Positions 1-64,000 of a stretch of 64,000 nucleotides of DNA are shown here, piece by piece. The DNA comes from Medicago truncatula (lineage: Eukaryota; Streptophyta; Magnoliopsida; Fabales; Fabaceae), in assembly GCF_003473485.1 (NCBI RefSeq), contig NC_053043.1, positions 4,102,001 to 4,166,000 of the forward strand. The letters are read 5' to 3'. A program made the position numbers and the translations under genes. Each line of letters begins with the position of its first letter. The stretch's first letter is position 1. Below the pieces are notes generated by a model. That model did no database searches and was not told the origin of the DNA. It saw only the letters and a list, made by a program, of their open reading frames with translations.

Positions 1-32
1 ACCATAAATATGAAGGGAACATGAATATCATA

Positions 33-290
33 CTTCCTCCGTTCCATACTAGATGAGCTAGTTGACTCCGACACACATATCAATGCATATGTTTTATCTT
101 TAATATCTTTAATTCTTTAATAAAAAAAATTATGAAAATGTAATATTTTAAAAATATTAATAGAGACGAATCCAACAATATTTTACATGATATTATTTAT
201 CTTTGTGATTTAGTAGAAAAATATGGTCAAAGTATGTCAAGTCAATAATGTATATTGTCAAATAGATCATCTTCTAAGAGACGGATGGAG
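33..290. mobile_element. Stowaway-type MITE
   Basis: The ends read CTTCCTCCGT and ACGGATGGAG, the degenerate Stowaway terminal inverted repeat, and a TA dinucleotide flanks each end (31-32 and 291-292). The interior is non-coding and AT-rich. It resembles the element at 54235-54491 in the opposite orientation, so the two belong to one subfamily. Stowaway elements are non-autonomous Tc1/mariner derivatives moved in trans. Confidence 0.8.
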
Positions 291-410
291 TAATTGAAAG
301 TTGGAACGCTTGTTTAAGAAATGTTACGTGGCATGTGATAATTGGCTAGCAAACTAAACGATGTGGCTTGAGAGGTGCAATAGATTTCATTAATTTTGTA
401 ATAAATAAAA

Positions 411-868
411 GGATTAAAATATGTTTTTGCTCCCTATAAATATACAAACTTTTCGTTTTAGTCCTTTAAAAATTTTCCATCTTCACTTTTGGTCCCTCTT
501 TTAAAGTAAACTCATATGTAGAATTCATATTTTTGAATCAAATTTTCCAAAAAAATTCATAATATTATAAGAATTTCTCTAAAAAAATTAGAATTTTTTT
601 AATAAAATATGAATTTTTATATTTTTTATGGTTAAAAATTCATATTTAATTTATGTTTACTTAAAAAATTCTAAATTTTTTATGGAAATGTTTTTACAAT
701 ATTTACATATTTATGTACAATTTCATGAAAAAATACTAAAATTTACTTTAAAATAGGGACCAAAAGTAAGGATTCAAAATTTCATAGGAACTAAAAGTTA
801 AAAGAAAATTTTAGACGAACTAAAACGAAAAGTTGGTATATTTATAAGAACCAAAAATATATTTATCC
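411..868. mobile_element. Long-TIR MITE (GGATTAAAATATG ends)
   Basis: The first ~55 bases and the last ~55 bases are imperfect inverted repeats: GGATTAAAATATGTTTTTG at the left, and at the right the reverse of a similar sequence ending in TATTTATCC. The interior is AT-rich and carries no gene. No clean target-site duplication is visible. The design matches the 9-bp-duplication Mutator-type elements elsewhere in the window. It ends about 150 bases before the start codon of the OB-fold gene, so it may form part of that gene's promoter. Confidence 0.6.
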
Positions 869-1020
869 TTGGATAAAACTTTACCAAACGAAAAAACGCA
901 TCAATCTGGGAGAACTGAGAAGATAGTATCAGTGAGACTTCGTTTAAATACAGAAACTCTGTTGGGTTTGTTTGGTATCAAATCAAAGACAAAGACAAAG
1001 AAAAAGTGAAAAACAAAACA

Positions 1021-2695
1021 ATGGCATCATCGAATGTTGTTTCACAAGAAGATGGAACCAAACCCGCAAAGAGAAAACCCACTTTCACAAAAGTGGATCA
1101 GATGAAACCTGGAACAAACGGACACACTTTGATTGCTAAGGTTTTAACCTCCGAAACTGTTCTGCAAAAAGGTGGAGGAACAAGACCTTCTTCATCTTCT
1201 CGTGGTATTGTTCGTCCTACTCTTATCTCTGAGTGTCTCATCGGTGATGAAACTGGTACCATCATTTTCACCGCTCGCAATGAACAAGGTTCTTTTTCAT
1301 TATTTTGATTACCCATTCTTAAAAATGATAACTTTTTATGCGGGTCGTGTTTTATTTGTTTAAATTTTGATTTTTTTTATTCATTTGGGGTTTTTTAATT
1401 TCGATCTACATTTTTTGGGATTAGGTTTCTTATTTTATATCCAAAATCTAAATTAGTGTTAATAAGGTTCTTAGTTGCTGATTGTTACACCCATTTTGCT
1501 ATTGTTACTCGGATCTAACATGCTTTTGCCATTCATAGGATCGATCCAATGTTTATTTTAGATCCCCTTTTACAGCATTTTTTTGCAACAAAAATTTTGT
1601 TGATTTTTTAGGCTAATTTTTAGCTCTTTTTATACTGATAATGAAGACCTAACTGTTTCTATATTGATTCTAATGAGAGTTTAGAGAGGAAGGAATTTTT
1701 TCACAAATAAGCGTTTTTTTCCCTCTAGAGTGTAAAGGTTATGATTCATTGGTAGGGCTTTAGGAGATAGGAAATGGAGATATCATGTCACGAGTTTAGA
1801 GAGGAAGGAAAATGGGAGTAGGATTATGAAATTGTGATGCATATTGGCAATATATGTATGTGAAAAGACATTGTTTTTTTCATCTTTATTTTCATTCTCA
1901 TTCATTCCTTCTTCAATAAGCAAAACTTTGAGTAAGTAGGGTTGTTTGGATTGGCTTAATTAAGTTTATCTGCTGACATAGACACCTGTGACACTATTTG
2001 GGAGAATTTATGTAAGTAGTTCATGAGATGTTCACAAGCTGCTTTCTGTTTATTTCCATAAACTCTGTGGGATAGCTTATGAAAACAACTTAAGATTGTA
2101 CAAAAACAGTTTGCCTTTATATTACCATGTTATAGAACTAACTCATTCTTAAGAGCACCACTTACATGACTATACTATAAGCTCTAAAACAAGTTGTTTA
2201 TCCAAGTAGGTTTGTAGTTTATTTTCTTTGTGGTGATTACACTCCTTATGCACAAGCATTTGCATATAAGTGTTTTAAAATATGGTCTATGATCAAGTTA
2301 TGAACTGCGACATCGAGATATTTTTATGTCTCAGTAACCACAATTTGCAATTGACTGCGACACCCTGCAACATCAGTGGTTTCTTTTAGTGGAAGTCATC
2401 TAAGATATGTTTTTATTGATTGGTTATATTGCATGGATATTAGGACTAATCAGTATAAGGAACAAACTTATGTGATTAGAATGCGTGATTTTGTGTCTTT
2501 GCAGTTGAGCTTATGAAGGCTGGAAATACAGTAATCATTCGCAATTCAAAGATCGACATGTTTAAGGGATCAATGAGGCTGGCCGTTGACAAATGGGGGC
2601 GCATTGAGGTCACTGACCCTGCAGAGTTCGTTGTTAAAGAGGATAACAACCTATCTCTCATTGAATATGAATTGGTGAACGCGGTAGAAGAGTAA
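1021..2695 (+). CDS. Single OB-fold nucleic-acid-binding protein (SOSS-B/At4g28440-like)
   Basis: Two exons, 1021-1288 and 2505-2695, joined at CAAG|GT...GCAG|TT, encode 152 residues. The start is the first ATG of the frame. The N-terminus is polar and Lys-rich (about residues 1-25). The rest looks like one OB-fold (about 28-130): the TLIAKVL strand, the ECLIGDETGTIIFTA strand pair typical of this plant family, then NTVIIRNSKIDMFKGSMRL and the KWGRIE strand after the intron. Plant homologues such as At4g28440 and At1g23750 are annotated as OB-fold proteins related to the single-stranded-DNA-binding subunit SOSS-B. By that analogy it should bind ssDNA or RNA, but its role is not established here. 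Length and domain layout are normal for the family, and the single intron falls inside the fold. Confidence 0.92.
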
Positions 2696-5600
2696 TTCAT
2701 AGTTAAAGAGGGCAACTACCTATCTTTTGTTTGTGCTGATATGGTAAAACTTAACTGGCGTATACATTTTCACTTTAATTAGACTGGATTTTGACTTCAT
2801 TTTAGGATTAAGTTTATGTTACTTGAACAATGTTAAGCGATCAGTATTTGCTATCTATAAGTGTCTCCAGTTAACTTGAAAAAAATATGATAATGCTAAA
2901 ATGATTATCATCAATATGTTTCTTCAAATTTTACAATCCATTGTCTTGCAATTATAAGCGAATACACATAGAATTGGCTTGGAATCCTCCTAATCACAAG
3001 AATTGAGAATGCTCAAATTGGTTTACCAGAAAAATAATAGACATAAAAATGTCTATATTGGCTTATGTTTATCTTAACGTCGTCCTTTTTAATCCCTTAA
3101 CTATCAAGGAATCCCAACCAGCCACCTCAACACCAGTACACAGAAAATTGGATCCTCCACAATTGTAGCATGGTACTGCAGTTGTAGGGACTATTTGATT
3201 TGTAGGAATCCTTTAGTGAGTCTATGACTACAGCTGCAACAACAAAAGCTTGTTTAAGTTGTCCCGTCTTTTTCGCATATAACTTGACATCGTCAATAAT
3301 TTTTGCTCATCCGTGCCTTGGATTTTGTCTCATTTGGCTAATTTGAAAGGCATATTGTTGCCTTTTTCTTTCACTTGGCATGATAGAAATGCATATTTGC
3401 TCACTGACAGCAATATTAAGTAAACTGATTGACATCAACTTTAAAATTTTAAGGGTTTAATACTCCATTTTAGCTAAAAATACATGGTGCCTCTAACATG
3501 CACCTGGTCCAAAGTTCAACCACTTGTAAACGATCTTTCAAATTGTGTTTTTATTTCTAATTTTTTTAATAGCAAGAGACATCCCTTCTGCAATGCATTC
3601 AGCAGTTGATTCCTATTTTTTGGAAAACAGCTTTTGCAGATGTTCATGACATCGTGCAAACCTTGAACAAGATTCAAATTCGTTTCTTTTCTATTGCTCC
3701 CTTTCCCTTTCTGGTTGAGGCATCACCTTCAACTCCTTCAAGGGAGTAATCCAGCAGCATTCTCAACCAAGCTCAACAACTCGTTGTCAGCCGACACTTT
3801 AAAAATTAAAATGATCCTAAATGCCAAAAATCTTAAATGTAAATGGAAAATAATGATAGTGTTTGCAAAAGAATTGGCCGATATATATTTAGGTGAATTT
3901 TCCTTTTTCATTGGGTTTGATTTTTTTTACCATTGTTTACTCATTTTGGAGATGAGGTTCAGTGTTTTAACCCTATGTAGTTATATTTCAAATTTTACTC
4001 TTTAAAAATAATTTGGAGTTACAATTACATATAGGTTATAACCCTTCAAAATTAAGGGACCGCAGCTGGACCACTTTAAGAGGATCTATATTAGACGGGC
4101 AAGAAAAATCATAAAACCATTGAAATTTCTTAAAATGGAATAAATTATGAATATGGTGATTATTCGGTGAAAATGATAAGAAATGTGAAATAAGATCCGG
4201 TTAGTTATTCTTCAATTTAGGTGGGTTAATTTACCTTATTAAAAAAAAAAAAAACCAGATATTCTATGTGGAAATTGATTTTGGGTGACTTAAGGAAAAG
4301 TCTAATGTCATAGTGACTGCTTTTCAATTTAATAACCGCTATCAATCCTCGTCAAAGCTATAAAAGTAAACACGAGTGATAGGTTACATTGTTAAATAGA
4401 CAACCCTAGCATAAGCGATCCGCATTGTTCAATAATCAATACACATTACAACGAGCCTTTCAAAGAAATAAACATTACAATGAGATCGTGACAATGTTTT
4501 TGCAAATGTAAGAATTTTGTTCACAAATGAAGGTATTGTTTATTAATGATTTTGTTACTTTGTTTCATTCAAATTGCATGATATGCTAGGAATCATATGG
4601 TCACACATTTGATGCTAAGCAAGACTTTTAGTTCAAATCTTGTTTCACAAAAGTTGTAAAACAACAGGAAGAAGAAGAAGACATTTAGGTGGTTAAACGT
4701 GGTAGACTACATTTGCTTTTAAATATATTTAGCACACCTGATGTATTTTCACTGCTTGTATTAGCGCATGTTTGAGAGAGTTTGACTCATTGACACCATA
4801 GAAGTAATAAAATTTATAGCTTAACTCATCGCGTGTTCACGCTTAAGGTACCGTCAAAACAAACATACACTTCATCTGGATAAGCTACTTAGTCTAAAGT
4901 GTGCTTGTACCCCATCGAAAACCAGGGTATCATTGCCAAAAATCAAGCAATAACTCTTGAATCATCAGGGTGAAATAAATCGTTGTAACTTGCAGGGAAG
5001 AAATGTTGCAGTGGTGATTAAATAAAATAACAATCATACCTAAGCATGCCACCAGCTTTGGATGCTTGTACAATTTAATTCTTGAGATTTTACATTCAAC
5101 CTATGAGAATCCGCTAAGAAGGCCTAACAAAGTAAACTGAAATCCACAGAAAGTACGCGCAATGAACCGCACCGAATAACAGCAAACATTCATCTAGAAT
5201 GCAAAAAGGAAACAATTTAAGAAACTTAAACCATACACTACCACACATAATCAAATCAAATGACCAACATAATTACAAGATCATGGTAACGTACAATTGT
5301 AATTTTATAAATTGCAAATCGTTTAGATACAAAACTTAATCTATCGATGCAAATCAAGATGAAATGACAGAAACATTACATGGGTAGTCCCCAAGCCCCA
5401 AAATGTGATCACGAGCCTAAACAAGAAAACAGCAATGTCAAAATAGGGTGTTGCACAAAGATGAGGAAATATATATAATGCTTTGGGGTGGCAGCAGAAA
5501 AATAGAACGATTTGATTTGAACACATTGTTCCTTTTATAGAGACACGCTTAATTCTAAAAATTCAAAGTAAGGCAAAAAATTATAGCATCCAGGATCTTG

Positions 5601-6567
5601 CTCAAGATTATATTTTCCGTATTTTAGTCAACAAGAATTAAAACTCAGATGAATATTAAACAGGCAGTTACAAGTTTAACATTACAACATCATACTAATG
5701 TTTTTTCACTGCATCAAACAAATTTTTTCGGAAGGAACATAACAGTCACTTTGCATCTAGGTTAGTCACAAATTCGATGGACCATTAACATTAAGTGTGT
5801 TAAGATAGTTAATCAATATTCTTATACTGCATGCATCAGCACTTCCATTGCAATACACAACATACAATAAATCCGTCAAGCTTGAATACAGAACCAAAAT
5901 GCAGTGATCATACAAATTGTATCTAGAAATTAGTCTACAAAATGATACAGTCGACATTGGTTGTTGCTAATTTACTGTCTTTTGTATATTCTCAGCAAAT
6001 GCTCATTGACATCACAGCTTATATGAACAATTCAAAATCCCAAAAGAAAAAATTATTTGAACACCTTATTCAGAGCGCACCTACATAAAACTTTGCCCGA
6101 ACCCTCTTGTCATTCATCATACATCATCATTGCAATCTGAGTGAATACAATCAATCAGTATGGTCTTCAGATGATTATCTCTAAGTGAATGTTCATTTAT
6201 TTATAGAAAAAGGTCTAGGCATTTTGAAATATGGAAAGCACTAAATAACACAATCCATAATGGATCTTATAAGAGAGAACGAAAGAGACAGAGGGAGAGG
6301 TGAATTGCTCAATAGCTCAAAATGACAGCACTTTGTTAAAATAAGTAGTTACTGACAAATTATTGTGATTGGGAAGTTACTAAGAAATACCATTAAATTC
6401 CACCATAGCCACACATCAGTTTTTATGAGATATGGTGTTCAAAATCCAATTTTACATTCAATTTAGAAATTTCATTCTCTCACTAATCTACGGATGACAA
6501 GTTCTCAATGCTTCAAAACCTAAAATTTGAAATAAATCCATGTCACACCATCTTTGATGCTCGCTCT
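2696..6567. other. Intergenic stretch, no gene recognised
   Basis: This is AT-rich sequence with short random reading frames. The longest plus-strand frame (3694-4005) has no recognisable domain and poor composition. The right-hand part, just downstream of the NFD6-like stop codon at 6568, probably holds that gene's 3' untranslated region; family members often have long, sometimes spliced 3' ends. No RNA gene was seen. Confidence 0.5.
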
Positions 6568-8061
6568 TCATCTAGTCTTCTCTTGCCCTACAAAGGGGAA
6601 AAAATAACATCCTTTCATTGTGAGAGCAAGAGAAAGATCCTAATTCAAAGGAAAAAAAGTTGATAATGTTTGAACAGTAAAAATAGTTGGTCATATGCAC
6701 CCAAACCCTATATTTTCTCAATGACACAGACTTTCCCTCCCCATCCAAAAAAGGTAAAATTGAAAAAGTAAAACAAACAAAGATGGAGCCAACAAGGTTA
6801 ACATTTATATCAATACGAAAAAAGGCCTAAGTTAATAAGAGGAAAAAAACTTAAGCTATTACAGCAATATTTCATTGTATCATTATGAAAGCACTTGACT
6901 GACTTTAATAGTGTATCAAAAATTCATTTTTACGGAAACTTCTACATGTCTGATTAATTTCATTATTAAGTAATAAAGAGGACAAACAAAAATATTTTAC
7001 CCCCCATATTCTAGACACTAAATCTTCTACCAAATGAAGGGGGGAAAACACACGGACAATTAGGACCCCGTTTGGATAAACAACTTATTTTGAAGCTTAA
7101 AGCATAAGGGTGTATGAATAAGCTATTTCCATAACACAAGATAAAATAAAGTCAAATTGTTTCGGTATAATCTATAAGTTGTTTACATAAGCTATCCCTG
7201 AGAGCTCATGGAAATATGTTGAAAACAGCTATACAGCTTATGGATATAGCATGAGCTGTTGTCATCAGTTTAAGAGCCCGTCTGAATTGGCTTATTTTTG
7301 AGCTTATGCAAAACAGCTTATGCAAATAAATAAACTTTGATGTATTATTCATAATCTTGTCAAGGTAGTCAATGAAAAAACAGCTTACGAAGATACAATT
7401 TTCGTTACCGAGAACTTATGAATTAACACAACAACTTATTTATTTGCATAAGCTGGAAAATAAGCTATTCCAAACGGCCCCTAAATAGTGTCACAAGTGC
7501 TCACGTATATAAGCTTAAATAAGTCAATCCAAACAAGCCCTAGAGTCAACATGTAAAGTCTATACAAACTTTGTTCCAAGCTTAATTGAACTGTCACAGT
7601 CTTTTTCAGCATTTCATATATATTATCATGTGAAGAACAAGTTTTTTCATTTGCAACTCCCACATGAAACAAGCAACCAAACAAGTGCAAAATCGGCGAA
7701 GATAGTTAAACAATAATTGAGGCAAGGAAATTATTTACCTTCCGGAGTCCAGCCGTAAGAGTGGCGAGAAACTGAAAGCATTGAAGTGAGCAATGCAGAA
7801 GCTGTTGCAGTGTGATATGGAAGCAACGACTCCACGCCGGAACTCATCTCCACCGGCAATCTAAACAACAAATTTTTTCATCAAATTCGAGTAAACTATT
7901 GTTGAAATTGAGATTGAATGTTGTTACCTTGAAATGCGATTGGAAATTGAGGTTTGTTTTGGGATCCGAAACATTGAGCATGTAGGTCTAGGTTTGGCTC
8001 CGGCAGCCAGATTTGCGCGAGAAGCGGCGGAGCGAAGGAAACATCTGGCGGCGGACATCAT
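6568..8061 (-). CDS. NFD6: NUCLEAR FUSION DEFECTIVE 6-like mitochondrial protein
   Basis: Three coding exons on the minus strand, 8061-7928, 7860-7739 and 6587-6568, give 91 residues and close in frame. The N-terminus (about 1-45) is an Arg/Ser/Ala-rich presequence without acidic residues, as in mitochondrial targeting peptides. The core after exon 2 begins is the family signature [20 protein letters not shown] followed by a short hydrophobic LLTSMLSVS stretch and [13 protein letters not shown] at the end. Arabidopsis NFD6 is a small mitochondrial protein needed for fusion of the polar nuclei in the female gametophyte; its molecular activity is unknown. The start is the first of two adjacent ATGs. 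The last coding exon is only 20 bases. If intron 2 is retained, the frame stops two codons past the splice site (PEGK), so two C-termini are possible. Intron 2 (1.15 kb) carries nested MITEs. Confidence 0.9.
7064..7540. mobile_element. Tourist-like MITE, interrupted by a second one
   Basis: The ends are GACCCCGTTTGGAT... and ...ATCCAAACAAGCCC, imperfect inverted repeats of the PIF/Harbinger type, with TAG on both sides (7061-7063 and 7541-7543). The arms contain repeated AGCTTAT motifs. A related element (7274-7481) sits inside it. The whole lies in intron 2 of the NFD6-like gene. Confidence 0.65.
7274..7481. mobile_element. Inner Tourist-like MITE (nested)
   Basis: The left arm starts GAGCCCGTCTGAATTGGC, and the reverse complement of the right arm starts GGGGCCGTTTGGAATAGC. 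Both continue into near-identical TTATTTT...AGCTTATGCAAATAAATAA sequence. The flanks are TAA (7271-7273 and 7482-7484), the three-base duplication typical of Tourist/Harbinger. Insertion inside the surrounding element makes this the younger of the two. Confidence 0.75.
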
Positions 8062-8714
8062 TAGGGACGAGCACCGGAGGAGGTTATGGTGGGTTTTTCT
8101 ATTTCTTCTTTTTTGAGTTTTTGGATTCCTATAGGGTTGGGAAGGACAACAAGTTATGGGCTTGGATTATTTTCTTGGGCTCATATGAGCCCAATGATGA
8201 GATCATGTGCAGGGAATTGCCCTTCTCCCCTTTTGTTTTTGGTACTCAAGTTGAAAAATGTCCGACATGAATTAACTCACGTTGAAAAAGTCGAGTATGA
8301 GTTAACTCACATCGAACATTTTTAAGGGAATGAACAATTTTAAAAGGGAGAAGAGCAATTACCTCACGTGTATGATAGAAATTGTTAACATCTTGAAAAC
8401 TCTACTTTTTTTTTAGAGTTAATATTATTAACCAAAATAATAATAATTACTTCAATTTTATGAATGAAGCTTAAATGGTCTCATACGTGCAACTTAGATA
8501 ATAAAAGACGTCAAGAGATATTTGATATTTGGAGGCGCATGTTCATATCTGCAATACACTTCTTCTTTTTACTGGTGTGTTTAATTTTTGCAACTAGAAC
8601 TTTAACTGCAACACGCTTATTCTTTTCACTCGTGTGTTTAATTTAAGCAACTAGAACTTTAACCGAGAAAAAAAATATCATGTTTGTGTGTGTATAATAA
8701 ATGCTTATTGTCTA
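8062..8714. other. Upstream region of the NFD6-like gene
   Basis: This spans the promoter and 5' leader side of the minus-strand NFD6-like gene. An imperfect direct repeat at about 8573-8664 carries CACT(C/G)GTGTGTTTAATTT and GCAACTAGAACTTTAAC twice. No TATA element could be placed with confidence and no other gene is visible. Confidence 0.4.
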
Positions 8715-9036
8715 CTCCCTCCGTCCTAAAATATAAGTAATAAAATCTCATTTTCTTTGTCTCAAAATATAAGCAAGAAAAACCAACTTTTATGCTATTA
8801 TTATATTTTTTTCAAATAAATCATCTTTTTCAATGTAAAATTAAATGCAAGTTGCATTCAATTTGTTCTCCTTTTTGTTTTTTCCATAATTTTTAACCAT
8901 TGAGAATTATTTTTACATCTTTCCATGAAACTTATTCCAAGGAGAACACAAAAAATTATACCTCAAATCACTAAGTGTTAGTTTTCTTAATAAGTGTGAA
9001 GTAGTGTTTTTTGCTTATAAATTAGAACGGAGGGAG
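8715..9036. mobile_element. Stowaway-type MITE
   Basis: The terminal inverted repeats CTCCCTCCGTCCTAAAATAT and, at the other end, the complementary sequence ending ACGGAGGGAG are flanked by TA at 8713-8714 and 9037-9038. The interior is AT-rich and non-coding. Confidence 0.9.
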
Positions 9037-9812
9037 TATTTTTTTCCTCCCATCTCAGAAATGGAAAACTGGTCATAGAAATTCAAAGTTCGACGAAAAG
9101 TAAGTAAATTCTAGTTAAATACGTTCAAGTCAAGGTTTAAACTTGAATATCTTGACTTATTCCACTTTAACTAGAGTTCATTAACCAATTCAACTCAAAC
9201 ACTTGATTCTGCTTATTAAATATATAATTAATTAAATTATTCATCTAATTGTCTCCTTAATGCTAAAGCTAAATTTAATAGTTCAAAATTAAATTTCAAA
9301 TTTCGTTTTGTAATTTTCATATTTTAGCTTGAAAATTGCTTGAGTTAAAAACCTTTCCAACCAACCCAAATTTCCCAAATTTAAAGGGCGAAACAACAAA
9401 GAGCACAAAATAGAAACTATAGGACAATATACTCAAGTAAAATAGTTTAATTTTGATTCACAATTTGCTGTCAACAAATTATAGATCACCCTCTCTCAAA
9501 AAATAAATAAATTATAAATCATCTTATGTAACTTGTAAAGTGATTATGATAATACTAAATATTTTTAATAATACGACAATCATGATTAATTGTCAGTTTA
9601 ACAAACTTTAAGATAAGTTAATAACAATGTATCATGTATACCAATGAAATTCTAAGAAAAAATGTCAAAACAAAATAAGGCCATTACCATATATATATAT
9701 ATGAACTAAATCCAAGTTGCAAGGAACCTGAGAAAGTTACAACTTACAACGGATAATTATGTGACAAAATCAAGCTGAGATGACTAGAAATCCGTAGCGA
9801 ATTTTGCAAGAA
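9037..9812. other. Intergenic stretch, downstream of the 150-residue unknown gene
   Basis: AT-rich sequence without a credible reading frame. A short (AT)n run lies at about 9690-9702. The right end should contain the 3' untranslated region of the minus-strand gene that stops at 9813. Confidence 0.45.
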
Positions 9813-12734
9813 TTATGAATTTCTAGTCTCAAACGTATTACTCATGTCATCCTTGTTCCTTGAACTCTTCTTACTGTTTCTAATCTTTAGCAGTGTATCA
9901 AGAAGTACGGGTATGCATATGACTCTAGACATGTCCCTCCCTTGTACTTTGGAGTCATGAGAACAAGAACCCTTCTCTAATTTCTTGTTTCTTTCTTCAA
10001 ACCTTAATGAGTTGGGGAAGTACATTCGTTCTCTGTCTCCTGATCTAAATCCAATCAACTGTGCAAGGGATACACTGTTGTCTTTGAAGAAAGATGCTGT
10101 AGACTGGTTGTGGCCACAAAAGAAGAAGTAGAATAAATTGTAAGCAGGAGACAAGCTTACAAGCATATAAATAAAACATAAAGTGTTCATAGATTTGCAC
10201 ATAAAAGTGAAAATAACATATTCTTTGAAGTCTCAACCATAGACTGGTATTTGAAAATCGTTTGAAACTCAAACAACGACAAACACTGCCTTCTGAAAGT
10301 AGAAGGACGATCATCTTTCTCTATTCATGGATGAGATGATGACTTGATTGGTGTTGGTTCGACAAAAACAATGGGAAACGAATTCATATTTGTTTTTCCT
10401 TGTTTTTGTTGAATCGACAATTATCAGGTCATCGTCTCAGTCGTAAGAATAAGGAGGAGGACCGTGAACATCTACATCTCAGGAGCGTCATCGATGATTG
10501 TCGTTAGAGTTTCAAGTGATTTTTAAGTACCGATCCATTGTGGTCCATAGTAGAACCCGCCTATTAGTAGTTGATAGTCACTTTACAAGAAGTACATTTG
10601 CCTTGGACAGTTGGAGGTGAAACTAAATCTTTAATGTTATCAACAAATAGTGTTTATGTTACTAAGTGGTATTCACTATTCATTTTATGGCAATGAGCAT
10701 TATGTAGAACCAAAGTTGAGAAAGGAATAAGAACACAACACCTCAGTATCAAGGTTAGAGGTTGAAAATGAAGAGAAACTAGTGGATGGCATGTGCAATT
10801 GATATGGTTTCATTGAAGAAGCTTCCACAACTCTAAGTCTGATATTCAAGAAGCTAAGACCAAGTGGCCATCCAATAACCATTTCATCATTCTGAGAAGA
10901 CATGACAGTAATTGTTTTAAGCAATACATTAACAATTTCAATAAATATGTATGTAGGTGGATAAAGAATCAGCACCTTAATCACAACAAGAGTGTCCATA
11001 ATATGGATCAAGTTGGTAAGATATTTTGTGTGACTTTGTCTAAAAATTGCAAGGTTAAGAAGAGTTAAGACAACTCTTGCATGTGTACATCAACTAGGTT
11101 CCACTTTTAGTTTCCATCAGAGTAATATACAGTCACAAATTAATCCTTGTTCCTATACTCATTTAAAGAACCTTTCATACTAAAGCTTTCAAGTGTAATT
11201 AATTACATAAGGCTAATTGTACCAACCAATTTAATTGTTTGTTTCTCCTAGTTACACTAATTCTTTTAATCAGCATTATGCCTAATTGAGGTTTCTTTTC
11301 CACTATGAAATGGTAAAAGAAAAATATTCCAAAACCATTAGGTGAAACATCACTGAGAGAAACTGATGGATGTTAAATACTCAGCATAATAATTAGTGTG
11401 TATGTTTGAAAAATCCAATCATTCATCTAGATATTTTTCAGATCACTCCTGCTGTACAACTAAAACAATTTGTTATTTAGTTCCCTCCTACTTTGGATTT
11501 GGCCCACATAAAGTGAAGCTCACTTAGACCTATCAATGTATTTATATAAATATGGCTGGATGACTAAGTCAAAAGTGGTATTGAGGGCCAAAACTGCCAA
11601 AGATCAATATATAAGGGGCTGTTTTGTATTTTAATTAATTAGGGGATCAAAATCGCAACTTTTGAAAAGATAGGGGGCAAAAAGTGCAATTAAGTCTATA
11701 AATATAGACAATGGTAAGATAAAAATTTAATATATGATTGAGGGACCCTCCTACTTATGCTCAAAATGAACTATCTATTCTGGCTATGTAACTCTTAGGT
11801 ACCAAAACTGTCAAATAATGATCATCTAGATAAAGGACCAGCATTTTTTTCACCCCATTTTCTGTACTACATTAAAAAAATAGGACATGTTGATATTATT
11901 AGGATTGATATGATAGTTCAAGTTACATTACATTCTTAGAAACAATTCAGCTCAGCACACCAAAACTCTGATGGATTTTAATGAAATGTTAATTCATGAT
12001 ACCACTGAATTAGCAACTAGTACTATTATTTATTGTGATCCTAGCAAAGAACATTAATGGGGTCTTTTCATTTTTATGTTAGTCCAAATGAAAAAAAAAA
12101 TACAAAAATAGTACACATTATTCAACAGTTTTTTTGTTTTGTTTTTGTTCTTTATATCAATCCATTTGAAAAATACAAATTTAGCTGATGTTAATGTAAC
12201 AATTAAAATAATATTTTTCTATCAACAAAATAAATTAAAAACATACATCATAGGATGAATTTATTTCATAAAATTTGACATGCAAGAGAGCCTACCGACA
12301 GTTTAACATGATAGAAAAACATATAATCTCTACCTTGCAAACTGATTAATTCATGAAATAGATGAAAGACTTCACTCACTTCTTATAAGTTTTACTAACA
12401 TATAACATAAGGAATTAAGCATTCACATAGAGAAAAGCAAGAGGCACAAGAAAAGTTCAATTTCCTTTCAACTTTAAACTATTAATAGTCCAAAAACATT
12501 GACATTTATGAATGAATAGTATTAAACAGACCCAAAAAAATGTCATGATCTTTCACTGACAAAACAGTGAAAAACATCTGATAAACCAGCTCAAAATAGA
12601 ATGGACAACAACAAGAGATGCTGAATGGCAAAAGAAAATGGAGAAAGAAATCGTAGTAGTGTGAGAATATTTTTGTTCTTATTTGTGTGGAAAAAAAAAC
12701 AAGTTAAGCATGGAATTATTACCTCTGTAACCAT
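9813..12734 (-). CDS. Conserved plant protein of unknown function
   Basis: Three coding exons on the minus strand, 12734-12723 (only M-V-T-E), 10891-10742 and 10103-9813, all joined between codons, give 150 residues. The start ATG lies in CCATGG, a strong plant initiation context. The conserved-looking block is NDEMVIGWPLGLSFLNIRLR at residues 5-24, then a Ser/Phe-rich SFSSFSTSNLDTESTASFF segment spanning the second splice junction and a SLAQLIGFRSGDR motif. The C-terminus is Lys/Arg/Ser-rich with one hydrophobic patch (VICIPVLLDTLL). I recognise it as a plant-only family without an assigned domain; no function is claimed. Because the first coding exon is four codons long and intron 1 is 1.8 kb, automated gene finders could miss the true start. 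Intron 2 holds a long hairpin at 10330-10441. Confidence 0.8.
10330..10441. ncRNA. Long imperfect hairpin inside an intron (candidate small-RNA precursor)
   Basis: Two arms of about 52 bases, 10330-10381 and 10388-10441, are imperfect reverse complements around a short loop. The 5' arm carries GATGAGATGATGACTTGAT and GGTTCGACAAAAACAA; the 3' arm carries TTGTTTTTGTTGAATCGACA and ATCAGGTCATCGTCTCAGTC. Mismatches are scattered as in plant pre-miRNAs. It lies in intron 2 of the unknown gene at 9813-12734, so it could be transcribed with it. A worn foldback transposon is the main alternative. I recognise no known miRNA in it. Confidence 0.35.
11573..11697. repeat. Fragment of a long-TIR MITE
   Basis: Phrases such as AGGGGATCAAAATCGCAACT and AAAAAGTGCAATTAAGTC resemble the arm of the 9-bp-duplication element at 21651-21921. 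Only part of an element is recognisable, and no flanking duplication was found. It lies in intron 1 of the plant-unknown gene. Confidence 0.4.
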
Positions 12735-13087
12735 GGTGTCTCTGCCTCCCTGAGAAACTGATGGGAAAATGATGATCACAGAACTGAAACAAATGTTTTG
12801 GAGAAACCGATGGTGAATTTATTTACGTGTCTCCTAACTTGTTTCCTTCTTTCTACATTATACATTTAAGAGTATGGTCCCACTTGAACTGCAAAGTATT
12901 AGTAGCTCAAAAATTAGAGCTTTTGTTTTTGCCTATATAATCCAAATTTTGATTAGTAAATTTAAGAGTAACTTATGATTAGATGGAAGATATATGAGTT
13001 TGATGTTTTATTATTGGTGAGCGACACAAGAGAAGTGTTGTAACTTGTAATGTAACTTTTTTTTTTGGTACCATGTTGTAAAGTTGA

Positions 13088-13806
13088 GAAATGATATTTA
13101 TACAACGGGAATGATAAATGGACACAAAATACAAACACAAAAACGACATTAGGGATAGTTTTGTAATTTCCCCTCATTAAAATTCAGATTTGTGGCTTCT
13201 CCCCACCTTCAATCTCTTTCCTCTCTCTCTCTCTCTCTCTCCGAGTACTCTCCCCGTCACGACACTGTTCAAATCATTTCTTCACCACACTTCGTCCTTA
13301 ATCAACACCGCCAACCAGCCACCGATCACCGCCGCGACACTGCGATAATATGAGTTTGTTGCTGCAATCTGAGTTTCCTCCTCCTTTGTAATCTGAGTTT
13401 TCGCCTCACCTGTCTTCTCTCCCCCGACGTCCGTTTGAGGTACGTCACCGGCCATCATCATGGAAAACCGTGCGTTCTCACTCTCTCCATTCGGAATCTG
13501 GTCGTATTCACCAGCGTTGGTAACGGAGACGTCGTCGCCAGTCATTTCTTCAACGGAGACGATTACGGCGGTGTTGGAATGGATGAGATCTGCCATTGTT
13601 AAACACCGTACGAGTTTGATACACAAGAGATTTGTTCTATAGTGTGCAGGGAAGGGAAAAAAAAGGGTTGCAACCACGTACAGGGAAAGGAAGGAACAGA
13701 AAAAAAACAATTAAAAAGTTTGTGTATGTATAAACAGTGTATACGGTGTCTGTATTGTGTCATCAAATTTATGTCCATTTATCATTTCTGTTTATACAAT
13801 GATTTT
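13088..13806. mobile_element. Foldback/Mutator-like element with internal reading frame
   Basis: Both ends carry an imperfect inverted repeat built around AATGATAAATGGACA: left arm about 13089-13145, right arm about 13755-13806. A (CT)n run sits at 13219-13240. A related copy is at 56336-56823; the two share GATAGTTTTGTAATTTCCCC-like sequence and ATCACCGCCGC(A/G)ACACTG. The interior has a 104-codon minus-strand frame (ATG at 13596, stop at 13282) of Thr/Glu-rich composition without a recognised domain, possibly a captured gene piece. Boundaries are approximate, and no clean target duplication was found. Confidence 0.45.
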
Positions 13807-15666
13807 TGAACAACTTTCTCTCTCGTACTCACGTGATGTTGTTATCCTCTCTTATTTTTTCCCTCTCCATTGCTTTTTGACCAATAATCAGAGAGAAAAA
13901 CAAGGTTGTCACCAAAATTGTTATTAAATGGATGGACAAATATCATTGCTCTATAAAGTTATAGGTAAGAAATTTCCACTTTAATTTAATAATGATTGAT
14001 ATCTATAAGGGAGTTTGTTGGACACAAAATTTGGGTTCTTCCTTTTTTTCTTTCTTCTTCTTATAGTTAAAACTCGAGTCAATAATCAAATTCAAGACCA
14101 CTTGTTTAAAGAGTCAAATCTCTTACCACTTGGATCAATATGTAGTTGGTTAATTCTTTCATGGACATTAGAGTGAATCTTTCTTTAGAAAAAAAATATT
14201 TTAGTTTTTTCTTTTGAGGTTCTTGAGGATTAAATGTGTACATACCTTTAAGTTGAAATTTAAACTTTAGTTCGTCAAAAAAAATTTCTTTTAATAAAAA
14301 TATAAGATAAGAGTATAATATCTCAGTCCAAGACAATATAGACTTTAGACTCAAATTATACTTAAAAAAATATTTACACTACTATGACACTTGACTACTT
14401 TGACTATAGTCAACCCCAATTGCTTAATATAAAATATATTCAATTCATATACAAGGTATATGTAGGAAGAAAAAAAAGAGAGTTAATTGTTAATCAATTT
14501 ATTGTGTGAACGAGTATCATCTAAGTGCAACCATGCATTCTCAAGACTGTATTTAAATGGTTAATGTGTTTGATTTTTGAAGTAGTTTCTACCTTCCCTA
14601 AAAAAAATAACTCATGGCACTTGTTACATAATTTAGCGTTGGGAAAAATGTTTAATGCGTTTGATTTTTGAAGTAGTTTCGACCTCCATTGATTGGCGAA
14701 GATTGGAAAACGACTGATACGTTACTTCACTGTTATTGTTGGTGGTTTGTATGCCTTTTGTAACATGCAACTGAAAATCATGTTCTGGGATTGTGATGTG
14801 TGCTATGAACATGTTTTTTTAACATTTTTTTAGCCTTCAATATTTTATTGGATAAAATTAACCGTATCTTTCATATTTTTAAAATGAATTTCATATAAAA
14901 TAGTGAGATCAACATAAATTGCATTCAATAAAATGATAAATGTTAAAAACAGAGTGTTTTGGTTACTACTATTACTCGTTCCAAATTCTAATATTTTGGC
15001 CATCGAACTACCACATTCCGGAATGATCAATAACTTTATGTCTTGCTTGTAGGATGCTTCTCCAAGTAAAGCCTGGGTTATATCATAATGATGTTTGAAG
15101 AAAATTATTTCTTGAAAATTACCTTCCTTTAAAACATGTGCTCAATAAGATTTCTTCATTCTGCAAAATCCGCCAACCTTGCTTAGCTACACATAACGTA
15201 TTCCAAGCAATTTAATGTACTTTTTATTCATCTTGTTTGCATCACCATCAAAATTTACAAATCATGCTTTCAATGTGGTCGCAAAAGCTATCCGGAAGCT
15301 TTAAAAAACTCATGACATAAGTAGGAATGACTTAAATAACTGCTTTAATAAGGACCTTCCCCGCTGAAAAAGGTAAGAAGTTTCATTTCCACCCTTTTAG
15401 TTTCTTCCACCCCATATCTTGGGAAAAGTTGAATACTTGTTGTTTTGACTTTCCTACAAAAACCCCTCTAGCAATTCAGATACCATGTAAAACATTATCC
15501 TCTTGAGCTTTGATCAAAAGATCCGAAAATTCCTCTCCATAAAAAAAAAAAAAAATGGAAATGTGATAAAGGGTCTTCTTGGCGAAGACCATGTTCACAT
15601 GAAAAATTAAAACAAGGACTTTCGTTAAGAAGAAAAAAAAAAAGATATGAAAGATATACATTTAAA
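13807..15666. other. Repeat-rich intergenic stretch
   Basis: No gene recognised. The left part (13807-13960) carries ACAACTTTCTCTCTCGTACTC and ATGGACAAATATCATTGCTC motifs that recur near 31200-31310, 54940-55075 and 56057-56190, so it is probably another small MITE. A diverged direct repeat containing GTTTGATTTTTGAAGTAGTT lies at about 14561-14590 and 14650-14682. Poly(A) runs occur at about 15541-15556 and 15630-15643. Confidence 0.45.
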
Positions 15667-15676
15667 ATTAAGTGAT

Positions 15677-17470
15677 ATTAAATTAGGTAGCTAGAAACTT
15701 GTCAAGATGGCCCTAGTTTTTTAGTGGGAGAAACTCCAACTTCTCTCTAAACTTTCTTTCTCTTTCCTTCATCGAGGAAGGGTGGCTTTAGGTCATTTTT
15801 TGACCTAGAATCACCCATCTACATCTTTTTTCCCCTTTTCTTTCAATCTAAATAAGTGGTTTTCACATCTATCAAGTTTTTCCTTTTGTGTTTTTTGTAA
15901 TTTCGTCGTCTAAGTGCGGCGTTGTGTTGTTCGTTGTCTTGTGCGGCGTTTGATTTTGCGTTTTGTCGTGGTGTTTGTTCAGTTCCTATTGAAAGATCTA
16001 CATGAAGGTGAAAAACACAAGAGGGGGGGGGGGGGGGGGGGGGGGTTGAATTGTGTTTTCTTTTTCTCTTAAAAAATACTTCTTCTGATAAAACTTCAGA
16101 AGCAGTTTGATTGCTTCTGATGAAATGATCAGAGTCAGATTGCAGCGGAAAAGAACAGAGCAGAGAAAAGAAAGACAAAGACACAAGCAGTTATCCTGGT
16201 TCCTTCCACAACACGGAAGTAGTCCAGTCCCCCTTGCACTTCCAAGGAGATTTCACTATAATCACAAAGATTACAACTGCTCAATACTTTCTAAGTATGA
16301 GACTTCACAAAAATGCTCAAGCACACACGCAAGAGTCTTCCAATGCTCAAGCACTAAGCAAGAGACTTCTAATGCTCAAGCACGCAGGCAAGAGACTTCT
16401 AATCAAACAAAAATACAGAGAATTGAGTTTGAATTGAACACTTGATATTCAATCAGTGGTGTTCACAATACAATACAGAAAAGACTCTAGACTTTGAATT
16501 TCTAAGATGTATCAAATCAGTGCAGAAATTCAGTGTGCTTTGTAGAATCAAATTGACAGAGTTTTGGCGCTTTTGAACTTATGTATCTCTGTCTACAATC
16601 TTCAAGTCTTCACTCCTTTATATAGAGGCGTGAAAGAGACGTTGAAATCCTTTGATTATCCACCAGTGATCCTTTGCCTGATTTGGGTGTAGTCCTTTGA
16701 AGAATAAACTTCAAATTCATTCCCATCTTGAGTGTACAAATTCTGCAGGCATGGCTGTTGTTTTGTCTTGTAGCGTAGACAGAAAACAGAGTAGTGGAGG
16801 TAGTGGTTGTACACTTGTACTTTGTCAACTCTATTAATGAGAGACAAGTGCTCAGTGCTATCCATATATCCGTTGATACCTCCCTTTCAATTCTTCGTTC
16901 TTCTTTGATAAGACTGAATTGAAAATCAGCTACTTTGAATCTTTAGTTTGATTAAAGGATCAAACATAGCTTCTGGTGAAGATATTGCTTCTGATGAAAA
17001 CTTTTGCTTCTGATGACCTTCTGCTTCTGATGACGTCATCTCTTCAGAAGCAGTTTTCTTCAGATGCTCAGAATTTCTTTTTCTTTCCATTGTTCTTCCA
17101 AGACCTATTGAAATAACTTGAGTAGCCTTTGGTCCTGTACACTTGAACAATTATTAGTAATAACCAATTGACAATTTTTAATACCTTGTTATCATCAAAA
17201 CTTAATAAGGTTCATTGTGAAACACATTTTGTTCCAACACTACATCAGTCAATTACAAATTCAACCAATGATTTGGACGTCAGATCCGGAAGCATGGTAT
17301 TTCGGTGACTTAAGTTTTATCATATTATTTGTAGGCATTTTGCCGTTGTATGATATTAACTTGGTGTTGTGAGTTTGTTCGCAGATTCACCCTTTACGTT
17401 TTTAGCGATGTTTGTATGTAATCTATCGATTTGAATGAATGAATATCGTTTTGTTTTTTTCAAAAAAAAA
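15677..17470 (+). mobile_element. Poly(A) retroposon (LINE-derived), split by a solo LTR
   Basis: The sequence ends in TTTTTTTCAAAAAAAAA and is bounded by a perfect 10-bp direct repeat ATTAAGTGAT (15667-15676 and 17471-17480), which extends to 13 bases if adjoining A's are counted. That is the hallmark of target-primed insertion. Removing the nested LTR and its duplicated CTACA leaves about 552 bases: 5' part 15677-16002, 3' part 17245-17470. No coding capacity remains, so it is an internally deleted LINE or a SINE-like derivative. Confidence 0.7.
16003..17239 (-). mobile_element. Solo LTR (copia-like), 1237 bp
   Basis: The sequence begins TG and ends CA and is flanked by a perfect 5-bp duplication CTACA (15998-16002 and 17240-17244). 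Read on the minus strand it starts TGTTGGAACAAAATGTG, a start typical of plant Ty1/copia LTRs. There is no internal domain and no second LTR, so it is the product of LTR-LTR recombination. It contains repeated TTCTGATGA motifs near both ends (about 16080-16120 and 16970-17060) and a run of 23 G's at 16023-16045. Short reading frames inside it are chance frames. Confidence 0.85.
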
Positions 17471-17480
17471 ATTAAGTGAT

Positions 17481-18768
17481 TGCCACTTTTGGGAAAAAGC
17501 CATGGAAATTCTCATTCAATACGCTCATATGCCTTAGCCATATCCGATTTAAGTGTTGGAACATATTATTAATGAAAGGGCTGGTGTGATACAAATGGTA
17601 ATATTCATATGTTATGGAATCAGGTGGAATAGAAATAAGAGATGTTCTGAGAAAATTGAGTATCAAAATTAAGTATATAGAAGTATTCGCACACATGAAC
17701 AATGGTGTTTTATGAGCATGGTATTTCTCCTTTATCTGATTCCAAATTAATTACAAAATTTTGAATTCAAAAGTGATTGTAGCTTAACAATCGAGCCAAT
17801 ATGCAATAGTCCTTTAATCACCCAATTCAATACCTCTAAAAAAAGTTTAGTAAATAAATTTTGTTAATAACTTTGTATCATTATATTTTAAAAATACTCA
17901 TATTTCTTTAATCAATTTTTTTTAATCATGATTATCTCATTTACAACATTTTCTTTCTAATTTGAATGGCCGGGGCTTCTTGGAGATTGGAGAGAGAAAA
18001 TCTCTATAGAATGTTTTTTTTTTTTTCCATTAACAACTCTTTTTCATTGGCCAATAATTGGGAGTTGAGTTTTTTTTCTTTCAATAATTTAGTGACTATA
18101 AATTTATATTTTAAAGTGAATAAATAGGATGTTTGAAGTTCGAACCTGACTCTTGTATATATTATACAATGTCTATCAACTGAGTTAAACTCATAATACT
18201 AATTAAGTCTATTAGCAAGCAAAAACAATCTGTTAAAAGTGCTCTTAAAACTGTACCCTAAAAAAATTCCTCAACGAACTTCCTTCTAGAACATATAAGA
18301 GACGGTTTGGTAAGACACTTTTATCAGCTTTTAACTTATAGCCTATAAGCTCGTTTAAAAGTTATTACTCGAAGTTTATACACACAAAAATCAATTAGAT
18401 GTTACGACCTGATCAGTTAAACAATTTGAAAAATCTATTAAACAACCGTCGGTATAATTGTCAAGCAACTATGGCTATTCCAACCCATTTGGTGACAGTG
18501 AGATATCTTTTAATTGCCGGAGGTGTTAGGTTACCAATTTCTTTCATATGAAACCTAACACTTTTAAAATTCAACTTCTCACACTCTCTTGGAATCTAAA
18601 TAATTTAACTTGAATCGAACCTCCATCAATTTAACCTCTAAACTACCATTGTCACTCCAATTTAATTAATAAAAATATAAATATAATAAGCAGTCTCTAA
18701 TATATATAAAATTTATCAATTTAGTCCACAATAATTTAATAGTAGAAATTAAATAGATCTATTTAATA
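17481..18768. other. Intergenic stretch with a SINE remnant
   Basis: AT-rich, no gene recognised. It contains the decayed tRNA-derived SINE at 18130-18196 and a GGTTTGGTAAGACAC...CAGCTTTTAACTTATAGCC stretch at about 18305-18345 that resembles one arm of a Tourist- or hAT-type MITE. Confidence 0.45.
18130..18196 (-). mobile_element. Remnant of a short tRNA-derived SINE
   Basis: On the minus strand it reads a diverged version of the A box (AACTCAGTTGATAGAC), the spacer ATTGTATAATATATACAAG and the B box (GGTTCGAACTTC) of the copies at 38810-38903, 54812-54901 and 61282-61360. The poly(A) tail is lost. Confidence 0.5.
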
Positions 18769-18886
18769 CTCCCTCCGTTTTTAAATATAAGTAAAATTGA
18801 CTTTTTAGGTTCATTCATTTAATGATGTATGTAGTCTATATTATGAACGACATACATCAATTTTGCTTATATTTAAAGACGGGGAG
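18769..18886. mobile_element. Short Stowaway-type MITE
   Basis: It begins CTCCCTCCGTTTTTAAATAT and ends with the complementary ATATTTAAAGACGGGGAG, flanked by TA (18767-18768 and 18887-18888). Nearly the whole 118 bases fold into one hairpin (AAGTAAAATTGACTTTTT...ATCAATTTTGCTTATATTT). Confidence 0.9.
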
Positions 18887-18888
18887 TA

Positions 18889-19803
18889 TATTTTAAAGAC
18901 TAACTTTTTTTTTTTGGATATGTAGTTTGTATGGTTTAGGAACTAAATTGGAGAGAAAGCAATAGTTTGATAACTAAATGAATGATTTATTCATTATTAT
19001 TATTTTTTTTACAAGAGAATGATTTATTCATTCTTAATCACACTACATTAAGACTTTTAATATCCTCTATCAGTAAAACACACACACACTTCAAATTATA
19101 GCATCAATCGATAATTAGTTAGAACTCCAATGATGGACTGAACAATTTTAAGTGAAAGGGGGATATATATATAGTAGGTTTTAATGGGACAATAGAAAAT
19201 AATAATTAATGTATGTTCCCTCACAACACAATTTATCAAATAACATGTATGAAGCAAAATGGTTTAAGGTTATAATTATACATCACCTAAAGAATATAGT
19301 AATGTATGTTCCCTCACAATGTTTAAAAATGGTATCTCTGATGTTGTGGGTAGGTAGGATTTTAAAATTGTCTTGAAGTTGAACTCTTTTCTAGTCTCTC
19401 CTCAAATTGCGCTGCTTAATTTTCTTCTCAAGAAAAAAACAACAAAGAAAAAATTGTACAACTTAATAAAAATGGAAAAATAATATAAATCCATAAGCAA
19501 AAACACAAAATACAACTTATTTATAGGTAATAAGCAAAAAATCACTCATGCTCTTGCACTTCATGGCTTATATCTAAATCATAACAGACATTGCAATACC
19601 AGAAACAAGACCGTATAGAATTACAACTAAAGTAAAACAAAAAAACAAATACCTTAATATATAATTAATTAGCTTATGTATCTTTTAATTACCTTTATGA
19701 TTTTTAAATCCAAAGCACATTGAAACATAGAACACACTCACACAGAGAACACTTCAAAAGTAAAGCGAATTCTTCACTTTGCTAATGATATAAAATCAAA
19801 TTC
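18889..19803. other. Intergenic stretch downstream of the E6-like gene
   Basis: No gene recognised. The phrase TAATGTATGTTCCCTCACAA occurs twice (about 19207-19226 and 19300-19319). The right end should be the 3' untranslated region of the minus-strand gene that stops at 19804. Confidence 0.4.
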
Positions 19804-20595
19804 TTATGGTTCAACATCAAACTCATGTTGTTCATTTTTCAACTCCTCTTGGTTCTTGTAACCATTGTAGTTGCCATGGTTATTCTGGTACTCATTGTTG
19901 TTACCATAGTTATTATTATTGTTGTACCAGTTATTATTGTTGTTCACTCCTCTAGATGAATCACCATACATTGTTGGATTGTACTTTTCATAGTTAACAT
20001 CATAGAAATATTTTCCACCTTCCAAAAATCTTGTGTCACTCATCCCTTGTTTCTCACCATTGTACCTGTTATTCTGAGCATTATAATTATTATAATTATT
20101 GCTGTGGAATGATCTTTCATTTGCAGCATTGTTGTTGTTGAAGTAATACTCTTGGTTGTTGTTTTGTTTTTCCATCATGGAGTTGTAACCTTCTTCATTG
20201 TATTTTGTGTCACTCAACTCATTTTGGTTATTTCCAAAAGTGTCTTTGTTGTAATACTTTGTGTTATATGCATCATTGTTGTAGTACTTGTTATTGTTGG
20301 GGTAATTGCTTGTCTCTTCAAAGTTAGAATTGGTGGTGGATGTCGTGGCGGCGGTGGAAGGAATGTGATCAGAGTCATGGCCATATAAGCCATAGCTATT
20401 TTGTGTCTGAGGGATGAAAGGTGGTTGCTCCTCAGGTTTGTTTGTAACTGGGGATTCTTCTTTGTTGGGAACTTTTGTTTCTTTGTTGAAATGAGTGACT
20501 TTGCTGAAGAATTCACTCTCTCTAGCTATAGTTTGTAGAGGCAACAAAAGAGTTGTTAAGAGGAGGAAAAAAATGTAGTTTGAGAATGTGGCCAT
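19804..20595 (-). CDS. Protein E6-like, secreted Asn/Tyr-rich protein
   Basis: One exon of 263 residues. The chosen start gives MATFSNYIFFLLLTTLLLPL, a clear signal peptide ending near IARES (about residue 22). An upstream in-frame ATG would add 17 residues in front of the signal peptide and lies at about the predicted transcription start, so it was rejected. A Pro/Glu/Lys-rich part is followed by long Asn-, Tyr- and Gln-rich tracts. The family signature appears as SDTKYNEEGY and, near residue 185, as MSDTRFLEGGKYFYDV. These match the E6 family first described as an abundant cotton-fibre protein. The family is thought to reside in the cell wall; its function is unknown. A TATA element 73 bases upstream fits this start. 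Low complexity makes the poly-Asn runs prone to length variation. Confidence 0.9.
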   Translation of the reverse strand: MATFSNYIFFLLLTTLLLPLQTIARESEFFSKVTHFNKETKVPNKEESPVTNKPEEQPPFIPQTQNSYGLYGHDSDHIPSTAATTSTTNSNFEETSNYPNNNKYYNNDAYNTKYYNKDTFGNNQNELSDTKYNEEGYNSMMEKQNNNQEYYFNNNNAANERSFHSNNYNNYNAQNNRYNGEKQGMSDTRFLEGGKYFYDVNYEKYNPTMYGDSSRGVNNNNNWYNNNNNYGNNNEYQNNHGNYNGYKNQEELKNEQHEFDVEP

Positions 20596-20667
20596 TGTGA
20601 AAGAGGGAAGAGGGGATTTGGTTTTGAAGTAGGTATAGTGATGCAAAGGTGTGATGGTTTCAAGTGT

Positions 20668-20675
20668 CTTTTATA
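20668..20675 (-). promoter_or_regulatory. TATA box of the E6-like gene
   Basis: TATAAAAG on the minus strand lies 73 bases upstream of the chosen ATG. Transcription would then start near 20640, giving a leader of about 45 bases. Confidence 0.6.
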
Positions 20676-20981
20676 GAATTTTCTTAAACCTTCCCTTTCT
20701 TTTCCTCTCTCTTTTAATTTTTTTTCCAAGAATTAGGTGTGAAATTGTACCAAAGAGTCAAGTTGGATGATTGTGGTCCATGTGCAAGAGAAAAATTTGT
20801 TTATTTAAATGGATATTTCTCCATACTAATTAAACATAATATGTTATGATTAACAAATACTTGAGTCTTTTAAAGATACAATCATAAATTTAATTTTGGT
20901 TATCGTTATGAGGATGTATCTAGAATTGTGAACCCTGAATTCATAAAAAAGATCCAACTCTTTTTTTGTTTCATGTATTTT

Positions 20982-21368
20982 GGCTAAATTGCATTTTTGG
21001 TCCCTTAACTATTTAGGTAGTATCGCTTTGGTCCCTTAATTAAAATTCGATTTATTTTGGTATCTTAACTTCTCTCTGTTATACATTTTGGTCCTTTCCG
21101 TTAGTTTTAATTCAAAAATGTTGGGTTTCCTTCATCTCCTTCTCCTCTTTTTCATCTTCATATCATCTCCATCAACCTTCAACAACAAGAATTCCAGAAA
21201 AATTCCAAAAGAAAATGAAGAAAATCTAACGTTTTTGAATTAAAACTAACGGAAAGGACCCAAATGTATAACGGAGAGAAGTTAAGGAACCAAAATAAAT
21301 CGAATTTTAATTAAGGGATCAAAGCGATACTACCTAAATAGTTAAGGGACCAAAAATACAATTTAGCC
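20982..21368. mobile_element. Mutator-type MITE with perfect 9-bp duplication
   Basis: Very long, nearly perfect inverted arms start GGCTAAATTGCATTTTTGG and read through GGTAGTATCGCTTTGGTCCC. They are separated by a short spacer around 21120-21230. Both sides carry ATGTATTTT (20973-20981 and 21369-21377), the 9-bp duplication of Mutator-like elements. A second copy is at 37587-37972. It has no coding capacity. Confidence 0.9.
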
Positions 21369-21650
21369 ATGTATTTTATATAAAGAAATGGTTTTTGAAC
21401 ATAAAAATGTTGATGTCAAATACAATGTCATTTGATTTGTGTATACTTTTAAAATGTGCGTAAACTTCTCTAAAAAAAATGTGCGTAAACTATAGAAGAT
21501 GAAAAATATAAAGTTGACAAAACTAAACACATATGATGAAGCAGACGACGTCTCTGTATTTTGATGTTCAAATATCAATTATTTTATATATCATCGAGAA
21601 CTCTATGCTTTGTATCTATATGGAAAGTCATATCATGCCATTTTAAATTT

Positions 21651-21921
21651 GGCTTAAGTGCATTTTTGACACCTTAACTTTTAAAAAATTGTGATTTTGA
21701 CCCCTAGCAAAAAAAACAATTTTGACCCATTTCGTCCCAAAATTGCTGAGAAGACGCCACGTGTTCCTAAAAAGGGGTCATAATCGCAACTTTTTGTAAA
21801 TATAAGGTGTCAAAAGAGCATATTCCCCTTATGTTAGAGGTCAAAAGAATATATTTCCCTAAATATGGAGGTCAAAATCGCTACTTTTACAAACTTATGA
21901 GGTGAATAGTTTGTTTAAGCC
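21651..21921. mobile_element. Mutator-type MITE, second family, 9-bp duplication
   Basis: It begins GGCTTAAGTGCATTTTTGAC and ends with GTTTAAGCC. Internal arms carry TTTTGACCCCTA and GGTCAAAATCGC. A perfect 9-bp direct repeat TTTAAATTT borders it (21642-21650 and 21922-21930). The end sequence resembles that of the 20982-21368 family, but the interior differs. Confidence 0.8.
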
Positions 21922-21930
21922 TTTAAATTT

Positions 21931-24900
21931 CTAATCTTGTTGTTCAAATGTTTAGTTACTTGATTGATTCATAGCTTTCTTGCAGCCGTATCCAAAGATA
22001 GCTACGCAGTTAATGAGAGTATTTCATTTTTCCTTTGTTGCAAGTAAAGCCACATTGTTGATTGGTAGTTGCACCATATATGATGATGCAGCCATTGCAT
22101 TCATAGGTTGTAGTTTTGCTGTTGTTGGATTCCAGTACAAGTTAACTTTTCTATCCAATCTATATTCATATCCAGCGGCCCATAAATTATCTCACTAAAG
22201 TATATTAACTGTGCTATCAAATGTCATAAAGGATGCCTAAAATGATTGGAGTACCCAACTCTATTCACTTCAAAAGTTTTCTTTAGCAAAATACTAGAAA
22301 GTTACAAAATTACAAAGTTGAGGAAGCTTTTCCCTTAAAATTCTAGGTTTTACAAAAAAAAAAAAAAAAAGGTTATAAAATAGATGGATGTGATGCGCAT
22401 GGTACACTTGACCTATTGACTAAGGTTAATAATAGAGATGCCAATGTCAACAAAAATTAATAGAGATGCCAAAATCAGCTTTCACATTTTAGTCTTTTGA
22501 TTTTGGGGTAGATCATAGATCACATTTTAGTTTTTGTAGCATAGTAATCACTAATCATGTATAAAGTTTCATGAGGATGTACTTTTTTTTTTGCAAATTA
22601 GTTTTGCACGACATCTAATAAGAACTTATTGTATTATTATATAAATCAACTTTGTAACTACATTTTAAAATCAATCGTAAAAAATATGATTTTTTTTTCC
22701 GCCTATAAACGAAGTAAGTATTAAACTTCCATTTACACACGTCGAGAGAGTTTTGACAAAATAAGTTTTATCACCCATCTTCTCTATAACTCTCATTTAA
22801 TCTCTCTACTTTTTTATTGTCACATATTTTTTTTTATTTAGCAATACAAGTAGTCTTTTTCTTACGGCACTTTATATTAATCGAGTTTATAAGTAATATA
22901 TAAATTAATTTATTTTGTTTTGAAGGGATATGAATTAAATTTCTTAAAAAAATAAGTAACATGAATTAAATAAGTATTCAATTGGTTTTTTTTTTACGAA
23001 AAAAAAATCTAGTTGTTGTTGCTTATGTTATTAAATAACTTCTTTTTGAATTGTTGTTGTTCTTTCTTTAATATTTTTGTTTTTAATCTTATGGGTTTCT
23101 TATTTTTTGTTTTGTTTTTAAAATAAAATTGTATACTTAAATATTAATGAAAAAAATCTGATACACGTAAAATAAATCTTAAAACTGAAATATTATAAAA
23201 AAAAAACTGAAAATAATTTATTTAATTGAAATGAAATATAAAAATTGAAATGAATTAAATTAAAAATATAATTTAATCAAAAGAAATTAATTAAGTATAT
23301 TGACCAAAAAATTAAAAAATTAATTTATTAATTTGTAAAATATATATTAAATTGATTAATTTAAATTATTAAATATCTTAAATATTAATTGATTTACATT
23401 TTATTATGAATTACAAATGTTCTTTTATGTCATTTACATTTTATTATGTATTGATGGATTGTATTTGATGTGGATGGACCATGATAAGAATTGGTTATTG
23501 ATTCAATCTAAAGGTTAAAAAAAAATTGATCCATCTTAGACCAAAACTTTATGGGTCCAAACTAAATGACACCACATTTATCGAATTGATTTAGGGTAAC
23601 AGTGCATGTTTTAGTTTCCGGAGTTGGAAGAAGATAAGGTGGAAAAGTAGAGTGAAAACGAGAGCAAGATGGGGAAAGAGCTAGCGAGTAATTATGCGTG
23701 GATTGAGGAGAGAGTAGTTGGTGGGACACGAAAATAACGACATTAATATTTTGTGCACAACACATGTGGCCTCCATGCCTTATATTATACGTTGAGTGAG
23801 TGACGGTATTCAAATCATGCTTAAGTGCCATAGTTTCGGTCATTTAAACTTTTGACTTTGGTACATCACTCTTAATGCTCCTTAACATGTGATTTTAGGA
23901 CATTTACTTAACCTAAATCAAATATAATTTGGTATTCGGTCCAAATCCAAGTGCAATGTGTTTACATTTGGCATGGCTCAAAACAAAATTTTGACTGTGT
24001 GAGGTGTTTACTAACTTTGGTGGAGTAGAATTATTACTTTTAATCTAGAACTACTGTGTGTGGTTAGGTTAATTTACTTTGTTGCTAAGTAGTAGTACCA
24101 ACTTGTTTTGGTACACATCACATCTTTACGGTGCAATTAAAATTGTTTGTCACATGTGAAACCTACTTTTGGGCACCCATGTGGAAAGTAAATAGGGAGT
24201 GGTCGTGCTACTAAATTTTGTTGATGTAGGTAACTAAAGGGAGGAGCAGGTAAGCTAGCCGTGGATCAACATCTAACCAAATTGATTGCAATTGCATTAT
24301 AGCCATATACAATAAATAAAAATGGTCTTATTATAGGTTGCCTAATAGTAACTCCAATAGTATTTTAAAATTTTAAAAACAATTTATCATACTGCTTGAT
24401 TTTTCTACTAGTATTAGAGTTGAGTAACATATAAAAGAAAAATATGCGAAAGAGTTTATATAGTGAGATGATTTTTAGGCTAAAAAATGGAGTTGGTTAC
24501 GAGACCTTTCAGTTTTTTTTATAATTAAAATTTTATTGATGAAGATCCGAACCCAACGTTAAAATAAGTCAAACTATATCCGTATCCTAAATTACACCCC
24601 TAATGTAAAAGGATGGAGTAACTAGGAGTAGCCAGGGGACAAGCAGTGCGGGATGAACAATCTAAAAAGCAGAAATTCAAGTCAAAAAAGCTACTCTACG
24701 TTTGTTTACTATCCTACAAGAAAGTGGGAGAAGAAGATGCATATATAATTATGGATCAAAACAACAAAAGTGTGAAGTTGTGTCACTGATTTAGTGTAAA
24801 GTATATACCATAAAGAAAAGGATAAATGGCTAGACTGTTAAATCCATAGCATTAAATAAATAAGAAAACTAGTTTTTTTTTTTATTCAAAATAAGAAAAC

Positions 24901-25120
24901 TAGTTTGATTAGTAAAAAGTTATTCATATTTTAGTTAAAAAAATCTGAATAGTTGTAAAATTAATAAAAAATCTATTTATATATAATTAAGTAGGTTGGA
25001 ATTTTTGTTCTATTTTTGTGTATCCGATACAGTGAAAATATTAGCATTTAACTTTTTAAAAAATAATTTAAAATTTGAAATCTTAAAGAGTCTCTAGAAG
25101 CACTTGTTAGCGTGACCATA
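21931..25120. other. Large intergenic stretch, no confident gene
   Basis: Mostly very AT-rich. A frame at 21980-22198 preceded by a CTTTCTTGCAG acceptor-like sequence gives a hydrophobic peptide (FSFVASKATLLIGSC) that could be a decayed exon, but I do not recognise it. The part around 23560-24250 is less AT-rich, yet its frames show no domain. Confidence 0.45.
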
Positions 25121-25129
25121 TTAAATAAA

Positions 25130-25535
25130 GGCAAATTCTATGGTACATCCAACATTTTGAGTGTACCGGTACACCAAACATTAAATTAATAATTAAATTG
25201 ATTGTTTTTTGAAGAAAAAATAATTATTTTCTATCATTGACAATTATAATAATTAAATCTTATTTACCGAAAGCGTCGATGAAATAAAATTTACTTTTTT
25301 TGAATTTTTATTGCTCATAATAAAGAATATTGATTATTTTTTATGAGAAAATGTTAAAAATTTAATATAATTCATATAAACAATGAAATTGTGTTTTTTT
25401 CTCATGAGATGGTGTTTTCTGAAATATAAATAATGACAAATAACAATTTATTTTATAAAATGATCATTAATTTATAAATTTATAAAGCGGAGTATCGGTC
25501 CACCTCAATTTGCGAGATGTACCGTAGAAGCTCCC
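25130..25535 (+). mobile_element. Mutator-type MITE, third family (copy 1)
   Basis: The left end is GGCAAATTCTATGGTACATC and the right end is GATGTACCGTAGAAGCTCCC, imperfect inverted repeats. The perfect 9-bp duplication TTAAATAAA lies at 25121-25129 and 25536-25544. A homologous element in the opposite orientation lies at 31486-31881. The interior is AT-rich and non-coding. Confidence 0.88.
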
Positions 25536-26086
25536 TTAAATAAATCATGTTTCAAATTTTTAGAAGTCAAATGTTGTTTTCATTCAAAATGTTTATTTTT
25601 GACCCAAAGCAAATGGTTTCTTGAATGCACGCCATACTTTATTTCAAAACAATGAGTTTTATTTATCTAAATACAGTGAGATTTTTGTGAAACCACACCA
25701 CATTAACAAATAATATAAAACAGTACCTGTTTACGTATGTAAACACAAGTTAATTACAACAGGTGAGCTGCTCAGTGAAACGTCCAAGGTGGAGTCTCAA
25801 GAGCACTCTACAGAAGTAACTGAATAATACAATGTTTTTCACTATCTGGGATCTGTCCCATCACATCTAAACTTCCCCCTTTTTATAGCTCTCAAAGTGT
25901 TGGCTTAATGGGCCTTTCTCTGATCATTTTAGGCCCAATAAGTTGTGATCCAGAGCCTCCTATTGGTTGTCTGCTTTGAGTACGGCCGCGCGTGGACTAG
26001 GAAGCAACTCCTCCGTACTGGACGCGTGGAGCTGAAACGCGATGATCGTCCGTACTGGACACGTGGTATTAAGTTAAGATGAGATG

Positions 26087-26262
26087 AGCTGGCTAGCTGG
26101 CTTGACTTGAACAATCAATCTCGTGTCGATTGAAGATGTGCTGAGCTGGCTTGACTTGAACAATCAATCCCATGTCAACTGAAGACGTGCTGAGCTGGTT
26201 GGCTTGACTTGAACAATCAATCCCATGTCGACTGAAGACGTGTTGAGTTGGCTGGCTTGACT
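26087..26262. repeat. Tandem array, 49-53-bp unit
   Basis: The phrase CTTGACTTGAACAATCAATC recurs starting at 26101, 26150 and 26203, with a partial fourth copy at 26256. Each is followed by TGTC(G/A)A(C/T)TGAAGA(C/T)GTG and GAG(C/T)TGG. The units lie in the U3 part of the solo LTR. Confidence 0.85.
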
Positions 26263-26289
26263 ATGAAATGGGAATGGTCTACCCATGCC

Positions 26290-26530
26290 AGTCCACAGTC
26301 CACCAAGCGTCAAGCCTGTGAAGGCGTAGACGTTTGTTCTTTAAACCGATCGATCCGTACCAGTCCACAGTCCACCAAGCGTCAAGCCTGTTAAGGCGTA
26401 GACGTTTGTTCTTTAAACCGTAGACGTTTGTTCTTTAAACCGATCGATCCGTACCAGTCCACAGTCCACCAAGCGTCAAGCCTGTGAAGACGTAGACGTT
26501 TGTTCTTTAAACCGATCGATCCGTACCAGT
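26290..26530. repeat. Tandem array, 72-bp unit with 22-bp internal duplication
   Basis: AGTCCACAGTCCACCAAGCG starts at 26290, 26362 and 26456, with a partial copy at about 26527. The second unit is 22 bases longer because GTAGACGTTTGTTCTTTAAA is repeated. The units end in CCGATCGATCCGTACC. They lie at the distal end of the solo LTR. Confidence 0.85.
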
Positions 26531-26873
26531 TCAGTACCTATATGATAGGATACAGATTCACCAATAGATAGAAGAACTAAGAAATATGTATAAATGTGTA
26601 ACCAACTAGTGCACCAATTAGTAATGCAAGATTGAAGTTGCGGATCCCCCAATAGTTCAGATGTGCATATATACTCTTAATTCAATAACCCAAAAAATGG
26701 GGTGTAAATAAAAGAAGCAAACTCTAAAACTTATGGAATATGCTTCTTGAAGCACCAATTTGAACATTCCAAAGGCCTCCAAATCCTATGAACACTACAT
26801 CTGTATATATTCAAACGCAAGCCAAATAATTTTTCTGTTAGGATCAAAATCCAACAGAATAATCGTAAATAAC

Positions 26874-27581
26874 TCATTTTTTATAATTTAGTACCATGGT
26901 AGATCTTCTAACAGGAGAAGTGAAACATTTTACTTCAGCTTTCCCATCCTTTATAAGCATAATGTGACTTTTCTTGGCAATGCTTCTTGTTAGCACCCTA
27001 CTACACAATTTACCAGTATCATCTACATTCTTCTTCTTGATACATTTCTTATCCTTGTGGTCACTTGATAATTGGTCAAACTCCAATTTCTTTGCGTAAA
27101 GTGGAGACCTAACACTGCCTGGCTCATGGGTAGGACCAAATTCAAATACCCTCATCAAAGATTGACTATTTTTAGCTGCAGCAACACTTGAGACTCCATT
27201 TTCACCATTAGAAATCACGGCAACCTGTAGTTGAGACAAATCAAGACTCGCAATGTTGTCATTACCTTCCGGTTCCATATCTTCCTGCAAAGTTTCATCA
27301 GCTGCTTTTTTGTGGGATGAAGCATTTGAGTTGTCAAGATTTGAGAATCCATTTTCACCATTATAAATCACGCCAACTTGTGGTAGAGACAACCTTAGAC
27401 TCACAATATTGTTGTTACCTTCAGCTTCCTGTGAGGTCTCATCAGCTGTTCTCTTGTGGGAAGAAGTATTTGAGTTGTCAAAACCAGTAACTTTATCCAC
27501 GTGTTCACATTCATTTCCTGAACTATGAGCTGAATAATTTTTCCAATTGTGTGGAAATCCAACTGAGAAACGGTGACATAC
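26874..27581 (-). pseudogene. Truncated KNL2-like gene: end of SANTA domain plus C-terminal region
   Basis: A last exon begins at an acceptor (TTCAACAG|GTATGTCACC) and encodes about 235 residues to a stop at 26874. Its first residues VCHRFSVGFPHNWKNY match the end of a SANTA domain, found in the plant centromere-licensing protein KNL2. The rest is hydrophilic and contains an internal duplication of about 45 residues (SNTSSHKRTADETSQE... and SNASSHKKAADETLQE...). The tail is basic (CSRVLTRSIAKK, SPVRRST). No exon for the first part of the SANTA domain was found in the ~1.5 kb upstream, which instead looks retrotransposon-like. I therefore call it a 5'-truncated copy. If upstream exons lie beyond an insertion, it could still be expressed. 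The KNL2 assignment rests on a short motif. Confidence 0.5.
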
Positions 27582-27647
27582 CTGTTGAAAGACATTGAAT
27601 ATTTCCAGAAAATTAAATGCGTCACTAACAGGCACAATCACACACAA

Positions 27648-29527
27648 GGGTATTTATTCAATCCATTGAAGATTATGTGTATTTTGTTTCACTAACAGAA
27701 TTGACTTTACCAAAAAGTATAGATTTTGGGTTCCTGTCAGACAAAATTGCCAGACTCTAAATCTCATGTCTGTGCGTGTGTCTAGTTTTACATGACAAAG
27801 TTAGCAAAATAATAGGAGTTTGATTTCTACAAAATAAAACTGAATGATTGATAAACCTCAATTATGGTTTGTGTGGAGTCAATGTGTTTGAACATTGAAG
27901 CTATCACTTGGAGCTTCAGGTTCAAGTTCAACTCACTGTGGATGACCTTTGAACATGAAGCAAACACACACTTATTAAGCATATATATACATATTTCCCG
28001 CTTTTGTTATTTTCGTCTTTACTGTAGCGCTCACTCACTCAAATTAGGACTTCTTTTCCATTCATGGAATGATGAATATATATATTTATGTGCTTGTATA
28101 TATATTTATGTGGACGTTATCTTACCCCCTAGCGTTTGTTTGGTTGACCGTCTCACCATTGAAAAATGGTGTAGACGTGCAGGATCAGGACGCTTGAAAC
28201 GATGTGCGTACCCGAGGCTTAATTTGACACTTCCTCGATTTTCTTATTGCTTGGAGTCTAGTATTAAGCTCATTATGACGTGTCAATAGTTTCTATTTTT
28301 CATTTACTTTTGGATTATGGTGAGAACTTGTTGTTGATATATTTATGAGATTTGAGACATGTTGTTGAGATTATGGATTATCTGATATATATAAGATATT
28401 GTTTGTATTCCGCTGCGAGATTTTATAAATCCGAATTATGCATGTTTTTGAAAATGATGACGTAACATCTTGAACCTTTTGAAATAATTGTTTATTTGCA
28501 TTTAATATTGTTTGTGGGGTTCAAGGATGTTACCGTGCAAGGTGAAGGCAAGGAGCAAGATGACTTTCATCCTCTCTTTGTTTATAGAGTATGTTTTGTA
28601 ATTTCTTGTTTGTATATATTTTCGGTTATCACTAGTAACTAAGCACTCTAAGATTAGGGATTTTAAGATGGACATATTTATTTGTTAGATTTAATTAATG
28701 CAATTTTTTGTTCAGTTATGATCTAAGCTTAGTTTAATTTTCACTTGTTTCGAACGTTCAATGCTTTTCAAACAAGGTGTCATGTTCTATGATGATTGAA
28801 TTTTAGGGTTAGGGTTAATAGATTGGGAACCTTCCTTGATTTGAATGTAATGGGAACATATGAATTTCCTTAAAAGCCTATGCTTTATTATGGTTCCTTA
28901 AGTCTTACATAGTAGGGATATTGTGTTGGTCTAACAAAGAAGGTAGAAGGAATTCCAATTTCAATCGCCGCTAACATTTGAACCAACCATTTTATTTCTT
29001 TCGATCAACTATCACTCTTATTGTGAAACCAATTCTAACCTGCAAAACCATAAACTTTACAACTTTTATTAATAAGTTTATAAGTTGCCTATATTTGAAC
29101 AACAATTCATGTGGAAGCGATAACTTACTACTTTATTACTTGCTACGGTTTGGTGCACTTTCGAAATTTGTCATCAATAATCTGTCAAAGAATGACATTA
29201 GACGATCAGATAAAGAAACTAAATACCGACAATGTTTCAGACCAGCTATAAGCCCACAATGGCAAGACCCATAAAGCCTAAGCCCAAAGAAACTGGATGG
29301 AACACAGAGACGAAGTACACGAAGTCCGATGCAAATCACCGCCTAAGAACACGCATTGACTCCACCTCGACCGTCCAGATCATCATCAACGACCTCCTAG
29401 AAAGGTGATGCATCTCGTTGAGTCTGTTATGTGCCTTCGCACCTATATAAGGTTGATTCAGCACCACCCTCAAGATACACTTCACTTTTACCACATTTTG
29501 CACTTAACTGCTTCTTTCAGATTCAGA
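27648..29527. other. Probable Ty3/gypsy-derived sequence, no gene
   Basis: The part at about 28100-28560 includes TATTCCGCTGCGAGATTTTA and ATGATGACGTAACATC. I associate this with legume gypsy LTRs, but the element ends could not be set. The segment 29180-29527, with a TATATAAGG motif at about 29440, continues after the hAT insertion (30391-30480) and looks like another LTR. All reading frames are short and unconvincing. Confidence 0.35.
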
Positions 29528-29535
29528 TTTAAGCG

Positions 29536-30390
29536 CAGTGATGGAGGACAACATGGGCTGAGGTGGGCCACGGCCCATCCCAAAAAAAATTCAATTTTTT
29601 TTACCTAGAGAGAAATTACAAAAATACCTTTGGCTTGATTTGTTTTTTTTCCAACTGGCCCACCCAACCTCTTCACTTTCTCTATTAGATAACTAAACTT
29701 CTCATTCTCTTCTTACTCTTTCATTATTTTCTCATTCTCTTGTTTGTTGTTATCGTTTGTTGATCGTTGGTAATTTATGCATATGTCATGCCACTTTGTC
29801 AGTGTTTATTGAATTGTTCTTTTTTGTTGCAAATGCTTTTTTTTTAATACCGTAGTTCAATCTATGTTGCATACTTTAGTTCAATTTTTCTTCATTTTAG
29901 AAGTAGTTTATGTTTAACTTATGCATATAATAAGGCTTTTTTTTCAACTTATGCATATTGTAGTTTATGTTTAACTACAAAAGTTTTTCTTTATACTTGT
30001 TAGTTTCTTTTTTTTACCTTTTATAAGCTTTTAATAATGCTTAATTTCTTTAATTTAGATTGTTATTGACTTGTGGAATTATTTGATTTTTTGAAAAATT
30101 GATCATTTTTTAAAAGGAAAGTTTGTGGGAGTGAAAGAGATGAACAAAGAATATCTTATACATCACAACCTGTTAAAGTTTTAAGAATTGAAGAAATGGT
30201 AACTTCTACACCTCAAACCTCAAGAAACTAAGATCATGTTTGGTTGTAACTAACATGAATAAAATTTACTTTTTGATTGAACAATTTTGTGCTCAACGTT
30301 TATTACAACATAAATTTCATGTTTATTATATATTAAAGTTAATTTTGTTGGCCCACCCCAGATATGATATATTTCCTGGCTCCGCCGCTG
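29536..30390. mobile_element. Non-autonomous hAT element, 855 bp
   Basis: The left end CAGTGATGGAGGACAACATG and the inverse of the right end, CAGCGGCGGAGCCAGGAAAT, are imperfect inverted repeats; both lead into a GGTGGGCC motif. An 8-bp target duplication, one mismatch, flanks it: TTTAAGCG (29528-29535) and CTTAAGCG (30391-30398). Eight bases is the hAT hallmark. The interior has no transposase frame. Confidence 0.75.
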
Positions 30391-30577
30391 CTTAAGCGTT
30401 GGAGTGCTAATATGCTTGTAGACACATTTCTCCTCCACCATCAAGACTCAATCTCTGTCGCACCGGATCACCATGAATTTTTGTCATATATATAAATAAA
30501 AAATAATTAATACCAAAATAAAAATCAATCTTATACGGGAAGTGGAAAATTGAAAATTCATAATACAAGATTTATTA

Positions 30578-31030
30578 TCAATCAAGATAGCTAAATGGAT
30601 TCCATATCATAAGTGATAACAACAAAATATTAGGTAATAAAATAGGTACAAGAGGGTTAACATTTGTGCCAAGGGGTTTCCTTGCAAGCCTTTTCCTAAC
30701 ATAACTCTTCCTTTGTTCAACTCCCCACTGTGCTTCCTCCACTCCTTCAGCAAGAATCAATGGTGGAGGTTGCTGGAATGGACACTTGGACCTCCAAGAA
30801 GTTTTAGGAATGCCCATTGTGATGACCCTTTTGAGGAAGAATGAGAATTCCCATTTTTTGAGAAGAGATGGATTGGAGCAGAGGATTGGTGGGTAGTCCC
30901 ATTCGAGGTAGCAGGGGATTTGTGTGGCAATGAAGAATTGAGAGTGGAGGGTTGGTGTGGTTGTGGGGTTTGTTAGGATGTGTGTTAGGGCTTGGAGTTT
31001 CTGCTCCCATGTTGTATTTTCCATGCTCAT
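30578..31030 (-). CDS. Conserved plant protein with C-terminal membrane segment
   Basis: An intronless 150-residue protein. The chosen start gives MSMENTTWEQKLQALTHILT; a second ATG two codons in is possible. The middle has a conserved-looking Trp/Pro/Cys pattern (IPCYLEWDYPPILCSN, GIPKTSWRSKCPFQQPPPL). An EEAQWG motif and a basic stretch (RKSYVRKRLARK, about 107-118) come next, followed by a hydrophobic segment PLVPILLPNILLLSLMIW near the end (about 126-143) that would serve as a tail anchor. I recognise it as a plant-only family without an assigned function. No neighbour suggests a role. Confidence 0.82.
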   Translation of the reverse strand: MSMENTTWEQKLQALTHILTNPTTTPTLHSQFFIATQIPCYLEWDYPPILCSNPSLLKKWEFSFFLKRVITMGIPKTSWRSKCPFQQPPPLILAEGVEEAQWGVEQRKSYVRKRLARKPLGTNVNPLVPILLPNILLLSLMIWNPFSYLD

Positions 31031-31476
31031 CAGACAAAAGCCATGGAAATGGATGAGGCTAAGATACGCATAGATAAAATGAGGCTAAGATTTACACAAA
31101 GATTCGAGTACAACTTATTTACATCTAAGACCTTTTATTTTCTTACTAACATTTCAACAATTCTTTTTTGGTAAAACTTTTGAGACAACCTTATTATTCT
31201 CTTTTTTCATTGGTCAATAATAATAAAGAGAGAAAAAAAAAAAAAGATAATGTGTGTATGAGAGAGAAAGTTATACAAAAGTTATAATAAAATGGTTGTA
31301 CAAATATAATTTCTCTTATTTGCTCAACATAAAATCTATGACCTTTTATGAAATTGGTGTTTATCATGTTTAAATTAAAAAAGAAAAATTGTAATTTTTT
31401 TAATAGTAAATTTTAGTATGTTGAACTATCGATTTTGAACTCTTCAACTCCTTTCATCGTAAAGCTAATTGAACTA
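31031..31476. other. Upstream of the tail-anchored gene; small MITE-like sequence
   Basis: The first bases should hold this minus-strand gene's promoter. Around 31160-31315 there is a GAGACAACCTTATTA...TGTGTATGAGAGAGAAAGTT...ATGGTTGTACAAATAT sequence that recurs near 13830-13960 and 54940-55075, probably an unnamed short MITE. Nothing else was seen. Confidence 0.4.
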
Positions 31477-31485
31477 TAATTTTTT

Positions 31486-31881
31486 GGGAACTTCAACCGT
31501 ACACTCGTAAATTCGGGTGTAACGGTACTCTGCTTCATAAATCTATAAACTAACGATCAATTTTATGAAATAAATAGTTATTTATCGGCATTTATATTTT
31601 AGAAAATATAATTTCAGAAGAAAAACGCATCATTCATTGTTTATAAGAATCATAATAATTTTTTTTACATATTATCGTATAAAATAATCAAAGTTCTCTA
31701 TTATGAGCGATAAAAAAAAAAAATGATTTCGTTTACACTTTTGATGAATAAGATTTAATCATTATAATTATAAATGATAAAAAATAATATTTTTCTTCAA
31801 AAAACAACTCATTTACCTATAAAATTAAAGGATTGATGTATCGATACACTCAAATATGTTGGATGTACCATAGAATTTACC
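31486..31881 (-). mobile_element. Mutator-type MITE, third family (copy 2)
   Basis: This is the reverse-orientation homologue of 25130-25535: the minus strand starts GGTAAATTCTATGGTACATC and ends near GAAGTTCCC. The perfect 9-bp duplication TAATTTTTT lies at 31477-31485 and 31882-31890. Internal similarity between the two copies extends through TTTTTTGAAGAAAAA and GCTCATAATA. Confidence 0.85.
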
Positions 31882-31955
31882 TAATTTTTTTTGGTTACAC
31901 TGATTGAACTATAATCAATCTTCGTAAAAATCTACATATGTTAGAATCGATCTTA

Positions 31956-32046
31956 CTTTGTTTTAAAAATTGACAAAATTTGTGAAAATCTATATATATA
32001 CTTTTGTTTTAAAAATTGACAAAATTTGTGAAAATCTATATATATA
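31956..32046. repeat. Two-copy tandem duplication, ~46 bp
   Basis: TGTTTTAAAAATTGACAAAA followed by TTTGTGAAAATCTATATATA occurs twice in direct succession. Confidence 0.85.
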
Positions 32047-33122
32047 TTTGAATCGATCAAAATTTTCTTTCGCTTTCTTTCGTAACATGCTTTGTTTTAA
32101 AAATCAATATTAAGTTATTAACTTTCTTTTTTTTAACTACTTTTGCCTAGTTTAATATCAAATAATTCTAAATCTTAGTGCATTTCGAAATTAATATATC
32201 AACTGTAATTTTTTTAATGAATATATGAACTATCATTGTTTTCTTAAAATCCATCTTTTTTTTAATGATTAAAATCTCAAAAAATAATTAATACCAAAAT
32301 AAAAATCAATCATATATGAACTACTCTGCAGTCTTAAATATTTGACCCCAAAAAAAATCATTTGTGAAAAATTCAATACGCAATTCTGCACCGTAAAACT
32401 AGTAAAAAAAATAAATAATGCGCCTTAAAAAGTTATGTTCTTGATACAAAATCCTTGAAATGTACTTCAACCTATTCACCTATCTAATTTCGTTTGAATG
32501 AGGATATAAAACTGAAACTATTCACATATATAATTAGATTATGCACAATTTTTATTTTTGACAAAGATGCACTCTTAAGATTTAAGACTGTGCACCTTAT
32601 CAATTTTTTGTTAATAGCAATTAAAAAGTCCCCCTCTTCTAGACTATGCCCTGCCATGTTATACGCATAGATACAATCATAGTAAAATATGATTTGATGA
32701 TATGTATGTAAAACACTTGAATGCAGTCTTTAAACTCTTCTTTGTTGTCCCCCCTATCATACCATTTTCTTTCTTTCCATCTCTTTAGTTTTGCTTTTAT
32801 AACACAAGTTGGTGCTAAGGCCTGGTAGCATGTTATTTAGGATCTTTCAAGTTGAGATATACACAGACGTAAGTTTGAATCCATGACAATATGATTGATA
32901 TTAACATTCTTCAAAATGATAACACTAAGAACTATTCTCAAGTTACTGCTACCATACAAGATGGAAACTACATTTCTCCACCATCATTGAGAAGTGAGAA
33001 AACTATCACATGTTCTTCAAGCATGAACGTCGGAAGAGAGTTGCAGATGTCAGACACTATATAGCAGTATGAAGACAATTTCCTGTTCGGAAAAAAAATC
33101 TTGTCTGCCCAGCAATTATGGT
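32047..33122. other. Intergenic stretch downstream of the coiled-coil gene
   Basis: AT-rich, with no convincing gene. The last few hundred bases before 33123 should contain the 3' untranslated region of the minus-strand coiled-coil gene. Confidence 0.4.
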
Positions 33123-36100
33123 TTATGATGAAAGCAACATCCAGGCACTCATTAATGGAAAGGTAATTAAAGCAGATACCTGAAAACACCCGTTTATGAT
33201 CAAAGAACGATACCACCAAATAATAAAGAACAGTTGAATCCTACAAATCTAAAACATTTAGATTTGGTACATAAACTGAAGCTCTAAGCTTACCAGGAAG
33301 AAAACTAATTCATCATTTGCAAGAGATGCAGTCAATTCATTTCTCTTCATCAGATCTTTTACCGAACCTTGAAGCTGCACATACATTTAGGAGTTAAAAA
33401 AAATTTGATGCATAGATGCTGGACTTCTAAAAGACGAACGCCTAACACTGATAATACATTAAAAGTAAGAATCCTCAATGTATCTCCAAAAAGTCTTATA
33501 AGTACTGTTAAAGTATATTAATAAACTACACATCTGCAAAAATTTAGAAATTCAGAATGTATGATTCCGGAATAGTGATGTGAGATACCATGTGATATTG
33601 TGAATCTTCAAATAAAATATCAAATTTCCACCTAAAGAGTTTCATCATATTCTAATGGAATTGGATCCTCTCAATCTCTCTCAACAATAAAAATCAACTT
33701 TCAGATCAATCCAAAGAACTAAATGATTAAAAATCTAAATTATTAAAATAAAACCTAATGCCCAAAACACAATCCAATAACAGTTTACTCACTCTGTCTT
33801 CTCTCTTTCTCTCTCTCGCAAGATGTTTCTCTTCTATTTTCACTGTCGCACAACTTTCCGTTGGGTATTGAGCGTGGGAATTATAGGTTTTGGCTGCGGA
33901 TAATTTCCAATGAGATTAAAATATGTGCAATTTTTCATTTTATAAATTCTCTTCTACAATATTCATACCCTTGCACACCTCTACCAGGCAAGGAATCGGC
34001 ACCGACTAACAATTGGGCTCAAGATGATTAAGCATTAACCATTTATGTTGTCATCTACATATTGCAACTTCCACATGTGAGACAGATTAAACATAGTCAT
34101 AAAATTAATTTTCACTATAAGAATTGGTTTTTAATGTACCCGTGAAATACGCAATTTAATTTATTTTTTAACTAGTGAGTTCCCTCTTGACTCTGATGTA
34201 GTCTCCGCTGCATCATTTAAGTATGCTGTCGGAGCAAGATTTGGTTTGGCGGAGCTTCGCAATAGCCGATCGAGGATATTTTTTTTTGGGTGGAAAAGAT
34301 ATAGAGGATTTTATGCGAGTGAGAGTTGATTTTGGGTGCTCCGTATTTTGGTTTTTGGTACTCAAATTTAGACCTGTAATCTTTTAACCTTTAGATTTAT
34401 CTAATAGTTGGATTCTACTGAGGGAAATTGATAGAAAATACGGCTTGAGGGGATCCAAATCCTATTTTAATACATGTATAGACGATCGTTTTCTTTCACA
34501 TATTTTTATCAAATATTAAACAAAAACAAATATATTCTCATGCACAGACCTGATGGTGATACTTTTTGGTCATTGAACAGCATCTCTTGAAGTAGTCCAA
34601 AGCCTTTGAGATGAATGACCCTACTATAGGCCTTTCACCAAATACAAACGATTCCACTGCCCGAAGATCATGATAGATGTTGTTGATAAACTACGCAGCA
34701 AACAAATATATGAAAAGAGGCATGAGAAATCATGATTCATGACATATATAAATGTTCTTACACTGAACAATTAAGTTACCTTCAAGAATGTGCATCTTCT
34801 TAAGCTCACTTGCCATTGAGCCTTTAGAGCCCTCATCTTTGCACAAAAAGAAAATAAACGACATGCTCAAAAAAAAAAATTAAACTTGTTAACTTTTGCA
34901 AAAAAATTGTACAATAGAGAATAAACTTTACATACTTTGGCAATGTGAAGAGCCTGCTCAAGATGCTGAACTTGAATCCACTGTTCAGTCACAATGCCAC
35001 TCATCTGAATGGAAAAAATGTTAACTTGCATATAAAGCAAACAAATTCATCTTGGACACTTATATCAGCTGAAATCTTTGTGAGCTACAATTATACACTA
35101 GATCAAAACGGATTATATATACTTCTAAACAGACATTCTTGCTATATAGATAAATGTTCTTCAATTTGATACGCTACAAATCTCTCTTTACACCAGTACA
35201 TCATAATTAATTTATACACCACTATTTTTCCTTATCTTACACTCTTTAAGCTCAATGACAGCTACTCAAAAAACAGATCTAACAATATGTGACATAAATC
35301 CCCCGATGAAAAAGTGAAACAATATTTAAATTTGTAAACGAAATTAGTCTTGGAGCCTAAACAAGAATACTTTAGAATGATCAAGTATTTCGGAGAAATC
35401 GTTTTTGACTAGAATACTTGCAATTGCTCTCTCAATCTAAAAACACTTTCCATAGATCCTCATTGTACAGTTATTGTGCCATGAACGAAATTCAATGACT
35501 ATATTAAATAGAGAGCTTAGTTTTTTTTTTTTTTTTTTTTTTTGAAAGGAAAATAGAGAGCTTAGTGGTAACTATTAAAGATACAGTAAAATATATATTT
35601 CATTGCTTCGGGTACAAACTGTTTAAAAATCGTTTATTTCTGTAACATGCATAAGGATTTTTAATTCCCTTCATTATATTTATATACCAATACCATACCT
35701 AGTATTAGTAACCATTATAACCAAAATGTGTAGAACAAAATATCAGTTCATATATGAAGAAAATGATAGCATAGACACAAACCTTTTCAACTCTTGAAGT
35801 AACCTCTTCCAGACTCTTTTCATTATCTTCCGCTTTAGATTTTAAGATATGGAGATCAAAGTTGTTCTTTCTCAAGGCATCCCAAAGAAGTTGTACCTAT
35901 GTATTTCCACACCTATTCCTCAAATCAGTTGAAAATCTAGAACATAAATCATTCACTATTTTATACAAACAACCAAGAAGTTTAACAGGAATTAAAATAC
36001 CTCTTCATCCAGAGCTTTAATGCGTGTCTCGGCATGCAATGAATCATCCTACAAGAAAGATCAATGATTCAATACATAATTCTCAAATATAAACAATTTG

Positions 36101-36763
36101 AGTTACATCCACCTCCTCAAGCATAATAACACGTTTTACTGTGTTTTATTTTGCAGTGATAAAAATTGATTTCAATGACGTAATTCTTTTAAATTGATTC
36201 TAGCTAAAAGTGAGTCTAATGTAAAGTGATTTATGTTTGAATACATTCATGTAAGCGTGAATTGATCAATACATTCATGGCTAAAAGTCAATTATAGCGG
36301 CAAAAGCTTCAAATTCTAGCTTCAATTTTAGAACATTAAAGATAAACTGAATAATAAACTATGAAAAAATTAGTGTGAAGAGTAAAATTAGGGGAGGAAT
36401 TAGAGATAAACCTTGATCGAAGAAAGAGTAGAGTGCAGATGATGAATTTTGTCAGATATGTGATTGATTCGGTTTTCAAACTCCTGAAGATACAAATCCC
36501 TTTCTGTTAGCTTTTTATTTGTTTGTTCAAGAACCGATTCTGCATACAAATAATTTGTCAAAAAAAAAAAAAAAAAACGAAATGCAGAATAAAAGATATG
36601 AAGAGGAGTGTTTGATTGAATGAATACCTAAGTGAGCGATTTTGAGGTTGATTTGGTTGATCTGAGAGTTGAATTGATCGATTGATTCAGCTGAAACTGG
36701 AAGCGAAGTTTGAACAAGAAAGAGAGCTAATGAAAATACGGTAATGGTCATGGAAGGAACCAT
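33123..36763 (-). CDS. Signal peptide, coiled-coil and C-terminal membrane anchor protein
   Basis: Nine coding exons on the minus strand: 36763-36628, 36539-36412, 36048-36001, 35896-35783, 35004-34936, 34836-34780, 34690-34550, 33374-33294, 33179-33123. They encode 276 residues and all close in frame. The N-terminus MVPSMTITVFSLALFLVQTS ends in PVSAES, a good signal peptide; an in-frame ATG 20 codons upstream would prefix a basic stretch and was not used. Residues about 25-170 are heptad-like (QINQINLKIAHLESVLEQTN, EVTSRVEK, IQVQHLEQALHIAK), so a coiled coil is likely. A short conserved-looking domain follows (NNIYHDLRAVESFVFGERP, CSMTKKYHHQ). The last 18 residues (VSALITFPLMSAWMLLSS) form a hydrophobic anchor. 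This suggests an endomembrane protein with a lumenal coiled coil. Plants have a small family of such proteins; I cannot name a function. Confidence 0.85.
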
Positions 36764-37586
36764 TGTGAATGTGATGCTTCTCTTCTGCTGCCTCTGCTTT
36801 GCACTCTGCTCTTGCAAAACCAAGTGACGAGTATTAAAGAAGTTTAACTTTTTTCCTTAAGCTCTATCAAATTATGAGTATTTCTAAAATGTCTCTCATT
36901 TAACAAGTTGCTTGGGTTCCGGTGGCAAAGACCTGTTTCCAAATACTTACCCACGGAATACCATATTCGATTTCCAAAAAGAACAATGTTTGACCGGTTT
37001 GCATGCCTCTACGCACGAGCTGGATTAGTCGTCCACTTTTTAGTGGATCGCATACGGTGCGAAAGCCAAAAAAAATCTCTCATTCTCTCAAATTTTATTT
37101 TAGTAAGTTTTTTTTTTTTTTAGGCAAAGTTAAAATATAAAAATTTAATCACTAAATGATCGAATATAAGAACCAACTTGATAGTTTAATAGACTTAAAT
37201 TTTTTTGTGAAATATTCAAAATATTATGAATTTATTTGAAAACGTCCTACAAAATCAATAACTAATTTAGTGATTTCCTCATTTCATTTTAGTCTCTTAA
37301 ATCATAAATAATCACTTTAACCTTTAAGTGATTAAAGTGTCTATAAACCAAAGAAAACTTAAAAGATTAAAGCGAAACTTAATAAACGGTAAGGGAAAGA
37401 TTGATTGTTACCTAAATTTATTTAGTCAAAAATAATCACCTTAACCTTAAGTGATTAGAAATACATATTATGCCTCAAAAAAATATATGCATGGGTTAAT
37501 TTTTTTTTCCCAGATAAATTGCTAATAAACATTTTAAAATCCAAATGCAAAAAAGCATGAAAGTATTTGAAAACACATTCTTAAAC
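36764..37586. other. Promoter side of the coiled-coil gene, no other gene
   Basis: The first ~100 bases should hold the promoter and leader of the minus-strand gene. The rest is AT-rich. A frame at 36908-37123 shows no recognisable protein. Confidence 0.4.
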
Positions 37587-37972
37587 GGCTAAATTGCATT
37601 TTTTGTCCCTTAACTATTTAGGTAGTATCGCTTTGGTCCCTTAATCAAAATTCGATTTATTTTGGTCCTTTAATTTCTCTCCGTTACATATTTTGGTCGT
37701 TTCCATTAGTTTTAATTCAAAAATCTTAGGTTTCTTCATCTTCTTCTCCTCTTTTTCATATTCATATCATCTCCATCAACCTTCAACAACAAGAATCCCA
37801 AAAAAATTCCAAAAGAAAATGAAGAAAACCTGACGTTTTTGACTTAAAACTAACGAAAATGAACAAAGTGTGTAATAGAGAGAAGTTAAGGGACCAAAAT
37901 AAATCGAATTTTAATTAAAGGACCAAAACGATACTACCTAAATAGTTAAGGGACCAAAAATGCAATTTAACC
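37587..37972. mobile_element. Mutator-type MITE, copy of the 20982-21368 element
   Basis: It has the same long arms as 20982-21368 (GGCTAAATTGCATTTTTTG, TAGGTAGTATCGCTTTGGTC) and the same spacer with AACAACAAGAATCCC. The flanking nine bases (TTCTTAAAC and AACGTAAAA) do not match, so one boundary has decayed or this copy is older. Confidence 0.85.
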
Positions 37973-39423
37973 AACGTAAAACTTTAAAAATGCAATATTC
38001 TACACTTTTATTTATCTTCTATGACATTAACAGACACTTGTTAGCAAGACCATTTCTTTAGGAAATGCTAACAAGCGTTCTTAACACACTTGATAATTCC
38101 AGTTTATGTATTTAACACATTAAAACAAAAAATTATTTTTTCTACATAAAAGTTATTAACCGTTTCCATTTTTTTTAATCCTTAACAATGCCAATTTCCT
38201 TTAATATATTTTTTAACCCAATATTCCCATGACACCAATTGCGGTTCCACCTAAAATTCCTTGCAAATAGCTGATCACCCACAATTGCAGTGGTGCTGCC
38301 ACCACCACACAGTCCACAGTAGCCCCGAACTCATAACAATTACACATGTTCTCCTCCAACTGATAACCCTCTAGTCTCGATCAAGTTTATAGCAACAAAT
38401 GAGTTTCAACTCCAAGCACAGCCAGTGTTTATGTTGTTTGGATGTCTTTGGCTTTGGCAATGGAGTCTGTCATAAGCACGGTAAGTTTAAGTCTTACAAA
38501 GACAAGAAAATACCACCAATGGATACCAGGCAGTCGAATAACTAGAAGTATTTGAGTTCAATCCATGGCCGAAGTAATCTATTGCTAGACTTAACTTACC
38601 TTCCAATTGAAAAGGTAAAGGAAAAAAGTAAAAACACCATTCAAAAACATACTATGTCGTATTTCCTCTCTTGTAGAAAAACATAACAAATCCTAATTTC
38701 TCTCCTTTTCTTTAGTATAAATCATATATCAACCGCACATGATCGAAACAAAATTCATAGAAAACAAAATTTTCTCAATTTTATTATTGTTCTTTAATAA
38801 AGTACTATTTTTTTTTTTTTTTTTTGTGGAGGCCGGGATTTAAACCCCAGACCTTGCATATATTATGCATTGTCCATACCAGCTGAGCTAAGCTCACGAG
38901 GACAAAGTACTATTGTTTAACAATAAATAATTCTTTCAAAATAAATTTCATCAAGTTTAAATTTAAAAACATTAAAAAACAACATTACATAGTATTATTT
39001 TTATACAACATGAAATTGAGCGACCTAAAATCTCTTGCTGTCCAATCCACCGCCACATAGGTGACGGAAAATTTCTAGCACCTGGGTTGCAACAGGTATT
39101 GATTTTCATTAACACATGCGGCAATAGACTTTCCAGAGGATCAAGATACTAGTAGTCAATGCTCAAGTAACGGCAATTTGTCCACGAAAGAACCGAAGAA
39201 CCAAAGGTGCACTTTTATTCGTCCAGAGAACCTACATGCGATGAGCCATGCATAGCCAAGATTTTGTGATTCTCACTGCACAAGATTCCTCATAACTGCT
39301 CAACTACAGTTACAATTATTGCTTCAGACTTTCCAAAATAAAACTAATTTTCTAATCAACACTTTCATCTAAATAAACAGATGATTACTAATTTGTTAGC
39401 TTCGTGTAATGGATCATTAGAGA
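37973..39423. other. Intergenic stretch containing a SINE
   Basis: No gene recognised. It holds the tRNA-derived SINE at 38810-38903 and, at the right end, the likely 3' untranslated region of the phosphorylase gene (stop at 39424-39426). Confidence 0.45.
38810..38903 (-). mobile_element. Short tRNA-derived SINE with 11-bp duplication
   Basis: Minus strand: GTGAGCTTAGCTCAGCTGGT (A box), a spacer containing AATGCATAATATATGCAAGG, then GGGGTTTAAATCCC (B box) and a poly(A) tail. An 11-bp duplication AAAGTACTATT (38799-38809 and 38904-38914) proves retroposition. The body is only about 75 bases, essentially a tRNA-like head. Two other copies and one remnant are in the window. Confidence 0.85.
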
Positions 39424-42400
39424 TCAGATAGGGCATTGGCAAGGATCAATTTTCCATGTTCTCTCTGCGTACTCTCGAATGGTCCTGTCACTACTAAATC
39501 TACCAGAGCCGGCAGCACTGAGAATACTCATCTTGATCCACTTCTCTGGTTCAACAAATGCTTTATCGGCAGCAGCCTATTTTGTCATAAAAAATGGTAC
39601 ATTCTGATATAATTAAAAAGAGCAACAATATGGATGATTCGGAGAGTCCTCAAGAATAAGAACGAAGTAGATGGTACCTGTGCCTCAAGGTAACTCCCAA
39701 AATCCGAACCAAGAAGATAGAAATCACTATCGACTTCCACCGTATCACATAAGGATTGAAAGTAGTCTTTATCCCCGAAATATCCATCTCGAACCATCCT
39801 TATATCAGATTAACACATAACTTTAGTCCTTCAACAACTAACTAGTGATAATAAAAATTATCTGCAGTTGTTGATAATCCGCTCATGCTTTCTTTAAAGA
39901 TGAAAGTAAGTTTTCATACCTTAACACACGGGCAAATTGTAGAGGAACTTTCACCGTACCTCCTTTCTCACGCAGTTCTGCTACTTCTTGCACTTTAGCA
40001 CCAAAAAGAAACTGAAACAAGGGCAGATATTTCAAACTGAAGTTGTTAAGACAATACTGTTAACATGTGTACAAGTTTCCAAGAAAGTTCAAACTCGATT
40101 ATAATAGGATATTACAATTATTCGTAAAGCTAAAGCTTGAAATTAAATTTCCTCTCTGAAGCAGCTTTAGATATTAAATAGGAAATTATGAAGCCAACAC
40201 TGAGTTCAGTCCAGGCAACTAAATGATTATATCCCTACTACAAAGCAAGATACTTAGTCATTCAAAAGCACATCTTTCGAGCAGATTTACATTGAGCAAG
40301 TCTTCTAGATAAAAGTAGCTTAAGATATATGCCCAAGTAACTTAATTCCAATGTTTGAGAACTTTTCTCATTTTAAGAGCACATATGGTGTAAAGTAACA
40401 CACAAAACATCATAAGTTATCACTCACCAAATTATCCGGCCCTATTTCCTCAATTATTTCAACGGTAGATCCATCCGCTGTAGCTAAAAGTAAGCATCCG
40501 TTCATCAAAAATTTCATGCTTCCAGTTCCAGATGCTTCATGTCCTGCAGTGCTATAGAATAACTATTGCTATCAATCTGCATAACCCTAATGAAAACTAA
40601 ATTTTGAAAAAAGTCTTCCATGTATAAAGCACTGAGCAAGAATAAGGCTGTCAAGCACACAGCCCACCGTGTCATTTATATGAATACAAACAATATTACA
40701 AAAAGTCTACGAAAAGCCGATTTGAACTCATGAAGTGGTAAATATTTATTTATGTTTGGTTATGTGTCAAATTGATCAAACGTGCGGCAGAAATTCATGG
40801 CGACACAGAAGCTTCAAATTCCTGCTTCACAATTTTCATGGTTCGAGTGCTTTGGGACACGATATTGCAACATGATGTGGTTTCAAACTCACATCCAAAC
40901 AGACGCTTATTACAAAAATTAAAATTTAAAAAATCGATCTTAAAATCTAACACAATTTAATAATATGTGCATAGTAAATATTTAAGACTCTTACTTAGTA
41001 ATAAAACAAACCACCAACAAGATTTAAATATTCTGTAAGCAATCAATAAATTTAAACTGATATAGGTGGCCAGAACAGTAAAGTTAAGACAATTGCACAA
41101 ACATAGCATTACAATTCAAAATTGATGGAGGCAAATCACAATATAAGTTCACAACTCAACACACAAAATAAGCACAAGTTCAAAATAGATAAACAGATTG
41201 ACAAATCAAAAGATTCAAAATTTCTAAAGAGTGAAGCATGGTAGAACTGGATTCCCCTAGGAGCTGCATTCAGCTTGGTAGAGCTAGGTGTCAGCTCATC
41301 AGGGTAGGGTTCATTCACCTTGTTGACCTGTTGGGTGCATTGCAAACTTGCAATGATGGGTTTTCGTTCATGTTGGGACTCGGAGATATGAGGTTGAGAC
41401 TTGATACAAGTTCAAATGCTACTGCAATGTAAATGTTTTGTGCATAATGGAGACTTGTTTTTCAGCTATTGCATTTGAGGGTTTTTTATAAAATAAAACA
41501 ACTAAACACTGCCATTTTAGGCATGTCTAGCTGAAAATAACTGCTCATAAGCACCGTTACCACGTTTCGTATATATTAACAAAAGCAGGAGTGTATTCAA
41601 TGATCCATTTTATGAATCAATGTTCCTAAAATACCCTTTATGTGTCTAACGTTGGCTTTTCAGCTTCCAATGCACTTAGTAGTATTAACTCAAGGTATGT
41701 TTAGAAGAAGAAAAAAAATGTATCTAGTAATTTGAAATGGGGCTTATATTTAGAGACAATTACTTTTCCAAAAGGTGCTTACGGATAAGGATAGAGGTAG
41801 TATTATGTTGTACGCATGTTCAACCGTCATCAAACTTACAATTTTATGCCAGTCTAACCGAGTTACGCAAACAGGTTTACAAGTGAGTTGACTTGATTTT
41901 GATAGAGTCATAAACTCGTACAATTCTGAATTCACTTAAAAGTTTGACAACTATGGTACTACATCATTCTCCACATCTCTGATATTAGAAACTTTCTGCC
42001 CTTTCTTGATCATTACGAACATAACAAATATCAAGCATTATACGAACTAAGGCAAAAGACTAATATACTAGTCAGCAACATTGATGAGCACTAAAATGGG
42101 CAGTATAAGAGATAAGCATTGGAATAACAAACCTTAAATGCTGAGAGAGGTCAGCCCCTGGTATCACCAATTCGGCAACAGAGACATTATAGTCAGGGAT
42201 AAAAACCTACAAAATAGCACAAGTCTAAATAAAACAAGAGGTGTGCCAAAACAAACATAATAAATACACTGAACAGGTCTGTCGTGTCTGAGAAAGGCAA
42301 ACAAATAGAAAGAACAGTAATGTTTTGAAGGAAAAAATTCAAAGAACACTTGCAGCTTACCAATTTCAGAAGATCTCCAATATCAGCATCATTATTTATT

Positions 42401-45400
42401 TTTTCTGCTGCAGCATGACAAAGTTTGATAATCTTCTTAGCAATTTCATAGCCAGGAGCCGCTTTCCCACCAATTATGCAAACACGAGGTACAACTTTCC
42501 TCCTATCATTCTTGTCCATATTCTAAATGAAAAGAAAAGTTAAACGCAAAAGATTAGTTGATGCACCGGTATAACTTGAGATGGAAAGTGATGATCAGTA
42601 TGTATGTAGGTGGAACTACAGCTGCGGGGGATACCAGATTAGGACAAAGGCACAGAATATTATGCACATTTGACAGACTTGTAAAAATGCTTGCTCAAGT
42701 GGACAAAAAAAAGTGTGTAACGTGTAAAAGAAAATTTTATATTCTAATGGAAAGGCATATATTTTGTTTTAAGAACTGTTTTATGAAAGAATGAGAGAGA
42801 GAGTAAATAGGAGAGAGGTCTCCTCTATTAGTAAATGTTGACAATACTCAATGTCACTGTTCTATTAGTAAATGTTGACAATACTCAATGTCTCCACTCT
42901 ATCCTTGTATCCTCCTATTTATACAATCATTCCCCTAACTAACTTACTCCTCTTACTATTATAATTCGCTTTTATTTTACACTAGCGTCTTTCCGCCTTT
43001 TTTATTGTTTACGTTGTTTATAAATTTATCAGATTTTATTATAAAATAATTACTTTAATTTTAATGTATGTGTTTTTAAATTTAAGTTTGAAAAGAAAAA
43101 TATAGATTGTTAAGGGCAGATTTGTAGTAGAAAAATGATGAAAAAAACTAACAGATAGTTTGTTGTCAATTTTCCTATAATTTTGGTGTATGTATTTAAA
43201 TTTAAATTTAAATTTGAAAAAGAATTGAGTTTCTAAGGGTAATTTTGTCCAAGAAAAGGTCCAACCAAACAGTGGTTAACTGGTAGTTAGGAGTTGTCTT
43301 TATGTAAAAGTATAGATGCTAACAACATGAACTAGCATTTATAAATGACTAAGCGCTTTTGGCACCAAGGAACAAACATCTACCTTGAGACAGTCATATC
43401 TGTGGATAATTCCGAAGATATTAAGCAACTGTCTTTTGTATTCATGTATACGCTTCACCTGAACATCAAACATTGCATCCAAACTGACCTGCAGTAAGAA
43501 AGATACAGGTAAAATTAACTTCTATGATTGTAATGACGGAGGAAATAAAATTTTGATAAAACCATTTCACATAAACCTTCACGCCACTCATTGTTTCGAT
43601 GTACTCAGCAAGCCTCATTTTATTAAGCCTTTTAACCTACAATATTGAAAGGACAGAAAGATGTATCAGGGAAGATCATATCTAGTTCTCCTGATCCAAA
43701 GAAAATTCGTTGAAAAAAAACCAAGAAACATTACCATTTTCCATTCTTGTCGGAAATCAGTATTGTCAACATGATCTCTCAATCCTGTCAGAAGGTCAGC
43801 ATTGCGGATCCAAGCTTCAGTGCCTAGCCATTTTGATAAAAGAACACATAAACTGGGATTGCTCACCACAATCCAGCGACGCTGAAAAGTATCAATTCAC
43901 TCTATTATTAGTTGGGGCACAAGCAACCAAACAATTTTTTAATGTTCAAAAGAACAGTGTGGAGGTTTTCAATTGAGCCTAACAAAAAAATATATATCAG
44001 AAATACGCACAGATAATTGTACAATAAACATTGTTAACTTATATGATCTACAACCACTAATTTGGTCCTTGTACACACGCACACATATACAAGGGGGTCA
44101 AACAACAGTTACATATATACCATAATAGTAACAGAAATTTCCTACCTGTGTAACACCATTTGTCGTGTATTGAAATTTTTCGGGCCATAGCTCATAGAAG
44201 TCCTGCAGAGTTAAAGCATGAATTTATTATTTTATGATTTCACAATTGGCCCTGGTGAAGACTATGAAATGATTTAGCACAAAAATTGATACCTTAAATG
44301 TTTTTGTTTTCAGTGTATTTGCGTGTAATTTTGAAACGCCGTTGACAGTATGAGAGCAAACAATTGACAAGATGGCCATTCTTATGCTCTGCAAACCCCA
44401 CCCATAAAAATACAATATATTAATCAGATACTTCCACAAATAAGATATTCAAGAAAGCATGCACTACAATTAAAAATATCTTCAAATTTGCGAATTTTTT
44501 CTCAACATACTTGAATTACTACGCCATAATGCATAAGAATTCAAAAGCATGCATCTTTTATTCAGCTAAAATTTATCTATGCAATAACTTACAGGGAAAA
44601 AGACTGCTCTAAACTATATGATTGTGAAAAAGACTGATTCACATATGCATTATAGTCTTATAGATGCCACTCATTTGTAGGCAATCCTCGCCAGCGAGCC
44701 ATATGCTCGGTCGAGGGTTTGAGCTTAATGCCTAACTCGTTATTGAATTTAGTCCTAAATTTATGTTATGTGTCCTACATCAACAAAACCCAGGATGAAC
44801 GGAAAGGGAGGTAACAATCAACTCCAAATAATACTTGAGAGTTAGCGGCTTAGTCACTGATGTAAATAACCTAAAAGGAAGAATATGAAGGAAAACCAAG
44901 AGTCAGGGTGACAGGAGAATAAGGACTAAATGGATCTCGTTAACGTGAGGTCGAAAACGGTTATAAGAATTGGTGAGTGCATTCAGTGTGAAGGTATTTA
45001 AGTATTTATAGTGTATAGTTTAATGGATGAAATCAGTGGGGTATTTCCAGTATCTAAGTTGACAAGTTCATTTGATCACGGCAAAAAGTTTACTTAAAGG
45101 GAAAGGTCTGAAATAATTCAAGTGAAGGAAGGTACCAAGTTCTCCGAGTAAGATAGTAAAATGATGCAATCTATATAGCACCGACGCTGGCACATTTATT
45201 ACATTCAATAACTTCCATTTTCTCAAATAATTATTGGTGTCTGTGTTTTGGTTTTGATAACAGTATTGTGTCTAGAGTTTGTGTTTGTCTCAGTGCTTCA
45301 TAGGATGCAACAAAACTAGATAGAGTAAGAACCTTTGCAGGGTGAAAAGGTGAGAGGGGTATAGTGAGTGGTAGGTACAATTCTAGTAGTTGCACAAAAC

Positions 45401-48400
45401 AGAAAGTTCAGAAAATTTACTATGCCACATTTCTTTAGAGCCTGCTAAACAGGAGATGCTATCCAAATATGGGATTTATTCAAATTATATTACTCAACAT
45501 TTACAAGTTGTTTGCAAAAGTACCAAACAGGACAACGCTGCAAATGCAGCTGCAATGGATTGCTAAACCTGTTGAACTATCCGTTGATCCATGGAAGTGC
45601 ATGGTAAACTGGCATCTGTTATGATGTAAACATTGTCTAATTCCAAATAGTTCAGGGCATATTTTTTCCATGTGATATTAGAGCCTCAATTCAATAAATA
45701 TCTCAAGAATACCTGATACTATATATTATCCCATGGTCATTTTACATAATTCAAAACATTTAGTAAGCATAAATACCTGACACTAGATATTATCCCATGG
45801 TCATGTTACATATTTCAAAACATTCATAGTAAGCATAATTTCAACCGCATGCAAAAGACAACGCAGCCTACAAAAACATGTTCTAAAATACCTTCACAGC
45901 ACCTTCTTCAACAATAGACATCCGGGACAGTCGGTTGTAATCTAAACCAATCCTTTTCTTCAACTCCTCCATAAAATTAGAATTTATTTCATATAAAATC
46001 TGAAAAGGGCATTTGAAGTACTAAGTAAATAGTTGCATCATAATAAAAAAATAAAAAATAAATAAAAAAAAAAACAGCAAAAAACAATACAGATTCATCA
46101 ATATTTTCACCATGGATCACTTAAGTTAACGTGGAAAACTACCCAAAAAAAACAAGTAAACTAAGCAGACAAATGATTTGATGCTTTAGTCAAACATAAA
46201 AGGTGAAGAAAGGACATCACAATAGAACATTTGTGTTTTCTCGCGTTCAATTTATTGCAGTGAAACACACACACACATATAAGGTAAAATGCTACATAAA
46301 CACTTTAGAAAAGTGCTACATAAAATACAGAAAAGCATGTCTTTCAGGATGTACATATAAATGGCAAGGGAGAAGGCTATAAACACTTATTAAACCAATG
46401 CTGCATAAAATACAGAAAGCGTGCCTTTAGGGAATATACCTGTAAATGGCGAGGGAGAAGGCTGCCAAGAAGATCAACAGGGATTTTCTCTAACCCTTCA
46501 GCTACCACTGTGTGAGTTGTGAAAGAGAAAACCTTGCATACAATTTTCCATGCTTTGTTCCACTCCAAATGCTCTTCATCAACTAGTATTCGCATAATCT
46601 CGGCAATTGAGAGAGATGGATGGGTATCATTTAGATGGAGAGCAACCTAATTCGAGGAAAGTGATAACTTAAGTTGCAAAGACATAATTCTAACACTAGC
46701 AATCAAATAATACATACAATAATCAATTCATCCACTTTCATCAACATAACGAGTCAACAGATAGAAATCACTTTTTTTTTTAAATGGAACCTAATAGTAT
46801 AACCTGGAACTTTTAATAGTCAATAGAAACCTAGTTTCTGCACCATACAACAGAGGAACAATAAAAAAATATACAGGTCCTGGAGGCTATATGGTCTAAT
46901 CAATCACCATACCAACTAGAAATCAAATGTGACAAAACAAAATATTTGACAATGGACCTGTTCTGGCAATTCATCAAAATTAGTATGTTCTTCTTTGAAC
47001 CTTCGGATAATATCTTGCAAAGATGCTGAGACAAAGAAATACTGCTGTTTCAATCTCATCTCCTTCCCCTGGAAATAAAATAGAGTAATAATATGAGAAG
47101 AGGGATTGAATATCATTCGCTCATTAAAAGGGAGAGAAGCATTATACACGAAGAAGTTATCCTAACCATGAAAGATTCATGTGACTATATAAATTTCCTA
47201 CCATGGGTGTATTGTTTCTACAAACTGAAATGTTAACGGAGACGGTCAATAATGTCTGGGAGATGACTAAACAGACTAAATAGAATGTGTGGAATCATAC
47301 CATTGATAGCTTGAGAAACATAACATAGTAATGCATTAAGCATGCATTAAAGAGGAACTGTTGTGAATAAAAGAAGCAAAGGAATACAACTGCCCTTTGT
47401 TAGTTTAACAATTAGCACTAAGTGCTGTCACTGAGCCTTCACCTAAATATTAATCAATTCTATAAATAATGGCAATGAGCATGAAAGAAAAAGTAAATAT
47501 AGAGGCATTTAAATAGATAAGGTCATTTATATGCAACTTTACAAGACAAGGTCAAACAAAATCCGATTATTTGAGAAATATTCTGCAAACTATATAGCTA
47601 GGCTTTGCACACTAATTACCTAATACAATGAAAAAACAAACGAAAACTAAAGTTATCTTAAATGAAAGCAGTGAGTCTCTGACTTTTGCAACCAAGGAAT
47701 CAGCTTTCATCAATCATCGTAGAGCATCAAAGAAAAACTCCGAAGATAAACATTACCAGTTCTGAACAGATAAGAGGAACACTTATATTACTATTTGATT
47801 TTCTAGAAAAAAGGAAACCTGATGAGATCGGTCGTCGGGATACAAAACATTACTTATGGTCTCCGTCCTTTGTCTGTTGACAATAGAATTAATGTAGTCT
47901 CCAGTGTTATAGGCCTCCTACAAATAGTAATAGGAAAAAAAATGTCTCAATAGTTCATCCTAAGACCATATAGAGCAAGAGATATGCCAAATTAAACTAA
48001 AAATAATGGACAATAGCAGGACAAATTTTTATCTGACTCTAAGCTAAGTTCACTGTGACAAAAGGTGTAACCATACAGAGTTCTTGTCCTAAATTGAATA
48101 GTTTATAGTAAAAGCCGTAAAATTACACTCAAGACATTCAGTACTACACCTATATTATGATGTCATTGTGCCAATAATATATGCCTGTTTGTTTGTGTTT
48201 TTTAAAGAGAAAGTGTGTTTTTAAATAAACATTTCAAAATATTTATAATAATATTTTTTTAAATCAAACCTAAATAAACATTTCAAAATATTTATAATAA
48301 TATTTTTTTTACAATCAAACCTAAAAAATTGTTGATTTGGTGCTTTTCTTAGAAGCTAAAGGAGCAGCTTCTGAAATAATTACATAAAAACATTTTTTAA

Positions 48401-51400
48401 TAGTTCAAACAAATGGGCCCCTGGTCTCAAATTTACTTCACACATTTATTCTAAAGAGAAGAATTACCAAATCAAATTGATTACTAGGTTTAGCAGCCCA
48501 AAGCCGAAGGTTGATGGTGTTTCTTGTTCCATAACCAGGTATTGGGTTGTCATAAGCCACAGCTTCCACCTGCAATTAGAGGAATGTGTACGTATTACCT
48601 ACACAGTGTTAAGTTGGGAAAAATGAAGGAAGAGGAGGGATTATTTTAAATCAATGTTGTTTGATCCGGTGGGGAGAGGAAGGGAATGGGGAGGAGTAAA
48701 ATCCCTTACTCAATTTTGACTTCATTCTAATATTGAGTGGATTTTTTCTTAGGGAGGGAGGGGGTGGAGAAGATGGATTTAAAGCCATTTTAAATGCATA
48801 GATTAAATAACCTTACGTACAATCCAACATGAAAGATTACAAGAGTATAAAATTAAATTAGTTTTAAAACCTTCCTCTCCATTTGAGAATCAAATACAGA
48901 ATGCATTATTTCCCCTCCGCTCCTCTCCTCTGAACCAAACACTGCATTAGTGTTCACCTTTCCAGGAGAAACAAGTTTATTTATCCAAATTATCAATGTT
49001 CCAAAGTATAAATCAGATGTAACACAGGTAGAAGTAAGCATAAAACTAAAACTGTTGTAGAAAATGTTCTTGTAAAAAAACATTTCATTCAAACCAGATA
49101 ACAATATACTTATTGTTAAATGTAGTCATAATACCATGGGGGAGTGTTGATTATAGTCACAGAGTCATCATAACTATAATACTTAAGACTGAAAATATGT
49201 TTATCATATCATATTATGTGGGGGAGAATGTACATTTATATGGGTGGGAGTCTCCTAGTTAATCCCTAATTAATAAGGAAGATTAATCAATACAATAAAT
49301 AGTGAAGTTAAAACTAAATAGTCACAACTTTTCAATATCTCAACAATAATCAACATTAATCTTACCGTCTCTCCAGGGATCCAAACTTTAAGTTTTTCTC
49401 CATTCATATCTACCTCTTCAACAGTCCCATAAAACTAATCATTCAAAATAACACAGATGCAGTCAGTTTGCGATTTTAAGGTGACAAGTGAAACACAAGG
49501 CATAACAGAGTGAAGCCTAACAAACCTTCACTTCATATGTTACATGAATCCGCTCTATCTCCCAGGGGTTTCCATAGTTCAGCCAATAATCAGGTTGTTC
49601 GTGTTGAAAGCCATCCACTATGATCTGACGAAACAACCCATACTCATAACGCAAACCATAACTGCAAAATGAAGTTTGATTCCATAAAACTCAACTGACT
49701 GCACCTGTTCTTAAGATAACAAGCATATTGTTTCGAACACAGAACAAATATAATCATACTTCTGTTTGCATGCACAGCTCCAAAATAATTCTGTAAATGA
49801 TACTCCCTCCGTTTCAAAATGAGTGTCGTTTTAGCCAAAAAAAATTGTTTCAAAATGAATGTCACTTTCGGTTTCCAATGCAATAATAACTTTTTCTTTT
49901 CAATTGTACCCTTCATAATACTATGTTACACTACTTCCAAAGTATTATTTTTTCCTTAAAGAAAAACAAACCAATAGTTGATTAGGATAATTTGGTAAAA
50001 TTGCTATGACATTTGACTACTTTATTCCATTCCTTAATATGTGTGCAATTGGCTAAAGCGACACTCATTTTGAAACGGAGGGAGTACTTACATTATGTGT
50101 AATAAAAAACAATGAAAAATGATATAGAAATCCCAAACTCATGTAATGTCAGAATAAAGACGCGCTAAGAATATGTTCAATGATATAGAAATTATTATGC
50201 TATCTAGACACATTGTTATTGGATATATAAATAACACTGTTGAGTTGAGACTTGGATGAGCTTTGAGGCATCATAGCAACTAAATGTGGCCAAAGAACAA
50301 AGCGGTAGATATTCAAGCTTATAAAGCTACCTTCACAGTTCATTATCGATATCTTTGTTTCAAACCAAAAAAAAAAAAATGAGAACTGGAAACTGTATGG
50401 TGAAATTATTAATTTTTCAAACATGTTAGACATATTTTATCATAAAGCTCAACATAAAACCATACCCCCATGCAGGATAGTCCAAAGTTGCTAAAGAATC
50501 CATTTGGCATGCTGAAAAACGAGCAAGGCCACCATTCCCTAGGGACGCATCTCCTTCCTTGTCAAGGAATTAGCACACATGTACGTTAAGGATATAATAA
50601 CCATCTCCATTGCTCTAAGATGATATTTCAACAACGGTAAACTGGAGAATACAAAAGATTAGATTAAACGTGAATAACACCTGCTCAGCCAAAACTTCAA
50701 ACTCAAATCCAAGTTGGTTAAGGGCCTCAGCATATTGGTCTTGGATGCCAAGATTGATGACACTATTTGACAAAGAACGGCCTGATATCCAAAAAACAGG
50801 TGTTTTAAGCATTGGCCACAAGAATAGCATAAGTTGTATACTTTCACAATGAAAACTGTTGATTAACAGTTCACCAATGAAAGAAACAGGTCAGTGTCAC
50901 TTTCATGGTTTGACTTTGCCATTACATGAATCTAAATTTTGCTCTGTTTAAGTTCCTTCCTTCTCTTAGAAATGTTTTTGCTCTGTTTAAGTTCCTTCCT
51001 TCTCTTAGAATTTGGGCTGGATACTACCCACCACTTATATAAACACATTTTCAGGGGATATCTCATTCAATGTGGGACTATTAACACACACCCTCATGCC
51101 CATGATTAGACATCTGGAGTGGCCCAATAGCGGTGACCTGGTAGCAGGTGGCCCAGGGGATCCTTGATAGGCTCTTAACCAATATTATAGGCGGGGACTA
51201 CCCACCACCTTTTTTTTTTTAAACTCGGTATCCGGCCCAAAGACCGACTAATCCGAGGGGTACAAGGTGGGACTTTTAACACTATTTAAATCACTAGAGT
51301 CCTAAAATGTACAGATATGTTTATCATATTTTTAATGAGTATGTTGCCTACACTGCAGATACTTTTATCATACCACAACATAATATGTATAATTAAAAAA

Positions 51401-53985
51401 ACATTCAGTACAACATAATTGGGAGCCTTAGCACAACTGTTAGAGTTGCTACATTGTAAAAGATTAGAGATTATTATAACACGCCAATCATGTTTAGGGC
51501 ATCATTTTATGTACCCATGAGAAACTCAAGTGAGAGGAAGTACAGGCGCTTGGATTTTGTCTTCTTGAAGTAAATGTGAGTATCATGCCAGCGTTCAATC
51601 AACCGATCTCGCACACTATGTGCCAAAGCCTATAAATACAATTGCACAATCAATTTTCGGATGTTAACCAATTAAAAATATGACTAACAGCAGACCAAAA
51701 CGCTTTAATATGTTATTTGACACCCTTGATAACCTACAAGACTGCGATCTCAGGATACCAAACATTACTTTGCTGCCTCCTCGTCTACTGTGCATTCTCT
51801 TTACAACAACAATCAAGCCTTGTCCACTAAGTGGGGTCGGATTGCCAGGGAGGATTTTAATTTTCTTTAATGAAAGCAAAATTGAACTTAATGGGTCAAC
51901 TTCTAATAGTTTTCCATTAAAATTGTGAGGGAGGATTTTAATGAATTTGCAGACATCACAAACTTCCCTTCAATAAACTTGAAATCAATCAAACAAATCC
52001 GCCGATGTGCTAGATTTGTTATGACAGGCAGATTTATAAAAACGATTAAAAACTTTGTTTATACTAAAATTATTATTTAACTTTCTACTACGCTTTTATT
52101 TTATCTCTTTATTTTATTGGCTTTGTCTGGCAAGATTTTTTTTTTATCTAATAGCTACAAAAATAGACTAGTTTGGTAATAAAAAAGATTCACGGGCGCA
52201 TAGTTTTATTTTACTAGCTTATAGCGTTTTTTAAAAAGCTACTTCAAATAGCTTTTTTCATTTTTTTCTCAATTTTACCCTTGATATCTTATTGAAAAAA
52301 AAAATATTAATTAATTAAAAGTATTATTTTATTTTTGAAGGAAAAAGTATTATTTTATGTCATTTCATATTCATCAACTTGTAACCGAAAAAATATTGAT
52401 CAACTAATTCAATAATTTTACCAAACACTACAAATTCAATTCGCTAGTTTCATAATGATTTTCTTAGCAACAATGATACAAGGCTCTTAATAGAAGCTAC
52501 TAAACTAGCTTGCTTGTGCAGCAAGTGAGCTCTTAACTAACTTCTGACTAACCAACTACTTGCTTTTTTATAGTATATGCCTAACAAAGACTGCGCATCA
52601 AATTTATTGGAAAGAGAGGGTGTGCACAAAAAAATATGAATCTATTGGTGGATTAAAACGAGGGTATAATAGGGAGAAAAAAAACTCCAAAAATCCACTT
52701 CCTTATTTTGAGTGTACCATTCTAAAATGACACTTAAAAAAGAATGGAGAGAGTAATTAATTAGGTGAAAAATAAAGGTTTAGTAGACAAAATAGTGATT
52801 AATTTTAAGCAAATTTTTGTCAATTTTTTCAAAAGCTCTCTCCATACAAACCTATTAAAAGCTAACTTATATGGACTTTTATGCAAGTGAAAAACCATAA
52901 ACTTATTTTAATTGTCCATAAATGGCATCTAAATAGAACAAATTTTTCTTTCTAAAATGACACTTAAAAGGAAGGGCCGGACTATTGAGATATATTCAAG
53001 CTAGGCCATGCAACAACACTAATACTCTTACGGAGAGTGTCTCGCCTATTTGTGTCCAACAAGGCTCGATGGATTAGTCACCACAATTGTACATGGAAAA
53101 TGCCAAATTTTACCAATAAGTCTATGAGAATGTATCATTTATTAATTATTAATTACTAAATAACATGATTGACTAATGGCATTTAATCCTCAAAAAACTA
53201 AAGATATGTTTATATAAGATTTAATTTTTTTCAACTAAGATAACAGGAGTATAAGCTAGTAAAAAAGTTATAAGCTGATGAGAAAAATTTATTACCAAAA
53301 CATGTCTATTTTAGTATAAGCTATAAGCTGATAACATAAACAATACCTGATACGCTTCATAATCATCAAAACTAAACCGTGACCTCGCCACAGTATACTC
53401 AACATGATGCAGAATATCTTTCTGAAGACTAAACGGATCATTTTTCAAAAACCCATCCATTAAGCTAAACATTCTCTCTGCTTTCGCCTTCCGCTCTCCA
53501 AACCCTTCCACCAACCCAGCTCTCCTAACCACAATCCCACGGTTCGCCGTCGACACAGAAACCTTCCCGCCGCCGTCGCCATTACCACCGATAGCCTCCG
53601 TTAAAGCTCGTTTGATCCTCTCCAAATTCTCATCATCCTCGATCTTGTTTCCATGGGAATCAGTAACGAAGAATTTTTTGGTGAAGTAATCGCCTTCGAA
53701 TTCAACTGTGGCTTTGTCAATGGTGAGACCGAGGATTTTGAAAACTCTGGTGATGATTTGGAGAAGACCGATCTTGTTGCGAGCGCGGATGAGGAAGGCG
53801 GTGGAGTTGTCGGAGGTGGAATTTTCGACGGTGATGGTTGATGACGTGGAAGGAGATGAAGCAGAAACTCGTAAACGGTTGTTTGGTAGAGCGGTGGGGA
53901 AGTGGATGGAAAATGGAGGGAAGGAAGTGAGTGGATTTGGAAATGAGAGAGTGTTAGTGAGGAGAGGAAACGAAATGGTTTGCAT
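39424..53985 (-). CDS. ACT-domain alpha-1,4-glucan phosphorylase, plastid-targeted
   Basis: Twenty-two exons encode 989 residues: 53985-53347, 51629-51515, 50781-50681, 50557-50466, 49661-49526, 49434-49366, 48569-48468, 47917-47819, 47068-46958, 46646-46440, 45999-45892, 44388-44293, 44202-44146, 43881-43735, 43636-43577, 43488-43384, 42522-42361, 42206-42133, 40551-40428, 40011-39920, 39798-39678, 39576-39424. Residues 1-55 are a Ser/Thr/Pro-rich plastid-type presequence. Residues about 61-133 form an ACT domain ([31 protein letters not shown]). A full glycosyltransferase-35 domain follows: [59 protein letters not shown], and [10 protein letters not shown] with the PLP lysine near K840. The enzyme converts terminal glucan residues and phosphate to glucose-1-phosphate, reversibly. 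The ~80-residue insertion of classical Pho1 is absent after LLPRHLQ. ACT domains usually bind amino acids or similar ligands, so allosteric control is inferred. Confidence 0.96.
42824..42892. repeat. Two-copy tandem duplication, 37-bp period
   Basis: TCTATTAGTAAATGTTGACA plus ATACTCAATGTC occurs twice in intron 16 of the phosphorylase gene. Confidence 0.9.
45709..45837. repeat. Two-copy tandem duplication, ~64-bp period
   Basis: ATTATCCCATGGTCAT followed by TTCAAAACATT and AGTAAGCATAA occurs twice with a few mismatches, in intron 11 of the phosphorylase gene. Confidence 0.9.
46294..46463. repeat. Tandem duplication of an exon end and its splice donor
   Basis: The ~85-bp segment 46379-46463, which includes the last ~24 bases of phosphorylase exon 10 and its donor site, is repeated with about a dozen changes at 46294-46378, immediately downstream in transcription. 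In the intronic copy the exon-end sequence CAG|GTATAT has become TAT|GTACAT, a weaker donor. Confidence 0.85.
48222..48321. repeat. Two-copy tandem duplication, 49-bp period
   Basis: TAAATAAACATTTCAAAATA followed by TTTATAATAATATTTTTTT and ATCAAACC occurs twice, in intron 7 of the phosphorylase gene. Confidence 0.9.
49803..50084. mobile_element. Stowaway-type MITE in phosphorylase intron 4
   Basis: The ends CTCCCTCCGTTTCAAAATGA and the complementary sequence ending GAAACGGAGGGAG are flanked by TA (49801-49802 and 50085-50086). The arms are long: GAGTGTCGTTTTAGCC pairs with GGCTAAAGCGACACTC. It is non-coding. Confidence 0.92.
50937..51010. repeat. Two-copy tandem duplication, 39-bp period
   Basis: TTTTGCTCTGTTTAAGTTCC followed by TTCCTTCTCTTAGAA occurs twice, in intron 2 of the phosphorylase gene. 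Confidence 0.95.
51040..51285. repeat. Dispersed repeat fragment in phosphorylase intron 2
   Basis: This segment is less AT-rich than the surrounding intron. It carries GACTACCCACCACC and a near match (ATACTACCCACCACT) about 130 bases apart, and GGTGACCTGGTAGCAGGTGG. The composition break suggests an inserted repeat, but its class and borders could not be settled. Confidence 0.35.
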
Positions 53986-54234
53986 TGTGAGTGGAAATTA
54001 ATTAAGATTGAAAGGAAATGGGTTGCAAAGAAAAAAGTGAAGTCAAAAGGAGAGAGATTGAAGCGGGAAGCTTGACATTGCAACTACTTTATCAGAAGTC
54101 AGGACTCAGTGACTCACTCTGAAAAGGAATTTACCTTTTCCGATAAATGAGATCATGCATTCAGCTCGTCACGGGAACCTAGGGAGTGGCTTTCTTTCGA
54201 TATTAAGCGACATTTTTACAAAAAGAAATTACTA

Positions 54235-54491
54235 CTCCCTCCGTCCCGCAATAAATGACATGTTTGAAAATGTACAATTTTGATCTAATTTATTTGATCA
54301 TATTTTTCTACTAATATACAAAGATAAATAATATCATATAAGATGTCGTTAGATTCGTCTCGATGAGTATTTTTAAAATATCAAATTTTCATAATTTTTT
54401 CCGATATATTATTCAAGATATTTAAACTCAAAATTACGCATTGGTATGCGTAATTGGGTCAACTGTGTCACTTATTAAGGAATGGAGGAAG
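54235..54491. mobile_element. Stowaway-type MITE
   Basis: It begins CTCCCTCCGTCCCGCAATAA and ends GGAATGGAGGAAG, flanked by TA (54233-54234 and 54492-54493). It shares internal sequence with the element at 33-290 in the opposite orientation (AAAGATAAATAATATCAT; GATTCGTCTC). It lies about 250 bases upstream of the phosphorylase start codon. Confidence 0.82.
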
Positions 54492-54811
54492 TACTATTTT
54501 ATATTAAGTCAACTTTTCTTTTTCATAAAATATTGATTAATAATTTTATTCTTTTTGAAGAAGATTAATTTTATTTCTAGTTTGTCTCACAAGTACTTCG
54601 TCCGTTTCTGAATATATTTCACATGTAAAAAATAATGTTAGACCATTCTTAAATTTAGTCTTTAAAAAAAATCTTTAACTATTTCAAGTAAAAAATTATA
54701 AAATTTTAATATTTTAAAAATATTTATTGAAATTGATAAAACAATATCATGCTAACATTTGTATTTGTATGTTAATTAAAAAATATGATTAGTATATTAT
54801 AAAAATGTGAC

Positions 54812-54901
54812 GTGTAACTTTAGCTCAATTGGTAAGGACAATGTATAATATATGCAAGGTCCGAGATTCAAACCCCGACCACCACAAAAAAAAAAAAAAA
54901 A
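54812..54901 (+). mobile_element. Short tRNA-derived SINE
   Basis: Plus strand: TTTAGCTCAATTGGTAAGGA, TATAATATATGCAAGG, GAGATTCAAACCCC and a poly(A) tail of about 16. It matches the copy at 38810-38903. No clear flanking duplication. Confidence 0.75.
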
Positions 54902-54937
54902 TTAAGTAAAATTTACTAGGCACTTGACAACCAAATG

Positions 54938-55075
54938 GACAACAATATATTTACAAAGAAAAGTATTATTGGCACCAAAACTAAAGTAATAGAGACAGAA
55001 AGTAAAATTATAATGTGAGTATGAGAGAGAAAGTTGTTAGAAAATAGTTATACAAATATCATTTCTCTTATTTCT
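54938..55075 (+). repeat. Direct repeat, left copy
   Basis: About 135 bases similar to 56057-56192, sharing TTTACAAAGAAAA, CCAAAGTAATAGAGA(C/G)A and AATGTGAGTATGAGAGA. The two copies bracket the ~0.9-kb element at 55147-56055. Confidence 0.7.
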
Positions 55076-55146
55076 AAGAAATTGAAATTTGGTCTACTAA
55101 TTTTTTAAAAATGAGTGTTATTTGAACAACTATTTGGTTGACAACT

Positions 55147-56055
55147 TAGAGCACATCCAATGGTGAACTCAAATCATGGTTATTTTGTGGGTCCCACTAA
55201 ACCACATCATCTAAAAACAACTTCTTCAATTTTCACTCCAATGGTGCAACTCCAAAATACTCTTTTCGGTCCCACAACTTCCCCTCAATTACTAATAGTT
55301 AATTCAGAATTCAATTAATTTAAATTAATATGAAAAAAAATGTATTTCTTCAAAAAACATATGAAAAAATGTAAAAATAAAAACCAACCATTTCTCATCA
55401 AATAAAAAAGAAAAAATATATAATGAAAAATTAGAAATTCCCAAAACAAAATGATCCATTGATTCATTCGTTCAAAAATGAAGAATCCATCTCACTCTTC
55501 ATCTTCCAATTATCAATCTCCCTTTCTGCTTTTGCATGTCACCCTTTTTTCATAAAAATACAGATCAAACAAATTTCTCAAAAGAAACTTCGTCCCTCTT
55601 ATGTTCGTGCTGCAGTTTGCCTCTTTTCCCCATTCTTCGCCCACTTCAACTGTGAATTAGATCTCTCATTTGGAGTTTTTACCACACAAACCCACAAGAA
55701 ATTTTAGATCTAGGGTGTTTCTACTCTTTGTAATTCTTGTTTGTGTCGTGGGTGTTTGTTATTCTTGGCAAAAAAAAATCTGAAATTTCTGTTGTGGGTG
55801 TTCATGTGAATTGATACTGGGATGATATTTTATTGTAATCTAGAAGTTATTTATTCGATTCTTTCAGTGTTATTGTTGATTAAAAAGTTGTTTTTTCTGC
55901 AAAGGAAGCGTTACTTCAGAACGCAATCGTTACTTCAGAAAGTAACTCACTTTTCACCATGGCGAACTCCAACGATCGAACCGAGAAAAAACCAATTATT
56001 TTGGTACTCCACGCTGGCGAACTTGGTGAAACAATTACCGTTGGAGTTGCTCTTA
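55147..56055. mobile_element. Unclassified DNA-transposon-like element with short inverted ends
   Basis: The left end TAGAGCACATCCAATGG and the inverse of the right end, TAAGAGCAACTCCAACGG, are imperfect inverted repeats. This end type is common in plant non-autonomous elements. Frames inside (for example 55459-55707) have no recognised domain. The target duplication was not resolved. Confidence 0.5.
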
Positions 56056-56056
56056 T

Positions 56057-56192
56057 GGGACAATCATAATTTACAAAGAAAATGTAGCTACATGCACGAA
56101 AACCAAAGTAATAGAGAGATAAGGTAAAAATTAATGTGAGTATGAGAGATAAAGTTGTCAGAAAGTAGATGTTTGGATATCATTTATCATTT
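56057..56192 (+). repeat. Direct repeat, right copy
   Basis: Partner of 54938-55075, with several small indels. Related GAGTATGAGAGAGAAAGTT sequence also occurs near 31250, so both copies may belong to one short MITE family. Confidence 0.65.
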
Positions 56193-56335
56193 CAAAAATT
56201 GATTTTTTTTCTTCTAATTTCACCTTTTTCTATGAACTTTTCACCTTCACCTCATGCTAAGGTTATTTTTGTTGATGCAAGTTATTCATTAATAACATGA
56301 AAGAGCTCGTATGTTTACACTATATATTTAGAGTA

Positions 56336-56823
56336 ATGATAACTAGCATAAAATATTTGACGCAAATACAACACCATAGACATTTTTGACGTTTCAACTA
56401 TAAAGCAAGGGTAGTTTTGTAAATCCCCATATCCCATCTCTTTTTCATCTTCTCTCTATTTTTCTCCACACCACCATCGTTGAGATCTATTTTCCCTCAC
56501 ACCGCAAAAGACTCGTTCATATCACCGCCGCAACACTGGTGACGAACTAATACACAGGACCTCCTTCCATTCATCTTCTTTGCATTACTATAAGTGACGA
56601 CGCCAATAAGAAAATCGTCAGTGTGTGTGGACGGTGTGGGTGGTTGCAAGTGTGTGAGAGGATGACAGGGAGAGAAAGAGGGATGGCCAAGATAGATGGA
56701 TTGAAGAGGAAAGAAGGAAATGAAATTAAAAAAAAATGAAAATGTTGGTATAAAACAACAGTAACTGCAGTGTCTGTATTGTATTTTATTTTTGTGTGTT
56801 CAATTATCATTTTTGTTTTAATA
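56336..56823. mobile_element. Relative of the foldback element at 13088-13806
   Basis: It shares GGTAGTTTTGTAAATCCCC, ATCACCGCCGCAACACTG and AGTGTCTGTATTGT in the same order, and ends in AATTATCATTTTTGTTT, the counterpart of the ATTTATCATTTCTGTTT arm. The interior otherwise differs. Borders are approximate. Confidence 0.45.
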
Positions 56824-58640
56824 TTTATATAAGAAAAAAAAAAAGTCTAATAAGCATTGTCATGTCATTAAGAAATATAGGCTTAAAATTCTTTAAAAAA
56901 TAAATAAATATAGGCTTAAATATGTCTATAGTCTTTGTGAATAGAGCTTTTTTGAATTTTAATATGTACTTACTAATCCTTCCAAAATTTTCCTACAATT
57001 TCTAATCACTTAAAATTTGGTCTTAATTACTTCAGATTGCACATGTGGCAAGTGATTACTTACGTGGCTCCAGCTGATTGGATAAGCACCTCGCTGACTC
57101 AGCTTTTTACATGTGAACTTTCCATTTCACCCTTAATCAACCAATATATGTGCAGAATGACCAAAATACCCATGGGTTTCCAATTCCCTCTCTTCTTCCT
57201 TGTTCAAACCATTTTCTCTTCTCCTCAATATTTTCCCTTTCTTCTTCCTTCTTACACAAACCCTAATTTCACCGACCCATTATTAACCGAATTTGAATTT
57301 CTCACTAAAACCATTCGCAATCATCGATTTGTGCTTGTATCAACGAAGTCATAACAAAACAACAACGACAACAATTTTCACCAGAAAATCTCAAACCCAA
57401 ATAGTCTGAGACCCACGAAAACCAAAGAACCACCGGCAAGCATCAACGATACACCACAAAACCCACCAACGTCTCAGCCAAACGAAACAAATAAAAAACA
57501 CCAAAAACACAAATCAACCTTTACGACGACATAGAGCAACCGCACGTTAGAAAGGTACAACAGTGCGGAGGACAGAGACCCTTGTTGCACCACCATCCAT
57601 TTGATCTACATGATGACAACGGCGGATTTGGAATTTGTGTGAGGAAGAAAGAAGTACGGCGGTTCTAGGTTTAGAAAAAAAGCCCGCAATTTTAAAAAAG
57701 AATATGTACACAAAAGTCAGCCCAAAAGAGCTGAAAAAGGACTGTTTTCTTTATATATAGTATAAATAATAGATGGTTGAGGAACACACAACATAACCTT
57801 CGTACATCTCTGGAACTAGGTTCTGAGACTAACATTCATTTTTTTTTTGTTACAAAAAAAATTAGGTGAATTGATCTCCGAAGACTCACCAAGATGAGAG
57901 TAGGTTTCAAAGGTCAGCAAGAGCTAACATTGGTATTTACATATACCACTAATCAAAGACGTCATAACTGACAACATAAGTCAAACTCACAGCATCATGG
58001 ATGACATTCATCAAGGACAATAGATTTATTTTCTTAGTGATTTTTAAAAAAAAAATAAGATTAATAAATTTTGATTGAATTTAATAATCGATTTAGCACC
58101 GATCAAAATATGAAACTAACGAGAAACTCTTGTATGGGCACAATCCTAAATGAAAAATATTTGAGTACATTCACATCAAATAAAAAAAGTTAAATGAAAA
58201 TAAAACAAGATGATGTTGATTGATGTATTACATTATTTTAATTTTAATTTTTTCATTTGATGTGAGAGTGCCTAAATATTTTTCATTCGAGGTTGTGATC
58301 ATAAAAGAATTTCCCGAAACTAACATATCACCCAATTATATATAATCATTTTATGTTTTGAAGAGATATTTAATTATTTTTAAGTAAATTTATTTTTGGA
58401 TTGATTTTGCATTATGGTAATAAAAACAGAAGGAAAAATGATAATCGGTGTCTTCGGGGCATTGATTAAGCATCAAATAAAGTAAATTTTTATTAAAAGT
58501 AATGTAATTATTACTGAATAAAAAGTGACGGTTTATATTTCTAAGAGAGAAAATAAACATTTTATTTATAACCCAAAACAGAAATACAGGTGGCACCTTA
58601 AAACATAATCGCTACCAGAAATCTCTTCCAAATATTCCCA
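56824..58640. other. Intergenic stretch, no gene recognised
   Basis: A frame at 57037-57354 (105 codons) has a hydrophobic FPLFFLVQTIFSSPQYFPF stretch but no conserved pattern. The rest is AT-rich. The final part before 58641 is the distal promoter of the first DnaJ gene. Confidence 0.4.
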
Positions 58641-58648
58641 CACGCCTC

Positions 58649-58699
58649 GAAAGTTCTACACTCTTCTGGTATTGCGACTTCATTACACACCTTCCAGAA
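58649..58699 (+). promoter_or_regulatory. Candidate heat-shock elements upstream of DnaJ gene 1
   Basis: Two dyads with the heat-shock-factor core are present: GAAAGTTC (58649-58656) and TTCCAGAA (58692-58699). They lie 134-184 bases upstream of the ATG. One more GAA and one TTC nearby (58618, 58626) are not correctly spaced. The TATA box could not be placed. Confidence 0.35.
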
Positions 58700-58832
58700 A
58701 AATCCTTCTCCTTTTTATTCTCTCTGTTAACCCCATTACTCATTGAATCATCATCGATACCGAATTCTGATAAAACCATTGAAACCATCGCATCGTAAAC
58801 AATTCAGCAAAAAGTCACAACGCAAGAGAACC

Positions 58833-60348
58833 ATGGGGGTAGACTACTACAAGATTTTGAAGGTTGACAAGAATGCCACAGAAGAAGAGTTGAAGAAAGC
58901 TTACAGAAAACTTGCCATGAAATGGCACCCTGATAAGAATCCCTCAAATAAAAAAGACGCTGAAGCCAAATTCAAAGAGATATCCGAAGCTTATGAGGTA
59001 ACATTACGTTTTCTTTAATCTCTGTTACTAGTTGTCGTTCTAACTCATAGAAATTCTGATCTGAATATGATTTATTTGATGAAGGTTCTAAGTGATCCAC
59101 AAAAGAAAGCAATTTATGATCAATATGGAGAAGAAGGACTTAAAGGGCAAGTACCACCACCTCAAGATGCTACATTCTTCCAAAGTGGAGATGGGCCAAC
59201 AACGTTTAGGTTCAATCCAAGAAATGCAAACGATATCTTTGCAGAGTTTTTCGGGTTTTCAAGTCCGTTTGGAGGAATGGGAGCTGGTGGGAATGGAATG
59301 AGAGGTGGAGCAAGGTCCTTTGGTGGAATGTTTGGTGGTGATGATCATATGTTTTCTTCATTTGATGAAGGTAGGCCTATGCGTCAGCAGGGTCCTCGCA
59401 AGGCAGCTGCTATTGAAAATAGATTGCCTTGTAGTCTTGAGGAACTCTATAAAGGGACTACCAAAAAGATGAAGATTTCAAGGGAAATTGCAGATGCAAG
59501 TGGGTATGTATTATTTGCATAAAATTTCATTCCATTCTATTTATTGTTAGAGTCTAACCTTTTAGCAATTAACAATGTTATTTGTTGTAAATCACTACAT
59601 GTTGGTTGATTATTCTAAACAGTGTTACTATGAAGCATTAGCCATGCTTCACGTCCGTCACCAACATGTATATTTACACTGAATTATATAAATATAATTT
59701 TCTTAAATTGTTAGTGGTGTCGGCGTGTCAGTGTCCGGGTCGTGTTCGGTGTCCGTATCCGAATCCGTGTTTTATTGACTAGATCTAATTATCAATGTAG
59801 ACATTAAAATAGGATATCAATGAGTCTTATGTTTAGGAAATAAGGTCCAGTTTTGGCTGAATTTTTTGCTGGTTTGATTAAATTTGTCTGGTGGTTTATC
59901 TCTTTGCAGGAAAACTATGCCAGTGGAGGAAATCTTAACAATTGAAGTGAAACCAGGTTGGAAAAAGGGGACAAAAATCACATTCCCTGAGAAAGGAAAT
60001 GAGCAACCAAATGTGATACCAGCAGATCTTATATTTGTTATTGATGAGAAACCACATGGCGTATTTACAAGAGATGGCAATGATTTGGTTGCAACACAGA
60101 AGATATCACTTGCAGAAGCTTTAACAGGTTACACTGTTCGTCTCACAACACTAGATGGCAGGGTTCTGAATGTTCCTATTAACAATGTGATTCATCCTAG
60201 CTATGAAGAGGTTATTCCAAAGGAAGGTATGCCTATTCCAAAAGATCCTTCAAAGAAGGGTAATCTTAGGATCAAATTCAATATCAAGTTTCCAGCAAGG
60301 TTGACTTCTGAGCAGAAAATTGGAATCAAGAAACTTCTGGCACCGTAG
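58833..60348 (+). CDS. Class B DnaJ/Hsp40 co-chaperone (gene 1 of a tandem pair)
   Basis: Three exons, 58833-58997, 59085-59503 and 59910-60348, encode 340 residues. The start is [11 protein letters not shown], the conserved J-domain opening; 30 upstream in-frame codons are leader. The J domain covers residues 1-67, with the HPD tripeptide at 32-34 in WHPDKN, which stimulates Hsp70 ATPase. A Gly/Phe-rich linker with many Met-Gly pairs follows (about 90-150). Then come two beta-barrel client-binding domains ([36 protein letters not shown]) and a C-terminal dimerisation part ([14 protein letters not shown]). The DnaJ zinc finger is absent, as expected for class B (human DNAJB1-like). No targeting signal is seen, so it is cytosolic or nuclear. 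The length is normal. Confidence 0.97.
59712..59772. repeat. GTGTCNG-type simple repeat in DnaJ intron 2
   Basis: A GC-richer stretch contains irregular repeats of GTGTC(A/C/G)G and TCCG (GGTGTCGGCGTGTCAGTGTC; CGGTGTCCGTATCCG). It is a short minisatellite-like tract in an otherwise AT-rich intron. Confidence 0.6.
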
Positions 60349-60569
60349 TGGATCCACAAGCATCCATTGTGAAGTGTATAGTCTTCCAAACCTTAGTTTG
60401 AGTTCTTTCACAACTTTTCTTATAGGATTTTTTATTTTTGGTATGTAGTTTTTGTGTGTAATTTGTTTCACACCTTCAACATTGAGGACTGAGGAATCAC
60501 ATTTCTAGAGTTCTTAAAATTGACGTGTGATTGGAATATGCATTGTTCATTAGTTTAATACTTTTACAT

Positions 60570-60667
60570 AAAAAGTTATGCCAGTATGTGGAAATGAATT
60601 GGTATGTCATTAAGAAAAAAACAGAAAAAGTTATGCCAGTATGTGGAAACGAATTGGTATATCATTA
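60570..60667. repeat. Two-copy tandem duplication, 55-bp period
   Basis: AAAAAGTTATGCCAGTATGT followed by GGAAA(T/C)GAATTGGTAT(G/A)TCATTA occurs twice downstream of DnaJ gene 1. Confidence 0.9.
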
Positions 60668-61281
60668 TGAAAGAAAATAATTATACAGAATGAGATAAAT
60701 AACTAACGTGGAAAATGAAAAATTACCGGGGAGTTCGATAAAATCATAAACTGATCAAAAAAAACTAAAAATCTCAAAAAATCTAATATTTTTGGATGCG
60801 TTTAAATTTAATTTTGTGAAAATTGCTAAGATTAGATTGGATTTTGGATCGGGTTTTGTTAATTTATACAGAGTTGAAATTATATAAATAAGATGAGTAA
60901 TATTGTTAAAAATTTCAAGTGTAAAACAAATGGATGATATGAATAAATAATATGTATAAAAAAATAGAATTTTTTTTTAAGGAAAAACAATAGTAATTTG
61001 TTGGAATTGGAAAGAAGAAAAGTAACTAACAATTTATTTTAGGGAGCTCACTTGTTTGTTATAAGAAAAATAAAACACATTAAATTCATTTGAAGGTTTA
61101 TTGGTTTATTAAGATGAAGGTATAATATGAATTTATTGATGAATTAAAATGAAGTACAATTAACTTTCATTAAATAAGAATTATAATTAGATCAATAGTT
61201 CCTTCAAAAATAACTAGACCAATAGTGTTTTTTTTTTAACGAATTTTCTATTATAATTGGACAGCTTCCAACCTTTAAATC

Positions 61282-61360
61282 TTTTGTGGTGGTCGGAATT
61301 CGAACTCCAGACGACTTTGCATATATGCATTGTTTTTACAACTGAGTCAAGTTTACGGAC
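61282..61360 (-). mobile_element. Short tRNA-derived SINE
   Basis: Minus strand: CTTGACTCAGTTGTAAAAAC, AATGCATATATGCAAAG, GGAGTTCGAATTCC and a short CCACCACAAAAG end. The flanks CCAACCTTT and CCAACTTTC may be a diverged duplication. Confidence 0.65.
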
Positions 61361-62251
61361 CAACTTTCTTAAAAAAAAAAGAAGAAGAAAAAAAAGTTTA
61401 CCGGACCAACCTTTAGATTTAAATGTGTGAAGTTGCTGATATAATTTAGATCGCTTAATCTTAAACCAGTGGCAGATCTCAATTACTATATGAAACGGTG
61501 TACCTACAACTTCAACGATTCCAGGTCTTATAATTTATAACTATCCCATAGTCATATACCATGCTGGTCAATGTAAAATCATTTGGTGAACTATCTTTTG
61601 GTCAAAAAACAAAAATCTTTTAAACTCGTGTATCGCGTGGAGATATTATATAAATAAAAAAAATGAAAATCTATTTAATTTATACCTCTATACCAATATA
61701 ATATCATATCACCCTTTTACAATATTATTTAAAATTTTAATTTAAAAAATCAGTTAAATCTTTTTTTTTTTTTGGTATTAAATTACCAAGTTAAATCTTA
61801 TTTAATAGGAACAATCTCATTGTATTAAACATAAAAAAACGGTAAATATAATTTTTTTTTTTAAAGGAAGTAAATATAATAATTATAAGTATTAGTAGAA
61901 TAGAACCTAGAATAATGAAACAATCAAGCTAAAGTGATAAATGAGTTTCACGAAAGACGAATCGTTCGGGAGAACCGAGCACGATTTTTGAGTTTGAAAC
62001 ATGGCTGAATTCCAAGTTATTAGACCTCTGGAACCTAGAATGATAAAAAAAAAAAAAAAAAAAAAGGAATGGAATCTAGAATATTAATATAGAGTAAATA
62101 TCAAATGAATGGCTATATCCACAGAGTATTTCCTTTTTACCGTCTTTCTAGAAAAAATAGAAATAATGAATTTGATTAGATAGAATACTAAGATATTCCT
62201 TTCTTGATACGAAACTATAGGGATATTTGGTTAATATTTACAAATTACAAA

Positions 62252-62285
<34 letters not shown>

Positions 62286-62431
62286 GAAGTGTTTCTGATC
62301 AACAATTGTATTCTTTACCATAGTCCTGTTGAATAATAATCATTACACAATCCAGAAACAAGACAAAAAAGTTGAAGAAAAGAAAGGTCTATCCTGAGTG
62401 GAAGAGAAGATTGAAAGCAAAGTAGTTGAAG

Positions 62432-63761
62432 ATGGGTTTGGACTACTATGAGATTTTGGAGGTTGACAAGAATGCCACAGACGATGAATTGAAGAAAGCA
62501 TATAGAAAACTTGCCATGAAATGGCACCCTGACAAGAATCCTGACAATAAGAATGATGCTGAGACTAAATTCAAACTCATATCTGAAGCATATGAGGTAT
62601 ATGTAACTTCATCTTGTTTTTAGTTTAGTTCAATTGCTACAAAACTATGGTCAACCTGTCATTATTGATGTTTCTGATGATGTTGTTAGTTACAGATCAG
62701 ATTGCCTTGTTTTTCTGTTTTGGTCAGATTTTTTGTTTGTTTATGTTGTCCATTTTCTTTTGGTTTATGTTTAAGCCTTGATTGATTTTAGCTTATAATG
62801 ATGATTAATTTTATGTGTCATATTGAGATCCAATTTGATGGCTATATTCTGTAATATACAGTCGGAAGAAAACTGAGGATCCCCTTAGAATGGTCAAAGA
62901 ATTTTATGAATTTAGGACTTTGACCCTTACCAAAATCCTCAATTTTCAATTTTTTTCCTTCATTATCCAATCTGAATGTGGCTTTATTTGTGATATTCTA
63001 AGTACGGATTGCCATGTAATGTTACCTTGGTATATGGAAAAACATATTTTAGTATAGGTCAAACTCTTAAACTGATCTTAGTTACTTCAAAGGATTCTCT
63101 ACGCAGTTTGCACGATAATGTTACCTTGGTTTTACCAAAATAAAAGAATTGTGCGCTGTTGAGTCAGTTAGTTTCTTACTACTTAGTTTCCATCATTCAG
63201 TAAAATTTCAATTTCAGTTAGTTTTCATCAATTCATGCACAAACTCTTTGTCTATCCATGTTTGTGGGGATGTACAAAACATGAAATGTTCACAGAATCT
63301 GACTTAGTATATTGATTTGGTTTCATGAAGGTTCTAAGTGATCCGCAAAAGAGAGCAATTTATGATCAGTATGGAGAAAGCAACCTTAAAAATGGAATGC
63401 CTACAGCAGGTGACAATGCAGCTCCATACTTCCAAACTCATGATGGCAGAAGGTTTAGGTTCAATCCCAGAAGTGCAGATGGCATATTTGCAGAAGTTTT
63501 TGGCTTTTCAAGCCCTTATGGAGGAATGGGAATGAGGGGTGGCGGCTGCAGAGGCATGGGCATGAGGGGTCAGTCGTGGGTGTCCAGGTCTTTTGGCGAT
63601 ATTTTTGGCAAAGATGTATTTGGAGAAAGCAGACAAACGAGTCAAGCTCCGAGACGCAAGGCACCTCCCATTGAAAATAAATTGCCTTGCAGCCTTGAGG
63701 AACTTTATAAAGGCACTACCAAAAAGATGAAGATCTCAAGGGAAATTGCATACGCAAGCGG
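62432..63761 (+). CDS. Class B DnaJ/Hsp40 co-chaperone (gene 2, cut by the window end)
   Basis: Exon 1 is 62432-62596 and exon 2 is 63331-63761. The third exon, carrying most of the client-binding region, lies beyond base 64000. The 198 residues present begin [11 protein letters not shown] and keep HPD at 32-34. Intron positions and phases are identical to gene 1 (after SEAYE, and inside the Gly codon after Ser). Exon sequence is close to gene 1, for example [20 protein letters not shown] is the same. The Gly/Met-rich linker differs more ([17 protein letters not shown]). Intron 1 is 734 bases against 87 in gene 1. This is a tandem duplicate in the same orientation. Confidence 0.95.
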
Positions 63762-64000
63762 GTAAATGCTCTTCTCCGCGCTTTTTAATGAGCAGAATGG
63801 GTGTTTTTTTGTTGGATTTGTTGATATATAAAGTTTCAATACATTTCTAACTGGCAGTGTAAATTAGTTTTACACTGAAACATATTGCCACATAAATCAA
63901 CTTCGCAACTGCATTTTACAATAACTGCAAAATACAAGATTCTCATTAGACGTTACTTACTGTGTATTCCTGTTCCCTTTCGCTTGTTATGTGTGTTTGC

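Follow-up and report, generated by a model that had tools for sequence, protein, structure and literature searches.

PHO3 of Medicago truncatula, a probable plastid-targeted third alpha-glucan phosphorylase with an N-terminal ACT domain resembling that of GlnD

In a 64,000-nucleotide stretch of Medicago truncatula DNA (the window) we found a 22-exon gene that is almost certainly the legume PHO3, a member of the third, plastid-targeted lineage of eukaryotic alpha-glucan phosphorylases, and bears a single N-terminal ACT domain of the GlnD/ACR type. The gene is a further member of a family that is already described: PHO3 of Lotus japonicus was reported by Qin et al. in 2016 as a plastid, ACT-bearing third phosphorylase and considered orthologous to Chlamydomonas PHOB/STA4, having first been noticed in Jatropha (Wu et al. 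2015, as cited in PMC5005325). The novelty that the preliminary description of this DNA implied for the ACT fusion therefore falls away, as does that of regulation by amino acids, which the 2016 discussion had already raised as a possibility for this enzyme class (PMC5005325). The Lotus paper is cited in a 2025 review of plastidial phosphorylase, whose main text does not use the words 'ACT domain' (PMC12267944). What we add is modest, namely the subtype of the ACT domain and a quantified divergence of the catalytic half; neither the GlnD-type ACT nor the 21 departures described below were found in the published passages covered.

The splice model runs on the minus strand from 53985 to 39424, exactly the interval given in the preliminary description, and encodes 989 residues, with GT..AG at all 21 introns and with frame and phase continuous across the 989 residues. 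The features are as follows.

39424..53985, minus strand: PHO3 coding region, 22 exons (splice model; phosphorylase families over residues 186-982)
53985-53347, 51629-51515, 50781-50681, 50557-50466, 49661-49526, 49434-49366, 48569-48468, 47917-47819, minus strand: exons 1-8 (splice model)
47068-46958, 46646-46440, 45999-45892, 44388-44293, 44202-44146, 43881-43735, 43636-43577, minus strand: exons 9-15 (splice model)
43488-43384, 42522-42361, 42206-42133, 40551-40428, 40011-39920, 39798-39678, 39576-39424, minus strand: exons 16-22 (splice model)
53347..53985, minus strand: exon 1, holding in a single frame the transit-peptide-like region, ACT domain, linker and first 31 phosphorylase-homology residues
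53863..53985, minus strand: transit-peptide-like region, residues 1-41 (composition; the Lotus PHO3 transit peptide was taken as 41 residues, PMC5005325)
53581..53841, minus strand: predicted ACT domain of GlnD/ACR type, residues 49-135 (NCBIfam, Pfam PF24931, shuffles)
53440..53580, minus strand: linker, residues 136-182 (low-confidence model with strands near 142-156 and a helix near 163-182)
53347..53439, minus strand: start of phosphorylase homology within exon 1, residues 183-213 (alignment to AtPHS2; to yeast GP from 187)
40428..40551, minus strand: exon 19, PLP-lysine segment (Lys840 and Glu832 kept; N838S, G850A, A855S and N856T off consensus)

The fusion of an ACT domain to a phosphorylase within one single-frame exon, as the preliminary description had it, holds, as exon 1 contains both the ACT domain and 31 phosphorylase residues, and these align gap-free and in phase into exon 2 when compared with AtPHS2 and yeast GP. 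The phosphorylase part (residues 183-989) is complete: Pfam PF00343 matched residues 272-982 with an E-value of 1.3e-293 over model positions 1-713 of 713, and TIGR02093 matched residues 186-982 with 1053 bits. A pseudogene reading was rejected since the frame is open over all 22 exons. At the N-terminus the first acidic residue is at position 54, and Ser or Thr make up 15 of the first 48 residues; this transit-peptide-like composition, together with the chloroplast localization of LjPHO3 (PMC5005325), indicates that the protein is probably plastid-targeted.

Elsewhere in the window there is an inverted-repeat element in two copies (20980-21373 and 37582-37974, 88-91% alike, with arms of ~150-170 nt). 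Rfam MIR5298 matches the minus strand of both copies, with 86.3 and 78 bits; this microRNA family lies here within a repeated hairpin element. Two adjacent DnaJ-like stretches on the plus strand (59019-60348 and 63316-63765), whose translations look alike by eye, are perhaps a tandem duplication; DnaJ_C was strong at 59878-60348 (E-value 4e-33), weak at 63316-63765 (0.008, below cut-off) and absent for 59019-59522. An open frame on the minus strand (26874-27653) had a weak SANTA-domain match (0.005, below cut-off) and contains within it a 95-nt direct repeat whose copies are 81% alike, and tandem repeats with units of ~49-53 and 94 nt adjoin it (26092-26584). The open frame at 919-1308 matched an Ssb-like OB fold (1.7e-19), and a 288-residue minus-strand frame (19804-20670), Asn/Tyr-rich and with a signal-like start by eye, had no Pfam match at an E-value of 0.01.

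A profile search for the ACT domain, which the preliminary description had proposed as a check, gave a divided answer. The generic Pfam ACT model did not reach significance against the ACT region (E-value 0.088), and PF24931, the third ACT of ACR9, gave a moderate match to exon 1 (1.9e-4) under its curated cut-off; in NCBIfam, however, five models of GlnD (PII uridylyltransferase) matched with their C-terminal end at E-values of 9.3e-12 to 0.0038, the best being NF003467 (9.3e-12) and TIGR01693 (1.7e-10), and two more followed at 0.015 and 0.034. The only non-GlnD NCBIfam family at E-values up to 10 was a VirB1 model (0.15), and none of ten shuffled versions of the stretch matched GlnD. Pairwise comparisons found matches to GlnD of Sinorhizobium (28.8% identity over 104 residues, 2.5e-8), Paracoccus (28.0% over 82 residues, 2.3e-6) and E. 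coli (20% over 93 residues, 3e-4, or 8e-5 when compared alone) and none to that of Neisseria; by sequence comparison the PHO3 domain resembles the second ACT of GlnD. A Bradyrhizobium row in this comparison stood for the longest frame at its locus and not for the ACT frame, and is disregarded. Searching the M. truncatula genome (429.9 Mb, 42 contigs) with the ACT region, with 13 candidates scored, we found a full match only to PHO3 itself and seven others with E-values of 3e-4 to 0.07. The frames of all seven matched PF01842 at 1.8e-5 or better (one under the cut-off score) and three also matched ACR10_N, each below cut-off; by eye the seven look like plant ACR proteins. Single-sequence models suggested a ferredoxin-like alpha-beta domain in which the expected first strand was not confidently formed. 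The turn that we take to be usually D-R-P-G in such domains reads N-K-I-G in PHO3, compared with D-R-P-G or D-R-V-G in the GlnD/ACR relatives that were aligned. A PDB sequence search with the ACT region gave three matches, the best with an E-value of 1, and a scan of viral_contigs for GlnD to deepen the ACT alignment found none. From these matches we assign the PHO3 domain to the GlnD/ACR type. GlnD is a bacterial glutamine sensor, possibly by way of its ACT domains, and the chloroplast proteins ACR11 and ACR12 resemble it (PMC3173338); since ACR11 was concluded to act differently from GlnD (PMC12702975), likeness to GlnD is not proof of glutamine sensing.

Bradyrhizobium plasmids made up 15 of 57 matching plasmid records, some of them with a stretch whose resemblance to GlnD was confined to its ACT end (query residues 705-860, or 734-860 in one case), and an annotated feature lay under the match in one of the seven rows listed. 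The records concerned by this likeness are a Bradyrhizobium elkanii plasmid (L164) and those of matches H19-H25.

With search patterns taken from the phosphorylase part, we collected the 80 best of 477 relatives in genome_contigs and the 80 best of 142 in viral_contigs. In all 160 of these the match to PHO3 started no earlier than residue 150, so that a prokaryotic origin of the fusion is unsupported among these best relatives, with rarer fusions possible. When the 160 stop-to-stop frames were searched by BlastP with residues 41-181, they gave a single line at E-values up to 1 (0.37), located inside the phosphorylase part, and tBlastN of exon 1 against plasmids returned nothing.

Within M. truncatula, a profile search found 41 PF00343 exon matches in four loci, these being PHO3 in the window, one PHO2-like locus (85% identical to Arabidopsis PHS2) and two PHO1-like loci (~81% identical to barley Pho1), both identities being slightly flattered by the joining of overlaps; the Lotus set likewise has two PHO1, one PHO2 and one PHO3 (PMC5005325). 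Residues 1-182 of PHO3 had no match at E-values up to 1 in the three paralogous loci (8.0-9.5 kb each). Phylogenies with PHO1 and PHO2, also suggested in the preliminary description, placed PHO3 outside the two: a 16-row tree made it sister to PHO1 plus PHO2 (98/96) within the included eukaryotes (100/99), and a 34-row tree, where PHO3 was flagged as a long branch, agreed (94/93); of the 160 bacterial and metagenomic loci, 8 were in the former tree and 28 in the latter. In the 16-row tree, constraining PHO3 with PHO1 (p-AU 4e-14) or with PHO2 (1e-7) was rejected, and with it the reading of PHO3 as a PHO1 or PHO2 derivative, while placement with yeast was borderline and not firmly rejected (0.055); the constraint groups were defined once an initial tree was known. 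The mid-domain L78/L80 insert that defines PHO1, the plastid L-type (PMC5005325, PMC12267944), is absent, as the alignment of residues 183-989 with AtPHS2 and yeast GP shows no insertion of this kind. The term 'plastid-type' in the preliminary description is thus apt as to targeting, for the protein looks plastid-targeted (no acidic residue before 54; a chloroplastic Lotus orthologue, PMC5005325), and wrong if it means PHO1 type (no L78-like insert; trees outside PHO1 and PHO2).

The catalytic half was compared in an alignment of the 160 bacterial and metagenomic phosphorylases with Arabidopsis PHS2, barley Pho1, yeast GP, E. coli GlgP and MalP, in which 163 positions were conserved (at least 97% in the 160 and identical in the five references). 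Against this prokaryotic or metagenomic background PHO3 departs at 21 of the 163. Leave-one-out counts for the references were 2 (GlgP), 3 (PHS2), 5 (yeast), 5 (barley) and 10 (MalP), with denominators that differ somewhat from 163 since these counts require PHO3 to keep the consensus; the fairest yardstick for PHO3 is yeast, Arabidopsis and barley (3 to 5). The three M. truncatula paralogues (two PHO1, one PHO2) each keep 21 of 21 residues. Counted without preference for the reference-like residue in overlapping matches the figures are 21, 19 and 18 of 21, and the value of 21 stands because the five conflicting readings come from matches that extend into introns, beyond a GT or ahead of an AG splice site. 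The departures (consensus first) include G297A, L299F and A300S, in what is presumably the glycine-rich segment; Y530F, N532T, A539G and W543I, in what we take to be the loop beside the catalytic histidine; and N838S, G850A, A855S and N856T in exon 19, which we assume to be the PLP-lysine segment with roles as in rabbit phosphorylase. All 16 catalytic and PLP landmarks, listed on the assumption that positions are as in rabbit phosphorylase, are identical in PHO3 to those of all 160 loci and five references. Departures were not clearly concentrated near these landmarks (P 0.47, 0.16 and 0.04 for windows of 4, 6 and 10 residues), the clustering being marginal at 10 residues only. We read PHO3, from its sequence, as perhaps a specialised rather than a dead enzyme.

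Our best explanation, which we hold at about even chances, is a plastid phosphorylase gated by its ACT domain, for which glutamine is the foremost candidate ligand. PHO3 would be imported into plastids, where its ACT domain, probably dimeric, would bind a small nitrogenous metabolite, and binding would switch the phosphorylase, which keeps its catalytic residues with neighbouring segments altered, between low and high activity on plastid glucan; import, ligand, dimerization, direction of the effect and the activity itself are what we infer. Glutamine leads because the ACT is of the GlnD/ACR type and, among bacterial relatives, is matched best by the glutamine-sensing ACT end of GlnD, which sharpens the suggestion in the preliminary description that amino acids or nitrogen may control phosphorolysis. 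In Lotus, PHO3 overexpression lowered leaf starch and raised soluble sugars and phosphorolysis activity, and a crude E. coli extract with full-length LjPHO3 had 2.5-fold the activity of the control, while purified LjPHO3 was inactive with every substrate tried (PMC5005325); this would be expected if a cofactor or ligand were lost, and the altered catalytic half may also help explain the inactivity. Against simple nitrogen gating, the Lotus starch effect was unchanged by nitrogen supply (PMC5005325), and against the explanation as a whole stand the inactivity of the purified Lotus protein, the degenerate N-K-I-G turn and the conclusion that ACR11 acts unlike GlnD (PMC12702975). The published nitrogen test is mixed, since the starch effect did not change yet overexpressors were seriously retarded in growth under nitrogen deficiency (PMC5005325).

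It is possible, if somewhat doubtful, that PHO3 is instead a near-pseudoenzyme or has changed specificity. Its main role would then be to bind glucan or partner enzymes, as in the multienzyme complex that was proposed for Chlamydomonas PHOB, and the ACT domain would steer this binding. As purified LjPHO3 was inactive, it may not be an ordinary phosphorylase; phosphorylase zymogram bands were unchanged in overexpressors, and overexpression in rice had no effect, which suggests a missing partner (PMC5005325). The 21 departures in 163, against 2 to 10 in the five references and 0 of 21 in the three paralogues, point the same way. However, the intact frame, high family score and full set of landmarks argue for catalysis, departures do not clearly crowd the catalytic residues, and both the crude extract and overexpressor leaves had more phosphorolysis activity (PMC5005325). 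We consider it unlikely that the ACT is a structural or dimerization element without ligand and PHO3 an additional plastid phosphorylase: the weak match to the generic ACT model, the degenerate turn and a Lotus starch effect unaltered by nitrogen fit this, but the domain matches best with the end of GlnD that does the sensing, and Chlamydomonas PHOB is reported with an ACT too, so the domain has been kept for very long (PMC5005325). It is highly improbable that exon 1 is part of a different gene and stays unjoined to exon 2, for although intron 1 is 1.7 kb, the join is predicted from sequence and 15-20 exons are stated for Lotus PHO genes against 22 here, the exon ends in phosphorylase residues that align onward in phase across the junction, and the Lotus orthologue, from cDNA, has the same layout (41-residue transit peptide; ACT-removed construct minus 183 residues) (PMC5005325).

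Returning to the ACT-gated phosphorylase, a bolder and rather speculative version would make PHO3 a plastid nitrogen-to-starch switch, in which a GlnD-type glutamine sensor sits over a latent specialised phosphorylase or scaffold that works only when ligand-bound, the altered half being a built-in off state and not decay. If the GlnD-type ACT does gate the enzyme, it would be a direct allosteric link of glutamine status to plastid starch use in plants. The 21 departures set PHO3 apart from the better-studied PHO1 and give good grounds for assaying the 'inactive' recombinant PHO3 again in the presence of ligands.

Among known systems the closest is LjPHO3, which likewise stands beside two PHO1 and one PHO2, has a transit peptide and an ACT and lacks the L78 insert, and whose construct boundaries (41 and 183 residues removed) fit the M. 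truncatula layout; the 15-20 exons of Lotus PHO genes differ from the 22 here, a comparison made from the published description (PMC5005325). Chlamydomonas PHOB/STA4 is also a plastid phosphorylase with an N-terminal ACT and no L78, in one subclade with PHO3, yet sta4 mutants are described as low in starch whereas in Lotus it was overexpression of PHO3 that lowered starch, a likeness again drawn by description (PMC5005325). PHO1 (barley 5lr8) and PHO2 (Arabidopsis 4bqe) share with PHO3 the GT35 phosphorylase and its catalytic landmarks, but they keep the 21 consensus residues that PHO3 changes, and PHO3 falls outside both in trees. The likeness of PHO3 to the C-terminal ACT of GlnD and to ACR11/ACR12 is one of ACT subtype by sequence, ACR11/12 being plastidic as well (PMC3173338). 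In GlnD, two ACT domains are attached to a uridylyltransferase, and ACR proteins lack any catalytic domain that can be recognised, whereas in PHO3 one ACT is fused to a phosphorylase.
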